A stretch of 40,170 bases of DNA from Akkermansia muciniphila (GTDB taxonomy: Bacteria > Verrucomicrobiota > Verrucomicrobiia > Verrucomicrobiales > Akkermansiaceae). Made by a program: the position numbers and the translations under genes. The notes under the pieces are model-generated. The model saw only the letters and a list, made by a program, of their open reading frames with translations. It was not told the origin of the DNA and made no database searches. Shown one piece after another: positions 1-40,170 of this stretch; within the stretch, counting starts at the first letter, position 1, and each line of letters begins with the position of its first letter. The stretch is taken from positions 1 to 40,170 of the forward strand of contig CAMDAD010000028.1 in NCBI GenBank assembly GCA_945888515.1, given 5' to 3'.

Positions 1-97
1 GATCGCGTGCGACTTGTGCCACAGGCTTTCCTAGGCTCATGAGACCTATGGCTTGCTCTTTGAACTCTGTTGTGTATTTTCGCTTGGTGTTGTTCAT
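1..97 (-). CDS. IS3-family transposase OrfA (HTH_Tnp_1), N-terminal 32 residues only
   Basis: The minus strand starting with ATG at 97 reads MNNTKRKYTTEFKEQAIGLM and then SLGKPVAQVARD before the window ends. The R-K-Y-x-x-E-F-K-x-x-A pattern followed by G-K-x-V-A-x-V-A-R is the start of the helix-turn-helix OrfA of IS3-family elements. OrfA binds the terminal repeats and is normally joined to the DDE-domain OrfB by programmed -1 frameshifting; neither OrfB nor the slippery site is in view. It lies just inside the IS end and reads away from the truncated toxin gene. The assignment is confident for the family, but the specific element cannot be named. Confidence 0.85.
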   Translation of the reverse strand, partial: MNNTKRKYTTEFKEQAIGLMSLGKPVAQVARD

Positions 98-149
98 GTC
101 TAATTCTGGTTGTTGGTTTGCTTTTGGTCCAGAATTTTAGCGCACCTCA
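1..149 (-). mobile_element. IS3-family insertion sequence, left end (partial, runs off window)
   Basis: The minus strand from 97 down to the window edge encodes the start of an IS3-type OrfA. About 50 bases upstream, at 149-126, the minus strand reads TGAGGTGCGCTAAAATTCTG and continues into GGACC, which resembles the TG...GGAC terminal inverted repeats of IS3-family elements. The end is placed at about 149 because the toxin gene to its right loses family resemblance exactly there. The right end, orfB and any target duplication lie outside the window, so group and completeness cannot be judged. Confidence 0.75.
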
Positions 150-465
150 TTTCACCGCTCACCAGCGTTTTGACCATCCGGTTCCCGACGCTTTCATAGC
201 CGGCTTGCAGCAGCTTGAATTGCACCGTTCCTTTCATCCCCGCATCGGTTCCCAGATTGATCCCGAAGTCGACATCGAGCGTCGGCGCTCCGAGGTAGGG
301 CGGGTTGATCTGATCGCGGGTGTGATAGTGGACCGCCAAGCCCCCGACAACGACAAGGTCGGAGCGGAAGTTTTCCAGCGAATCCCAAGCCTCAAACAAA
401 GCCATCTCGCTCGTTCGTATGCCTTCCGCAGGATAAGACTGCCAGCCGTATTCGAGATCGCTCAT
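100..465 (-). pseudogene. AbiEii-type nucleotidyltransferase toxin, 3' end truncated by IS
   Basis: This is the N-terminal part of a nucleotidyltransferase-like toxin of the AbiEii/AbiGii kind (type IV toxin-antitoxin). It shows the fold's signature: GG at 41-42, then R50 and T-x-D-V-D with acidic residues D64 and D66. The ATG at 465 overlaps the antitoxin stop as ATGA and has a strong AGGAGGT Shine-Dalgarno 5 bases upstream, so the start is secure. Native sequence ends at about residue 105. The last 16 residues (RCAKILDQ...) are read from the IS3 terminal repeat up to a TAG at 100. Family members are usually at least twice this length, so the C-terminal half is gone and the toxin is probably inactive, although the catalytic core motifs remain. 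Confidence 0.75.
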
Positions 466-1565
466 TTCCAACCTCCTGAAAAATTCTCGGTTCCTCTGAG
501 TTCGAGCGCCGCCTCGTCCCCGCGCAGGCCTGCCCGGATCACGTCGAGATAGAGCTGCACGTCGCACACCACCTGCCGTCCCCGAATCTCTTGGGTACAC
601 AGGAACACCCCCTCGTCTTTCGGCTTCACAATCCGCAGCCTGCCACCTCCATCCACCCGCCGTGCCTGAAGTTTGTTCTTCAATAGGCCTTCGTCCGGAA
701 AATCCTCCACATACACCGTCGTCACGATCGGGAGCGTGTAGGGCTGCCGCAGAAAAGCTCCAAACCACTGCGTGAACGCATGTTTCTTCCCGCCGAGCGT
801 TTCCTCTAGTTTGGCCGCCACCTTGACCGGATCAAACTCCAGCAAGGAATACTCCCGCGTCTCCGTACGCTTCTCCCAATCATCCACCACCGCCCAGGCC
901 TCCAGCAAGGCATCCGGCTTGATGATCCGCAGGCCTCCTTCTTTCTCCTCTGCCCATTCCTGGGCCAAAAGCTGCTGCCTCACCGCACTCACATGACCGA
1001 GACTCACGTCCGCCGCCGCCGCCAGATCCTTCACCTTCCATGCCCGCAGGGGACCTTGCAGCAGTACCCGCAGCACCCGCGTGGCCTTGGGCGAAAACAC
1101 CGACTTCGTCTCACGCTTCACGCTGAGGGAATTTCCCGCCGCCCGCGTCTCGATGAAAATCAGGTCGAACGAAAGCCGTGCATTCCCCACGAAATCGGCG
1201 TAACCCACCCCTGCCTCCGCACAAATCCGCGCCGATTCCTCCGAGATGAACGGCGCGAGCACCAACCCGTGGCTCGGTTTGTCCGGTGGCAGCAGGGAAA
1301 GGTAATGCTTCAGTTGCAGGATGGCCGACCGCACCTCGCGCGGCTGTCCGCTCTTTTTGCCTTCCACCACCAGCGTCCATGATTGGTCCCCGGCCCGAAG
1401 CTCCGCCAGCCAGTCCGGGCGTCCGATCCCATCCTTGCCAAGTTTCACCTCCTGCTTCAACGACGCCAGCTTTAGGAACGGAACCCGCTCCACCAGTTCA
1501 CGTAGAGTCGCTTGGAACTGTGGCTCCAATTCACTCTCTTTCAGTTTTTCGGCACGTTTCAGCAC
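462..1565 (-). CDS. AbiEi-family antitoxin-like regulator with PD-(D/E)xK-like N-terminal domain
   Basis: This 367-residue protein precedes the toxin fragment with a 4-base ATGA overlap, the layout of type IV AbiE modules, in which AbiEi represses the operon and counteracts AbiEii. Residues about 165-215 form a winged-helix segment (V-K-D-L-A-A-A-A-D-V-S-L-G-H-V-S). The N-terminal 130 residues carry R-P-D51 ... W-T-L-V-V-E68-G-K70, which matches a PD-(D/E)xK nuclease-fold signature; whether it cleaves is unknown. The C-terminal third is conserved-looking but not assigned. The start is GTG at 1565, because an in-frame TAA lies four codons upstream. There is no obvious Shine-Dalgarno. An array of palindromes lies directly upstream and may be its operator. 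With its toxin truncated, it may now act as an orphan regulator. Confidence 0.7.
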   Translation of the reverse strand: MLKRAEKLKESELEPQFQATLRELVERVPFLKLASLKQEVKLGKDGIGRPDWLAELRAGDQSWTLVVEGKKSGQPREVRSAILQLKHYLSLLPPDKPSHGLVLAPFISEESARICAEAGVGYADFVGNARLSFDLIFIETRAAGNSLSVKRETKSVFSPKATRVLRVLLQGPLRAWKVKDLAAAADVSLGHVSAVRQQLLAQEWAEEKEGGLRIIKPDALLEAWAVVDDWEKRTETREYSLLEFDPVKVAAKLEETLGGKKHAFTQWFGAFLRQPYTLPIVTTVYVEDFPDEGLLKNKLQARRVDGGGRLRIVKPKDEGVFLCTQEIRGRQVVCDVQLYLDVIRAGLRGDEAALELRGTENFSGGWK

Positions 1566-1894
1566 GCGGTGAAATTAGTGGATTCAGTGAAATCCTGCAA
1601 GTGTTTTATTTCAGTAAATTCGACTATTTCAGCAGATGGTGAAAATGTCGCTTTTAGTGAAACCAGGAAATCATGGTTCTCCAGGACCTCCAGGTTTCCA
1701 TCCCGCCCCTGATTGCTAAAGCCACCGTTCCATCCTGACCTTCGTAGCTTTTGCCGTTCGTAGCCTCGGCGGAGAATGGTGAGCGAAGAAGGTTCTCCAT
1801 AGCAATTCACCACGTCCCAGCCCAACTCATGCTGCATGAGCTGGATCGCCGGTTGTTCGACAAGGTGGTCTTCGGTGTAGGTTCGAGTCGCCAT
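1559..1894 (-). pseudogene. hsdR: hsdR remnant: N-terminus of a type I restriction endonuclease subunit
   Basis: The first 35 or so residues, beginning MATRTYTEDHLVEQPAIQLM and ending at GWDVVNCYGE, match the conserved start of type I restriction (R) subunits. After that the frame loses all resemblance: the nuclease, SF2 helicase and C-terminal domains (normally around 800-1100 residues in total) are missing. The tail of the frame runs through the palindromic promoter region of the AbiEi-like gene and stops at 1559. The original R subunit was therefore probably deleted or displaced when the AbiE module arrived. ATG at 1894 is the likely original start. Without an R subunit elsewhere, this locus cannot restrict DNA, although it might still methylate. 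Confidence 0.7.
1567..1663 (-). promoter_or_regulatory. Cluster of imperfect palindromes upstream of the AbiEi-like gene (candidate operator)
   Basis: In plus-strand orientation three copies of an 11-base imperfect palindrome TTYA-G-TGAAA are centred at 1587, 1614 and 1657. A TTTCA/TGAAA inverted repeat with a wider gap lies at 1627-1644, and a single TGAAA at 1570. GTGAAA and TTTCAG each occur as pairs 18 bases apart (1569/1587, 1609/1627, 1639/1657). Known AbiEi proteins autorepress by binding inverted repeats in their promoter, so this is a good operator candidate. Function is inferred. Confidence 0.5.
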
Positions 1895-2063
1895 CAAATA
1901 CCTGTCAAATAACGATTATTTGTGCCATCAAGGGGCAATTCCAAAAATCCATTTGGCATCAAACACCCATCAAATAAAAAACCATTGAACCTCAATGATT
2001 TACGATGTTTTGGTGCTGAATTTTCCCTTTTCATCAATGAAATGAGGCACATTACGAACACCT

Positions 2064-3110
2064 TTAAGCCCAACCTTGCACCTTCAGACGATCCCATGCC
2101 TTGTCCAAATGTTCAGATTTTAATCGCTTCCGCTTATCGGCGTTCCAGGACAGCACGGCCTCAGTGGCAAACGCTTTGTCTTCTTTTGCCTGTTCTTGAT
2201 GTGTCATCACCCAGTGAACGGAACTGAGAAGCTCCATTCCATAAGAGTCCTCATAGCCCTCGATCAATTGGGCCACGCGATCCATTTTCTCTGCTATGAC
2301 TTCATTGCCATGCAGAACGGCTTCCGCATCTTCCACCGCATGTGGCAGAAGATCAATGGGAACATCCGGTGCATCTTGTCCATCTCCGTAACCACTGGTG
2401 TAATGCGACTCCATGCGAATCAACACATGGCGAAGATTCACCGCAAACGGCCCCCGTTGTTTTGCTTCAAAGTCCAAACGCAAGGGTTGACCGGCCGCTT
2501 GCAGAAAATACATGAGTTTGTGCACTTCCAATAAGGTCACAATGGGATCAAGAAGGCCTTTGAGGTATCGATCCATTAAAGAAACCAGAGCAGCTTGCCC
2601 TTCTGTCATCTTGGGCTTTTCCGTTCGGTTCGGCATCGCTACCGCCTGAGGAGTCTCCACGGGGGCAAAAAGCAAAACTTCCACCTCGGGGATCTCCGCA
2701 AATGCTTGCTCTATGAGAGGCTTCACCTCACACCAAGGCAGACCACCATTGCCGCAACCTAGGGGCGGCACCGCGATGGATTTGATACCCAAATGGCGAA
2801 TCTCGGCAATCAGATCCTTGAGTCCTGTCTCCACGTCCGCGAGCCTGCTATTGGCTTTCCAGTGTCCTTTGGTAGGGAAATTGATGATCCAGCGTGGACC
2901 ACCGACTAAACCACCAAGATCGTGAACATCCATCTTGCCGAGCATCACTCGTTCCTCTTTGCAGGCTCGTTCGTAGTCGCGGAACATGGCCGGAAAAGCT
3001 TGCCGGAATTGCAGGGCAATTCCTTTGCCCATGATCCCTTTCGTGTTCACAGTATTCACCAAAGCCTCCGCAGGGGCTTCGAGCAAATTGCCTCGGGTTT
3101 CACGGATCAT
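2064..3110 (-). CDS. darG: DarG, macrodomain antitoxin (DNA ADP-ribosyl glycohydrolase)
   Basis: DarG reverses DarT's thymidine ADP-ribosylation of DNA and also binds the toxin directly. Residues 1-150 are a macrodomain: G-N-L-L-E-A-P-A-E-A-L-V-N-T-V-N (7-22), the glycine-rich loop T-K-G-I-M-G-K-G (23-30), the N-F-P-T-K-x-x-W motif whose Lys81 matches the catalytic lysine of characterised DarG, and P-L-G-C-G-N-G-G-L (116-124). The C-terminal 200 residues fit the toxin-sequestering domain. The chosen start is ATG at 3110 (348 residues). A longer frame begins at 3215, but its first 35 residues overlap the old 3' end of darT and are not macrodomain sequence. The gene begins 4 bases after the ancestral darT stop. 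It appears intact. Confidence 0.9.
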   Translation of the reverse strand: MIRETRGNLLEAPAEALVNTVNTKGIMGKGIALQFRQAFPAMFRDYERACKEERVMLGKMDVHDLGGLVGGPRWIINFPTKGHWKANSRLADVETGLKDLIAEIRHLGIKSIAVPPLGCGNGGLPWCEVKPLIEQAFAEIPEVEVLLFAPVETPQAVAMPNRTEKPKMTEGQAALVSLMDRYLKGLLDPIVTLLEVHKLMYFLQAAGQPLRLDFEAKQRGPFAVNLRHVLIRMESHYTSGYGDGQDAPDVPIDLLPHAVEDAEAVLHGNEVIAEKMDRVAQLIEGYEDSYGMELLSSVHWVMTHQEQAKEDKAFATEAVLSWNADKRKRLKSEHLDKAWDRLKVQGWA

Positions 3111-3186
3111 ACTGTTAATAATACCAAGATGGTTCGACTGCGACTTTAGGTTGATGTCCCAGACCGTCAAGAATATCCCTGACTTG

Positions 3187-3735
3187 TTAAGCGATTTTCT
3201 CATTCTGACAACCAATCTTTTGGATGCCGTTCCAACGGAAAAAATCTGCCACGAGAAATTCCGCCGCTTTTTGGTGGGTCCGCCCCTGCCACAAGGTTGC
3301 CCGAATCGCTGGCCAATCCAATCGCTCCAACTCTTTCAAATCTTTGTAAAATAGGCTGTGGTAGGCCCCGGCATTTCCATCGCTGATGGCCCAATCTGTC
3401 GCCTCATTGATCGCTATCCCGACGGTGCTGACCAAATGCAAGATGGTTCGCTGGCATCCAGCAGGCCGACCCGTGTTTCCGCGATTGATCGTGTAAAGCA
3501 TCGGCGAGCGAGGGCAGTAATAAAAGGGCACGAATTCCCCCACAAAACGGTTTCCACAACAGCCAACGCGAATCTCTGTCGCGCGCCGCTTCTTGATGTG
3601 GTCATAGCCAATGACTTCAGGGGCGAATGCGGCCATAGACACGTCCGAGCGCATTCCGTCACCAGCGACGATATCGCGAAGATTCGCAATATCGGTGATG
3701 TGGTAAATCGGGGTATCTTCGGGCGAGAGTGTCAT
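3187..3735 (-). CDS. darT: DarT ssDNA thymidine ADP-ribosyltransferase toxin, C-terminus cut by a nonsense codon
   Basis: DarT transfers ADP-ribose from NAD+ to thymidine in single-stranded DNA and acts in phage defence. The 182-residue frame shows the family's features: Y-H-I-T near the N-terminus (H12), K-K-R-R with R50/R51 in the NAD-binding region, and K-A-A-E159-F-L-V, which aligns with the catalytic glutamate. The ATG overlaps the upstream gene's stop (ATGA at 3735-3732). The frame ends at TAA (3187-3189), but the same frame continues QVRDILDGLGHQPKVAVEPS, then WYY and a second TAA at 3115-3117. That continuation is the usual DarT ending and would restore 206 residues. The TAA most likely arose from CAA. 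Loss of the last 24 residues may inactivate or weaken the toxin. Confidence 0.9.
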   Translation of the reverse strand: MTLSPEDTPIYHITDIANLRDIVAGDGMRSDVSMAAFAPEVIGYDHIKKRRATEIRVGCCGNRFVGEFVPFYYCPRSPMLYTINRGNTGRPAGCQRTILHLVSTVGIAINEATDWAISDGNAGAYHSLFYKDLKELERLDWPAIRATLWQGRTHQKAAEFLVADFFRWNGIQKIGCQNEKIA

Positions 3736-4484
3736 TTCTTGGTAGGAGAGCTATTAACAAATTCCCATGTCTGCAAAAGAAATGTGGCCATCGCTCCGGA
3801 GAGATTGACGGCGAGTTCGGCATGGCGAGGCGAAGGCTTCGTTCCCAGTATCCCTTTGCCATGTGCATCACTGTGTTTGTTCCGAAGTGCGCCCAAGCCA
3901 ACGACCACCGATGTACAGCCACTGAGGATCTGTTTGAAGATTTGCTCCGTGTGCTGACTCGGCGAGAGATTGAGCTGATTTGATGCCAACGAGTAGAGTT
4001 TGGGGAGATCCGCCCCTTCGTCGTAAGGAGTCTTCGCGGAATCAAGAATATGTTTGCAGACCGATTCAAGCAGTGTTCTAGCAATCGTGACAGCTCCCTC
4101 TGGATCTGCGGCACGTCGTTCAATCGCCTTAGTCCACGCTTCGTGGATATAATCGAGATTCACCTTCGTGACGGCAGCCGATATCGCTCCATCACTAGGG
4201 GAACGGGCTTCGGATTCGAGCATCAGCAACAGCGGATCGAATTCAACCCGGAGAAAATCTGTCCGCTCCGCGTAGGTTCCAAACTTGCCTTTAATAAATC
4301 CCCAAAACTCTGTGAGGCTCCTGCAAACATGCACGCATTGAGGCAATAGTTTTGCGATCTTTGGTGAAGCAAGAAGGTCACGGCGAATTCTGTTGTAGTC
4401 AGGGTGATCATCGAGTTCGCCACGCGCCCGTGACACCATCATCACCTTCAAAGACTCCACCTGATTGATCAAATCGTGATTCAT
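3732..4484 (-). CDS. Abortive-infection protein with C-terminal Abi_C domain
   Basis: This 250-residue cytosolic protein ends in a segment, L-G-A-L-R-N-K-H-S-D-A-H-G-K-G followed by A-E-L-A-V-N-L-S-G-A-M-A-T-F-L, that is typical of the Abi_C domain found in phage abortive-infection proteins. The R-N-K-x-S-D-A-H-G core resembles a HEPN-type RNase motif, but this is an inference. The N-terminal 120 residues are not recognised. It sits between hsdS and darT with ATGA overlaps on both sides (4484-4481 and 3735-3732), so it is translated as part of the restriction-modification operon. It appears intact. The mechanism is unknown, and it may depend on DarTG or act alone. Confidence 0.75.
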   Translation of the reverse strand: MNHDLINQVESLKVMMVSRARGELDDHPDYNRIRRDLLASPKIAKLLPQCVHVCRSLTEFWGFIKGKFGTYAERTDFLRVEFDPLLLMLESEARSPSDGAISAAVTKVNLDYIHEAWTKAIERRAADPEGAVTIARTLLESVCKHILDSAKTPYDEGADLPKLYSLASNQLNLSPSQHTEQIFKQILSGCTSVVVGLGALRNKHSDAHGKGILGTKPSPRHAELAVNLSGAMATFLLQTWEFVNSSPTKK

Positions 4485-4798
4485 GGCCGGGCTTCATCTA
4501 GGTTCTGATCGGCTGCGAGCAACTTAGGTAACAACAGGTCGCGGGTGCGGCGGAGATTCTGGTTCTGTTTTTGAAGTAATTGAAACTGTTCGAAGATCGG
4601 CCGAACGAACGCGCGAAAGTCCTCAGCTAATTCATGCGTGGTCACTGCAACTTCGTTAGAGTTGAGCTGAATCCAATGACGTTTGTACTCTTGAGTAGAG
4701 GCGAGATCTCGAATTAAAAAGTAAACGTAGAACAAAGGAAGATCGTCGGCTGCTACGAACGGAATCACATTAGGTCCAATCGAGAACGGCTCAGTCAT
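4481..4798 (-). CDS. hsdS: HsdS specificity subunit, C-terminal part (after in-frame stop)
   Basis: This 105-residue frame continues the specificity subunit in the same reading frame, immediately after the TAA that ends the upstream part (TAA at 4801-4799, ATG at 4798). It contains the second half of target recognition domain 2 and the final conserved helix (E-Q-F-Q-L-L-Q-K-Q-N-Q-N-L-R then R-T-R-D-L-L-L-P-K-L), which is the normal HsdS ending. It could be made only by reinitiation at the abutting ATG, or it may be silent. Its own stop overlaps the abortive-infection gene (ATGA). Confidence 0.8.
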   Translation of the reverse strand: MTEPFSIGPNVIPFVAADDLPLFYVYFLIRDLASTQEYKRHWIQLNSNEVAVTTHELAEDFRAFVRPIFEQFQLLQKQNQNLRRTRDLLLPKLLAADQNLDEARP

Positions 4799-5655
<857 letters not shown>

Positions 5656-5659
<4 letters not shown>

Positions 5660-6495
5660 TCGAGTGTATCCGGGTTCTTGAGTGATCTCTTCTCTTCCGA
5701 GGTCAAACGTCGTTCGACCTTTTTGATATCCTCCTCTGGTGATAGGGATTCCGGACGGATGCCGCGTTCGAGCAGTGTCTTTCTCACCGCCTTGTTGTTG
5801 CTGATGTGCTCGTGGGAGATGGCGGACTCGGTGGAAAGACCGCGTTCACGGGAGTTGAAAATGGTGATTTCGGTGGCGAAATCTTTGGCTTTGAGGATGA
5901 TCGTGGGCGCAAAGTCGGCGAGCGGTCGGCCAGACGGAATTTTCCACTGAGCTTTCATGGCTTGCGTGGATTTTCCGAACAACGCTTGATCACCTTTGCT
6001 GCGAATCAGTGCGAAGTCCTGATTGCCACCGGTCTGCTCGAAAATGACCGAGGATAGATCCTTTTCGGTAGTGGTGAGTTTTTGGCGCGCCTGGACCCGC
6101 TCTGCCTCGAGCAAACGTAGTTCAATCAACTCGGCGCGGCGAGTCTGAACAGCGAAGTAGGTCTGGGCGAAGGCGATTTCCTGCTTCTGGGGGTCTCCGT
6201 TTTGGGCAATGAGGTAACAGGCGTAACGGGTGAGCATGACGTCTTCCACCTCCCGCTGACTTCCAGAGCCCAGCCCAACCATTTTGCTGACGTCAGCAAA
6301 ATGGTCGGAAACCTGATGACCAGAGACTTCGCAAGCCGTTTCCGCCTTGGAAATCACATTCAGAAAATTCCGCCATTGGGTGTAGCCAAGCAACACCTGC
6401 AGATCCCGGGCGAGCCAGTATTCCACGCCGCTTTCCATTTGTTGGGCGTGACCTTCAAAGGTGTCAGTGAGGGTCTGTATGTGTTCTGATTTCAT
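5656..6495 (-). CDS. dinD: DinD-like (DNA-damage-inducible protein D, BRO-N type) protein
   Basis: This 279-residue protein has the BRO-N/DinD layout: an N-terminal [13 protein letters not shown] segment (27-39), then W-R-N-F-x-N-V-I-S-K-A, then [11 protein letters not shown] (about 92-102), and a charged C-terminus. E. coli DinD is SOS-induced and inhibits RecA filaments after they form. Relatives often sit inside type I restriction-modification operons, as here between hsdM and hsdS. Both junctions are ATGA overlaps (6495-6492 and 5659-5656), so it is translated together with its neighbours. No LexA-like box was seen, so damage induction cannot be claimed. It appears intact. Its role in this operon is not established. 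Confidence 0.85.
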
Positions 6496-8105
6496 GCTTC
6501 CAGGAGTTCCACGACGTTTTCCGCAATCTTTGCTTCAAGCTCCCGCGCTTCAACGTTGAGGACTTCGAGTTCCTCGTTGAGAGCTTCGAGCTTTTCCTTG
6601 AAATCTTCGTCGCTGAGATTCTTGCCCTTGGCGACGCCGACGTAGCGGCCGGGGTTCAAACTCCAACCTTGATGTTCGATCTCTTGGATTGTCGCAGCCT
6701 TACAGAGCCCCAGAACGTCGCGGTAAGTGATCAGTGCAGAGTGAGCAGTGATCAGTGGTGGGGCAGCGGCTTCGCCGAAGAGTTCGCGAATTTTGTTTTC
6801 GGAGCCGTGTTTGAATTCGCAGGGTTGGCCGCGGTAGAGGCGGACGACATTAGCGAGGAATTCGAGCTGGGCGTTGGTGAAATCACGATGGGCTCTATCG
6901 AGCTGGCGGAAGATGTGGCGGGCATCGAGGAAGAGGACTTTGTCCGCGCGGTCAGTGCCGCGCTTGCCCTTGTCGAAAAACCACAAGGTGCAAGGAAGCG
7001 TGACGGTGAAGAAAAAATTCGGGCCGATGGCGACCATCACATCCACATCACCGGCGCGGATGATTTTTTCGCGGATCTCTTGCTCAGAAGCGCGGGCATC
7101 AGCGGCGGAGTTTGCCATGACGAAACCAGCGCGGCCTTTTTTGTTTAGTGCGGAGTGGAAATGCTGGATCCACAGGTAGTTGCCGTTGTCGGTGCGCAGG
7201 ATGCCGAAGGGGTAGCGCGGATCTCCAGCGAGGCGCTCCTTGTCGATCTTGCTGACATTGAAGGGCGGATTCGCCAGCACGAAGTCGAAGCGTCCGACCG
7301 AGTCCTGCAAGTCCTCGTAATAGGTATTGCCCTGCTTGATATCGCCGCTCAGCCCGTGGACCGCGAGGTTCAGCCGCGCGAGACGGGCGGTATCGGTGAC
7401 CCGCTCCTGCCCGTGCACGGAAATTTCCGAAGTAGGATTTTTCCGATGCGCCTCCACAAAGCGAGCCGATTGAATGAACATACCGCCCGAGCCGCAGGCG
7501 GGGTCGAAGATGCGGCCGTGATAAGGCTCCAGAATTTCCACGATCAACTTGACGATGGAGGTGGGCGTGTAGAATTCCCCACCCTTCTGGCCCTCGCTCA
7601 TGGCGAACTTGCCAAGGAAATATTCATAGATCAGCCCGAAGGTGTCGCCGCCCTTGTCCATGGGGATGGAGGCCATGGTCTTGAGCAAGGAGGCGAGCGT
7701 TTTGCTATCCAAGATCTGATAGTTCTTCGGCAGTACATCGGATAAATCCGGGTTCTCTTTCTCGATGGAGCGCATGGCTTCATTGATCGCCTGACCGACT
7801 TGCGCCCCCTCCGGCAAGCTGAGCAGATGGGAAAAGCGGGCATCGTCGGGGAGATAAACCACACCCGCCGCATGAAAATCCGTCGGCCCGATTTTCCGCC
7901 GCGTTCCGGCCTGCGGCTTGAGATCCTTTTCCACCGCCACGAAGCGGACATCCGCGTAGCGCAAGAAGATCAGCCCGAGCACGGTCGGCGAGTATTCGGA
8001 AGGCTTCAGATCTGCCCCAGCCCAAAGCTGATTGGCAGCATCCCAGAGCTTCTTTTCAAGATCGGCGTGTGAGTCGTCGGCGGTTGCTGGTTCGGTCCAA
8101 TGCAT
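6492..8105 (-). CDS. hsdM: HsdM type I restriction-modification DNA adenine methyltransferase subunit
   Basis: HsdM methylates adenine within the sequence chosen by HsdS, using S-adenosylmethionine. Key motifs in this 537-residue protein are [11 protein letters not shown] (200-210, motif I, SAM binding) and N-P-P-F (279-282, motif IV, catalytic), with the N-terminal helical domain in residues 1-150. The start chosen is ATG at 8105 ([11 protein letters not shown]), which matches the usual family start. A TTG-initiated extension of 32 residues upstream does not look like HsdM. The gene is the first of the defence operon. A short repeat at 6726-6757 adds an [10 protein letters not shown] stretch near the C-terminal end. 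It appears functional, so the locus may act as an orphan methylase if HsdS works. Confidence 0.93.
6726..6757 (-). repeat. Direct repeat inside hsdM
   Basis: AGTGATCAGTG occurs perfectly at 6726-6736 and again at 6747-6757, 21 bases (seven codons) apart, with a third partial AGTGAGCAGTG copy between them. On the coding strand it encodes [10 protein letters not shown], a low-complexity stretch that does not look like HsdM family sequence. It resembles short dispersed repeats that insert in frame. Confidence 0.6.
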
Positions 8106-8340
8106 ACGGTGAGAAGAGAGGAATACGAAAAAAATCGTGTGTTCTGTGGGAGTGACTAACGGATCACGATTTCTTTCTAGCGGACGGACCGGCGAAGACA
8201 AGGGAAAAGCGCAAAAAGCACCAAGATTCGGCGTGAGTGTATCGTTTTTGTATAATTACAAAAAGGGAGCGTGCGGTGCTGCGGAAAGCATGTTTCCCCA
8301 CGGATGGCAGGGATGGCGCGGATTTTTGAGGAGGAATGCA

Positions 8341-8369
8341 TTGAGCTTGGGCAAAAATCAGCGTAGCTT
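8341..8369 (+). promoter_or_regulatory. Promoter of the EVE gene (leaderless layout)
   Basis: TTGAGC (8341-8346), a 17-base spacer and TAGCTT (8364-8369) end 8 bases before the ATG at 8378, so transcription should begin at about 8376, practically at the start codon. There is no Shine-Dalgarno near the ATG. Confidence 0.5.
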
Positions 8370-8377
8370 CGCGTGAC

Positions 8378-8833
8378 ATGAAGCATTGGCTGATCAAGAG
8401 CGAACCGGATGTGTTTTCGATTTCCGATCTGAAAAAAGTGAAGCAGGAGCCTTGGAGCGGCGTGCGCAATTATCAGGCGCGCAATTTCATGTGGCGCGAG
8501 ATGCAGATCGATGACCTCGCTCTCTTTTATCATAGCAATGCCACGCCGCCCGGCGTGGTGGGCGTGGCGAAGGTGGCATCGGAGCCCTATCCCGATCCGA
8601 CGCAGTGGGATCCGGCGTCCGAGTATTTCGATGAAAAATCCACCGAGGCCAAGCCGCGCTGGTGGTTGGTGGACTTCGCGTTTGTGAAAGAGTTTTCGCA
8701 AATGGTCACGCTGGAAGCGCTGCGTCAGGAACCGAAGTTGGAGGGCATGGTGGTGTTGCAAAAAGGCACACGGCTCTCGATCACGCCGGTGGTGAAAAAG
8801 CATTTTGATCTCGTGGTGAAACTGGGCCGGTGA
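8378..8833 (+). CDS. EVE domain protein
   Basis: This 151-residue protein is essentially a single EVE domain (PUA-like fold): it begins M-K-H-W-L-I-K-S-E-P-D-V-F-S and continues W-S-G-V-R-N-Y-Q-A-R-N-F-M, a pattern shared with human THYN1 and its bacterial homologues. EVE domains bind modified bases such as 5-methylcytosine in DNA or modified RNA. Stand-alone bacterial members have no settled role. It is divergent from the restriction-modification operon across a 272-base gap, so a base-modification link is attractive but only inferred. The stop overlaps the GTG of the next gene (GTGA at 8830-8833), so the two are co-translated. Confidence 0.9.
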   Translation: MKHWLIKSEPDVFSISDLKKVKQEPWSGVRNYQARNFMWREMQIDDLALFYHSNATPPGVVGVAKVASEPYPDPTQWDPASEYFDEKSTEAKPRWWLVDFAFVKEFSQMVTLEALRQEPKLEGMVVLQKGTRLSITPVVKKHFDLVVKLGR

Positions 8834-9579
8834 ACATGGTGCTCGATAGTCCCGCGGCCTGGACCATGGCACTCTGCGGTGCCCTGTGCGTGGGGCTATC
8901 CAAGACCGGCTTCACGGGAATCTCGCTGATTTCGGTGCTACTGTTCGCGGATTTATTTGGCGCGAAGACCTCGGTGGGACTGGTGCTGCCGCTACTCATC
9001 ATCGCCGACCTCACGGTCTATCCGGCCTTTCGCGAACATGGTTCTTGGAAGCCAGTCGGGAAATTATTGCTGCCCGCGTTGATCGGGTTGGCGATCGGTT
9101 ATGCAATTCTGGCGAGCATCGATGATGGCCAAGCGCGTCACGGCATCGGGCTTTCGGTGCTGTTGATGGTCGCGGTGCAGGCGCTGCGTTTGTGGAATCA
9201 GCCGCTGTTCCATCGCATTGCCGATTCACAGGCCTTCGGCGTGACGGCGGGAGTCACAGGCGGTATGGCGACGATGATCGCGAATGCCGCAGGGCCGGTG
9301 ATCCAGTTGTTTTTGCTATCGCGTCGCATTCCGAAAATGGAGCTCATTGGCATCAGCGCGCGGTTTTTTCTGCTGATCAATCTGATCAAGGTACCGATGA
9401 CCGTGCAACTGGATTTGATCACGTGGCAAACGCTCAAAATCAATCTCCTACTTGTGCCGGGCGTGTGGCTGGGGGTGATGGCTGGGAAATTTCTCGTCAA
9501 GCGCGTGCCGCAGCGTTGGTTCGAGTCATTAGTGATCGCGTTTTCCGTGATCGCGGGAACTCGGTTGCTGTTTTTCTAA
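8830..9579 (+). CDS. TauE/SafE family sulfite/organosulfonate exporter-like permease
   Basis: This 249-residue integral membrane protein has about eight hydrophobic segments and the family's duplicated half-repeats: an N-terminal G-L-S-K-T-G-F-T-G (22-30) and a central G-G-M-A-T-M-I-A-N-A-A-G-P (about 144-156), both characteristic of TauE/SafE proteins. Members export sulfite, sulfoacetate or related anions; the substrate here cannot be told. The start is GTG at 8830 (V-N-M-V-L-D), overlapping the EVE stop; an ATG two codons later (8836) is an alternative. The stop lies 3 bases from the stop of the convergent M50 protease gene, with no terminator between. Confidence 0.88.
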   Translation: MNMVLDSPAAWTMALCGALCVGLSKTGFTGISLISVLLFADLFGAKTSVGLVLPLLIIADLTVYPAFREHGSWKPVGKLLLPALIGLAIGYAILASIDDGQARHGIGLSVLLMVAVQALRLWNQPLFHRIADSQAFGVTAGVTGGMATMIANAAGPVIQLFLLSRRIPKMELIGISARFFLLINLIKVPMTVQLDLITWQTLKINLLLVPGVWLGVMAGKFLVKRVPQRWFESLVIAFSVIAGTRLLFF

Positions 9580-9582
9580 TGA

Positions 9583-10221
9583 TCAACGGTAGGTCTCTCT
9601 CAGTTCTTGGTAGTTCTGATAGGCGAAGTAGAGCATGAAAAATGGCATGAAGACGTCAATTCCCGACACCCACAGCGCGATCGCCGCGCTCACCGCCACG
9701 CCCATGCTGAACTGCAAGCACAACTTACGCCGTTGCGGACCGAACAGTGCTGCCATCATTTGGCCGCCATCGAGCGGATAGACGGGAATCAAATTCAGCA
9801 AGGCCCAGAAAATACTCACGTAACGCAAGCTGCTGATGAAGAATTTGAACGCTTCCGATACGTCATTGAGAAAAAACAACGCGACGAATGCGATGACCCC
9901 GAGCAACATCTGCACGGCAGGTCCAGCCGCTGTGACGAGGAAACTCTCCATACGCGTGAAACGGGAACCGGGAAAGGCTGCGTAACCACCGAAGCCATGG
10001 AGCACGATGAAAGGACGCGCCTTGAACAATTTTCCCGTCAAGGCGTGTCCCAGCTCGTGCACAAAGATCGACAGAGCCCCCGCAATGACAAACAAGGCAA
10101 TCATGAGAGCCTCATTCCCGCCGCTGGCAGATCTGCCAAAGTTCGACCCCAACAATGCCATGATCACCCAAAACCATGGCTGGATTTCCACGGGCATGCC
10201 GAAAAAAGTAAAACGTATCAT
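9583..10221 (-). CDS. Site-2 protease family (M50) membrane metalloprotease
   Basis: This 212-residue membrane protein carries the zinc motif H55-E-L-G-H59 in a transmembrane segment and a second conserved motif N-L-I-P-V-Y-P-L-D151-G-G-Q, which supplies the third metal ligand. These are hallmarks of M50 intramembrane proteases of the short SpoIVFB/rhizobial type without a PDZ domain. Substrates are usually membrane-bound transcription factors or sigma regulators; none is apparent nearby. It is a single gene, convergent with the TauE gene and divergent from the MBL hydrolase. A promoter with TTGCAA and TAGTTT lies immediately upstream. Confidence 0.9.
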   Translation of the reverse strand: MIRFTFFGMPVEIQPWFWVIMALLGSNFGRSASGGNEALMIALFVIAGALSIFVHELGHALTGKLFKARPFIVLHGFGGYAAFPGSRFTRMESFLVTAAGPAVQMLLGVIAFVALFFLNDVSEAFKFFISSLRYVSIFWALLNLIPVYPLDGGQMMAALFGPQRRKLCLQFSMGVAVSAAIALWVSGIDVFMPFFMLYFAYQNYQELRETYR

Positions 10222-10227
10222 CTCCCC

Positions 10228-10257
10228 AAACTATGGCGAAAATGCCCAAGATTGCAA
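10228..10257 (-). promoter_or_regulatory. Promoter of the M50 protease gene (leaderless layout)
   Basis: On the minus strand TTGCAA (10257-10252), an 18-base spacer and TAGTTT (10233-10228) are followed by GGGGAG and the ATG at 10221. The predicted +1 falls on the start codon. GGGGAG could also act as a very close ribosome-binding site. Confidence 0.45.
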
Positions 10258-10382
10258 GGATCTGTTGCAGAGATTCGTGGTCAATGGGGAGCACAGCGCC
10301 AGGGAGCTTCGACTGCCGGCTCCAGAGTCGAGCAATCTATCGCGCTAGCACGCGTGGGTTCTCCATTCTTTGACGCGAATCC

Positions 10383-10411
10383 TTGACCGGTGCCCCCTTC
10401 TTAGGTCATAG
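10383..10411 (+). promoter_or_regulatory. Promoter of the MBL hydrolase gene (leaderless layout)
   Basis: TTGACC (10383-10388), a 17-base spacer and TCATAG (10406-10411) end 7 bases before the ATG at 10419. This decides the start at 10419, because an upstream ATG at 10383 coincides with the -35 element. Confidence 0.5.
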
Positions 10412-10418
10412 ATCGGTC

Positions 10419-11186
10419 ATGCAATTCGCAATTCTCGGCAGCGGTAGCAGTGGCAATGCCACTCTCGCAAAATCCACCCACACCACCGTCCTCGTCGATG
10501 CCGGCCTGAGCGCCAGGCAGTTGCTCTCGCGCGCTCAGTCCCTGGGCGCGGATACGATCGATGCCATCCTGATCACACACGAACACGGCGACCACATACG
10601 CGGCTTGAAACCCCTCCTCAAGCAACGCAGCATTCCCATCTACGCCAGCAGCGCCACCGCTCACGTGCTGCGCGAATCCGGCATCCAGGCGACGTGGCGC
10701 ACCTTCGAACCCGGACAGGCTTTTCCCATCGGCGATCTCACCGTGCAAAGTTTTTCTATCCAGCACGACGCCGTCGATCCCGTTGGCTATGTCTTGCGCA
10801 GCGCGGAAAAAAGTCTCGGACTCATCAGCGATGCCGGCCACGTCACGCAGAGCGTCACCCAGCACCTGCAGGGCATGAACGGGCTTTATCTCGAAGCGAA
10901 TTACGACGACGCTCTCCTCGCCGCCGATACCAAACGCCCGTGGACGATCAAGCAACGCATCAGCTCACGGCACGGGCATTTGTCGAATGTCCAGGCGGCC
11001 GAGTTGTTAGAAAACATCAGCCACGCGTCCCTGCGACACGTCGTGCTCGCGCACCTCAGCACTGACTGCAACTGCCGCCAAATCGCCATGCGCACCATGC
11101 AGCAAGTCCTTACCAGTAAAGGCCTCACACAAGTCACCGTGAATTGCGCCACGCAGGATGAAACTTGCGGGTGGTGGGACCTCTGA
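10419..11186 (+). CDS. MBL-fold metallo-hydrolase, YycJ/WalJ-like
   Basis: This 255-residue soluble protein has the metallo-beta-lactamase metal motif T-H54-E-H56-G-D58-H59 and starts M-Q-F-A-I-L-G-S-G-S-S-G-N-A, the N-terminal pattern of the YycJ/WalJ group, whose Gram-positive members act as a 5'-3' exonuclease in mismatch repair and cell-wall regulation. Further conserved features include S-I-Q-H-D-A (about 117-122), S-D-A-G-H (about 142-146) and S-R-H-G-H-L-S (about 186-192). The start at 10419 is supported by the promoter position. It is monocistronic, with 184 bases before the next gene. Its role in this organism is inferred to be nucleic-acid processing. Confidence 0.88.
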   Translation: MQFAILGSGSSGNATLAKSTHTTVLVDAGLSARQLLSRAQSLGADTIDAILITHEHGDHIRGLKPLLKQRSIPIYASSATAHVLRESGIQATWRTFEPGQAFPIGDLTVQSFSIQHDAVDPVGYVLRSAEKSLGLISDAGHVTQSVTQHLQGMNGLYLEANYDDALLAADTKRPWTIKQRISSRHGHLSNVQAAELLENISHASLRHVVLAHLSTDCNCRQIAMRTMQQVLTSKGLTQVTVNCATQDETCGWWDL

Positions 11187-11370
11187 ACCGAGCGGTATCA
11201 CTTTCACTCACACGCGAACGATTGGCAGCTCGGCCGCATTGATCGGAACACTCCACGTCGCAAGAAATCATAGGGAGGTCCCGCGCTCGGTCTGTAGCCT
11301 TCGCGATCGCGGCCCTTCGGATCAGACGGATTTGACCTTGCAATTTTTCTCCCTAGTGTGAATCTCACTC

Positions 11371-13101
11371 ATGCTCCGTTACCTCTTGTATTTCTCGCTG
11401 GGCGGTATCGCTGCCGGTGTCGATCACGGACCCTTTGTGCAGTGGTATCACGATCCCTGCCACGAGGCGGAGATCCGTTGGGTCGATCGCGGCACGCAGC
11501 AAACGATCGAAGGAGCCTGGGCGGTGGGGAAAGCAGGATTCGGCTACGGCGATGGGGATGACAGCACGGTTTTTTCGCAGATGAAAGATCGTTACGTGAG
11601 CATCGCCCTGCGCAAAAAAATCACCGCGACTTTCCAACCGGAAGAGCAGGATGCTTTGGTGGCGGAGGTGCTATACGATGATGGCTTCGTGCTATTTATC
11701 GATGGCAAGGAAGTGCTGCGGAAAAACTGCAGCGGCAGCGACGGCGAAATCAAGTCACAGGGATCGCACGAGGCAACCAAGTGGGAACGTTTCCCACTGG
11801 GAAAAGCAGTCGGCCTCATCAAGGCAGGCTCCATCGTCAGCGCTCAGGTGATCAATGACAAAGCTGATAGCAGCGATCTTTCGTTTGATCTTAGTTTAAC
11901 GATTCAAGGGAAAAAATCGATTTATCTGATCAAGCGTCAAGATACCTGGCACTACCTCGCCAAGAAAGCTCCGGAGGCCCAATGGAAAACAGTATGTCCG
12001 GAAATTGCCCAAACGCCCGCCTCTGTGGCCAAGAATGACTCGCTGGGCTATCGTATCGCTGGGCAGACCGAGTGGACGTGGATGGACACGCAGTCGCACC
12101 CCTTTGCCAACAGCGACAGCACGGTTCACGCGGCCTCTCTCACGGGGCTTAAAGCCGATACGCGCTATGAATTCACCATCCGCCATCAAGCCGATCAAAG
12201 CCTCAACGGTCCGTATTTGATGCAGACCGCGCCGGAAACGTTTCGACCCATGCATTTTGTCATCGGTGGCGACATGTATCACGGTCGCAACTCGCTCGAT
12301 GCCATGAACAAACGCGCGGGTGCAGAGGACCCGTTGTTTGCCGCGCTGATTGGCGACCTTGCCTACGCGAATGACAGCATCGTCGAACGCTGGTACGACT
12401 GGATTGACTCCTGGGTACAAAACGCCAAAGCGCCCGACGGTCGACTGATTCCCATGGTCATCGGCATGGGCAATCATGAAGTAGTGGGCACGGGATTTTT
12501 TCCTGAAAAAAACACGCCTGGTCCGGAAAAATCGACACAGTTTTACAGCCTGTTCCGCATGGGCCAACGCGATGGTCGGGCGATTTCCTACTACAACCTC
12601 GATATCGGCAATTACCTGAGTTTGATTTTGTTAGACTCAGGACACACCCAACGCATTTCCGAACAGGTGACATTTTTGCAAAGCTCCGCCGCCGAGCGTC
12701 GTAAGGTGCCTTATGTTTTCGCCGCCTATCATCGACCCGCGTGGGGCACGGGCGTGAAAGAGGATGCGATGGATATTCAGCAGAAGTGGTGTCCGCTATT
12801 CGAAGCGCACGGAGTGGATGCCGTATTCGAGCACGATCATCACACCTACAAACGCACATGGCCACTGATCGCGGGCAAACGTGATGACGCCAAGGGCATC
12901 CCCTACCTCGGCGATGGAGCTTGGGGAGCTGCTGTGCGTCGCGTTCCGCCCAAGGATTTGCTCACGCGCCCATGGATCGCCAAGCAGGCCGACCTGAATC
13001 ATCTTTTCCGCGTTACACTCGACCATGGGAAGTTTCATTGTGAGGCGAAAACAGCGGATGGCAAAGTCTTCGATGAGGCGACTTATCCACAGCGTCAGTA
13101 G
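11371..13101 (+). CDS. Purple-acid-phosphatase-like metallophosphoesterase with N-terminal fibronectin-like domains
   Basis: This 576-residue protein has a short hydrophobic N-terminus, suggesting export. An extended beta-rich part (20-290) includes a fibronectin-III-like segment typical of purple acid phosphatases (L-T-G-L-K-A-D-T-R-Y-E-F near 258-269). The catalytic domain follows: G-G-D301, G-D329-L-A-Y332-A-N, G-N368-H369-E, A-Y-H454-R-P-A-W and E-H488-D-H490-H-T-Y, together the full set of dimetal ligands. It should hydrolyse phosphate esters outside the cytoplasm. TTGACC at 11332 and TAGTGT at 11354 could be its promoter, leaving about 11 bases to the ATG. Its stop abuts the stop of batE with no bases between. 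Confidence 0.85.
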   Translation: MLRYLLYFSLGGIAAGVDHGPFVQWYHDPCHEAEIRWVDRGTQQTIEGAWAVGKAGFGYGDGDDSTVFSQMKDRYVSIALRKKITATFQPEEQDALVAEVLYDDGFVLFIDGKEVLRKNCSGSDGEIKSQGSHEATKWERFPLGKAVGLIKAGSIVSAQVINDKADSSDLSFDLSLTIQGKKSIYLIKRQDTWHYLAKKAPEAQWKTVCPEIAQTPASVAKNDSLGYRIAGQTEWTWMDTQSHPFANSDSTVHAASLTGLKADTRYEFTIRHQADQSLNGPYLMQTAPETFRPMHFVIGGDMYHGRNSLDAMNKRAGAEDPLFAALIGDLAYANDSIVERWYDWIDSWVQNAKAPDGRLIPMVIGMGNHEVVGTGFFPEKNTPGPEKSTQFYSLFRMGQRDGRAISYYNLDIGNYLSLILLDSGHTQRISEQVTFLQSSAAERRKVPYVFAAYHRPAWGTGVKEDAMDIQQKWCPLFEAHGVDAVFEHDHHTYKRTWPLIAGKRDDAKGIPYLGDGAWGAAVRRVPPKDLLTRPWIAKQADLNHLFRVTLDHGKFHCEAKTADGKVFDEATYPQRQ

Positions 13102-13836
13102 TCAAGGAAGCGCGATTTTTTCTAACGAATCTTTGCGCAGCCACCCGCGTGTGTGTCCCGGTGTAAGCTCTGCGAAGACGTAATCACCCTGTTCTTGCAA
13201 CAGGCTCACCACGGAGCCCAACGGACAGGAAGTCACTTTTTCCGAGGTCGGAAAAGGCGATAGCTGGAGCGCTTGATCGGCTGCCAGCACTACCGCGAGA
13301 CGGTCCTCCGATGCGCGCTGTTTCACCACCCATGCCGAACCCGTCATCGCCGCACAGGCGCATGCCGATAACGCAAAGCACAGCAATCTGGTATTGCGAC
13401 GCGATGACAGCCAAGCGCCCCAGAAAAATACAACCAGAAAAACGCTTGATACTAAAAAAACAACGAACCACTCATCGCGACTGAACCACGCGATCCATGC
13501 AGGCAAATCCCTCGCTAGAATCTTCGCATCGGGCAATGACAATTCTTGGCGCAACAGGGTCAGATTGTTTTGAGTATCCACCGCGCGGGGACTCAGGGCA
13601 AGGCTGCGCTCGTAAGCGAGAACCGCGCGCCCCACATCGCCGGCTTGTTGATGACAGTAGCCGAGATTGTAATAGACGCTGGCACTCGGTCCCTCTTCTA
13701 GCAAGGCGGTGGAATAGCGGGAGATGGCTTGCTCCCACTCACCTTTCTCAGCAGACCATTGCGCGAGTAAAAAAGGAGGAGCACCAGCCTGTACCAGTAG
13801 CGTCAGCGCGAACCATAGAATGAGAAAAGCTTTCAT
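13102..13836 (-). CDS. batE: BatE-like TPR and SH3 domain protein
   Basis: This 244-residue protein is the last gene of the Bat (Bacteroides aerotolerance) cluster. It has a signal sequence (1-20), TPR repeats (about 30-105: A-S-V-Y-Y-N-L-G-Y-C-H-Q-Q-A-G-D), two transmembrane helices (about 120-150 and 152-172) and a C-terminal SH3-like domain (about 180-240). It probably works with BatA, BatB and BatD as part of a membrane complex at the cell envelope linked to stress tolerance; the biochemical role is not known. Its ATG overlaps the batD stop (13836-13833, ATGA). The 3' end abuts the phosphatase gene on the other strand. Confidence 0.8.
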   Translation of the reverse strand: MKAFLILWFALTLLVQAGAPPFLLAQWSAEKGEWEQAISRYSTALLEEGPSASVYYNLGYCHQQAGDVGRAVLAYERSLALSPRAVDTQNNLTLLRQELSLPDAKILARDLPAWIAWFSRDEWFVVFLVSSVFLVVFFWGAWLSSRRNTRLLCFALSACACAAMTGSAWVVKQRASEDRLAVVLAADQALQLSPFPTSEKVTSCPLGSVVSLLQEQGDYVFAELTPGHTRGWLRKDSLEKIALP

Positions 13837-15620
13837 GAATCGAGCGATTGCAGGGCTTGTTGATGAAGAGATTGCCAGCGCGACCAGTCCACTTCTTGCG
13901 CGGACGATGCATAAGACCAGCGATCCGCCTCGCGAAAAAAGGCAGTGACGGGAGAATCAGGGCCACAGTTTTTGACCACATCATGCAGCGAAATGGCAGA
14001 CGCATTCACCTGCCATCGCGCGGCCAAGGGGATCTGGAGGGAGCGTCGAGCCGACTCCCAGTATCGCGCGGCAGATTGCGCACGCGCATGCTGCTGCGCC
14101 TCGGCGAGAGCCTGCGCGATGTCTCTTTTTCGCTGTTGCCGCGCGCGCAGCAGTGGGTCTTGCCAATGCCTCCGCCACCACGCTGCGGCAGGGGCCAGAG
14201 CGGAGAAAAACAAAGCGAGAGAACCTAACACAAAAACATTCACGCGTCCCGCCAAACCGGAGAAAAGAGCGGCGCGGTCATTGCGTTTCCGCAAGGGCAT
14301 CAGACCCTGCGTATCCTCCGCCGGCGCAGGCGCGGTGACCTCTGTTGTTGGAACCTTTTCCTCTTGCATCGCCTCACCGCTGATGGCGACGCGTTTCACA
14401 TCGGAAGCAATCGCGAGATACTTCGCTTGTTTCGGGTCGAAATAACTCAGCGCAAACGCCACATCGTATTCGCCATTGCGCCGCGCGATGGCATTGTACT
14501 GAAACACCTTGCTGCCCGAAAACGAGGCGATGTCGCTAGGAGTGAATTGATCCTGCCCCGGATACCATTTCCACAAGTCCGCCGGGCTCAGCTCGGGCGC
14601 TTTCATCGTGGCAAAGTTCCCGCTGCCCTTAATGCGCAGCGCCACCCGCTGCGGCTCGCCGGTTTTCCACTGCGCAGGAATCTCTAACGCATCGAAAGCG
14701 AACTCACCCACCGCGCCAGAGAAGTTGGCGGGTTTCCCCTCCTCCGGCAAGGCGCGCACGGTGAGCGGCATGTCGGCGCTGCGCAAGGTGACTTCGTTTT
14801 CTGTATATCTCACTTGCGCACCGCGACCAAAGGCAGCGCGAAACGGATCATTCGGATCGCCACGACGCGGGCGCAGCACAGGCTTCGAACGATCCGGCAA
14901 GGCCACAGTGGCTTTCACCGAGAGATTGACCGACTGCGTGCCCGCCTTCGTCGCGGAAATGCCGCCGAACCAAGTAAGCGTGCGATGCTGTTTACCGTCC
15001 TTGGTTTCGACACTTTGCTGCGGCTGCTCGCTGACATTGTGCAACGTGAAGGCTCCGCTTTCTGGTTGGATGATGCTGCGCAACTCGATTTGCGCATCCA
15101 TCGGTAAAAACGCCTGAATCCGAACGGGCGCGATTTCTCCCAGATAGATTTCCTTGCGCTCGGGAATCGCCAACTCGACGACCATTGTGCCGCATCGCTG
15201 GGGATCTACCGCGGGAGCATCGGGCTCCGCCTGGGCCGTTCCGTCATCGAACACCACGAGTTGTTGCGGCTTCGTTTGCAGCACCTTGCCATCGACTTTC
15301 ACCGCAACCGGGGGAATCGTGTATTCCCCTGCTACCATCGATCCCACCGTGTAGGAAAAACGCACCGTTTGCGAGGCCACGCCGTTAACGATGGATAGCA
15401 TCTGGTTTCGGCCTTGAAAATCGATGATCAAATTCGGCACCGCCGCGATGACCGGTTGCTCGGCCCTGCCACCACTCACTTGAATCGTAAAATTCGCCCC
15501 TTCCCCTGTAGCGAGGCGATTTGCATCGAGCGTCACTTCCACCTCCGCACCTTGAACGGCCATGAGCAACCATGTCGCCAGCAGCAGGTGACTCCACCAA
15601 TGTCGTGCCCTCCTCACCAT
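13833..15620 (-). CDS. batD: BatD oxygen-tolerance protein
   Basis: BatD is a large surface- or periplasm-facing protein anchored by a C-terminal helix. This 595-residue copy has a signal peptide (about 1-24, cleaved after V-Q-G-A), several immunoglobulin-like beta domains in the V-T-L-D-A-N-R-L-A-T-G-E style of the BatD family (starting at residue 29), a transmembrane segment near 455-475 and a cytoplasmic tail rich in charged helices. It overlaps the upstream batB/C gene by 7 bases (15614-15620) and overlaps batE by 4. All Bat genes here are therefore translationally coupled. No sign of damage was seen. Confidence 0.85.
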   Translation of the reverse strand: MVRRARHWWSHLLLATWLLMAVQGAEVEVTLDANRLATGEGANFTIQVSGGRAEQPVIAAVPNLIIDFQGRNQMLSIVNGVASQTVRFSYTVGSMVAGEYTIPPVAVKVDGKVLQTKPQQLVVFDDGTAQAEPDAPAVDPQRCGTMVVELAIPERKEIYLGEIAPVRIQAFLPMDAQIELRSIIQPESGAFTLHNVSEQPQQSVETKDGKQHRTLTWFGGISATKAGTQSVNLSVKATVALPDRSKPVLRPRRGDPNDPFRAAFGRGAQVRYTENEVTLRSADMPLTVRALPEEGKPANFSGAVGEFAFDALEIPAQWKTGEPQRVALRIKGSGNFATMKAPELSPADLWKWYPGQDQFTPSDIASFSGSKVFQYNAIARRNGEYDVAFALSYFDPKQAKYLAIASDVKRVAISGEAMQEEKVPTTEVTAPAPAEDTQGLMPLRKRNDRAALFSGLAGRVNVFVLGSLALFFSALAPAAAWWRRHWQDPLLRARQQRKRDIAQALAEAQQHARAQSAARYWESARRSLQIPLAARWQVNASAISLHDVVKNCGPDSPVTAFFREADRWSYASSAQEVDWSRWQSLHQQALQSLDS

Positions 15621-17473
15621 GTTTTCCCTTTGGTTGTGTTGTCGGATTTACCATCGCGGCGCTGCGGAAAGGGGATCACGCGTCGCTCCTCGTGACGCAG
15701 CGATTCTAACAACTGCTTAGCTTCCTCCGCCGTCATCTCGCGGGCTTGCGCGGGTGACGCCTCCTGTTGACCTTGCTCCTTACCCTCGTTTTCTGATGGT
15801 TCTTGTGGGGCCTCCTGAGATTCCTTCGGCTCGCCCTTTTCCTCCTGCGTCTCGCCGTTCTCTTCCTTGCCTTGCTCCTTTGCGTCTTCTTCTTTCCCCT
15901 CTTTCGATTCCTGCTTCTGCTCTTCGCCACTCTGCTCCTGCGAATCTTTCTGCTCCTGCTCCTGCTTTTCTTTTTCCTGTTGTTCCTGCTCTTTTTTCTC
16001 CTGCTCCTGCTGGTCTTTGTTTTGCTGATCCTGCGGATTTTGTTGCTGCTGTTGTTGTTGCAGTTCTTCGAGTTTCTTTTTTACCAAGTCGCAATTGTAG
16101 CGAGCATCGTCATCGTCGCCGCGCAGGGCCAGCGCGTCTTCGTAGGCTTTGATGGAGTCCTGCCAGCGCTTGACGGTGGTCTCAGGTTCCTGTTGCTGCA
16201 CTTGTTGCCCGAGCCGATACAGGGCATTTCCCAAGTTGTAATAGGCGCGTTGTTGTAATTCCAGATCCGGGGTATGAAGCGACTCACGCAAGTGATCCGT
16301 CGCCTCCACAAATTCACCGCGCTGGTAAGCCTCCGTGCCGCGATTGTAACTCACCGTCTCCGCCGTTTGCGCTGGTAGCGGATAACTCAAGGCCGCAGTG
16401 ACTATGATGGCGAGCGTCCATCCGCTGAGAGCTTGGCGAGAACTGATGCGTTTTCGATCCGAAAGAAAAAACTCTACAAGCAACAAAAACACCGCAAGTG
16501 CTAAGGGCCACACGAATTGTTCTAAGGGGATTTTTTCCATGCGCTGGTTCAGATCGGTTTTCGGCATCAGGCGCAGTTTTTCTTGATAGATCGTATTCAG
16601 ACCCTCCGCGCCACGACCGAGCGGAACGTAGAGCCCCTTGGTGGTCTCGGCGATTTTTTTCAAAGTGCTCTCGTCCAGCTTGGTGCGCACGACTTCTCCC
16701 TTTTGATCGCGCATGACATCGCGACGGCCATTTTGAAACTGTACGGGAATCGTCGATCCCTCGGGATTTCCGACGCCCACGGTGTAGATCACCATGCCTT
16801 TTTCATGCGCCTTTTTCGCCGCATCCAGTACGTCTCCTTGCAAGTCTTCGCCGTCGGTGATGAGCACGAGGATGCGCTGATTGTTTTGATTTTCCTCAAA
16901 CAAACGCTCGGCCTCCTGGATCGCGCTGGCGAGGTCGGTGCCCTGATGCGGAATCATTTGGGTGTTGATCACTTGCAGGGATTCGCGGAAGGCATCGTAG
17001 TCGAGCGTGAGCGGACACAAGGCATACGCACTTCCCGCAAAGGGAATCAGCCCGATGCGGTCGCCCTCGAGCCGATCGACAAAATCATGGATGCCGAGCC
17101 GCGCGCGGTCGAGTCGGTTCGGCGTGAGGTCGTCCGCGAGCATGCTCTGCGAAGTATCGAGCGCGAATAACAAGTCGATGCCGCGACGCCGCACCTCGCG
17201 AAATTCATAGCCCATCTGCGGACGAGCCAGTGCCGTAAAACAGAGGCCAATCGCTGAGATCCACAACACGCGCTTGAGTCGGCGACGTTGCGGCGAATCC
17301 CCAGCAAAGAGCAAGGGCAGGAATCGTGCGTGTGCCATTTTTTCCAAATCACTCTGACGACGGCGATCGAATTTCCGATAGAAAAGCGTGATCGCAACGC
17401 AGACGACAAGGCCCAGCGCCAACCACCAGGGCTGGCCGAACTGCAAACCGGATTCTTCTGCAAAGGCAATCAT
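15614..17473 (-). CDS. batB: BatB-BatC fusion: von Willebrand A domain, TPR repeats and Q/E/K-rich tail
   Basis: Residues 1-340 are BatB: two N-terminal membrane segments (about 14-31 and 68-82), a von Willebrand A domain with an intact MIDAS motif D106-T-S108-Q-S110 and a further membrane helix (about 330-345). A second hydrophobic segment lies near 360-375. Residues about 380-480 carry TPR repeats (Y-Y-N-L-G-N-A-L-Y), and 480-600 form a low-complexity stretch of Q, E and K, both typical of BatC. BatB and BatC are often separate genes. The start is ATG at 17473, where it overlaps the batA fragment's stop as ATGA; an upstream extension to 17557 would lie within batA. The MIDAS suggests metal-dependent binding to partner proteins. 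Confidence 0.85.
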   Translation of the reverse strand: MIAFAEESGLQFGQPWWLALGLVVCVAITLFYRKFDRRRQSDLEKMAHARFLPLLFAGDSPQRRRLKRVLWISAIGLCFTALARPQMGYEFREVRRRGIDLLFALDTSQSMLADDLTPNRLDRARLGIHDFVDRLEGDRIGLIPFAGSAYALCPLTLDYDAFRESLQVINTQMIPHQGTDLASAIQEAERLFEENQNNQRILVLITDGEDLQGDVLDAAKKAHEKGMVIYTVGVGNPEGSTIPVQFQNGRRDVMRDQKGEVVRTKLDESTLKKIAETTKGLYVPLGRGAEGLNTIYQEKLRLMPKTDLNQRMEKIPLEQFVWPLALAVFLLLVEFFLSDRKRISSRQALSGWTLAIIVTAALSYPLPAQTAETVSYNRGTEAYQRGEFVEATDHLRESLHTPDLELQQRAYYNLGNALYRLGQQVQQQEPETTVKRWQDSIKAYEDALALRGDDDDARYNCDLVKKKLEELQQQQQQQNPQDQQNKDQQEQEKKEQEQQEKEKQEQEQKDSQEQSGEEQKQESKEGKEEDAKEQGKEENGETQEEKGEPKESQEAPQEPSENEGKEQGQQEASPAQAREMTAEEAKQLLESLRHEERRVIPFPQRRDGKSDNTTKGKTW

Positions 17474-17982
17474 GGCAATCTCCGATAACGCGTGTGACGC
17501 AATAACCACTCCATCAACAGCAGGCCCAGTCCTGGCCACAGCGCCACAGCGAACCATTCGTCATAGTCCTCGAATTTTTTCTCCTTGCGCGCCGTGGTCT
17601 CTAACTGATTGATCACCTCGTAAATGCTTTCTAACGAATCGGTATCGGTAGCGCGAAAGTATTTTCCGCCTGTCTTCTCGGCGATTTCTCCCAGCGTTTT
17701 CTCATCGATCTCCACCTTCATCATCTGCATCTGCGTGCCGAACATCGTGCGCACTGGATACGGCGCCTCGCCATTGGTGCCAGCACCAATGGTGTAGATC
17801 TTGATGCCTAGTGCCTTGGCCGCTTCCGTCGCAGTCAGTGGATTGATCGAGCCGCTGGTATTCACACCATCGGTCAGCAAAATGACGATCTTGCTTTTCG
17901 CCTCGGAATCGCGCAGGTGATCCACCGAGGAAACAATCGCAGAGCCAATCGCCGTGCCATCTTCCACCTGACCGATTTTCAC
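17470..17982 (-). pseudogene. batA: BatA, C-terminal half only (N-terminus missing)
   Basis: The frame matches the second half of BatA: V-K-I-G-Q-V-E-D-G-T-A-I-G-S-A-I, then I-V-I-L-L-T-D-G-V-N-T-S-G (von Willebrand A domain, late part) and a C-terminal membrane helix. Normal BatA is about 330 residues, with N-terminal membrane helices and the DxSxS MIDAS motif; all of that is absent here. Reading further 5' in frame gives D-E-D-W-I-A-K-R-L-Q-D up to about 18018, still BatA-like, after which the sequence becomes asnS. The only in-frame start is a GTG at 17982 overlapping the asnS fragment's TGA. Without the MIDAS half it should not be functional. This is either a deletion or a chimeric join. 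Confidence 0.8.
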
Positions 17983-18416
17983 ATCCTGCAGGCGCTTCGC
18001 GATCCAGTCTTCATCATGCGGAAGACCGCGCCGTGCAGATTGGTGCGCGGGCGCAGGTGTGAAATCCCACGCAAAAATTCCAGACTGTGGCCTTTTTTCT
18101 GCAAGGGGTAATCAGAAGGCACCTCGCCGATCAATCGTATGTGATCCGCGTGCATTTCCCACTGCTGGCCCTGCCCCAGCGATGCCACCAAGCGACCAGT
18201 GATTTCCACCGATGCCCCCGTGAGCATGCGCTCCACCTGCTCGTAACCATCGATGCCCGCATCGACCACCACCTGCAAGTTCGCGAGACATGTGCCGTCG
18301 TTGATTTCGAGGAACGAAAATGCCTTCGAATCGCGCCGCGTGCGCACCCATCCGGCAATGGTCACAGATTCTCTCTCCTTCTCGCTTCGCAACACCCGCT
18401 TGATCAATTCTCGCAT
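17979..18416 (-). pseudogene. asnS: Asparaginyl-tRNA synthetase, N-terminal third only, fused to batA
   Basis: Residues 1-133 are the anticodon-binding OB-fold and the beginning of the catalytic domain of AsnRS: V-T-I-A-G-W-V-R-T-R-R-D-S-K (18-31), F-L-E-I-N-D-G-T-C-L-A-N-L-Q-V-V and Y-P-L-Q-K-K-G-H-S-L-E-F-L-R followed by H-L-R-P-R-T-N. Family proteins continue for another 300 residues with class II motifs 1-3. Here the frame leaves the family after G-A-V-F-R-M and stops 11 residues later inside batA. A TTGACA promoter precedes the ATG. An intact asnS or a GatCAB route must exist elsewhere, unless this is an assembly artefact. Confidence 0.85.
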
Positions 18417-18423
18417 GGGTCAT

Positions 18424-18452
18424 CCCGTAGCAAATGGTCCCGCCCTTGTCAA
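18424..18452 (-). promoter_or_regulatory. Promoter of asnS (leaderless layout)
   Basis: A perfect TTGACA (18452-18447), a 17-base spacer and a weak TACGGG (18429-18424) end 7 bases before the ATG at 18416, so the mRNA should start at or next to the start codon. Confidence 0.5.
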
Positions 18453-18511
18453 CGCGACCATGCCAGCATTTTCACTCGACAGCCGCGCGCGGAAATGAAA
18501 ACACTCTGCGC

Positions 18512-18820
18512 ATGGAACATCACGTGTATTTCTGGCTGAAAGAGGAAAACAAAAACGCTGCTGACCGCGCCGCCTTCGAGCAAGGCCTCCGCGATCTACT
18601 CAAACTCCCCGGCATCGAGCGCGGTCTGTGGGGTCGCCCGGCTGCCGTGATGCCACGTCCGGTCATCGATCTGAGCTGGGACTATGCGCTGACGATGACA
18701 TTTACCGACATCGCCGCGCAAGACGCCTATCAAGTCGATCCCGACCACCAGAATTTCATCGACACCCATAAAGAAAAGTGGGCGCAGGTGAAAGTGATGG
18801 ACATTGAGCCATCGGCGTAA
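18512..18820 (+). CDS. Dabb (stress-responsive alpha/beta barrel) family protein
   Basis: This 102-residue protein begins M-E-H-H-V-Y-F-W-L-K and has the ferredoxin-like alpha/beta-barrel pattern of Dabb proteins: an early H-x-V-x-F strand, F-E-Q-G-L-R-D-L-L-K-L-P-G-I, then D-Y-A-L-T-M-T-F-T-D and Y-Q-V-D-P-D-H-Q-N-F. Dabb proteins are small dimers, often unassigned enzymes or stress proteins. ATG at 18512 is chosen because the family starts with this strand; earlier in-frame starts add non-family sequence. It is divergent from asnS and abuts trpS stop-to-stop with zero bases between. Confidence 0.8.
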   Translation: MEHHVYFWLKEENKNAADRAAFEQGLRDLLKLPGIERGLWGRPAAVMPRPVIDLSWDYALTMTFTDIAAQDAYQVDPDHQNFIDTHKEKWAQVKVMDIEPSA

Positions 18821-19789
18821 TCAAGCGCTCAGTCCCGTCGCCTTGCGGATGCGTTGCAGCACATGGCTCGCCGTCTCGCGGGCGCGCTCGGCACCTTGCT
18901 GCAAGATCGCATCGACGTAACCAGGATCGGCGAGAATTTCCTCACGCCGCGCACGCATCGGCGCGAAGTAATTCCAATACGCTTCCCACAGCTGGGTTTT
19001 GTAATGCCCGTAGCCAAAGCCGCCGCTCTGGAAGCTCTGGACCATCGATTGGTATTCGGCATCAGTGACGAAGAGCTTGTAGAGCGCGAGAATCGTCGAG
19101 TTTTCGATAGGCTTCGGTTCCTCCACCGGCGTCGAGTCAGAAACGATCTTCATGATCAGCTTGCGCAGCGGTTTTTCCTCACCGAACATCGGGATCGTAT
19201 TGTGATAGGACTTGCTCATTTTTTGGCCGTCCAGTCCAGGCACCACGGCGGAGTCATCGCGAATCATCGGCTCGGGTATGGTCAAGGTCCCCTCACCCAG
19301 CGCCTCGTTGATTTTCACCGCAAGATCGCGCGTGACTTCCAGATGCTGCTTCTGATCCTTGCCCACAGGCACAAGGTTCGAGTCGTAGAGCAAAATATCC
19401 GCTGCCATCAACACCGGATAGGCGAACAGCGCATGATTCGCCGAGAGGCCCTTGGAAACTTTGTCCTTATACGAATGGCAGCGCTCCAGTAAGCCCATCG
19501 GGCATACCGTCGAGAGAATCCATGCGAGCTCATTGACTTCTGGCACATCGCTTTGACGGAAGAACACCGCCTTCGCTGGGTCTAGCCCGCAGGCGAGAAA
19601 GTCCACCGCCAGCTCACGCGTATTTGCCAGCAGCTCCGGTCCGTTGTGCAGCGAAGTCATCGCGTGGTAGTTCGCGATGAAATAAAACGCCTCGCCCTGC
19701 GATTGCAGACGGATCGCCGGCTCCATCGCCCCGAAGTAGTTGCCAATGTGAAGTTTTCCGGAGGGTTGTAGTCCTGTGAGGATGCGCAT
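18821..19789 (-). CDS. trpS: Tryptophanyl-tRNA synthetase
   Basis: TrpRS (322 residues) charges tRNA-Trp using ATP. It shows the class I motifs: L-Q-P-S-G-K-L-H-I-G-N-Y (6-17, HIGH equivalent) and K-M-S-K-S (near 194-198). It also has the TrpRS-typical D-I-L-L-Y-D and V-G-K-D-Q-K-Q-H-L-E segments. The start is ATG at 19789 (M-R-I-L-T-G-L-Q-P-S-G). A 38-residue upstream extension is not family sequence and would cross the promoter. It is a single gene whose stop abuts that of the Dabb gene, and it diverges from tatA across a 104-base gap holding both promoters. Confidence 0.95.
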   Translation of the reverse strand: MRILTGLQPSGKLHIGNYFGAMEPAIRLQSQGEAFYFIANYHAMTSLHNGPELLANTRELAVDFLACGLDPAKAVFFRQSDVPEVNELAWILSTVCPMGLLERCHSYKDKVSKGLSANHALFAYPVLMAADILLYDSNLVPVGKDQKQHLEVTRDLAVKINEALGEGTLTIPEPMIRDDSAVVPGLDGQKMSKSYHNTIPMFGEEKPLRKLIMKIVSDSTPVEEPKPIENSTILALYKLFVTDAEYQSMVQSFQSGGFGYGHYKTQLWEAYWNYFAPMRARREEILADPGYVDAILQQGAERARETASHVLQRIRKATGLSA

Positions 19790-19795
19790 GGGCGG

Positions 19796-19824
19796 AGCAT
19801 GGTCTGCCACGCGAAGATTTTCAA
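19796..19824 (-). promoter_or_regulatory. Promoter of trpS (leaderless layout)
   Basis: On the minus strand TTGAAA (19824-19819), a 17-base spacer and CATGCT (19801-19796) end 6 bases before the ATG at 19789. No Shine-Dalgarno is present. Confidence 0.5.
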
Positions 19825-19859
19825 GGATTCGATCAAAAAACTCTCTGAAAAATGAAAGG

Positions 19860-19888
19860 TTGCCAGCGCGTAGATAAAAGACTAGACT
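19860..19888 (+). promoter_or_regulatory. Promoter of tatA (leaderless layout)
   Basis: TTGCCA (19860-19865), a 17-base spacer and TAGACT (19883-19888) end 5 bases before the ATG at 19894. This supports the short start over an ATG at 19852, which lies upstream of the -35. Confidence 0.5.
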
Positions 19889-19893
19889 GTCGC

Positions 19894-20124
19894 ATGAACA
19901 CAACTCTCGCTTTTATGAATTTAGGTGGACAAGAAATGATTATCATTTTCGTGGTGATTTTACTGCTTTTCGGAGCGAAGAAAATCCCCGAACTCGCACG
20001 CGGCCTGGGCAAGAGCATGGGCGAATTCAAAAAAGCGCGCGATGAGTTCGAGCGCGAGATCACCAAGGCCGAAGACGATGTCAAAATCCGCGAGGCTGCC
20101 GGCAAGGAACCACGCGACAGCTGA
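19894..20124 (+). CDS. tatA: Twin-arginine translocase subunit TatA/TatE
   Basis: This 76-residue protein has a single N-terminal transmembrane helix ([12 protein letters not shown], about 15-26), then the hinge [17 protein letters not shown], which is the TatA/B/E amphipathic helix signature, and a charged tail. TatA oligomers form the channel for folded proteins carrying twin-arginine signals. The residue before the helix is the usual polar one for TatA (Q-E-M). No tatB or tatC is nearby. It is followed 7 bases later by a lipoprotein gene and probably co-transcribed with it. Confidence 0.93.
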
Positions 20125-20131
20125 TGCTCAC

Positions 20132-21172
20132 ATGAATCCTTCGCGATCCCCTATCCTAGCTCTGCTGCGCGGCGGAGCTGTTTTTTTTGCTTCGCTGCTG
20201 CTCGCGGTTTCGTGCGAAAAAAAACAAACTCCCAGCGCGGCTAGCGTGCTGCCTCTCGCCAGCGAAGTGGAGCCATCGCTTGCGGTGGCCACCTCCGAAC
20301 GCGCACCCTCGGCCGCCGTGCCTGCGACAGCATCGGCGACTGGTCTGCGTTTCGTCACTTACAACGTGGAAAACTGGCTGATTCTCGAGAATCGTTATGA
20401 TTACGAAACTCGGATCAGCGCAAAGGACGCGCCGAAGCCGGAAAAAGAAAAGGCGGCCGTCATTTCCCTGCTCACCGATGCCAAGCCAGACGTGCTAGGC
20501 GTTTGTGAAATCGGTAGCAAGGAGGACTTGATGGAAATCCAGAAACTTCTGAAAGCTGCGGGACTCGATCTCCCACATCACCATTTTGCGAGTGGCATCG
20601 ATCGCTCACGGCACCTGGGTCTGCTTTCGCGATTTCCCCTCTCCTCCACCGCCACACCTGCCGATACCCAATACAAGCTCGATGGCAAGGAATACGGCAT
20701 CCAGCGCGGCGTGCTCGATGCCACCGTGCAAACGCCCGACTCTCGTCTCTGGCGTTTCCTCGGCGTCCACCTGAAGTCCAAGCGCGATGTGGAGGATGGC
20801 GATCAGAACCTGATGCGCATCAATGAAGCGCAGCTCGTGCGCAAGCACATCGATGGAATTCTCAACACCGATCCGCAGGCACGCATCATCAGCTACGGCG
20901 ACTTTAACGACACACGCGCCAGCTCACCCGTCCGCATCATCCAAGGCCCATACAACAGCCCGCGGTCGATGTCGCCGATCGGTGCTCACGATTCCCGCAA
21001 GCATTACTGGACGCACTTTTGGGCCAAAGAGGATGTCTATTCGCGCTTCGATTACATCTTTTTCAGCCAATCTCTGAAGAAGGACGTCATTTTCCCCGAG
21101 TGCCGGATTTTGGATCCAGAAAACTGGGATGACGCCTCGGACCACCGCGCGGTGCTGGGAGTTTTTCGTTAG
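20132..21172 (+). CDS. Endonuclease/exonuclease/phosphatase family lipoprotein
   Basis: This 346-residue protein has an N-terminal signal ending in a plausible lipobox (L-L-A-V-S-C, cysteine near residue 28), a Ser/Ala/Pro-rich linker and an EEP-fold catalytic domain: T-Y-N-V-E-N-W (near 75), L-G-V-C-E-I (catalytic Glu), G-V-H-L-K-S-K-R-D, Y-G-D-F-N-D-T and S-D-H-R-A-V. All key acidic and histidine residues are present, so it should be an active, envelope-anchored phosphodiesterase or nuclease; the substrate is unknown. It starts 7 bases after the tatA stop. The rlmI-type gene follows 16 bases later. Confidence 0.85.
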   Translation: MNPSRSPILALLRGGAVFFASLLLAVSCEKKQTPSAASVLPLASEVEPSLAVATSERAPSAAVPATASATGLRFVTYNVENWLILENRYDYETRISAKDAPKPEKEKAAVISLLTDAKPDVLGVCEIGSKEDLMEIQKLLKAAGLDLPHHHFASGIDRSRHLGLLSRFPLSSTATPADTQYKLDGKEYGIQRGVLDATVQTPDSRLWRFLGVHLKSKRDVEDGDQNLMRINEAQLVRKHIDGILNTDPQARIISYGDFNDTRASSPVRIIQGPYNSPRSMSPIGAHDSRKHYWTHFWAKEDVYSRFDYIFFSQSLKKDVIFPECRILDPENWDDASDHRAVLGVFR

Positions 21173-21188
21173 TCAGCCATCGTTTGTT

Positions 21189-22346
21189 GTGAAGACCGTT
21201 CAACTCAAGTATCTCTCCTATCACCCTAACATCTGGGGTCGCATGATCGGTGATGTTTCCACCGATTGCAAAGCCGGTGACCTCGTGCAGGTGCTCGATA
21301 AAAAAGGCGACCCCTTCGGCATCGGCTTCTGGAACCCCCGCGCGAAAATCCCGCTGCGCATTGCCGCGCATGGAGCCGTAGCGCCCGAGGAAACTTTTTT
21401 TCTAGAAGCGATCGCGCGTGCCGCTCAGCTGCGCCGCGAGGTGCTGAAGCTCGATGAAGCCACAGAAGCCTATCGCGCCGTTCATGGCGATGCCGATCAA
21501 CTGCCCGGTCTGATCGTCGATCGATTCGCGGATGTGCTGTCGATCGAGGTCTCTTCGCTCGCCGTCTGGCAACGTCTCGATGCCTGGATCCCCGCACTGC
21601 ACGCGGCATTCGGCACGCAGCGCGCGCGCGTGCAAGTGGATCCAGAAATCGCCCGCGTCGAGTCGCTCCCCATCGGTCATCACCCGCTGCACCAAACGAT
21701 ACGCCCACTCAAAATCCGCGAGCACGGCGTGCCGTTTGAAATCAATTTCGCCGAATCCCACAAGACCGGGTTTTTCTGTGACCAACGCGACAACCGACGC
21801 CGCTTCGCCAGCCTTTGCCAAGACCGCGAGGTGCTGGATCTCTGCTGCTACACTGGCGGATTCTCCGTCAACGCTGCCCTCTCTGGCGCAAAGGAAGTCA
21901 CCGCGGTGGACCTCGATGAACGCGCAGTGGAAATGGCAAAACGAAACGCGAACATCAACCAAGCGCGCGTGAAGTTTACCCATGCCGATGCTTTTACGTG
22001 GGTGCGCACGATGATCGAAAACGGTCGCCAGTGGGACGTCGTGCTCGCCGATCCGCCCAAATTCATCCACGGCAAAGACGAAGATCGTCTCGGCTGGAAC
22101 AAATACTGCGATCTCAATGCGCTCGTGCTTAAGCTAGTGAAACCCGGTGGGATTTTTGTCACTTGCTCGTGCTCCGGCATGCTCAGTCCGGATGACTTCG
22201 AGCGCATCATCATCTCCGCAGCCCATCGCCAAAATCTGCGCTTGCAAATCATCGCCCGCACTGGGGCGGGTGGCGATCATCCGACCCTATCGAACTACCC
22301 AGAGTCACAATACCTCAAGGTCCTCTGGGCCCGCGTCTTGGCCTAA
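21189..22346 (+). CDS. rlmI: RlmI-type class I SAM-dependent 23S rRNA (cytosine) methyltransferase
   Basis: The roughly 385-residue protein has an N-terminal PUA domain (about 1-75), a middle domain with G-L-I-V-D-R-F and a Rossmann methyltransferase domain with V-L-D-L-C-C-Y-T-G-G-F-S (SAM loop), V-D-L-D-E-R-A-V and A-D-P-P-K-F (motif IV), plus the late cysteine motif T-C-S-C-S-G. This architecture is that of RlmI/RlmK-like 5-methylcytosine rRNA enzymes. The GTG at 21189 (V-K-T-V-Q-L-K-Y-L) gives a family-like N-terminus; an ATG at 21129 would overlap the preceding gene by 44 bases. The 3' end overlaps the convergent membrane-protein gene by 42 bases. Confidence 0.85.
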   Translation: MKTVQLKYLSYHPNIWGRMIGDVSTDCKAGDLVQVLDKKGDPFGIGFWNPRAKIPLRIAAHGAVAPEETFFLEAIARAAQLRREVLKLDEATEAYRAVHGDADQLPGLIVDRFADVLSIEVSSLAVWQRLDAWIPALHAAFGTQRARVQVDPEIARVESLPIGHHPLHQTIRPLKIREHGVPFEINFAESHKTGFFCDQRDNRRRFASLCQDREVLDLCCYTGGFSVNAALSGAKEVTAVDLDERAVEMAKRNANINQARVKFTHADAFTWVRTMIENGRQWDVVLADPPKFIHGKDEDRLGWNKYCDLNALVLKLVKPGGIFVTCSCSGMLSPDDFERIIISAAHRQNLRLQIIARTGAGGDHPTLSNYPESQYLKVLWARVLA

Positions 22347-23654
22347 GGCCGTCCTGCGTGCGCTCATGCGCTTTTTCAACCTACGCCGAATGCGTTGAAA
22401 AAGTAATATGATTCCTAACGACAACAATAAGCCACTCACATTAGCCGTGAGATCCCACCAGTCGCCCCTATCCCACGAGTGATAAATCAAGTTGGGAATG
22501 ATCTCGCCAAGCACGGCGATGCCGAAAGGAAGCGGCCAGATCCGCGCCGATCCAGCACAACCGAACAAGAACAAACCGATGCCTAAAAACGCGGTGAAAT
22601 GCGTGAGGTTGTATTTTTCCCAATTCCACTTCCGATCCAATTCTCGCAACCAAATCCCTAACGAAAATTCTTCTCGCATCGGCGTCGCAGCCATCACCGG
22701 CACGGTCGCTGGGGAAACTTCTGCTTTTTTCGGCACATCCGGCACCGCAGGGATTTCCACTGTTTCCGTGACTGGCGGAATCGTGCGCAGCCGAGGAGAT
22801 CGAGCGGGAGACACAACAGCGGGCGGAGGCTCAACTGGTTTTTCTGGTGACAACTGCGTCGATGCTTCTGCTGCCGAAGGAATCACCGGGCCCATCACAA
22901 AGCCTCCGATCAGGGAAGGAAACATCGTGCGCCCCTGCGGAAATACAAAGAACCACACACCGCACAAGATCCCACAAGCGATGAGAAACGCACGCGTCTG
23001 CACCCACCGTCCGCGAATCTGCGGCAGCAACAGGCGACTCAGCACCCAGGCCCAAGAAGCTAACAGAAGGATCGTCGCCGGAACAAACCACGCGCGCTGT
23101 CGCACCGCCTCCACCCGCAGACCGCGCAGGTGCAGCACTCCTTCTTCGCCGTATCCATCGATGGAAATCACCATTTTTTTCATGTGGACTGGCAGCTCCA
23201 CCACCGCCTGCAAGCGATGCCAATCCTTGGTGCCAGTCGCGACCAAGACGTCGCGATCCATGGGCGAGGAAAAGCGATTCGTCTCATCGTATCCAGCAAT
23301 CGCGACCCGCGGCGTGAGCCATCCGATCAAAGGATGCGGCACGACACCCTCCCAGCTCGCATCACAGGTGACGGCCACGTAGTTCACGCCTTCCGCTTTT
23401 GCGAGGGGACGAGAGAGTGAGAAATTCGATTGATTCCGCCGCTTGGTGAGGACCAGACCATCGCCATCCGCACGAGCCAACTCCGGTGAAATGGTTTTTC
23501 CTTGGGTCCAGTGTTCTAACGATTCACAAGCATGATCCGGAATCAAATTCGGACCGATGCGCTCGAAGCGCCATTGCCAGAGAAGCAGTGTCAGCAGACA
23601 AAGACCCAGCAGAACCTTGCCATGCACACGCCACCATGAAAAAAACCGCTTCAC
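22305..23654 (-). CDS. Membrane protein with C-terminal VanZ-like domain
   Basis: This 449-residue protein has an N-terminal membrane anchor (about 12-30), an exported beta-rich domain (about 40-185, with a carbohydrate-binding-like W-E-G-V-V-P and D-G-Y-G-E-E), two helices (about 195-245) and a Pro/Ala/Val-rich linker. The C-terminal four-helix part has the VanZ-like pattern N-L-T-H-F-T-A-F-L-G-I-G-L-F-L-F followed by G-E-I-I-P-N-L-I-Y and D-L-T-A-N-V-S-G. VanZ-like proteins occur in envelope contexts, but their activity is unknown. The start is GTG at 23654, overlapping the upstream stop (GTGA). A longer TTG start at 23690 is less likely. Confidence 0.65.
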   Translation of the reverse strand: MKRFFSWWRVHGKVLLGLCLLTLLLWQWRFERIGPNLIPDHACESLEHWTQGKTISPELARADGDGLVLTKRRNQSNFSLSRPLAKAEGVNYVAVTCDASWEGVVPHPLIGWLTPRVAIAGYDETNRFSSPMDRDVLVATGTKDWHRLQAVVELPVHMKKMVISIDGYGEEGVLHLRGLRVEAVRQRAWFVPATILLLASWAWVLSRLLLPQIRGRWVQTRAFLIACGILCGVWFFVFPQGRTMFPSLIGGFVMGPVIPSAAEASTQLSPEKPVEPPPAVVSPARSPRLRTIPPVTETVEIPAVPDVPKKAEVSPATVPVMAATPMREEFSLGIWLRELDRKWNWEKYNLTHFTAFLGIGLFLFGCAGSARIWPLPFGIAVLGEIIPNLIYHSWDRGDWWDLTANVSGLLLSLGIILLFQRIRRRLKKRMSARRTALGQDAGPEDLEVL

Positions 23655-24565
23655 TGGATGCCGCGTTTTTTCTTCTCCTCGATGATCCAATCCTGATCTT
23701 CGCTCGAGAGAGACGACTCCTTCGTGCGGAAACGATTGCCATCTGGTTCCACCATGACCATCTCACCCTTCTGATACGAAACCAAGCGCGCCACTAGCGT
23801 GCGATCCCGCTTGTCGTGCCATCGACGGTAGCCCTGCTTTTCGAGTTTTTTCATCCAGCTCTGGTATTCGCTCTCACCCACACTGACCGAGTGCTTCAGC
23901 TGGCCCCAGAAAAATTCCGACTGCCCCTTGGTGTAGCCGCGATATTTCCCCAACAGTTCTCCCTGCGGCGAGAGAATGATCACCGTCGGAGCGCCGAGGG
24001 CTTTGTATTTTTTCTTCATCGTCTCCACGTAATCCTGCGCGGTGACTTCTTTGTCGTACTTCTCCCCGCGCGCCATCAACGAGCTCTGATCTACCATCAA
24101 ACGGATGGTGTGATCCCGCGCCCAATCGCCGAATTCCGCTTGGCCGAAAAGCTCTTCGCTCAGATGCTTGCACAGCGGACTACGCACGCTATCGGTAAAC
24201 CAAATCAACACGCACTTGCCCTCGCGGATCGCCAAGCGCTTTGCCTCGGTCTCGTCTTTGCACCACACCTCGCGCTTCGGCCCAGCGAGCAGTTTTTGCA
24301 ACTCGGGGATGCTTTGATCCATTTTGTCTGGATCCGTCCACATGATGTTTTCGGCCTTGGTATGATTGGCCAGTGCCACCGTGACTTGCGCCGCCTGCAC
24401 TCCGCCCTCACCCACTGGCCCATCGACCTCGGGATTCGCTCGCAATTCTTTCGGAATGCCGCTGGGACCAAAGGGGCTCGGCTCCTTTTTGGCATTTTTT
24501 TTCATCACTCCGCACGAGCAGAACAAGCAACTCAGCGCAAACCATGAAATTTCCTTGAAACGCAT
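23651..24565 (-). CDS. Thioredoxin-like lipoprotein with C-terminal SHD1-type domain
   Basis: This 304-residue lipoprotein has the signal and lipobox L-F-C-S-C (cysteine near 18). Residues about 95-235 form a thioredoxin-like domain: C-V-L-I-W-F-T-D-S and then S-P-L-C, where the usual CxxC has become SxxC. A-P-T-V-I-I-L-S carries the cis-proline. Residues about 245-300 (R-R-W-H-D-K-R-D-R-T-L-V-A-R-L-V, ending S-S-E-D-Q-D-W-I) resemble the SHD1 domain seen in planctomycete and verrucomicrobial exported proteins. With one active-site cysteine it cannot do standard dithiol exchange; it may act as an isomerase or reductase by mixed disulfide, or as a binding protein. It is co-transcribed with the VanZ-like gene. 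Confidence 0.75.
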   Translation of the reverse strand: MRFKEISWFALSCLFCSCGVMKKNAKKEPSPFGPSGIPKELRANPEVDGPVGEGGVQAAQVTVALANHTKAENIMWTDPDKMDQSIPELQKLLAGPKREVWCKDETEAKRLAIREGKCVLIWFTDSVRSPLCKHLSEELFGQAEFGDWARDHTIRLMVDQSSLMARGEKYDKEVTAQDYVETMKKKYKALGAPTVIILSPQGELLGKYRGYTKGQSEFFWGQLKHSVSVGESEYQSWMKKLEKQGYRRWHDKRDRTLVARLVSYQKGEMVMVEPDGNRFRTKESSLSSEDQDWIIEEKKKRGIQ

Positions 24566-24570
24566 GGCCT

Positions 24571-24598
24571 AAGCTATCACGGCATCGTCACGCTGCAA
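24571..24598 (-). promoter_or_regulatory. Promoter of the thioredoxin-like lipoprotein gene (leaderless layout)
   Basis: On the minus strand TTGCAG (24598-24593), a 16-base spacer and TAGCTT (24576-24571) end 5 bases before the ATG at 24565. The -10 is identical to that of the EVE gene. Confidence 0.5.
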
Positions 24599-24610
24599 AA
24601 CACAAATTGC

Positions 24611-24640
24611 TTGCTTTCCCGCGATGCTGGTTTTTACTTT
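24611..24640 (+). promoter_or_regulatory. Promoter of the Na+/H+ antiporter-like gene (near-leaderless layout)
   Basis: TTGCTT (24611-24616), an 18-base spacer and TACTTT (24635-24640) end 8 bases before the ATG at 24649, giving a leader of about one or two bases. Confidence 0.4.
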
Positions 24641-24648
24641 CCGTGCCC

Positions 24649-26250
24649 ATGAACCGACTGCTCTTACTCCTATCCGCGTTCGCTCTCCTGCTCTCCGCCG
24701 CGCCCGTCCACGCGGCAGACGATCACGCCGGCCCACCGAAATTCATCGAGCGCGCTGCTCAGTTCGCCGCACAAGAGAAGGCACAAAACATCACTGGTAT
24801 TTGGGATAAAATCAGCTTCCGCGCCAAACAGGAGCCCATGCTCGCCGTCGCCACGATCATTTTCCTACTGGCCATCTGCCACACCTTCGCCGCCATTCCC
24901 ATCACGAAATACGCGCACAAAGTGCAGCATGATCACGACGAAAAAATCAAAAAGATCGCCCGTGATCACCACACGATGCCGGAAGAGCAAAAGATGGTAT
25001 CATTCAAGGGAACCATTCTCCATTTCTTCGGCGAGGTCGAAGCGATTTTCGGCATCTGGGTCATCGCCCTACTCGCCGCACTACTCTACTTCGTGGGATT
25101 CACCGAGATGAAATCCTACATCATGAACGTGAATTTCACCGAACCCTTGTTCGTGTTTGTGATCATGGCGATCGCCTCGACGCGGCCGATCCTGCGTTTT
25201 GCCGAAAACTGCCTGCGTTACGTGGCCAAGTTCGGCAAGGAATCTCCCGCCGCCTGGTGGCTCTCTATTCTCATCATCGCTCCCCTACTCGGTTCGCTCA
25301 TCACCGAGCCCGCCGCGATGACCATCGCCGCCTTGCTCTTAGCGCGTAAGTTCTACCCACTGCGCCCGAGCCACAATTTCGCGTATGCCACGCTCGGCCT
25401 GCTTTTCGTCAATATCTCCATCGGCGGCGTGATGACCAATTTCGCCGCACCTCCCGTATTGATGGTGGCGAAAAAATGGGAACTCACCACTCCTTACATG
25501 TTCCTGCATTTCGGTGATAAGGCCATGGTTGCCATTATCGTCTCATCCTTGCTTTACTACTTTTATTTCCGCAAGGAGCTGCAAAGCATGGCTAATAAAA
25601 TGGCTGACAAAGATCACGACGGCATCCCTGATTGGTACCAACGTGATACACCCATTCCACTGCAAGTAACACTGACGCACATCCTTTTCATGGCATGGAC
25701 GGTGCTGTTCTCCCATTACCCGCCGCTCTTTATGGGAGGCTTCTTGTTTTTCATCGCGTATAGCAAAGCGACGCGACATCACCAAAACCCCATCGATCTG
25801 CGCGGCCCGATTCTCGTGGGTTTCTTCCTCGGTGCCTTGGTCATTCACGGTGGTCTGCAAGGCTGGTGGCTGGGTCCCATCATCACTTCGCTCACCGAGT
25901 GGCCACTGTTTCTGGGGGCTACGATTCTCACAGGTTTCAATGACAATGCCGCGATCACCTTCCTCGCCAGCCAGGTCGACAACCTCTCGCCTGCACTGAA
26001 ATACAGTGTTCTTGCCGGTGCTGTCACGGGGGGCGGTCTAACAGTCATCGCCAATGCGCCCAACCCAGCGGGGCAATCAATCCTCGGTAAGTTCTTCGGC
26101 GAAGGTGTTTCTCCTCTCAAACTATTCCTTGCAGCTCTCATTCCGACTTTGGTGACCATCGTCATGATGAAATTCATCCCCGATAGCGAGGCACACCGCC
26201 AACTCAACGAGGCAAAAGCCCCGAATGTCGAAGCACCTGCTGCCCACTGA
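24649..26250 (+). CDS. Putative Na+/H+ antiporter (ArsB/NhaD-like superfamily membrane protein)
   Basis: This 533-residue protein has an N-terminal cleavable signal-like segment (M-N-R-L-L-L-L-L...A-A-P-V-H-A-A) and about eleven to twelve hydrophobic helices. Conserved-looking stretches include G-S-L-I-T-E-P-A-A-M-T-I-A, L-G-L-L-F-V-N-I-S-I-G-G and L-T-G-F-N-D-N-A-A-I-T-F-L-A, the last resembling the N-D-N motif of ion-translocating antiporters. The family assignment (putative Na+/H+ antiporters also seen in Chlamydiae) is from memory of these motifs. The transported ion is not proven. Riboflavin synthase starts 4 bases after its stop, suggesting co-transcription. Confidence 0.75.
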   Translation: MNRLLLLLSAFALLLSAAPVHAADDHAGPPKFIERAAQFAAQEKAQNITGIWDKISFRAKQEPMLAVATIIFLLAICHTFAAIPITKYAHKVQHDHDEKIKKIARDHHTMPEEQKMVSFKGTILHFFGEVEAIFGIWVIALLAALLYFVGFTEMKSYIMNVNFTEPLFVFVIMAIASTRPILRFAENCLRYVAKFGKESPAAWWLSILIIAPLLGSLITEPAAMTIAALLLARKFYPLRPSHNFAYATLGLLFVNISIGGVMTNFAAPPVLMVAKKWELTTPYMFLHFGDKAMVAIIVSSLLYYFYFRKELQSMANKMADKDHDGIPDWYQRDTPIPLQVTLTHILFMAWTVLFSHYPPLFMGGFLFFIAYSKATRHHQNPIDLRGPILVGFFLGALVIHGGLQGWWLGPIITSLTEWPLFLGATILTGFNDNAAITFLASQVDNLSPALKYSVLAGAVTGGGLTVIANAPNPAGQSILGKFFGEGVSPLKLFLAALIPTLVTIVMMKFIPDSEAHRQLNEAKAPNVEAPAAH

Positions 26251-26254
26251 GATC

Positions 26255-26842
26255 ATGTTTACCGGACTGGTAGAAACCACAGGTCGCGTCATCTCTTTGC
26301 AAGAGCGCGGCGAGCAAGCGCGTCTGCTCTTGCAGATTCCCTTCGCGCCAGAACTGGAACTCGGCGAATCCGTAGCAGTGAATGGCTGTTGCCTGACGGT
26401 GGCGGCAATCCAGGAAAATACCATCGCCTTTGATCTGTTAGCCCAGACTTTGTCACTGACATCGTTAGGCGCACTACGCGAAAATTCGCTCGTTAATCTC
26501 GAACGAGCCTTGCTGCCCACCACCCGTCTTGGCGGGCATTTCGTACAAGGGCACGTCGATGCCACTGGATCCATTCTCGATCTCTCTCCCCGGGGACAAG
26601 ACCACCGCCTGGAAATTTCTTTACCAGAAAAAGTCCAACGCTACTGCATTCCGCAAGGCTCCATCGCCATCGATGGCATTTCACTCACCATCGCAGAACT
26701 TCATGAACACAGCGCTGTGTTCTGGATCATCCCACACACGATCTCGCGAACGAACTTGCAGGACAAAACCATCGGCGCGCCCGTCAATCTCGAAGCCGAT
26801 CTATTAGCCAAATACGCCGCCCGTTTTCACGAAGCGCGCTGA
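26255..26842 (+). CDS. ribE: Riboflavin synthase alpha chain
   Basis: The 195-residue enzyme dismutates two 6,7-dimethyl-8-ribityllumazine molecules to riboflavin, the last step of vitamin B2 synthesis. It begins with the invariant M-F-T-G-L-V-E and has the two lumazine-binding repeats: [10 protein letters not shown] in the first and [10 protein letters not shown] in the second, plus [10 protein letters not shown]. Length matches the family (about 200-215). The start at 26255 is fixed by M-F-T-G. No FMN riboswitch was seen upstream, and expression probably depends on the antiporter promoter. The 3' end overlaps convergent arsC by 16 bases. Confidence 0.95.
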
Positions 26843-27261
26843 TCCAATCGCCCCGCGGCATAGGCCTGAAACACCCGCGCGATCTCATCACGCACGCGAC
26901 GGAAAACCTGAATCTGCTCTTCCTCCGTGCCCGTCGCGTGCGCCGGATCGTCGAAGCCCCAGTGATGGCGGTTCACCTGTCCCGGAAACATCGGGCATGC
27001 CTGATCGGCATTGCCGCAGACAGTGATGACCGTCTCCACTTGCTGATCGAGAAACTCGTTCAGATGCTTCGAATGATGCGCGGAAAGATCGATGCCGATT
27101 TCCGCCATCGCCTTGATCGCGAGCGGGTGCACATAACCTGCCGGATTGGATCCAGCGCTGGCAACAGTAAAATCATCCCCCAGCGCACGCCGCAATAAGC
27201 CTTCGGCCAAATGGGAGCGACAGGAATTTCCCGTACAAAGAATCAGGATTAATGGTTTCAT
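26827..27261 (-). CDS. arsC: Arsenate reductase, thioredoxin-coupled (low-molecular-weight phosphatase fold)
   Basis: This 144-residue ArsC reduces arsenate to arsenite using a cysteine relay. The P-loop C9-T-G-N-S-C14-R-S is the arsenate-binding site, and C82 and C89 ([10 protein letters not shown]) form the relay disulfide that thioredoxin reduces, as in the Staphylococcus pI258 type. D105-P (D-D-P) is the expected acid loop. It is the last gene of the ars operon, and its ATG overlaps the acr3 stop (27261-27258, ATGA). All catalytic residues are present. The 3' end overlaps ribE on the other strand. Confidence 0.95.
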
Positions 27262-28316
27262 AAAGTATGACGAGTAAAAAAATAATTACGAAGAAAAAAC
27301 GACACATAAACCAAACCAATCAATGCAGGCACTTCGATCAGAGGACCCACCACCGCCGCGAAAGCGACGCCTGAGTCCAGACCAAAGACAGCGATTGCCA
27401 CTGCAATCGCGAGTTCAAAATTATTGCCCGCCGAGGTGAATGCCACACTCGCGGTGCGCGGATAGTCCGATCCCAGTTTCGCCGCCATGACAAAACTCAC
27501 GAGGAACATCACCGCGAAATAGATCACTAAGGGAATCGCAATGCGCAGCACGTCCAGCGGCAGACGCACGATGGCATCGCCTTTGTAGGTGAACATCAGC
27601 ACGATCGTGAACAGCAACGCCATCAAGGTCAGCGGCGCGATTTTTGGGAGGAACCTGCTCTCATACCATTCCTCTCCTTTCACCTTCACTAGCAGCACAC
27701 GACACATAGCCCCCACAGCAAAAGGAATGCCGAGATAAATCAGTACACTCTGAAAAATGTCCGACATCGCAATCGGCACGATCACACCTTTCAGCCCGAC
27801 GTAGGGCGGCAGCACGGTGATGAAAAACCAAGCGTAGGCACTGTAAAACAGAATCTGCGCGATGCTGTTGAGTGCCACCAGGCCCGCCGCATACTCGCTG
27901 CTGCCCTTGGCAAGATGATTCCATACCAGCACCATCGCGATGCAACGCGCGATGCCCACGAGGATCAAACCGATCATGTAATCCGGTTGATCACGCAAAA
28001 AAACCACCGCCAAGATCCACATCAATACCGGACCAATGATCCAGTTCTGCACCAAGGATAGCGAAAGGATTTTTTTGTTGGCGAACACCTTCGGCATCTC
28101 GGCATAACGCACTTTTGCCAAGGGCGGAATCATCATCACGATCAAGCCAATCGCGAGCGGGATGTTGGTGGTGCCAACCGTCATCGGCGCAAAAAAAGCC
28201 GCCGGATCGGCAATCACAAAGTTTCCTAACAAAACGCCTAGGCCCATGGCCGCAAAAATCCAGACCGTCAGGTAGCGGTCGAGAAACGACATGTTTTTTG
28301 CGATTGATTCTGTCAT
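27258..28316 (-). CDS. acr3: Acr3-type arsenite efflux permease
   Basis: The 352-residue permease has ten hydrophobic helices and the ACR3 family signature G-I-A-R-C125-I-A-M-V-L-V-W-N, whose cysteine is required for arsenite transport in characterised members. A second conserved region, [15 protein letters not shown], lies near residue 295. It exports the arsenite produced by ArsC, and the upstream ArsA and ArsD may energise and feed it. It is annotated arsB in some genomes, but belongs to the ACR3 family rather than the E. coli ArsB family. ATGA overlaps occur at both ends. Confidence 0.95.
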
Positions 28317-30100
28317 GATTTTTTTGATTCAGACAATGCGAACAAAGCGGCAACGCCCACTGGTTCCTCCACTTGCCACGGCAGCCAGGCCACGCGCTTG
28401 GCATGTGTTTGCGCGACTTCCGTGAGATAGCGATGCTCGGATTCTTCGCGCCGCATCAGCAAGGGATCACAGGTGCCGCAGCCTAACAAACTTTGATTCA
28501 TCACCCACGCAAACGGCTCGATCTGCGCGCGACGCAGGTCTTCTTGCAGTGCGGCGGCTTCGTGAATGGGCGTCGCCTCGGGCACGGCAACTAGGATCAT
28601 CGCGGTGTAGTGGTGATCGCGCAATCGCTCTAACAAACGCAACACTTCTTCCGGTTGCGATGTTCCTGTCTGCCGCTCCAGCTCGCGTTGATAGGCCTCG
28701 CTGGCATCTAACAAAAGTAGCGTATGACCGGTCGGCGCGGTATCCAGCACGACAAAGCCTTTTTCTCCCTGCGCCACTTCCCGCGCAAACGCACGAAACA
28801 CCGCGATCTCTTCGGTGCAGGGCGAACGCAAGTCTTCTTCTAACAAAGCGCGCGCCGATTCATCGAGATGCGCTGATTGCTCGGCCATCACCATCGCGGT
28901 GTAAGCGGCCGTTTCCGCCGCCGGATCGATTTTGCTTAGCGTCAATCTTTCCATTTGCCCATCGAGCGTCTGCGCCACATGCGCGGCGGGATCGGTGGTG
29001 CTGAGATGGACAGCATGGCCACGCTTCGCCAAAGAAACGGCAATTGCCGCCGCAACGGTGGTCTTTCCTACACCACCCTTGCCCATGGTCATGATCACGC
29101 CACGTCCGCGTTTTTCCAGCTCATCGACCAATTCACTGAGGCGCAGCATAGCCGGTGCCTGCCAGTCGTTCTTTTGCACAGTCGTAAGATCCGACACTTC
29201 GTTTTCTAACAATTTCCACAATCCCGCCACGCCGAGAATGTTGATCGCTTTCAATGGCACGAGGAAAGTCGGTAAGCTATTGATGAATTCGCTTGCTTGT
29301 TCCAGCGCCATGCGACCGCGCTCTTGCATCGCTTGTGAAATCTTATCATGCGGGCAATCCGTGGTGAACGATCCATTGATCACAAGCTGCTGCTGCGTCA
29401 CTCCGAGTTGCTGCAGTTCGGTCGATGTGCGCTTCGCCTCGCGTAAAGAAGCGCGTTGTGGACGGCTGACAAGCACTAGGGTCGTCAGTCGCGGATCCGC
29501 CAGTGTCGCCACCGCCGCTTCATAAATCGCACGTTGTTTTTCCAAACCGGCCAAAGGACCAAGACAGGAGGTGCCACTTTGGTTGTCATCGAGAAATTGA
29601 TCCCACGCCTTCGCCAAACTCATCAACCGCAAAGTGTGCCCCGTCGGCGCGGTATCGAACACGATGTGATCATACTGCGCTACCGATGCCGCATCGCCAA
29701 TCAAACCCGCAAACTCATCGAACGCGGCAATTTCGACCGTGCACGATCCCGAAAGTTGCTCCTCCATGCTGCGCAGAGCCGTTTCAGGCAAGATGCCGCG
29801 CATCGGGCCGATCAACCGCTCGCGATAGGCTGCCGCAGCTTCCACGGGATTGATGTTCAGTGCGTCCAGTCCCTTCACTCCAGCAATCGCCGTCGGATGA
29901 TTGGTGAGCTTTGTGTCTAACACCTCGTCAAGGTTTGATGCTGGATCGGTGCTGACTAGCAACACGCGCTTGCCCGCTTCGGCGAGACGCAGCGCCGTCG
30001 CGCAGGACAACGAAGTTTTCCCCACGCCTCCTTTCCCAGTGAAAAACAAATACCGCGTCGCAATAGCGGGATCAGGAAGATACTGGGGCAGAGCGTTCAT
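28313..30100 (-). CDS. arsA: ArsA arsenical pump-driving ATPase (duplicated)
   Basis: This 595-residue protein has two homologous ATPase halves, each with a deviant Walker [12 protein letters not shown] (near 21-31) and [10 protein letters not shown] (near 342-351). Each half also has a D-T-A-P-T-G-H-T-L switch motif. The tandem layout is that of pump ArsA, in which metalloid binding stimulates ATP hydrolysis and drives the efflux permease. The candidate metalloid cysteines (the C-P-H-D and C-G-T-C-D regions) are present. The start ATG at 30100 overlaps the arsD stop; an extension to 30211 would lie inside arsD. Confidence 0.95.
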
Positions 30101-30426
30101 TTCGCTTCCTCCTTCGCCGCAAAATCGCGCACCCACTCGCGGCGCTCTTCTTGCGTGGGATAACGGCCTTTCATCCGCAGCACACCATCGCAAAACACCA
30201 GCGGTAGGCATTCCGTCCCCTCCGCGCGCAGCAGTTCCTGCACCGCAGGATTCTGTGCAAAGGCGATCGCTTGCTGGCTGAGGTTGTAGCGATCGATCTT
30301 GACACCGCGCTGCGAAAACTGCGCCAGCATCGCCGCGAAGTTGATGAGATCAGGGTCGATGCTCGTGCCACAAATGCCCGTGGAGCAGCACATGGGTGGA
30401 TCGTATACTTGGATGTGAGTGATCAT
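30097..30426 (-). CDS. arsD: ArsD arsenic metallochaperone
   Basis: This 109-residue thioredoxin-fold protein carries the arsenite-binding C13-C14 and C19 (M-C-C-S-T-G-I-C) that hand As(III) to ArsA. The rest matches ArsD, with I-N-F-A-A-M-L and L-P-L-V-F-C-D-G-V. C-terminal vicinal cysteine pairs seen in some ArsD proteins are absent, as in many shorter homologues. It starts 6 bases after arsR, and its stop overlaps arsA (ATGA). Confidence 0.93.
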   Translation of the reverse strand: MITHIQVYDPPMCCSTGICGTSIDPDLINFAAMLAQFSQRGVKIDRYNLSQQAIAFAQNPAVQELLRAEGTECLPLVFCDGVLRMKGRYPTQEERREWVRDFAAKEEAK

Positions 30427-30432
30427 TGTTTT

Positions 30433-30747
30433 TTATATTTTGTTCGAGTGAAAGTCGTCGAGACAACAAAAAAGGTTCATCAGACAGGGCTTGCGCAGAC
30501 TGTAAAAAACCTGCGTGCCACGTCGCTCATCAGTGACGATCCGGACACTGCGCAAGACCGCTAGGTGATTGGAAACGGTCGAGATGTCGAGCTGCACCAA
30601 CGCCGTAAGATCGGCCACGCAGTGCTCGCCGTCAGCGAGGGCTTTTACAATCATCACTCGCGACGGATTGCTCAGCGCTTTGAACACATCCGCCGCACGA
30701 CGGAAATCCTCTTTGGTTTTGAGTCTTTTTGTACCGCACGTTTTCAT
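30433..30747 (-). CDS. arsR: ArsR-family arsenite-responsive repressor
   Basis: This 104-residue winged-helix repressor (L-S-N-P-S-R-V-M-I-V, then D-I-S-T-V-S-N-H-L-A-V-L) heads the ars operon. The classic CxC in helix 3 is replaced by E-H-C43-V-A. The C-terminus has C88, C94 and C95 (K-P-C-L-M-N-L-F-C-C), an arrangement closer to ArsR proteins that bind arsenite through C-terminal cysteines (Acidithiobacillus-type). It probably represses its own promoter, where the -10 region carries a tandem GGCAAAAT repeat. The start is ATG at 30747, almost at the predicted transcription start. Confidence 0.93.
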   Translation of the reverse strand: MKTCGTKRLKTKEDFRRAADVFKALSNPSRVMIVKALADGEHCVADLTALVQLDISTVSNHLAVLRSVRIVTDERRGTQVFYSLRKPCLMNLFCCLDDFHSNKI

Positions 30748-30755
30748 TTCCCAAA

Positions 30756-30784
30756 CTATTTTGCCATTTTGCCAAATAAGTCAA
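30756..30784 (-). promoter_or_regulatory. Promoter and likely operator of the ars operon
   Basis: On the minus strand TTGACT (30784-30779), a 17-base spacer and AAATAG (30761-30756) lie 8 bases upstream of arsR. Inside the spacer and -10, GGCAAAAT is repeated in tandem (30773-30766 and 30765-30758), which would suit repressor binding over the core promoter. The operator role is inferred. Confidence 0.5.
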
Positions 30785-30823
30785 GTTAAATCCTGAAAAT
30801 TGGTGACGAATCCATGGATCGGA

Positions 30824-33800
30824 TCAGGAAAGTGCACATTTGACAACCAGCCCGGCATGAATGCCGAGAAGTAGACAATCGATGGACTCGGTCGTGATCC
30901 CCAGCGCACTCGCGATCAACATCCGGTAGAGGTGCAATTGCTCGGTATGTTTCTCGTGCAGTTCCCGCGCATCGTCTGTGCGATCCGTCTTATAGTCGAT
31001 GATTTCCGCGCGGAAGATCTTGTTGTTTTCATCTCGGAAAAGATGCAATCGATCGATGATGCCACGCACCCACACGCCATCGACATGCCCTTCCACTGGG
31101 ATCTCGCGCTGCAGCTCTACCTTGCGTTGGCGTTTTTCCAAACAGTCTCGCCACTCTGGGCGTTGCAAGACGTTTGCGAGCCGCTCGGCCATTTCTCCTT
31201 CTCCGGAAAAGGGTGCCTCGTCCAGCCAACCTATGGTTTCCATCAAGGCATGCATGGCGGTGCCGTATTGCATGCCAGCCGTGAAGCCCTGCGCGGCTTT
31301 GGATGCCGTTTTTGCCCTGTGCCGCAGCACCGCCTTACCCAGTGAAGGTCGCTCGGGTTGTGGATCCGCTTTGAGGTCATCGACCTCAGCAAAACACTCG
31401 CTGCTCCCTGCCTCGAAGATCACGCCGCTATTCCCGGCACAGGAATCCATAAGCCACTGCGCGAGGGAGTTGTTATCGTCCTTGAGTTCCTTCTCTTCTA
31501 ACAACACATAAAGCCCGCGTTTTGCTCGGGTGAGTGCGACATACAGCACACACATCGCTTCGTATTTCTGCTGCTCACTCCAGATCTCCTCCGCTTCACG
31601 CAACGGCGGCAAAAGGCGACGCACCCACTGCGGCGGGGTTTTGCAAATCCAATCTGGACCCTGGGCAATCGTGAAATTTCCAGCGTCAGGAATCGAGTCG
31701 CGCGAAATCATGGGCAGCACGACCACATCGAAGCCAAGGCCTTTCGATTTATGGATGGTCAATACCTGCACCTCTGCCGCGCCCGGGCTTTGCACCACCA
31801 TCAATTTTTCTAGTACCTGAGCCGCCGCTTTCGCCGAACCCATACCAGATTGATCTACCGCGCGAAGGGCTTGCAAGAGTTCATCACTACGATGTCGCCC
31901 GAAGAGAGAAAAATTCGCCCAGTGAGCATCGAGAATCGATTGGGCCAAACAAGCCACGCCCTGCTCGGCGATCACTTTCTGGCAGCCACTCCACACGAAC
32001 TCGCCAAAGCGCGAAATGAGATCGGGCCAGCACTGCGACATCCGAACGACTTCCTCCGCATATGTGTCCGACGGGTCAGCGAGCCAGCGCAGCAGATGCA
32101 GCAGAGTCACTCCGATAGGATTGTCCTTCGCGGGCGCGCGCTGCCCATCCTCTATGACCGCGAAACCATTCTGGCGCAGATAATCCGCTACCTCGAGTAG
32201 TTCCTTGTTCGTGCGCACTAGCACTCCGCAGCTGAGTTGTTTGCGGGAAATGCCTACCTCGTGGAGGATGGCAACCATGCGCTGCAACCGCGCGTCTTTT
32301 TCCTCGTTTTCCACAATGCATTCCACTCGGGCGTGACCGCGCATCTCCTGCTTCGCCGCGATGTGATCCTCCCACTCCCAACGTATGGCGGCGGAGCCAT
32401 AGAGCGATTTCATCGTCGCACCATTTCCGCATACACGATTCACCAACTCCAACACTTCCGATGCCGAACGATAGGATTTTTTCATCGTCTCGACCGCAAG
32501 ATGATCGCCGTAGTGATCGCGCAATTCATCAAAGAGCTTAACATCACCACCGCGCCACGCATAGATTGCCTGCTTCTTGTCACCGACGAGAAAGATCGAG
32601 CCTTCGTCATTTGCCGCAGCTTCATCAATCAAAGGCGATAGCCCCAGCCAATCGACACGACTGGTGTCCTGAAATTCATCAAGCATCCAGTGCTGGTACT
32701 TGGCGTCTAGGCGGTAATCCAGGGCCTCGCGCATGAGACGTTTGTCCTCCTGCAAGGCCCACTCACCCATCTTGGCCTTCACATCATCGAAGCCGAATTT
32801 CCCTTTGCGCCGCAGTCGCCGCTCACAGACCTGATCAAACATCTTAATCACCTCTGCCACTGCGCGAGTGCTCTCACAAGCACTCGCCATTTCCGCTTTC
32901 GCGGCACAGTTCAAGGCATCACAAATGAGTTCAAACACCGAAGCAGGAACGTCAAAATTCTTGTAGAGAGATATCGTTTGATCACCTTCCTTAGAGTCTG
33001 CCGCCAGGTCCATCAACTGCTCTAACATCTTTCCACTTTTCCCTAGAACACCACTGCCAGTCGTGTGATCCGCAAACAAACGTGCCATCTTTTCCCATGC
33101 AGCGATTTGGCGTTTATCAGTGATACCCAGCAATTCCGATGCCGCAGCGATACGCTCCGCATAGTCGTGCCGCGCGCTCATCCATTGCTCGATGCTGCCA
33201 CCGTCAGCCAGATGTTCTGGTCCCCAGTCCAATCGATCGCCACCGCCCATCCAGTAGCTGTGCCAATGCTTGGTATACCCTTCGATACGCGCGCGCACGG
33301 TGATGCTTTCCTGCCCCATCAGCGACTTGCGGAACGCATGGAAAAACTGCTCGGCTTCCTCTTCGCTCAATTCCTGCTGCAACAAGCTCTGCAGTAAGTT
33401 CTCGCGCACGATGTCCGCCTCGGTCCCCTCGATCAACTGGAACGACGCAGCGGAGATGCCCAACTCTAACGGAAATGCCTTGACCACCTTGGTAAAAAAA
33501 CCATCCATCGTGCCCAACGTCATGCGCGGCAACGCTTTGATCAGCGACTCAAGGATACACAAAAAATCCACATCTCCGAGTTCCCTGCCACTCTCTGCCA
33601 AATCCCGACGCAAGCGCTCCGCCTTCTGCGGATCCAGACTGACCGTGGCCAGTTTGCTAAGGATCGAATCCGTGAACTCACCCGCCGCCTTGCGCGTAAA
33701 GGTCAGCGCCACCATGGATGCCGGATCCACACCCATCGCAATGAAGCCAATAATGCGATTGCTCAGCTGGTAGGTTTTTCCCGACCCAGCCGAAGCAAGC

Positions 33801-33829
33801 ACCATCACATTAGGATCTAAAATTCTCAT
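30824..33829 (-). CDS. addA: AddA/RecB-like UvrD-family helicase-nuclease
   Basis: This 1001-residue protein combines an SF1 helicase (A-S-A-G-S-G-K-T Walker A at about 12-19, D-E-F-Q-D-T Walker B near 393, V-G-D-K-K-Q-A-I-Y motif III, V-L-T-I-H-K-S-K-G-L-G-F motif V, Y-V-A-L-T-R-A motif VI) with a C-terminal PD-(D/E)xK nuclease (A-E-I-I-D-Y-K-T-D near 943, preceded by G-T-A-M-H-A). This is the AddA/RecB arrangement for end resection in recombinational repair and phage-DNA degradation. No AddB or RecC partner is in the window. The start is ATG at 33829 (M-R-I-L-D-P-N). It appears intact. Confidence 0.88.
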   Translation of the reverse strand: MRILDPNVMVLASAGSGKTYQLSNRIIGFIAMGVDPASMVALTFTRKAAGEFTDSILSKLATVSLDPQKAERLRRDLAESGRELGDVDFLCILESLIKALPRMTLGTMDGFFTKVVKAFPLELGISAASFQLIEGTEADIVRENLLQSLLQQELSEEEAEQFFHAFRKSLMGQESITVRARIEGYTKHWHSYWMGGGDRLDWGPEHLADGGSIEQWMSARHDYAERIAAASELLGITDKRQIAAWEKMARLFADHTTGSGVLGKSGKMLEQLMDLAADSKEGDQTISLYKNFDVPASVFELICDALNCAAKAEMASACESTRAVAEVIKMFDQVCERRLRRKGKFGFDDVKAKMGEWALQEDKRLMREALDYRLDAKYQHWMLDEFQDTSRVDWLGLSPLIDEAAANDEGSIFLVGDKKQAIYAWRGGDVKLFDELRDHYGDHLAVETMKKSYRSASEVLELVNRVCGNGATMKSLYGSAAIRWEWEDHIAAKQEMRGHARVECIVENEEKDARLQRMVAILHEVGISRKQLSCGVLVRTNKELLEVADYLRQNGFAVIEDGQRAPAKDNPIGVTLLHLLRWLADPSDTYAEEVVRMSQCWPDLISRFGEFVWSGCQKVIAEQGVACLAQSILDAHWANFSLFGRHRSDELLQALRAVDQSGMGSAKAAAQVLEKLMVVQSPGAAEVQVLTIHKSKGLGFDVVVLPMISRDSIPDAGNFTIAQGPDWICKTPPQWVRRLLPPLREAEEIWSEQQKYEAMCVLYVALTRAKRGLYVLLEEKELKDDNNSLAQWLMDSCAGNSGVIFEAGSSECFAEVDDLKADPQPERPSLGKAVLRHRAKTASKAAQGFTAGMQYGTAMHALMETIGWLDEAPFSGEGEMAERLANVLQRPEWRDCLEKRQRKVELQREIPVEGHVDGVWVRGIIDRLHLFRDENNKIFRAEIIDYKTDRTDDARELHEKHTEQLHLYRMLIASALGITTESIDCLLLGIHAGLVVKCALS

Positions 33830-33835
33830 TCCCCG

Positions 33836-33863
33836 ATCCTATCAACAAAACGCTGTATGTCAC
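33836..33863 (-). promoter_or_regulatory. Promoter of addA (leaderless layout)
   Basis: On the minus strand GTGACA (33863-33858), a 16-base spacer and TAGGAT (33841-33836) end 6 bases before the ATG at 33829. Confidence 0.45.
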
Positions 33864-34051
33864 CAACCAAATACCCCGATACCATCGAATGTTATCGACT
33901 CTCTCAATACCTTATACACCGCGCAGCATACGGCAAATGCCGTGGCTCTGGGTAGTGGGGCTCTGTTGACCGCTTACGCTAGTTCAACTAAGGGCGCAGT
34001 CGAATGGGCTCGTTATCGCTCACCCATTCGCAGCACCCTTTATTGTTCGCT

Positions 34052-34369
34052 TTAGATTTCCATCGCATAGCGCAGTGCTACTCGCACGTCATCCAATGCC
34101 TTACCGTAAAACGTTCCGATTGGTCCTTGTAGCTCGTGATGCTCAACAGCTTGTAAGCCCTGCACATTGGCATAGCTCTTCATCCGCAGAAAGGGACTTG
34201 ATGGCAACTCTACCTCGTATGGTGAATCTCGATATGCGGATGTGATCGGCACACAAAGACCGAGTGCCCTCGGTGGGTTGGAATCCTCGCGTGATACGAC
34301 CAACATCATACGCACCTTGCCACCGGTACCAAGATCAACTCGATACACTTCTCCCGGCTTAGTCGTCAT
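34052..34369 (-). CDS. MazF/PemK-type endoribonuclease toxin
   Basis: This roughly 105-residue toxin begins M-T-T-K-P-G-E-V-Y-R-V-D-L-G and continues K-V-R-M-M-L-V-V-S-R-E-D and L-C-V-P-I-T-S, the PemK/MazF fold and catalytic-arginine pattern. It ends with F-A/Y-A-N-V-Q-G-L-Q-A-V-E-H-H-E-L-like sequence common to the family. It should cut mRNA when free of its antitoxin. Its start lies inside the end of the antitoxin gene: ATG at 34369, with an ATG three codons earlier at 34378 as an alternative. The preceding gene is RelB/DinJ-like rather than MazE-like, a pairing that occurs in some bacteria. Confidence 0.85.
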   Translation of the reverse strand: MTTKPGEVYRVDLGTGGKVRMMLVVSREDSNPPRALGLCVPITSAYRDSPYEVELPSSPFLRMKSYANVQGLQAVEHHELQGPIGTFYGKALDDVRVALRYAMEI

Positions 34370-34586
34370 AGCATGCATCGAGTGCTGCTTGCCTTGCGGA
34401 GGCTGATCGTAAAAGATCCGAATCAGATGGAATCTCTACAGCGAAGGGCAAGCCACGCCGCATCTTCACCTGCGTGAGGAACATCCGAATCGCCTCGGTG
34501 GTCGAAATACCCAAGCACTCAAATACATTCTCCGCTTCCTCCTTGAGGCGCGGTTCCACTCTAGCTCGGACAACTGCTACTTTCAT
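34359..34586 (-). CDS. RelB/DinJ-family antitoxin
   Basis: This 75-residue protein starts M-K-V-A-V-V-R-A-R-V-E-P-R-L-K-E-E-A-E and continues L-G-I-S-T-T-E-A-I-R-M-F-L-T-Q-V, the ribbon-helix-helix pattern of RelB/DinJ antitoxins, followed by a short toxin-wrapping tail. It should bind the toxin and repress the operon. The start at 34586 is preferred over 34604 because a -10 (TACATT) ends 6 bases before it and the extension is not family sequence. Its stop overlaps the toxin gene. Confidence 0.83.
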   Translation of the reverse strand: MKVAVVRARVEPRLKEEAENVFECLGISTTEAIRMFLTQVKMRRGLPFAVEIPSDSDLLRSASARQAALDACYDD

Positions 34587-34592
34587 AGGCCT

Positions 34593-34620
34593 AATGTAGC
34601 GCATGCGGGCTACGGCGCAA
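34593..34620 (-). promoter_or_regulatory. Promoter of the RelB/MazF-type module (leaderless layout)
   Basis: On the minus strand TTGCGC (34620-34615), a 16-base spacer and TACATT (34598-34593) end 6 bases before the ATG at 34586. Confidence 0.45.
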
Positions 34621-34765
34621 TAATTATTTTTAGCAAACGATTAGGTGTGGCACAGCTAAGAGGTAGCGGGCGCACAACGGAGGGATAAGACAATCTCCCA
34701 CCTGTTTCAAACAAACAAAGGTGACCGAGCGATTGCCACTACTGGCTTGTTCTCCATGAGTCGCG

Positions 34766-34981
34766 TTAGAGGTCTGATGGATGTAATCCGGTGTGCTTAG
34801 CGATCCGCACGAGCATTCTTGGGCCGATCTCAGTGCTATCATGAAAAGCAAAAACGAAATCCGGCCACCCCTCACGCTCCAATACACGATGGGAACCACC
34901 TGTCTCACGCTTGATGCTCCATCCAATCTTCAAAAGAGCCTTCAAGACCATCTTGGCCTTCGTAGAACCCCATGCACTCAT
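34766..34981 (-). CDS. hicA: HicA-family mRNA interferase toxin
   Basis: This 71-residue protein has a double-stranded-RNA-binding-like fold: K-A-L-L-K-I-G-W-S-I-K-R-E-T-G-G-S-H-R, with the catalytic histidine in G-S-H30-R. It ends G-L-H-P-S-D-L, like many HicA proteins (usual length 60-90). It should degrade mRNA when its antitoxin is lost. Here the antitoxin gene comes first, and HicA's ATG overlaps its stop (34981-34978, ATGA). The toxin is intact. Confidence 0.83.
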   Translation of the reverse strand: MSAWGSTKAKMVLKALLKIGWSIKRETGGSHRVLEREGWPDFVFAFHDSTEIGPRMLVRIAKHTGLHPSDL

Positions 34982-35178
34982 GCTGAAACGGTGAATAACT
35001 CTGCAAGCTCCTCTGATTCTTCGCCAGCATCGATTCGATCCGCTAGTATTCGCAACACCAGCGATTCAACTCTTCGAATCGCTTCATCCGCGGTGTCACC
35101 GTATGCAAGTGCTCCCGGAATATCGGTCACTTCCGCGATGAACCTTCCATCAACTTCTGACTCTACTTCTATGTGCAT
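34978..35178 (-). CDS. hicB: HicB-family antitoxin (short form)
   Basis: This 66-residue protein reads M-H-I-E-V-E-S-E-V-D-G-R-F-I-A-E-V and G-A-L-A-Y-G-D-T-A-D-E-A-I-R-R-V-E, the degraded RNase-H-like fold of HicB antitoxins. A C-terminal DNA-binding domain, present in longer HicB proteins, is missing, so autoregulation may be weak or use another route. The start is placed at the second ATG (35178), because a TAGAAT -10 box ends directly at the first ATG (35184), and an mRNA starting about 7 bases after it would begin at the second. Confidence 0.83.
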   Translation of the reverse strand: MHIEVESEVDGRFIAEVTDIPGALAYGDTADEAIRRVESLVLRILADRIDAGEESEELAELFTVSA

Positions 35179-35184
35179 GTTCAT

Positions 35185-35212
35185 ATTCTACCCAATTGGG
35201 GCTGATGATCAA
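35185..35212 (-). promoter_or_regulatory. Promoter of hicBA (leaderless layout; decides the hicB start)
   Basis: On the minus strand TTGATC (35212-35207), a 16-base spacer and TAGAAT (35190-35185) touch the first ATG at 35184 and sit 6 bases before a second ATG at 35178, where the transcript should start. Confidence 0.5.
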
Positions 35213-35378
35213 GGTGGATTTTAGACCTCGATTCGCGAGATCTTTTTGGAGAACGATAAATGTGATGTCACCGCGTCATTGCAGTGAGATTGAAATGAAT
35301 TTCAGGAGCTTTTGGGCGGTTGACATGCATGACTTGTTCGCCTTCTTGTGTTGCGGGTGCGTTTCATCATGTGGTCCG

Positions 35379-35798
35379 TCAGTGGGACGCGCGCTCTCGG
35401 CGCGAGTAGGTCAATAGAATGGGTGCGCTACTAATGGGCAAGTCAAACAGACCCACTGAACTTCGGTCATCAAGATATCGAACTTCGTATTGATGGCCAG
35501 CTACCGGAGTGAATTCGATGGGTGCGTAGTTATACGGCTCCTGATCTGCCACTACCCGAATCACGGTTGGCCTCAATGCTAAGGTGAACCTCTCGCTGGA
35601 GCGCCAAAACGTAGTCAGTTGCTCGTTAATGTGGGTGATCGTAGGTCCTCTGTCTCTCCAATGAGTCACATCCTCGGCGGTCAGGACTGCGTGCGGTCCA
35701 ATCGCGCTTGCGTCACGAAACTGGTTAGTGTATGAGCATCCAATCAGCAGCACGGTGATCAGGCCTCCAAAGAACAGGCTTAGCAGTTGTGTCTTCAT
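35379..35798 (-). CDS. Small predicted lipoprotein of unknown function
   Basis: This 139-residue protein has an N-terminal signal with lipobox L-L-I-G-C21 and is therefore likely a lipid-anchored envelope protein. The remainder (H-W-R-D-R-G-P-T-I-T-H, Q-Y-E-V-R-Y-L-D-D-R) is not recognised. It lies 51 bases downstream of another exported-protein gene on the same strand, and the two may be co-expressed. Base composition of this stretch is lower in GC than the core genes, consistent with accessory DNA. Confidence 0.6.
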   Translation of the reverse strand: MKTQLLSLFFGGLITVLLIGCSYTNQFRDASAIGPHAVLTAEDVTHWRDRGPTITHINEQLTTFWRSSERFTLALRPTVIRVVADQEPYNYAPIEFTPVAGHQYEVRYLDDRSSVGLFDLPISSAPILLTYSRRERASH

Positions 35799-35849
35799 GG
35801 ATGACAGAGTGGACTTTGTTTCTGGCGAACGTCAAAGGCCTGCCACCCG

Positions 35850-36365
35850 CTACCGGGAGCGCCCCTCCGATTCAGGTTGAGGTTTGACGCTCCCATCCGA
35901 CTTCGACTGTGGGCGGGTAGCGGATTGCCCAGTGCCGCCTTGTTGGCCTTTAAATCTTAGGGAGGAAAGCGTTGCAACCAGCAGCTTCTTCCTCTGCTCA
36001 ATGATCGTGAGGTTCAATCGAGCCAGCTCAAATCCCGTATTTGCTGGAACAACTGCCGTCACGGTATCCCCTAGCCTGACAGTGATGGTGGCGAACGATG
36101 TATAGTGGCAGGGTTCGGCGAATAGATTCAGATCGGGATTGGCCCCAAATTGGCCGGTATCCAAGCACAGGTTTGCCGCAGCCTTTCCCTTCCGACTCCA
36201 GTCCTCAGTCACTTCGAGCTCTCGGTCGGACGTGTTTCGGATCGTAAATACCCAATTCGCGCACGCACCAACGTCGCCCTCACGAGCCGCGCTCACTACT
36301 TTCCAATGGGCTTCGTCAGCTTGAAGCGGACCGAGGAGAAGAGCTGTTATCAGTAGTGTTTTCAT
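35850..36365 (-). CDS. Exported protein of unknown function
   Basis: This 171-residue protein has a short signal peptide (M-K-T-L-L-I-T-A-L-L-L-G, cleaved near residue 16), a beta-rich middle with C-A-N-W-V-F-T-I-R-N-T-S-D-R-E-L-E-V, which resembles an immunoglobulin-like fold, and a Gln/Ser/Gly-rich tail. Three cysteines at about 34, 67 and 86 could form a disulfide. No family is recognised. It is the first gene downstream of a roughly 400-base intergenic region with palindromes, which may hold its control elements. Confidence 0.55.
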   Translation of the reverse strand: MKTLLITALLLGPLQADEAHWKVVSAAREGDVGACANWVFTIRNTSDRELEVTEDWSRKGKAAANLCLDTGQFGANPDLNLFAEPCHYTSFATITVRLGDTVTAVVPANTGFELARLNLTIIEQRKKLLVATLSSLRFKGQQGGTGQSATRPQSKSDGSVKPQPESEGRSR

Positions 36366-36763
36366 TTTGGGCCAACAGTATTAAGTAGTATCGACCGTCA
36401 CGATATGATACCCGCTGAGGATGGCAATTTTTTTCTATGCTTTCAAAACGATTGATTATCAAAAACTTTCTTGGTTAATGGGTTTTTCTTGGCATTTTCG
36501 ATCAATTGATATGTTAGATATATTGATCTAACAGTTATTTGGCGGGACATTGATTGTTTTTCTTGCTGCCGCACACGAGAACGGCAGCATTGCGATTTTC
36601 TCTTACCAGTTCAGGCGCTCATGAGAACATTTTTCATCACGTCTGACACAAGATCAACGACAAGGCAGGGGGCGAGAGAGTGAGCTTCTGTAAAAAGCAA
36701 TCGTGATGCTTTTGTAGGTTCTCACTCATGACACTTGTTGCCATGAAACCGTTCCACGGATGG
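36366..36763. other. Intergenic region with perfect inverted repeats, no gene found
   Basis: This AT-rich stretch lies between two minus-strand genes. It holds a 10-base palindrome ATCAATTGAT (36501-36510), a TGTTAGAT/ATCTAACA inverted repeat (36512-36519 and 36526-36533, loop 6), an 8-base GC-rich hairpin TGCTGCCG/CGGCAGCA (36564-36571 and 36582-36589, loop 10) and AAAAGCA/TGCTTTT (36693-36699 and 36707-36713). None is followed by a clear run of T on the minus strand, so none is a convincing terminator for the protease gene. No reading frame with family features was seen. Operators or a small RNA are possible. Confidence 0.5.
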
Positions 36764-38365
36764 CTAAGGCGCGGGTGGTGGAGTGTAAGTTGTGGAGCGG
36801 AAGTTGTTAGAAGACACCGCGTCTTGGCCGCCGATTTGGGTTGTGACGTTTACCGACTTACCATTGCCAAAAAGAGAATTGGAGAGTCCAATCGTATAGC
36901 TTTTCACGGCACCGGGAGCCAGCGAAGAGACGGTGAGTTGAGTCATTCCCGAGGGCGTAGTGACAGTGACGGGCACATTGCTGAGCGTGGCTGTGCCTTG
37001 GTTTTGAATGTTTACCTGCACCTGTGCCACCGCGCCAGGGACGGGAGGTGTGATGAAGTTTGAAGCGGCGGCAGCATCCATGATGTTTGAGTTGTCGCTT
37101 CGCAGAATGCGGCCGAGATGGATGGCCCCCGCTCCCGTGAGAGAATCGTGCCCGGCAGCTCCCGCTTCGTTGGTGTGTTGATAAATCGCCGCCACGGCTT
37201 GCTGCGCGCTTAGATTTTTCGCTGACATCACTGCGGCAACCGTTCCTGCAAGAATCGGCGCGGAGGCGCTCGTGCCGGAAAAGGAAGTGACTCGATCACC
37301 CGGATAGGCTGCTGTCACGCCCCATCCGGGCGCGGCTAAGGCCGAGTCGCTCGCCTGATTGGAAAACAGCAAATGATTGTTCTGCGCGTCCAATCCCACA
37401 GCTGCGATCACGTTCGGATAGCCTGCGGGATAGGCGGACTGCGTGTAGCCATCGTTGCCGCTCGATGCAATGACGACGATGTTTTTGTTTTGCGCGTAGA
37501 GCACGGCATCACGCAACATAATACTATCTCCATAGGAGCCCATCGAGATGGAAATGATCTGATTTCCCGCATCCGCTGCTTGGATGATGGCTTGCGCGAT
37601 TTTCCAGCTATCGGACGCGCCGCTGTCATCTGCTACGCGCCAAGAAGTGAGGCTAGCGCCCGGTGCCGCCCCGGGAACTGTGGCGCTATTTCCTAAAATC
37701 AGCGATGCCACCGCCGTGCCGTGGCCGTTCCAGTCGAGATAGTTCTCCATGCCCGGCACAATGAAGACATTTTTTACATCGCCATAGGCGGGATGAGGGA
37801 CCACACCAGTATCAAGAATCGCGATCTTCACGCCCGTACCCAGCGTCAGATCCGCCGCATTCAGACCCAGCCATTCTAACAATTGATTGCCCAGCGGAAC
37901 GGCATCCTCCTGCACCATCCCACCCGTGGGATTCGGCGTGTAGGCGGGAAAAATGAAACCCATTTCCTCGCTGCCATCCAGCAGATCCGTCAGGTCATCG
38001 GGATCGAGAAAGCTGATGCGAAGAGCGTTGAGAGAATCGATGCGATCCATCACCCGCACCCGGTCTCCCGCTCTCGCAAGAAATCGTGCGAGATCTTCTG
38101 CCGAAGCGAAACGCATCGTGCGCTGTCCGGGCAATGCTCCGTTTTGCAAGGCATCTTCGTCTGCTCGGAAGCCCACCTTCCGGGGAGTGGACGAAGTGGT
38201 ATTCCCCCACTCGCGCGCGACAAATGGCTCGCTGGCAACAGTCCTGCTGGTAGCGCGCGGTGCCACATCATCCCACGGTGATCGCCCCAGCAACCAACCC
38301 GCGGCAATCGCAGCAACGAGGCCACCAAACAACAAAAGATTTCGCGTGTCTAATTCCCTGTGCAT
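36764..38365 (-). CDS. Subtilisin-like (S8) secreted serine protease
   Basis: This 533-residue protein has a membrane-spanning or signal segment (about 10-27), an N-terminal propeptide-like part and a peptidase S8 domain: A-I-L-D185-T-G-V, N-G-H215-G-T-A-V-A and S-G-T-S366-A-S-A-P form the Asp-His-Ser triad, and S-S-G-N304-D-G supplies the oxyanion asparagine. The C-terminal 100 residues (Q-V-Q-V-N-I-Q-N-Q-G-T-A) look like a CARDB-type beta domain, often used for adhesion. It should act outside the cytoplasm. The start at 38365 has a Shine-Dalgarno AAGGAG 10 bases upstream, unlike most genes in this window. Confidence 0.92.
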   Translation of the reverse strand: MHRELDTRNLLLFGGLVAAIAAGWLLGRSPWDDVAPRATSRTVASEPFVAREWGNTTSSTPRKVGFRADEDALQNGALPGQRTMRFASAEDLARFLARAGDRVRVMDRIDSLNALRISFLDPDDLTDLLDGSEEMGFIFPAYTPNPTGGMVQEDAVPLGNQLLEWLGLNAADLTLGTGVKIAILDTGVVPHPAYGDVKNVFIVPGMENYLDWNGHGTAVASLILGNSATVPGAAPGASLTSWRVADDSGASDSWKIAQAIIQAADAGNQIISISMGSYGDSIMLRDAVLYAQNKNIVVIASSGNDGYTQSAYPAGYPNVIAAVGLDAQNNHLLFSNQASDSALAAPGWGVTAAYPGDRVTSFSGTSASAPILAGTVAAVMSAKNLSAQQAVAAIYQHTNEAGAAGHDSLTGAGAIHLGRILRSDNSNIMDAAAASNFITPPVPGAVAQVQVNIQNQGTATLSNVPVTVTTPSGMTQLTVSSLAPGAVKSYTIGLSNSLFGNGKSVNVTTQIGGQDAVSSNNFRSTTYTPPPAP

Positions 38366-38428
38366 ATCAGTGTAACTCCTTTTGCTCGAAAATGTCGCAC
38401 CATTCCTTCAAGAAGCGAATCCAAACTT

Positions 38429-39235
38429 TCATTCGAGTCGCTTCGCCTCTTGCCAGGCCTGTTCCATTTGCTCCAGCGTGGCGGCGTTTAGGGCTATCCC
38501 CTGATGTCGCAGAGCTTCTTCCATCGCATGAAATCGATTCTCAAATTTCCGATTCGCCTGCGCCATTACGACTTCCGGATCCAGCCCGCGGCAACGAGCC
38601 AGATTGACCAAGCTGAAAAACACATCGCCTAGTTCCTCGACCACAGCCACCTCTGCGCCAGTCTCCCACTCTGCCTCCAGCTCATCGATCTCCTCGCGGA
38701 GTTTTGCCATCACACCGGCCTGATCCGGCCAGTCGAAGCCGACTTTCGCCGCTTTTTTCTGCAATTTCGCTGCGCGTAACAATGCCGGCAGCCCCTTGCC
38801 CACACCGTGCAAATAGGGCTGATGCTGATCGCCCTTTTCCGCCCGCTTGATTGCATCCCACTGCGCTAACACAGCATCGGTGCTGTTCACGGTGGAGTCG
38901 CCATAGACATGCGGGTGGCGATGCACCAGTTTGTCGGAGATCGCGGCGGCGATGTCATCAAAGGCGAAGTCCCCTCGCTCGCTCGCCAGTTCCGCATGAA
39001 AGACCACTTGCAATAGCAAATCACCGAGTTCCTCCCTCATGTGCACCACATCACCGCTGCGGATGGCATCCACGCATTCGTAGGCTTCCTCAATCAAATT
39101 GCTGATGAGTGACTCATGTGTCTGCTCGGCGTCCCATGGGCAACCACCTGGAGCACGCAAGCGGTGCATGATCGCACGCAACCGCTGCATTTGCTGCTCA
39201 GGCTCCTTGCAGTTCATCATCATGTCGTCATCCAT
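38429..39235 (-). CDS. mazG: MazG nucleoside triphosphate pyrophosphohydrolase
   Basis: This 268-residue protein has two tandem MazG domains. The first has L-I-E-E-A-Y-E-C (near 47-54) and R-E-E-L-G-D-L-L-L (near 68-76), the metal-binding EExxE/ExxD pattern. The second has L-R-E-E-I-D-E-L-E and V-E-E-L-G-D-V-F-F. It hydrolyses (d)NTPs and, in E. coli, lowers ppGpp and modulates MazEF. Here it is a single gene divergent from blaI, about 4 kb from the MazF-type toxin. No leaderless promoter pattern or Shine-Dalgarno was found at the chosen ATG. Confidence 0.93.
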   Translation of the reverse strand: MDDDMMMNCKEPEQQMQRLRAIMHRLRAPGGCPWDAEQTHESLISNLIEEAYECVDAIRSGDVVHMREELGDLLLQVVFHAELASERGDFAFDDIAAAISDKLVHRHPHVYGDSTVNSTDAVLAQWDAIKRAEKGDQHQPYLHGVGKGLPALLRAAKLQKKAAKVGFDWPDQAGVMAKLREEIDELEAEWETGAEVAVVEELGDVFFSLVNLARCRGLDPEVVMAQANRKFENRFHAMEEALRHQGIALNAATLEQMEQAWQEAKRLE

Positions 39236-39289
39236 GTCTTAGACTCGCAAAATTCACCTCAGCCCGCAAGGATAAGTGCATTTTTTCAA

Positions 39290-39317
39290 TTGCAGTTTTT
39301 CTAGCATATCATATCTT
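39290..39317 (+). promoter_or_regulatory. Promoter of blaI (leaderless layout)
   Basis: TTGCAG (39290-39295), a 16-base spacer and TATCTT (39312-39317) end 6 bases before the GTG at 39324, so the predicted transcript begins on the start codon and supports GTG as the start. Confidence 0.5.
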
Positions 39318-39323
39318 GCGTGC

Positions 39324-39719
39324 GTGAAACCTTCTCTCGAACAAAAACTGTCGCGCCGCGAGCGACAAGTGATGGACATTCTTTTTCGCCTTGGTCAGGC
39401 CTCGGCGCAAGAGGTGATGGACGAACTGCCCGACCCTCCCAGCTACTCGGCGATCCGCGCCTTGCTAGCAACACTCGAGCAAAAAAATCACGTGGTGCTG
39501 CACGGCAAGGATTCCCGACGCTACATCTATCGCCCTGCCATGGCCGAGACGAAGGCAAAACGCTCGGCACTGAGCAATCTGCTACACACCTTTTTTGAAG
39601 GACGGCCAGAAAAACTCGTGGCATCCTTGTTGGATCCCAGCGATCAAAAATTATCGAACGACGAAATCGCGCGCATCCGTCGTTTGATCGATGAAAACAC
39701 CCCACCCTCTGGTGTATGA
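39324..39719 (+). CDS. blaI: BlaI/MecI/CopY-family transcriptional repressor
   Basis: This 131-residue winged-helix repressor begins V-K-P-S-L-E-Q-K-L-S-R-R-E-R-Q-V-M-D-I-L-F-R and has S-A-Q-E-V-M-D-E-L and S-Y-S-A-I-R-A-L-L-A-T-L-E (recognition helix, about 37-49), typical of BlaI/MecI. In the classical system a membrane M56 sensor protease (BlaR1) cleaves the repressor after sensing beta-lactams. Here the sensor gene follows with a 4-base ATGA overlap. In Verrucomicrobiota such pairs often regulate genes other than beta-lactamases. GTG start is chosen from the promoter position; an ATG at 39276 would lie upstream of the promoter. Confidence 0.9.
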   Translation: MKPSLEQKLSRRERQVMDILFRLGQASAQEVMDELPDPPSYSAIRALLATLEQKNHVVLHGKDSRRYIYRPAMAETKAKRSALSNLLHTFFEGRPEKLVASLLDPSDQKLSNDEIARIRRLIDENTPPSGV

Positions 39720-40170
39720 ACCCGCTGTTTCTCTATGCCTGTTTGTTTTCCCTGTGCGCGGTGGCGACGGTGATTTTGTTAGAGAAAAAGCAAGTCATGG
39801 GCGGGCATCGCATCACTCGTTTCGCGCTCGTCTTGCTGCTACTGATTCCCCTGCTGCTGTTATTGCCGAAATGGTATATCCTCCCGAGTCATGCCTCCTA
39901 CTATGCTTGGACCGAAGCGGCGAATGAGACCACTCCCCGATGGCTTACCGCGTTGTGGATTTCCGGAGCTGCGGTCTGCCTTGCACGACTGCTGCGTAGT
40001 GCGTGGCATGTGCATCGATGGAAAAAGAACTCGACACGGATCGATGATCCTTCGCTGCAATCCCTGCTACACGAGTGCTGTGAACAGCAACAATTTTCCC
40101 GCAAGATCATCGTGCGCTCACTGCACGGCGCCGGCGGACCGGCGGCCTATGGTTTTTTTCACCCGGTGAT
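39716..40170 (+). CDS. BlaR1/M56 family sensor metallopeptidase, N-terminal 151 residues (runs off window)
   Basis: The frame opens with ATG at 39716, overlapping the blaI stop, and stays open to the window end. It has hydrophobic helices at about 3-22, 36-54 and 79-97, then a cytoplasmic segment and A-A-Y-G-F-F-H-P-V, which matches the P-x-x-x-G-x-x-x-P-V region just before the zinc HExxH motif in M56 peptidases. The zinc motif itself, the rest of the membrane domain and any sensor domain are beyond the edge. It should cleave BlaI after signal sensing; the ligand is unknown. Confidence 0.85.
   Translation, partial: MNPLFLYACLFSLCAVATVILLEKKQVMGGHRITRFALVLLLLIPLLLLLPKWYILPSHASYYAWTEAANETTPRWLTALWISGAAVCLARLLRSAWHVHRWKKNSTRIDDPSLQSLLHECCEQQQFSRKIIVRSLHGAGGPAAYGFFHPV

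Follow-up and report, generated by a model that had tools for sequence, protein, structure and literature searches.

An abrupt asnS–batA junction in an Akkermansia muciniphila assembly: a recent illegitimate DNA break or an assembly error

The genome under study (G000; 54 contigs totalling 3,357,411 bases, at 97.5% completeness) carries an abrupt join between asnS and batA on the minus strand of contig C28, the whole of which (40,170 bp) constitutes the window analysed here. The join lies at 18,015, within 18010–18020, and the batA side continues in a different frame, as located by BLAST, by base-by-base comparison with the nearest relative, G009, and by the codons of further relatives. The protein identity to G009 is 95–96% for both halves, each of which matches up to the join. 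Specifically, the G009 asnS match runs through ...CGCATG and ends at 18015, base-by-base agreement extending to ...TTCCGCATG at 18,015, and the G009 batA match starts at GATGAAGAC. The BLAST alignment with G009 covers 1825 bp (18015–19837) at 88.9% DNA identity on the asnS side, breaking at 18015, and 6702 bp (11336–18033) at 87.3% on the batA side, breaking at 18033. Since these two alignments converge on a single point, the join is not a matter of chance, and it falls where the preliminary description had placed it, at about 18010–18020.

The two batA codons preceding the break are ACG AAC in two of eight relatives, ACG CAT in two (G003 and G006), and ACT CAT, ACG CAC, ACC CAC and ACC GAT in the remaining ones. 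Using the G009 codons, native asnS and batA share 1 base at the join; the microhomology would be CGCATG, 6 bases, if the G000 batA had ACG CAT as in G003 and G006. A repeat scan detected no direct repeat at the join itself and no inverted repeats, and two weak pairs of direct repeats (15–16 nt, 87–88% alike) occur with copies to either side of it. The scans for promoters (0 found, shuffle mean 0.5) and terminators (1 found, shuffle mean 1.3) gave nothing above chance. A join between DNA of different species was ruled out, as both sides have the same nearest relative, similar identity and similar GC.

Elsewhere in the window, a defence-like cluster at 2064–8201 encodes HsdM, a BRO-N protein, HsdS, an Abi_C protein and a macro-domain protein; the HsdS, of 286 aa, has only one PF01420 specificity domain, and the alignment to G009 stretches ends at 8335, just outside the cluster. 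At 27258–30211, a 632-aa ArsA ATPase (three PF02374 stretches matched) adjoins an SBF-family transporter, the two perhaps forming an arsenite export pair.

On the asnS side, profile and G009 comparison assign codons 1–134 to the 5' fragment (18015–18416, minus strand), one more than the approximately 133 residues read earlier. The fragment consists of the OB-fold anticodon-binding domain and lacks the catalytic domain: PF01336 is complete (1–75 of 75), as in the N-terminal domain of an AsnRS, the class II catalytic domain PF00152, which an AsnRS must also have, is missing, and the NCBIfam asnS profile (TIGR00457) is matched over positions 4–141 of 455. The AsnRS part is 95% identical to the G009 AsnRS over 136 residues. 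The frame opens at 18,416 and stops 11 residues past the break, ending at 17,979, which gives an open frame (17979–18416, minus strand) of 145 aa, composed of AsnRS residues 1–134 and 11 out-of-frame residues. Upstream of asnS lies a gene for a Trp/Tyr-family tRNA synthetase (PF00579; 18821–19903, minus strand), the same neighbour as in G009 and G001.

On the batA side, the 3' fragment (17473–18015, minus strand) comprises codons 154–334, covering the latter half of the VWA domain together with the C-terminal part; it is 96% identical to G009 BatA over 170 residues, and its frame continues to a stop at 17470. BatA is indeed entered in the middle of its von Willebrand A domain, as the preliminary description held: the PF00092 match covers only profile positions 75–173 of 174 and starts at 1 in the intact G009 batA, leaving the fragment without the complete VWA of a BatA. 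The N-terminal PF07584 domain and the DVSGS motif, which we take to be the MIDAS, are absent from the fragment and present in the intact G009 gene. A candidate 170-aa BatA remnant, putatively started at a GTG (17470–17982, minus strand), overlaps the preceding stop by 4 bases, the asnS-frame stop and the GTG sharing GTGA at 17979–17982. The cluster continues on the minus strand with genes assigned by profiles, namely an intact batB-like gene with VWA and TPR (15614–17557; its listed ORF start falls within batA, and by eye an ATG at 17472 is likelier), an intact batD (13833–15620) and, at the end of the cluster, a gene for a TPR protein (13102–13836). The moxR and DUF58 genes, seen upstream of batA in G009, are not found directly upstream of it in the window locus. 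These results agree with the earlier claim that the rest of asnS, the BatA MIDAS half, moxR and DUF58 are missing at this locus. A functional fusion protein was ruled out, since the asnS and batA frames differ.

We searched the whole G000 assembly for the missing halves. With G009 DNA (6.4 kb from just before the asnS break onward), the second half of asnS was not found, the sole match falling outside asnS, in the region of glf and the epimerase on C1. G000 has two PF00152 proteins, named AspRS and LysRS by NCBIfam; G009 and G005 have three. With 13.3 kb of G009 DNA upstream of the batA break, 12 matches were obtained among the 40 of 54 first-look candidates that were scored: nine, at 67–79% identity, are moxR/DUF58-type paralogues; of the other three, one is a stretch of 50 bp that the window itself contains, one a 35-bp tRNA 3' end located on C2, and one a 75-bp match to C29. 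This search revealed no close copy in the G000 assembly of the moxR, DUF58, DUF4381 or batA start of the window locus, nor was a close copy found in G000 of the genes that stand ahead of moxR in G009 and G005, which are transglutaminase-like and GSDH/cytochrome genes. The genome-wide search for the missing parts of asnS, batA, moxR and DUF58, as suggested in the preliminary description, returned paralogues of moxR/DUF58 and no close copy of the parts missing from the window locus.

Among the relatives, a search with the first part of AsnRS matched 50 of 57 genomes, G000 included. In the other 49, the best match lies in a frame that stays open for 453 aa or more, against about 145–146 aa in G000, and asnS is whole in all eight same-genus relatives that have it. 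A BatA orthologue occurs in 8 of 9 same-genus relatives, with 72–96% identity. G002, a same-genus genome of 88% completeness, has no asnS match and batA only at paralogue level (38%), which may reflect incompleteness or joint loss. The two genes lie on different contigs in all eight same-genus genomes with both, which lends no support to an asnS-...-moxR-DUF58-batA segment between the two ends, as had been considered beforehand. The minimum asnS–batA distances in the needed direction, lower bounds obtained by arithmetic from the lengths of the separate contigs, are about 20 kb (G009 and G008), 27 kb (G003), 31–32 kb (G007 and G004), about 49 kb (G005), 112 kb (G001) and 427 kb (G006).

The old neighbours of both loci are found apart from them in G000. 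Downstream of asnS, glf follows directly in G001, and one large gene and then glf follow in G009; G000 retains glf and the following genes on C1, in the order of G001. Beside the G000 glf stand two unrelated genes (L111, 12995–19967), for a 390-aa protein without a Pfam match and then for a 1921-aa protein of near-identical repeats, and these occupy the place of asnS in G001. Upstream of the bat locus, G005 has tRNA-Val and purB, which G000 keeps on C2, adjoining a DAO-family (dadA-like) gene (L191, 10718–11974). A relative of the latter lies in G006 on C24 (L089, 3312–4592), downstream of asnS and dnaG, and its placement is a possible trace of exchange between the asnS and bat loci. With glf on C1 and purB/tRNA-Val on C2, both of them long contigs, either both loci had already left these surroundings or those joins are wrong too. 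A simple deletion between normal neighbours was rejected, since asnS and batA lie on separate contigs in the eight relatives and glf and purB/tRNA-Val are retained elsewhere. In G009, the GSDH gene of the bat locus adjoins 35 bp that repeat the 3' end of tRNA-Val, and next to these 35 bp stand integrase-like and CHC2 zinc finger primase-like genes (C10; L078, 1315–6384); this region looks like an element integrated at tRNA-Val.

Both fragments retain the signature of constraint. Against G009, the asnS part aligns gap-free over 133 of 133 codons with dN 0.022, dS 0.60 and dN/dS 0.036, the batA part gives dN 0.017, dS 0.29 and dN/dS 0.06 over 181 codons, and whole neighbouring genes have a dS of 0.43–0.45. 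Neither fragment contains a stop or frameshift before the break. Changes polarised to the G000 branch amount to 23 silent and 4 changing in asnS and 13 silent and 6 changing in batA; these counts, from codons aligned in G009, G005 and G001, with sites left out at which both genomes differ from the outgroup G005, are rough, as the outgroup dS is above 1. Since both fragments are intact and strongly constrained, the join is either very young or an artefact: in view of the absence of decay a real event must be very recent, and an artefact predicts the same pattern.

According to the preliminary description, a genuine deletion would remove an essential-type enzyme and the regulator of the Bat complex at once; our data support neither as a necessary consequence. 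No AsnRS match was found in 7 of the 57 genomes, of which one, G054, is 99% complete, and AsnRS looks dispensable in the order. Five of the seven, G054 among them, have just two PF00152 proteins, and G013 and G025 have a third, weak and partial. Some components of the indirect Asn-tRNA route, in which charging of tRNA-Asn by AspRS is putative, are present in G000: GatB was found; the tRNA-Asn starts with TCCGGTT and ends with AACCGGA-GCCA, giving the U1–A72 pair that we read by eye in all eight genomes looked at, G000 included; and the one bacterial AspRS found carries an RDHGG motif with His at the specificity position. We take this His, together with a Gly further on, to be marks of relaxed specificity, from work on the Pseudomonas AspRS. 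Across 25 genomes the position is His or Gln with or without AsnRS, Gln being found in some of those that gave no AsnRS match. AspRS type was rejected as a test of AsnRS loss, being uninformative, as relatives keeping AsnRS also have the His type; shared in this way, RDHGG is permissive only and no sign that AsnRS is unused. PMC4206432 reports that some bacteria combine AsnRS with a relaxed AspRS and GatCAB. As for Bat, G000 has a second cluster on C8 (3.0–10.9 kb) with moxR (AAA_3), DUF58, a 239-aa gene, batA, batB and batD in order, so that a complete loss of the regulator is not supported. Its batA and batB have VWA, with PF07584 matches below the cut-off, and the 239-aa gene, at the place of DUF4381, has no Pfam match. 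Judging from this gene content, Bat function may be backed up by the C8 cluster.

Together, we favour a recent real illegitimate junction, formed by deletion with 1–6 bp of microhomology, over a chimeric contig, and give it slightly better than even chances; all such probabilities here are judgements and were not computed. The junction would be present in the assembled strain or in the dominant part of its population. A lineage-specific rearrangement would first have placed asnS near the bat operon on one strand, after which asnS codon 135 to batA codon 153 would have been lost together with moxR, DUF58, DUF4381 and possibly some further genes. The two remnants would be non-functional, and survival would depend on Asp-tRNA(Asn), made by an AspRS of presumably relaxed specificity and amidated by GatCAB, plus the second bat cluster. 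One deletion would explain all absences together, namely both missing halves and the intervening genes, none of which was found in a 97.5%-complete assembly. At most six shared bases would be too few for a k-mer assembler to make the join without spanning reads. The presence of glf and purB/tRNA-Val elsewhere speaks of changed surroundings of both loci and counts for a deletion after rearrangement, and the 88.9% and 87.3% DNA identity to one relative indicates one species background for the two halves. Against a real deletion counts that asnS lies beside bat in no relative, and against a real loss that all eight same-genus relatives having asnS keep it whole. A further point against is the lack of any decay, which would require the event to be very recent.

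The main competitor, to which we assign a chance somewhat short of even, is an assembly artefact: within one species, two loci that are not linked would have been fused by a chimeric molecule or a wrong join, and the bin would lack the contigs carrying the remaining halves. The separate contigs of asnS and batA in relatives, the cutting of a conserved synthetase and a conserved operon by a single event, the full constraint of both halves up to the break with similar dS in whole neighbours, and a source assembly in 54 contigs all suit it; however, the 97.5%-complete set would have to lack two separate contigs, one with the asnS end and one with moxR to the batA start, the join has at most 6 common bases, and the other breaks in the window, where it was alignable to G009 or G001 stretches (not gene by gene), are short gaps or ends of homology. 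A reciprocal rearrangement, by inversion or exchange, could also have broken both genes and left the partner junction, batA start to asnS end, outside the assembly. An inversion between opposed genes yields exactly such a sense join, one missing contig would hold both missing halves, and on C2 purB–tRNA-Val is joined to the DAO-family gene whose G006 relative lies downstream of asnS and dnaG; we nevertheless consider it very improbable, as neither the asnS end nor the batA start was found in G000, glf, or a large gene then glf, follows asnS in G001 and G009, and the DAO link comes from a single relative that is more distant. Least credible of all, and close to dismissal, is a functional new gene, either a free OB-fold protein, or a BatA remnant whose translation is coupled and starts at the GTG overlapping the asnS stop, or both; the GTGA overlap and the intact 145-aa frame would fit it, but the AsnRS part runs on into 11 frame-shifted residues, neither PF07584 nor DVSGS remains in the BatA part, and ancestry with whole genes accounts for the constraint.

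Truncating pseudogene junctions produced by illegitimate (microhomology) recombination are a known kind in bacteria, as are chimeric contigs in draft or metagenome assemblies. The present join resembles the former in being abrupt and mid-gene, with 1–6 common bases, loss of the DNA between and remnants in different frames, and differs in that it hits a synthetase whole in the same-genus relatives having it and unites two genes linked in no relative. It resembles the latter in that loci unlinked in relatives are joined inside both genes without decay, and differs in that the missing halves were not found elsewhere in the assembly and no long common word stands at the join. A literature search on chimeric contigs and truncated genes returned no paper matching all terms. 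Whether an ordinary DNA break of very recent date or a faulty assembly, the asnS–batA join represents no new kind of gene or system.

As in the AsnRS-free bacteria with relaxed AspRS and GatCAB treated in PMC4206432, G000 has GatB, tRNA-Asn with U1–A72 and one bacterial AspRS; unlike them, it still has the AsnRS 5' end, and the relaxed specificity is putative. Only tentatively, with the odds clearly against it, do we suggest from these genes that AsnRS has just been lost from the lineage, which would now rely on AspRS and GatCAB for tRNA-dependent asparagine synthesis, its asnS remnant being still undecayed. If the junction is artefactual, the records of asnS and batA in G000 are false pseudogenes, and claims of a species without AsnRS or this Bat operon would be wrong, in line with the earlier warning against annotation across the join, which our analysis supports. 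If the junction is real, a verrucomicrobial lineage would only recently have switched its Asn-tRNA formation from the direct to the indirect route and would retain the latter alone.
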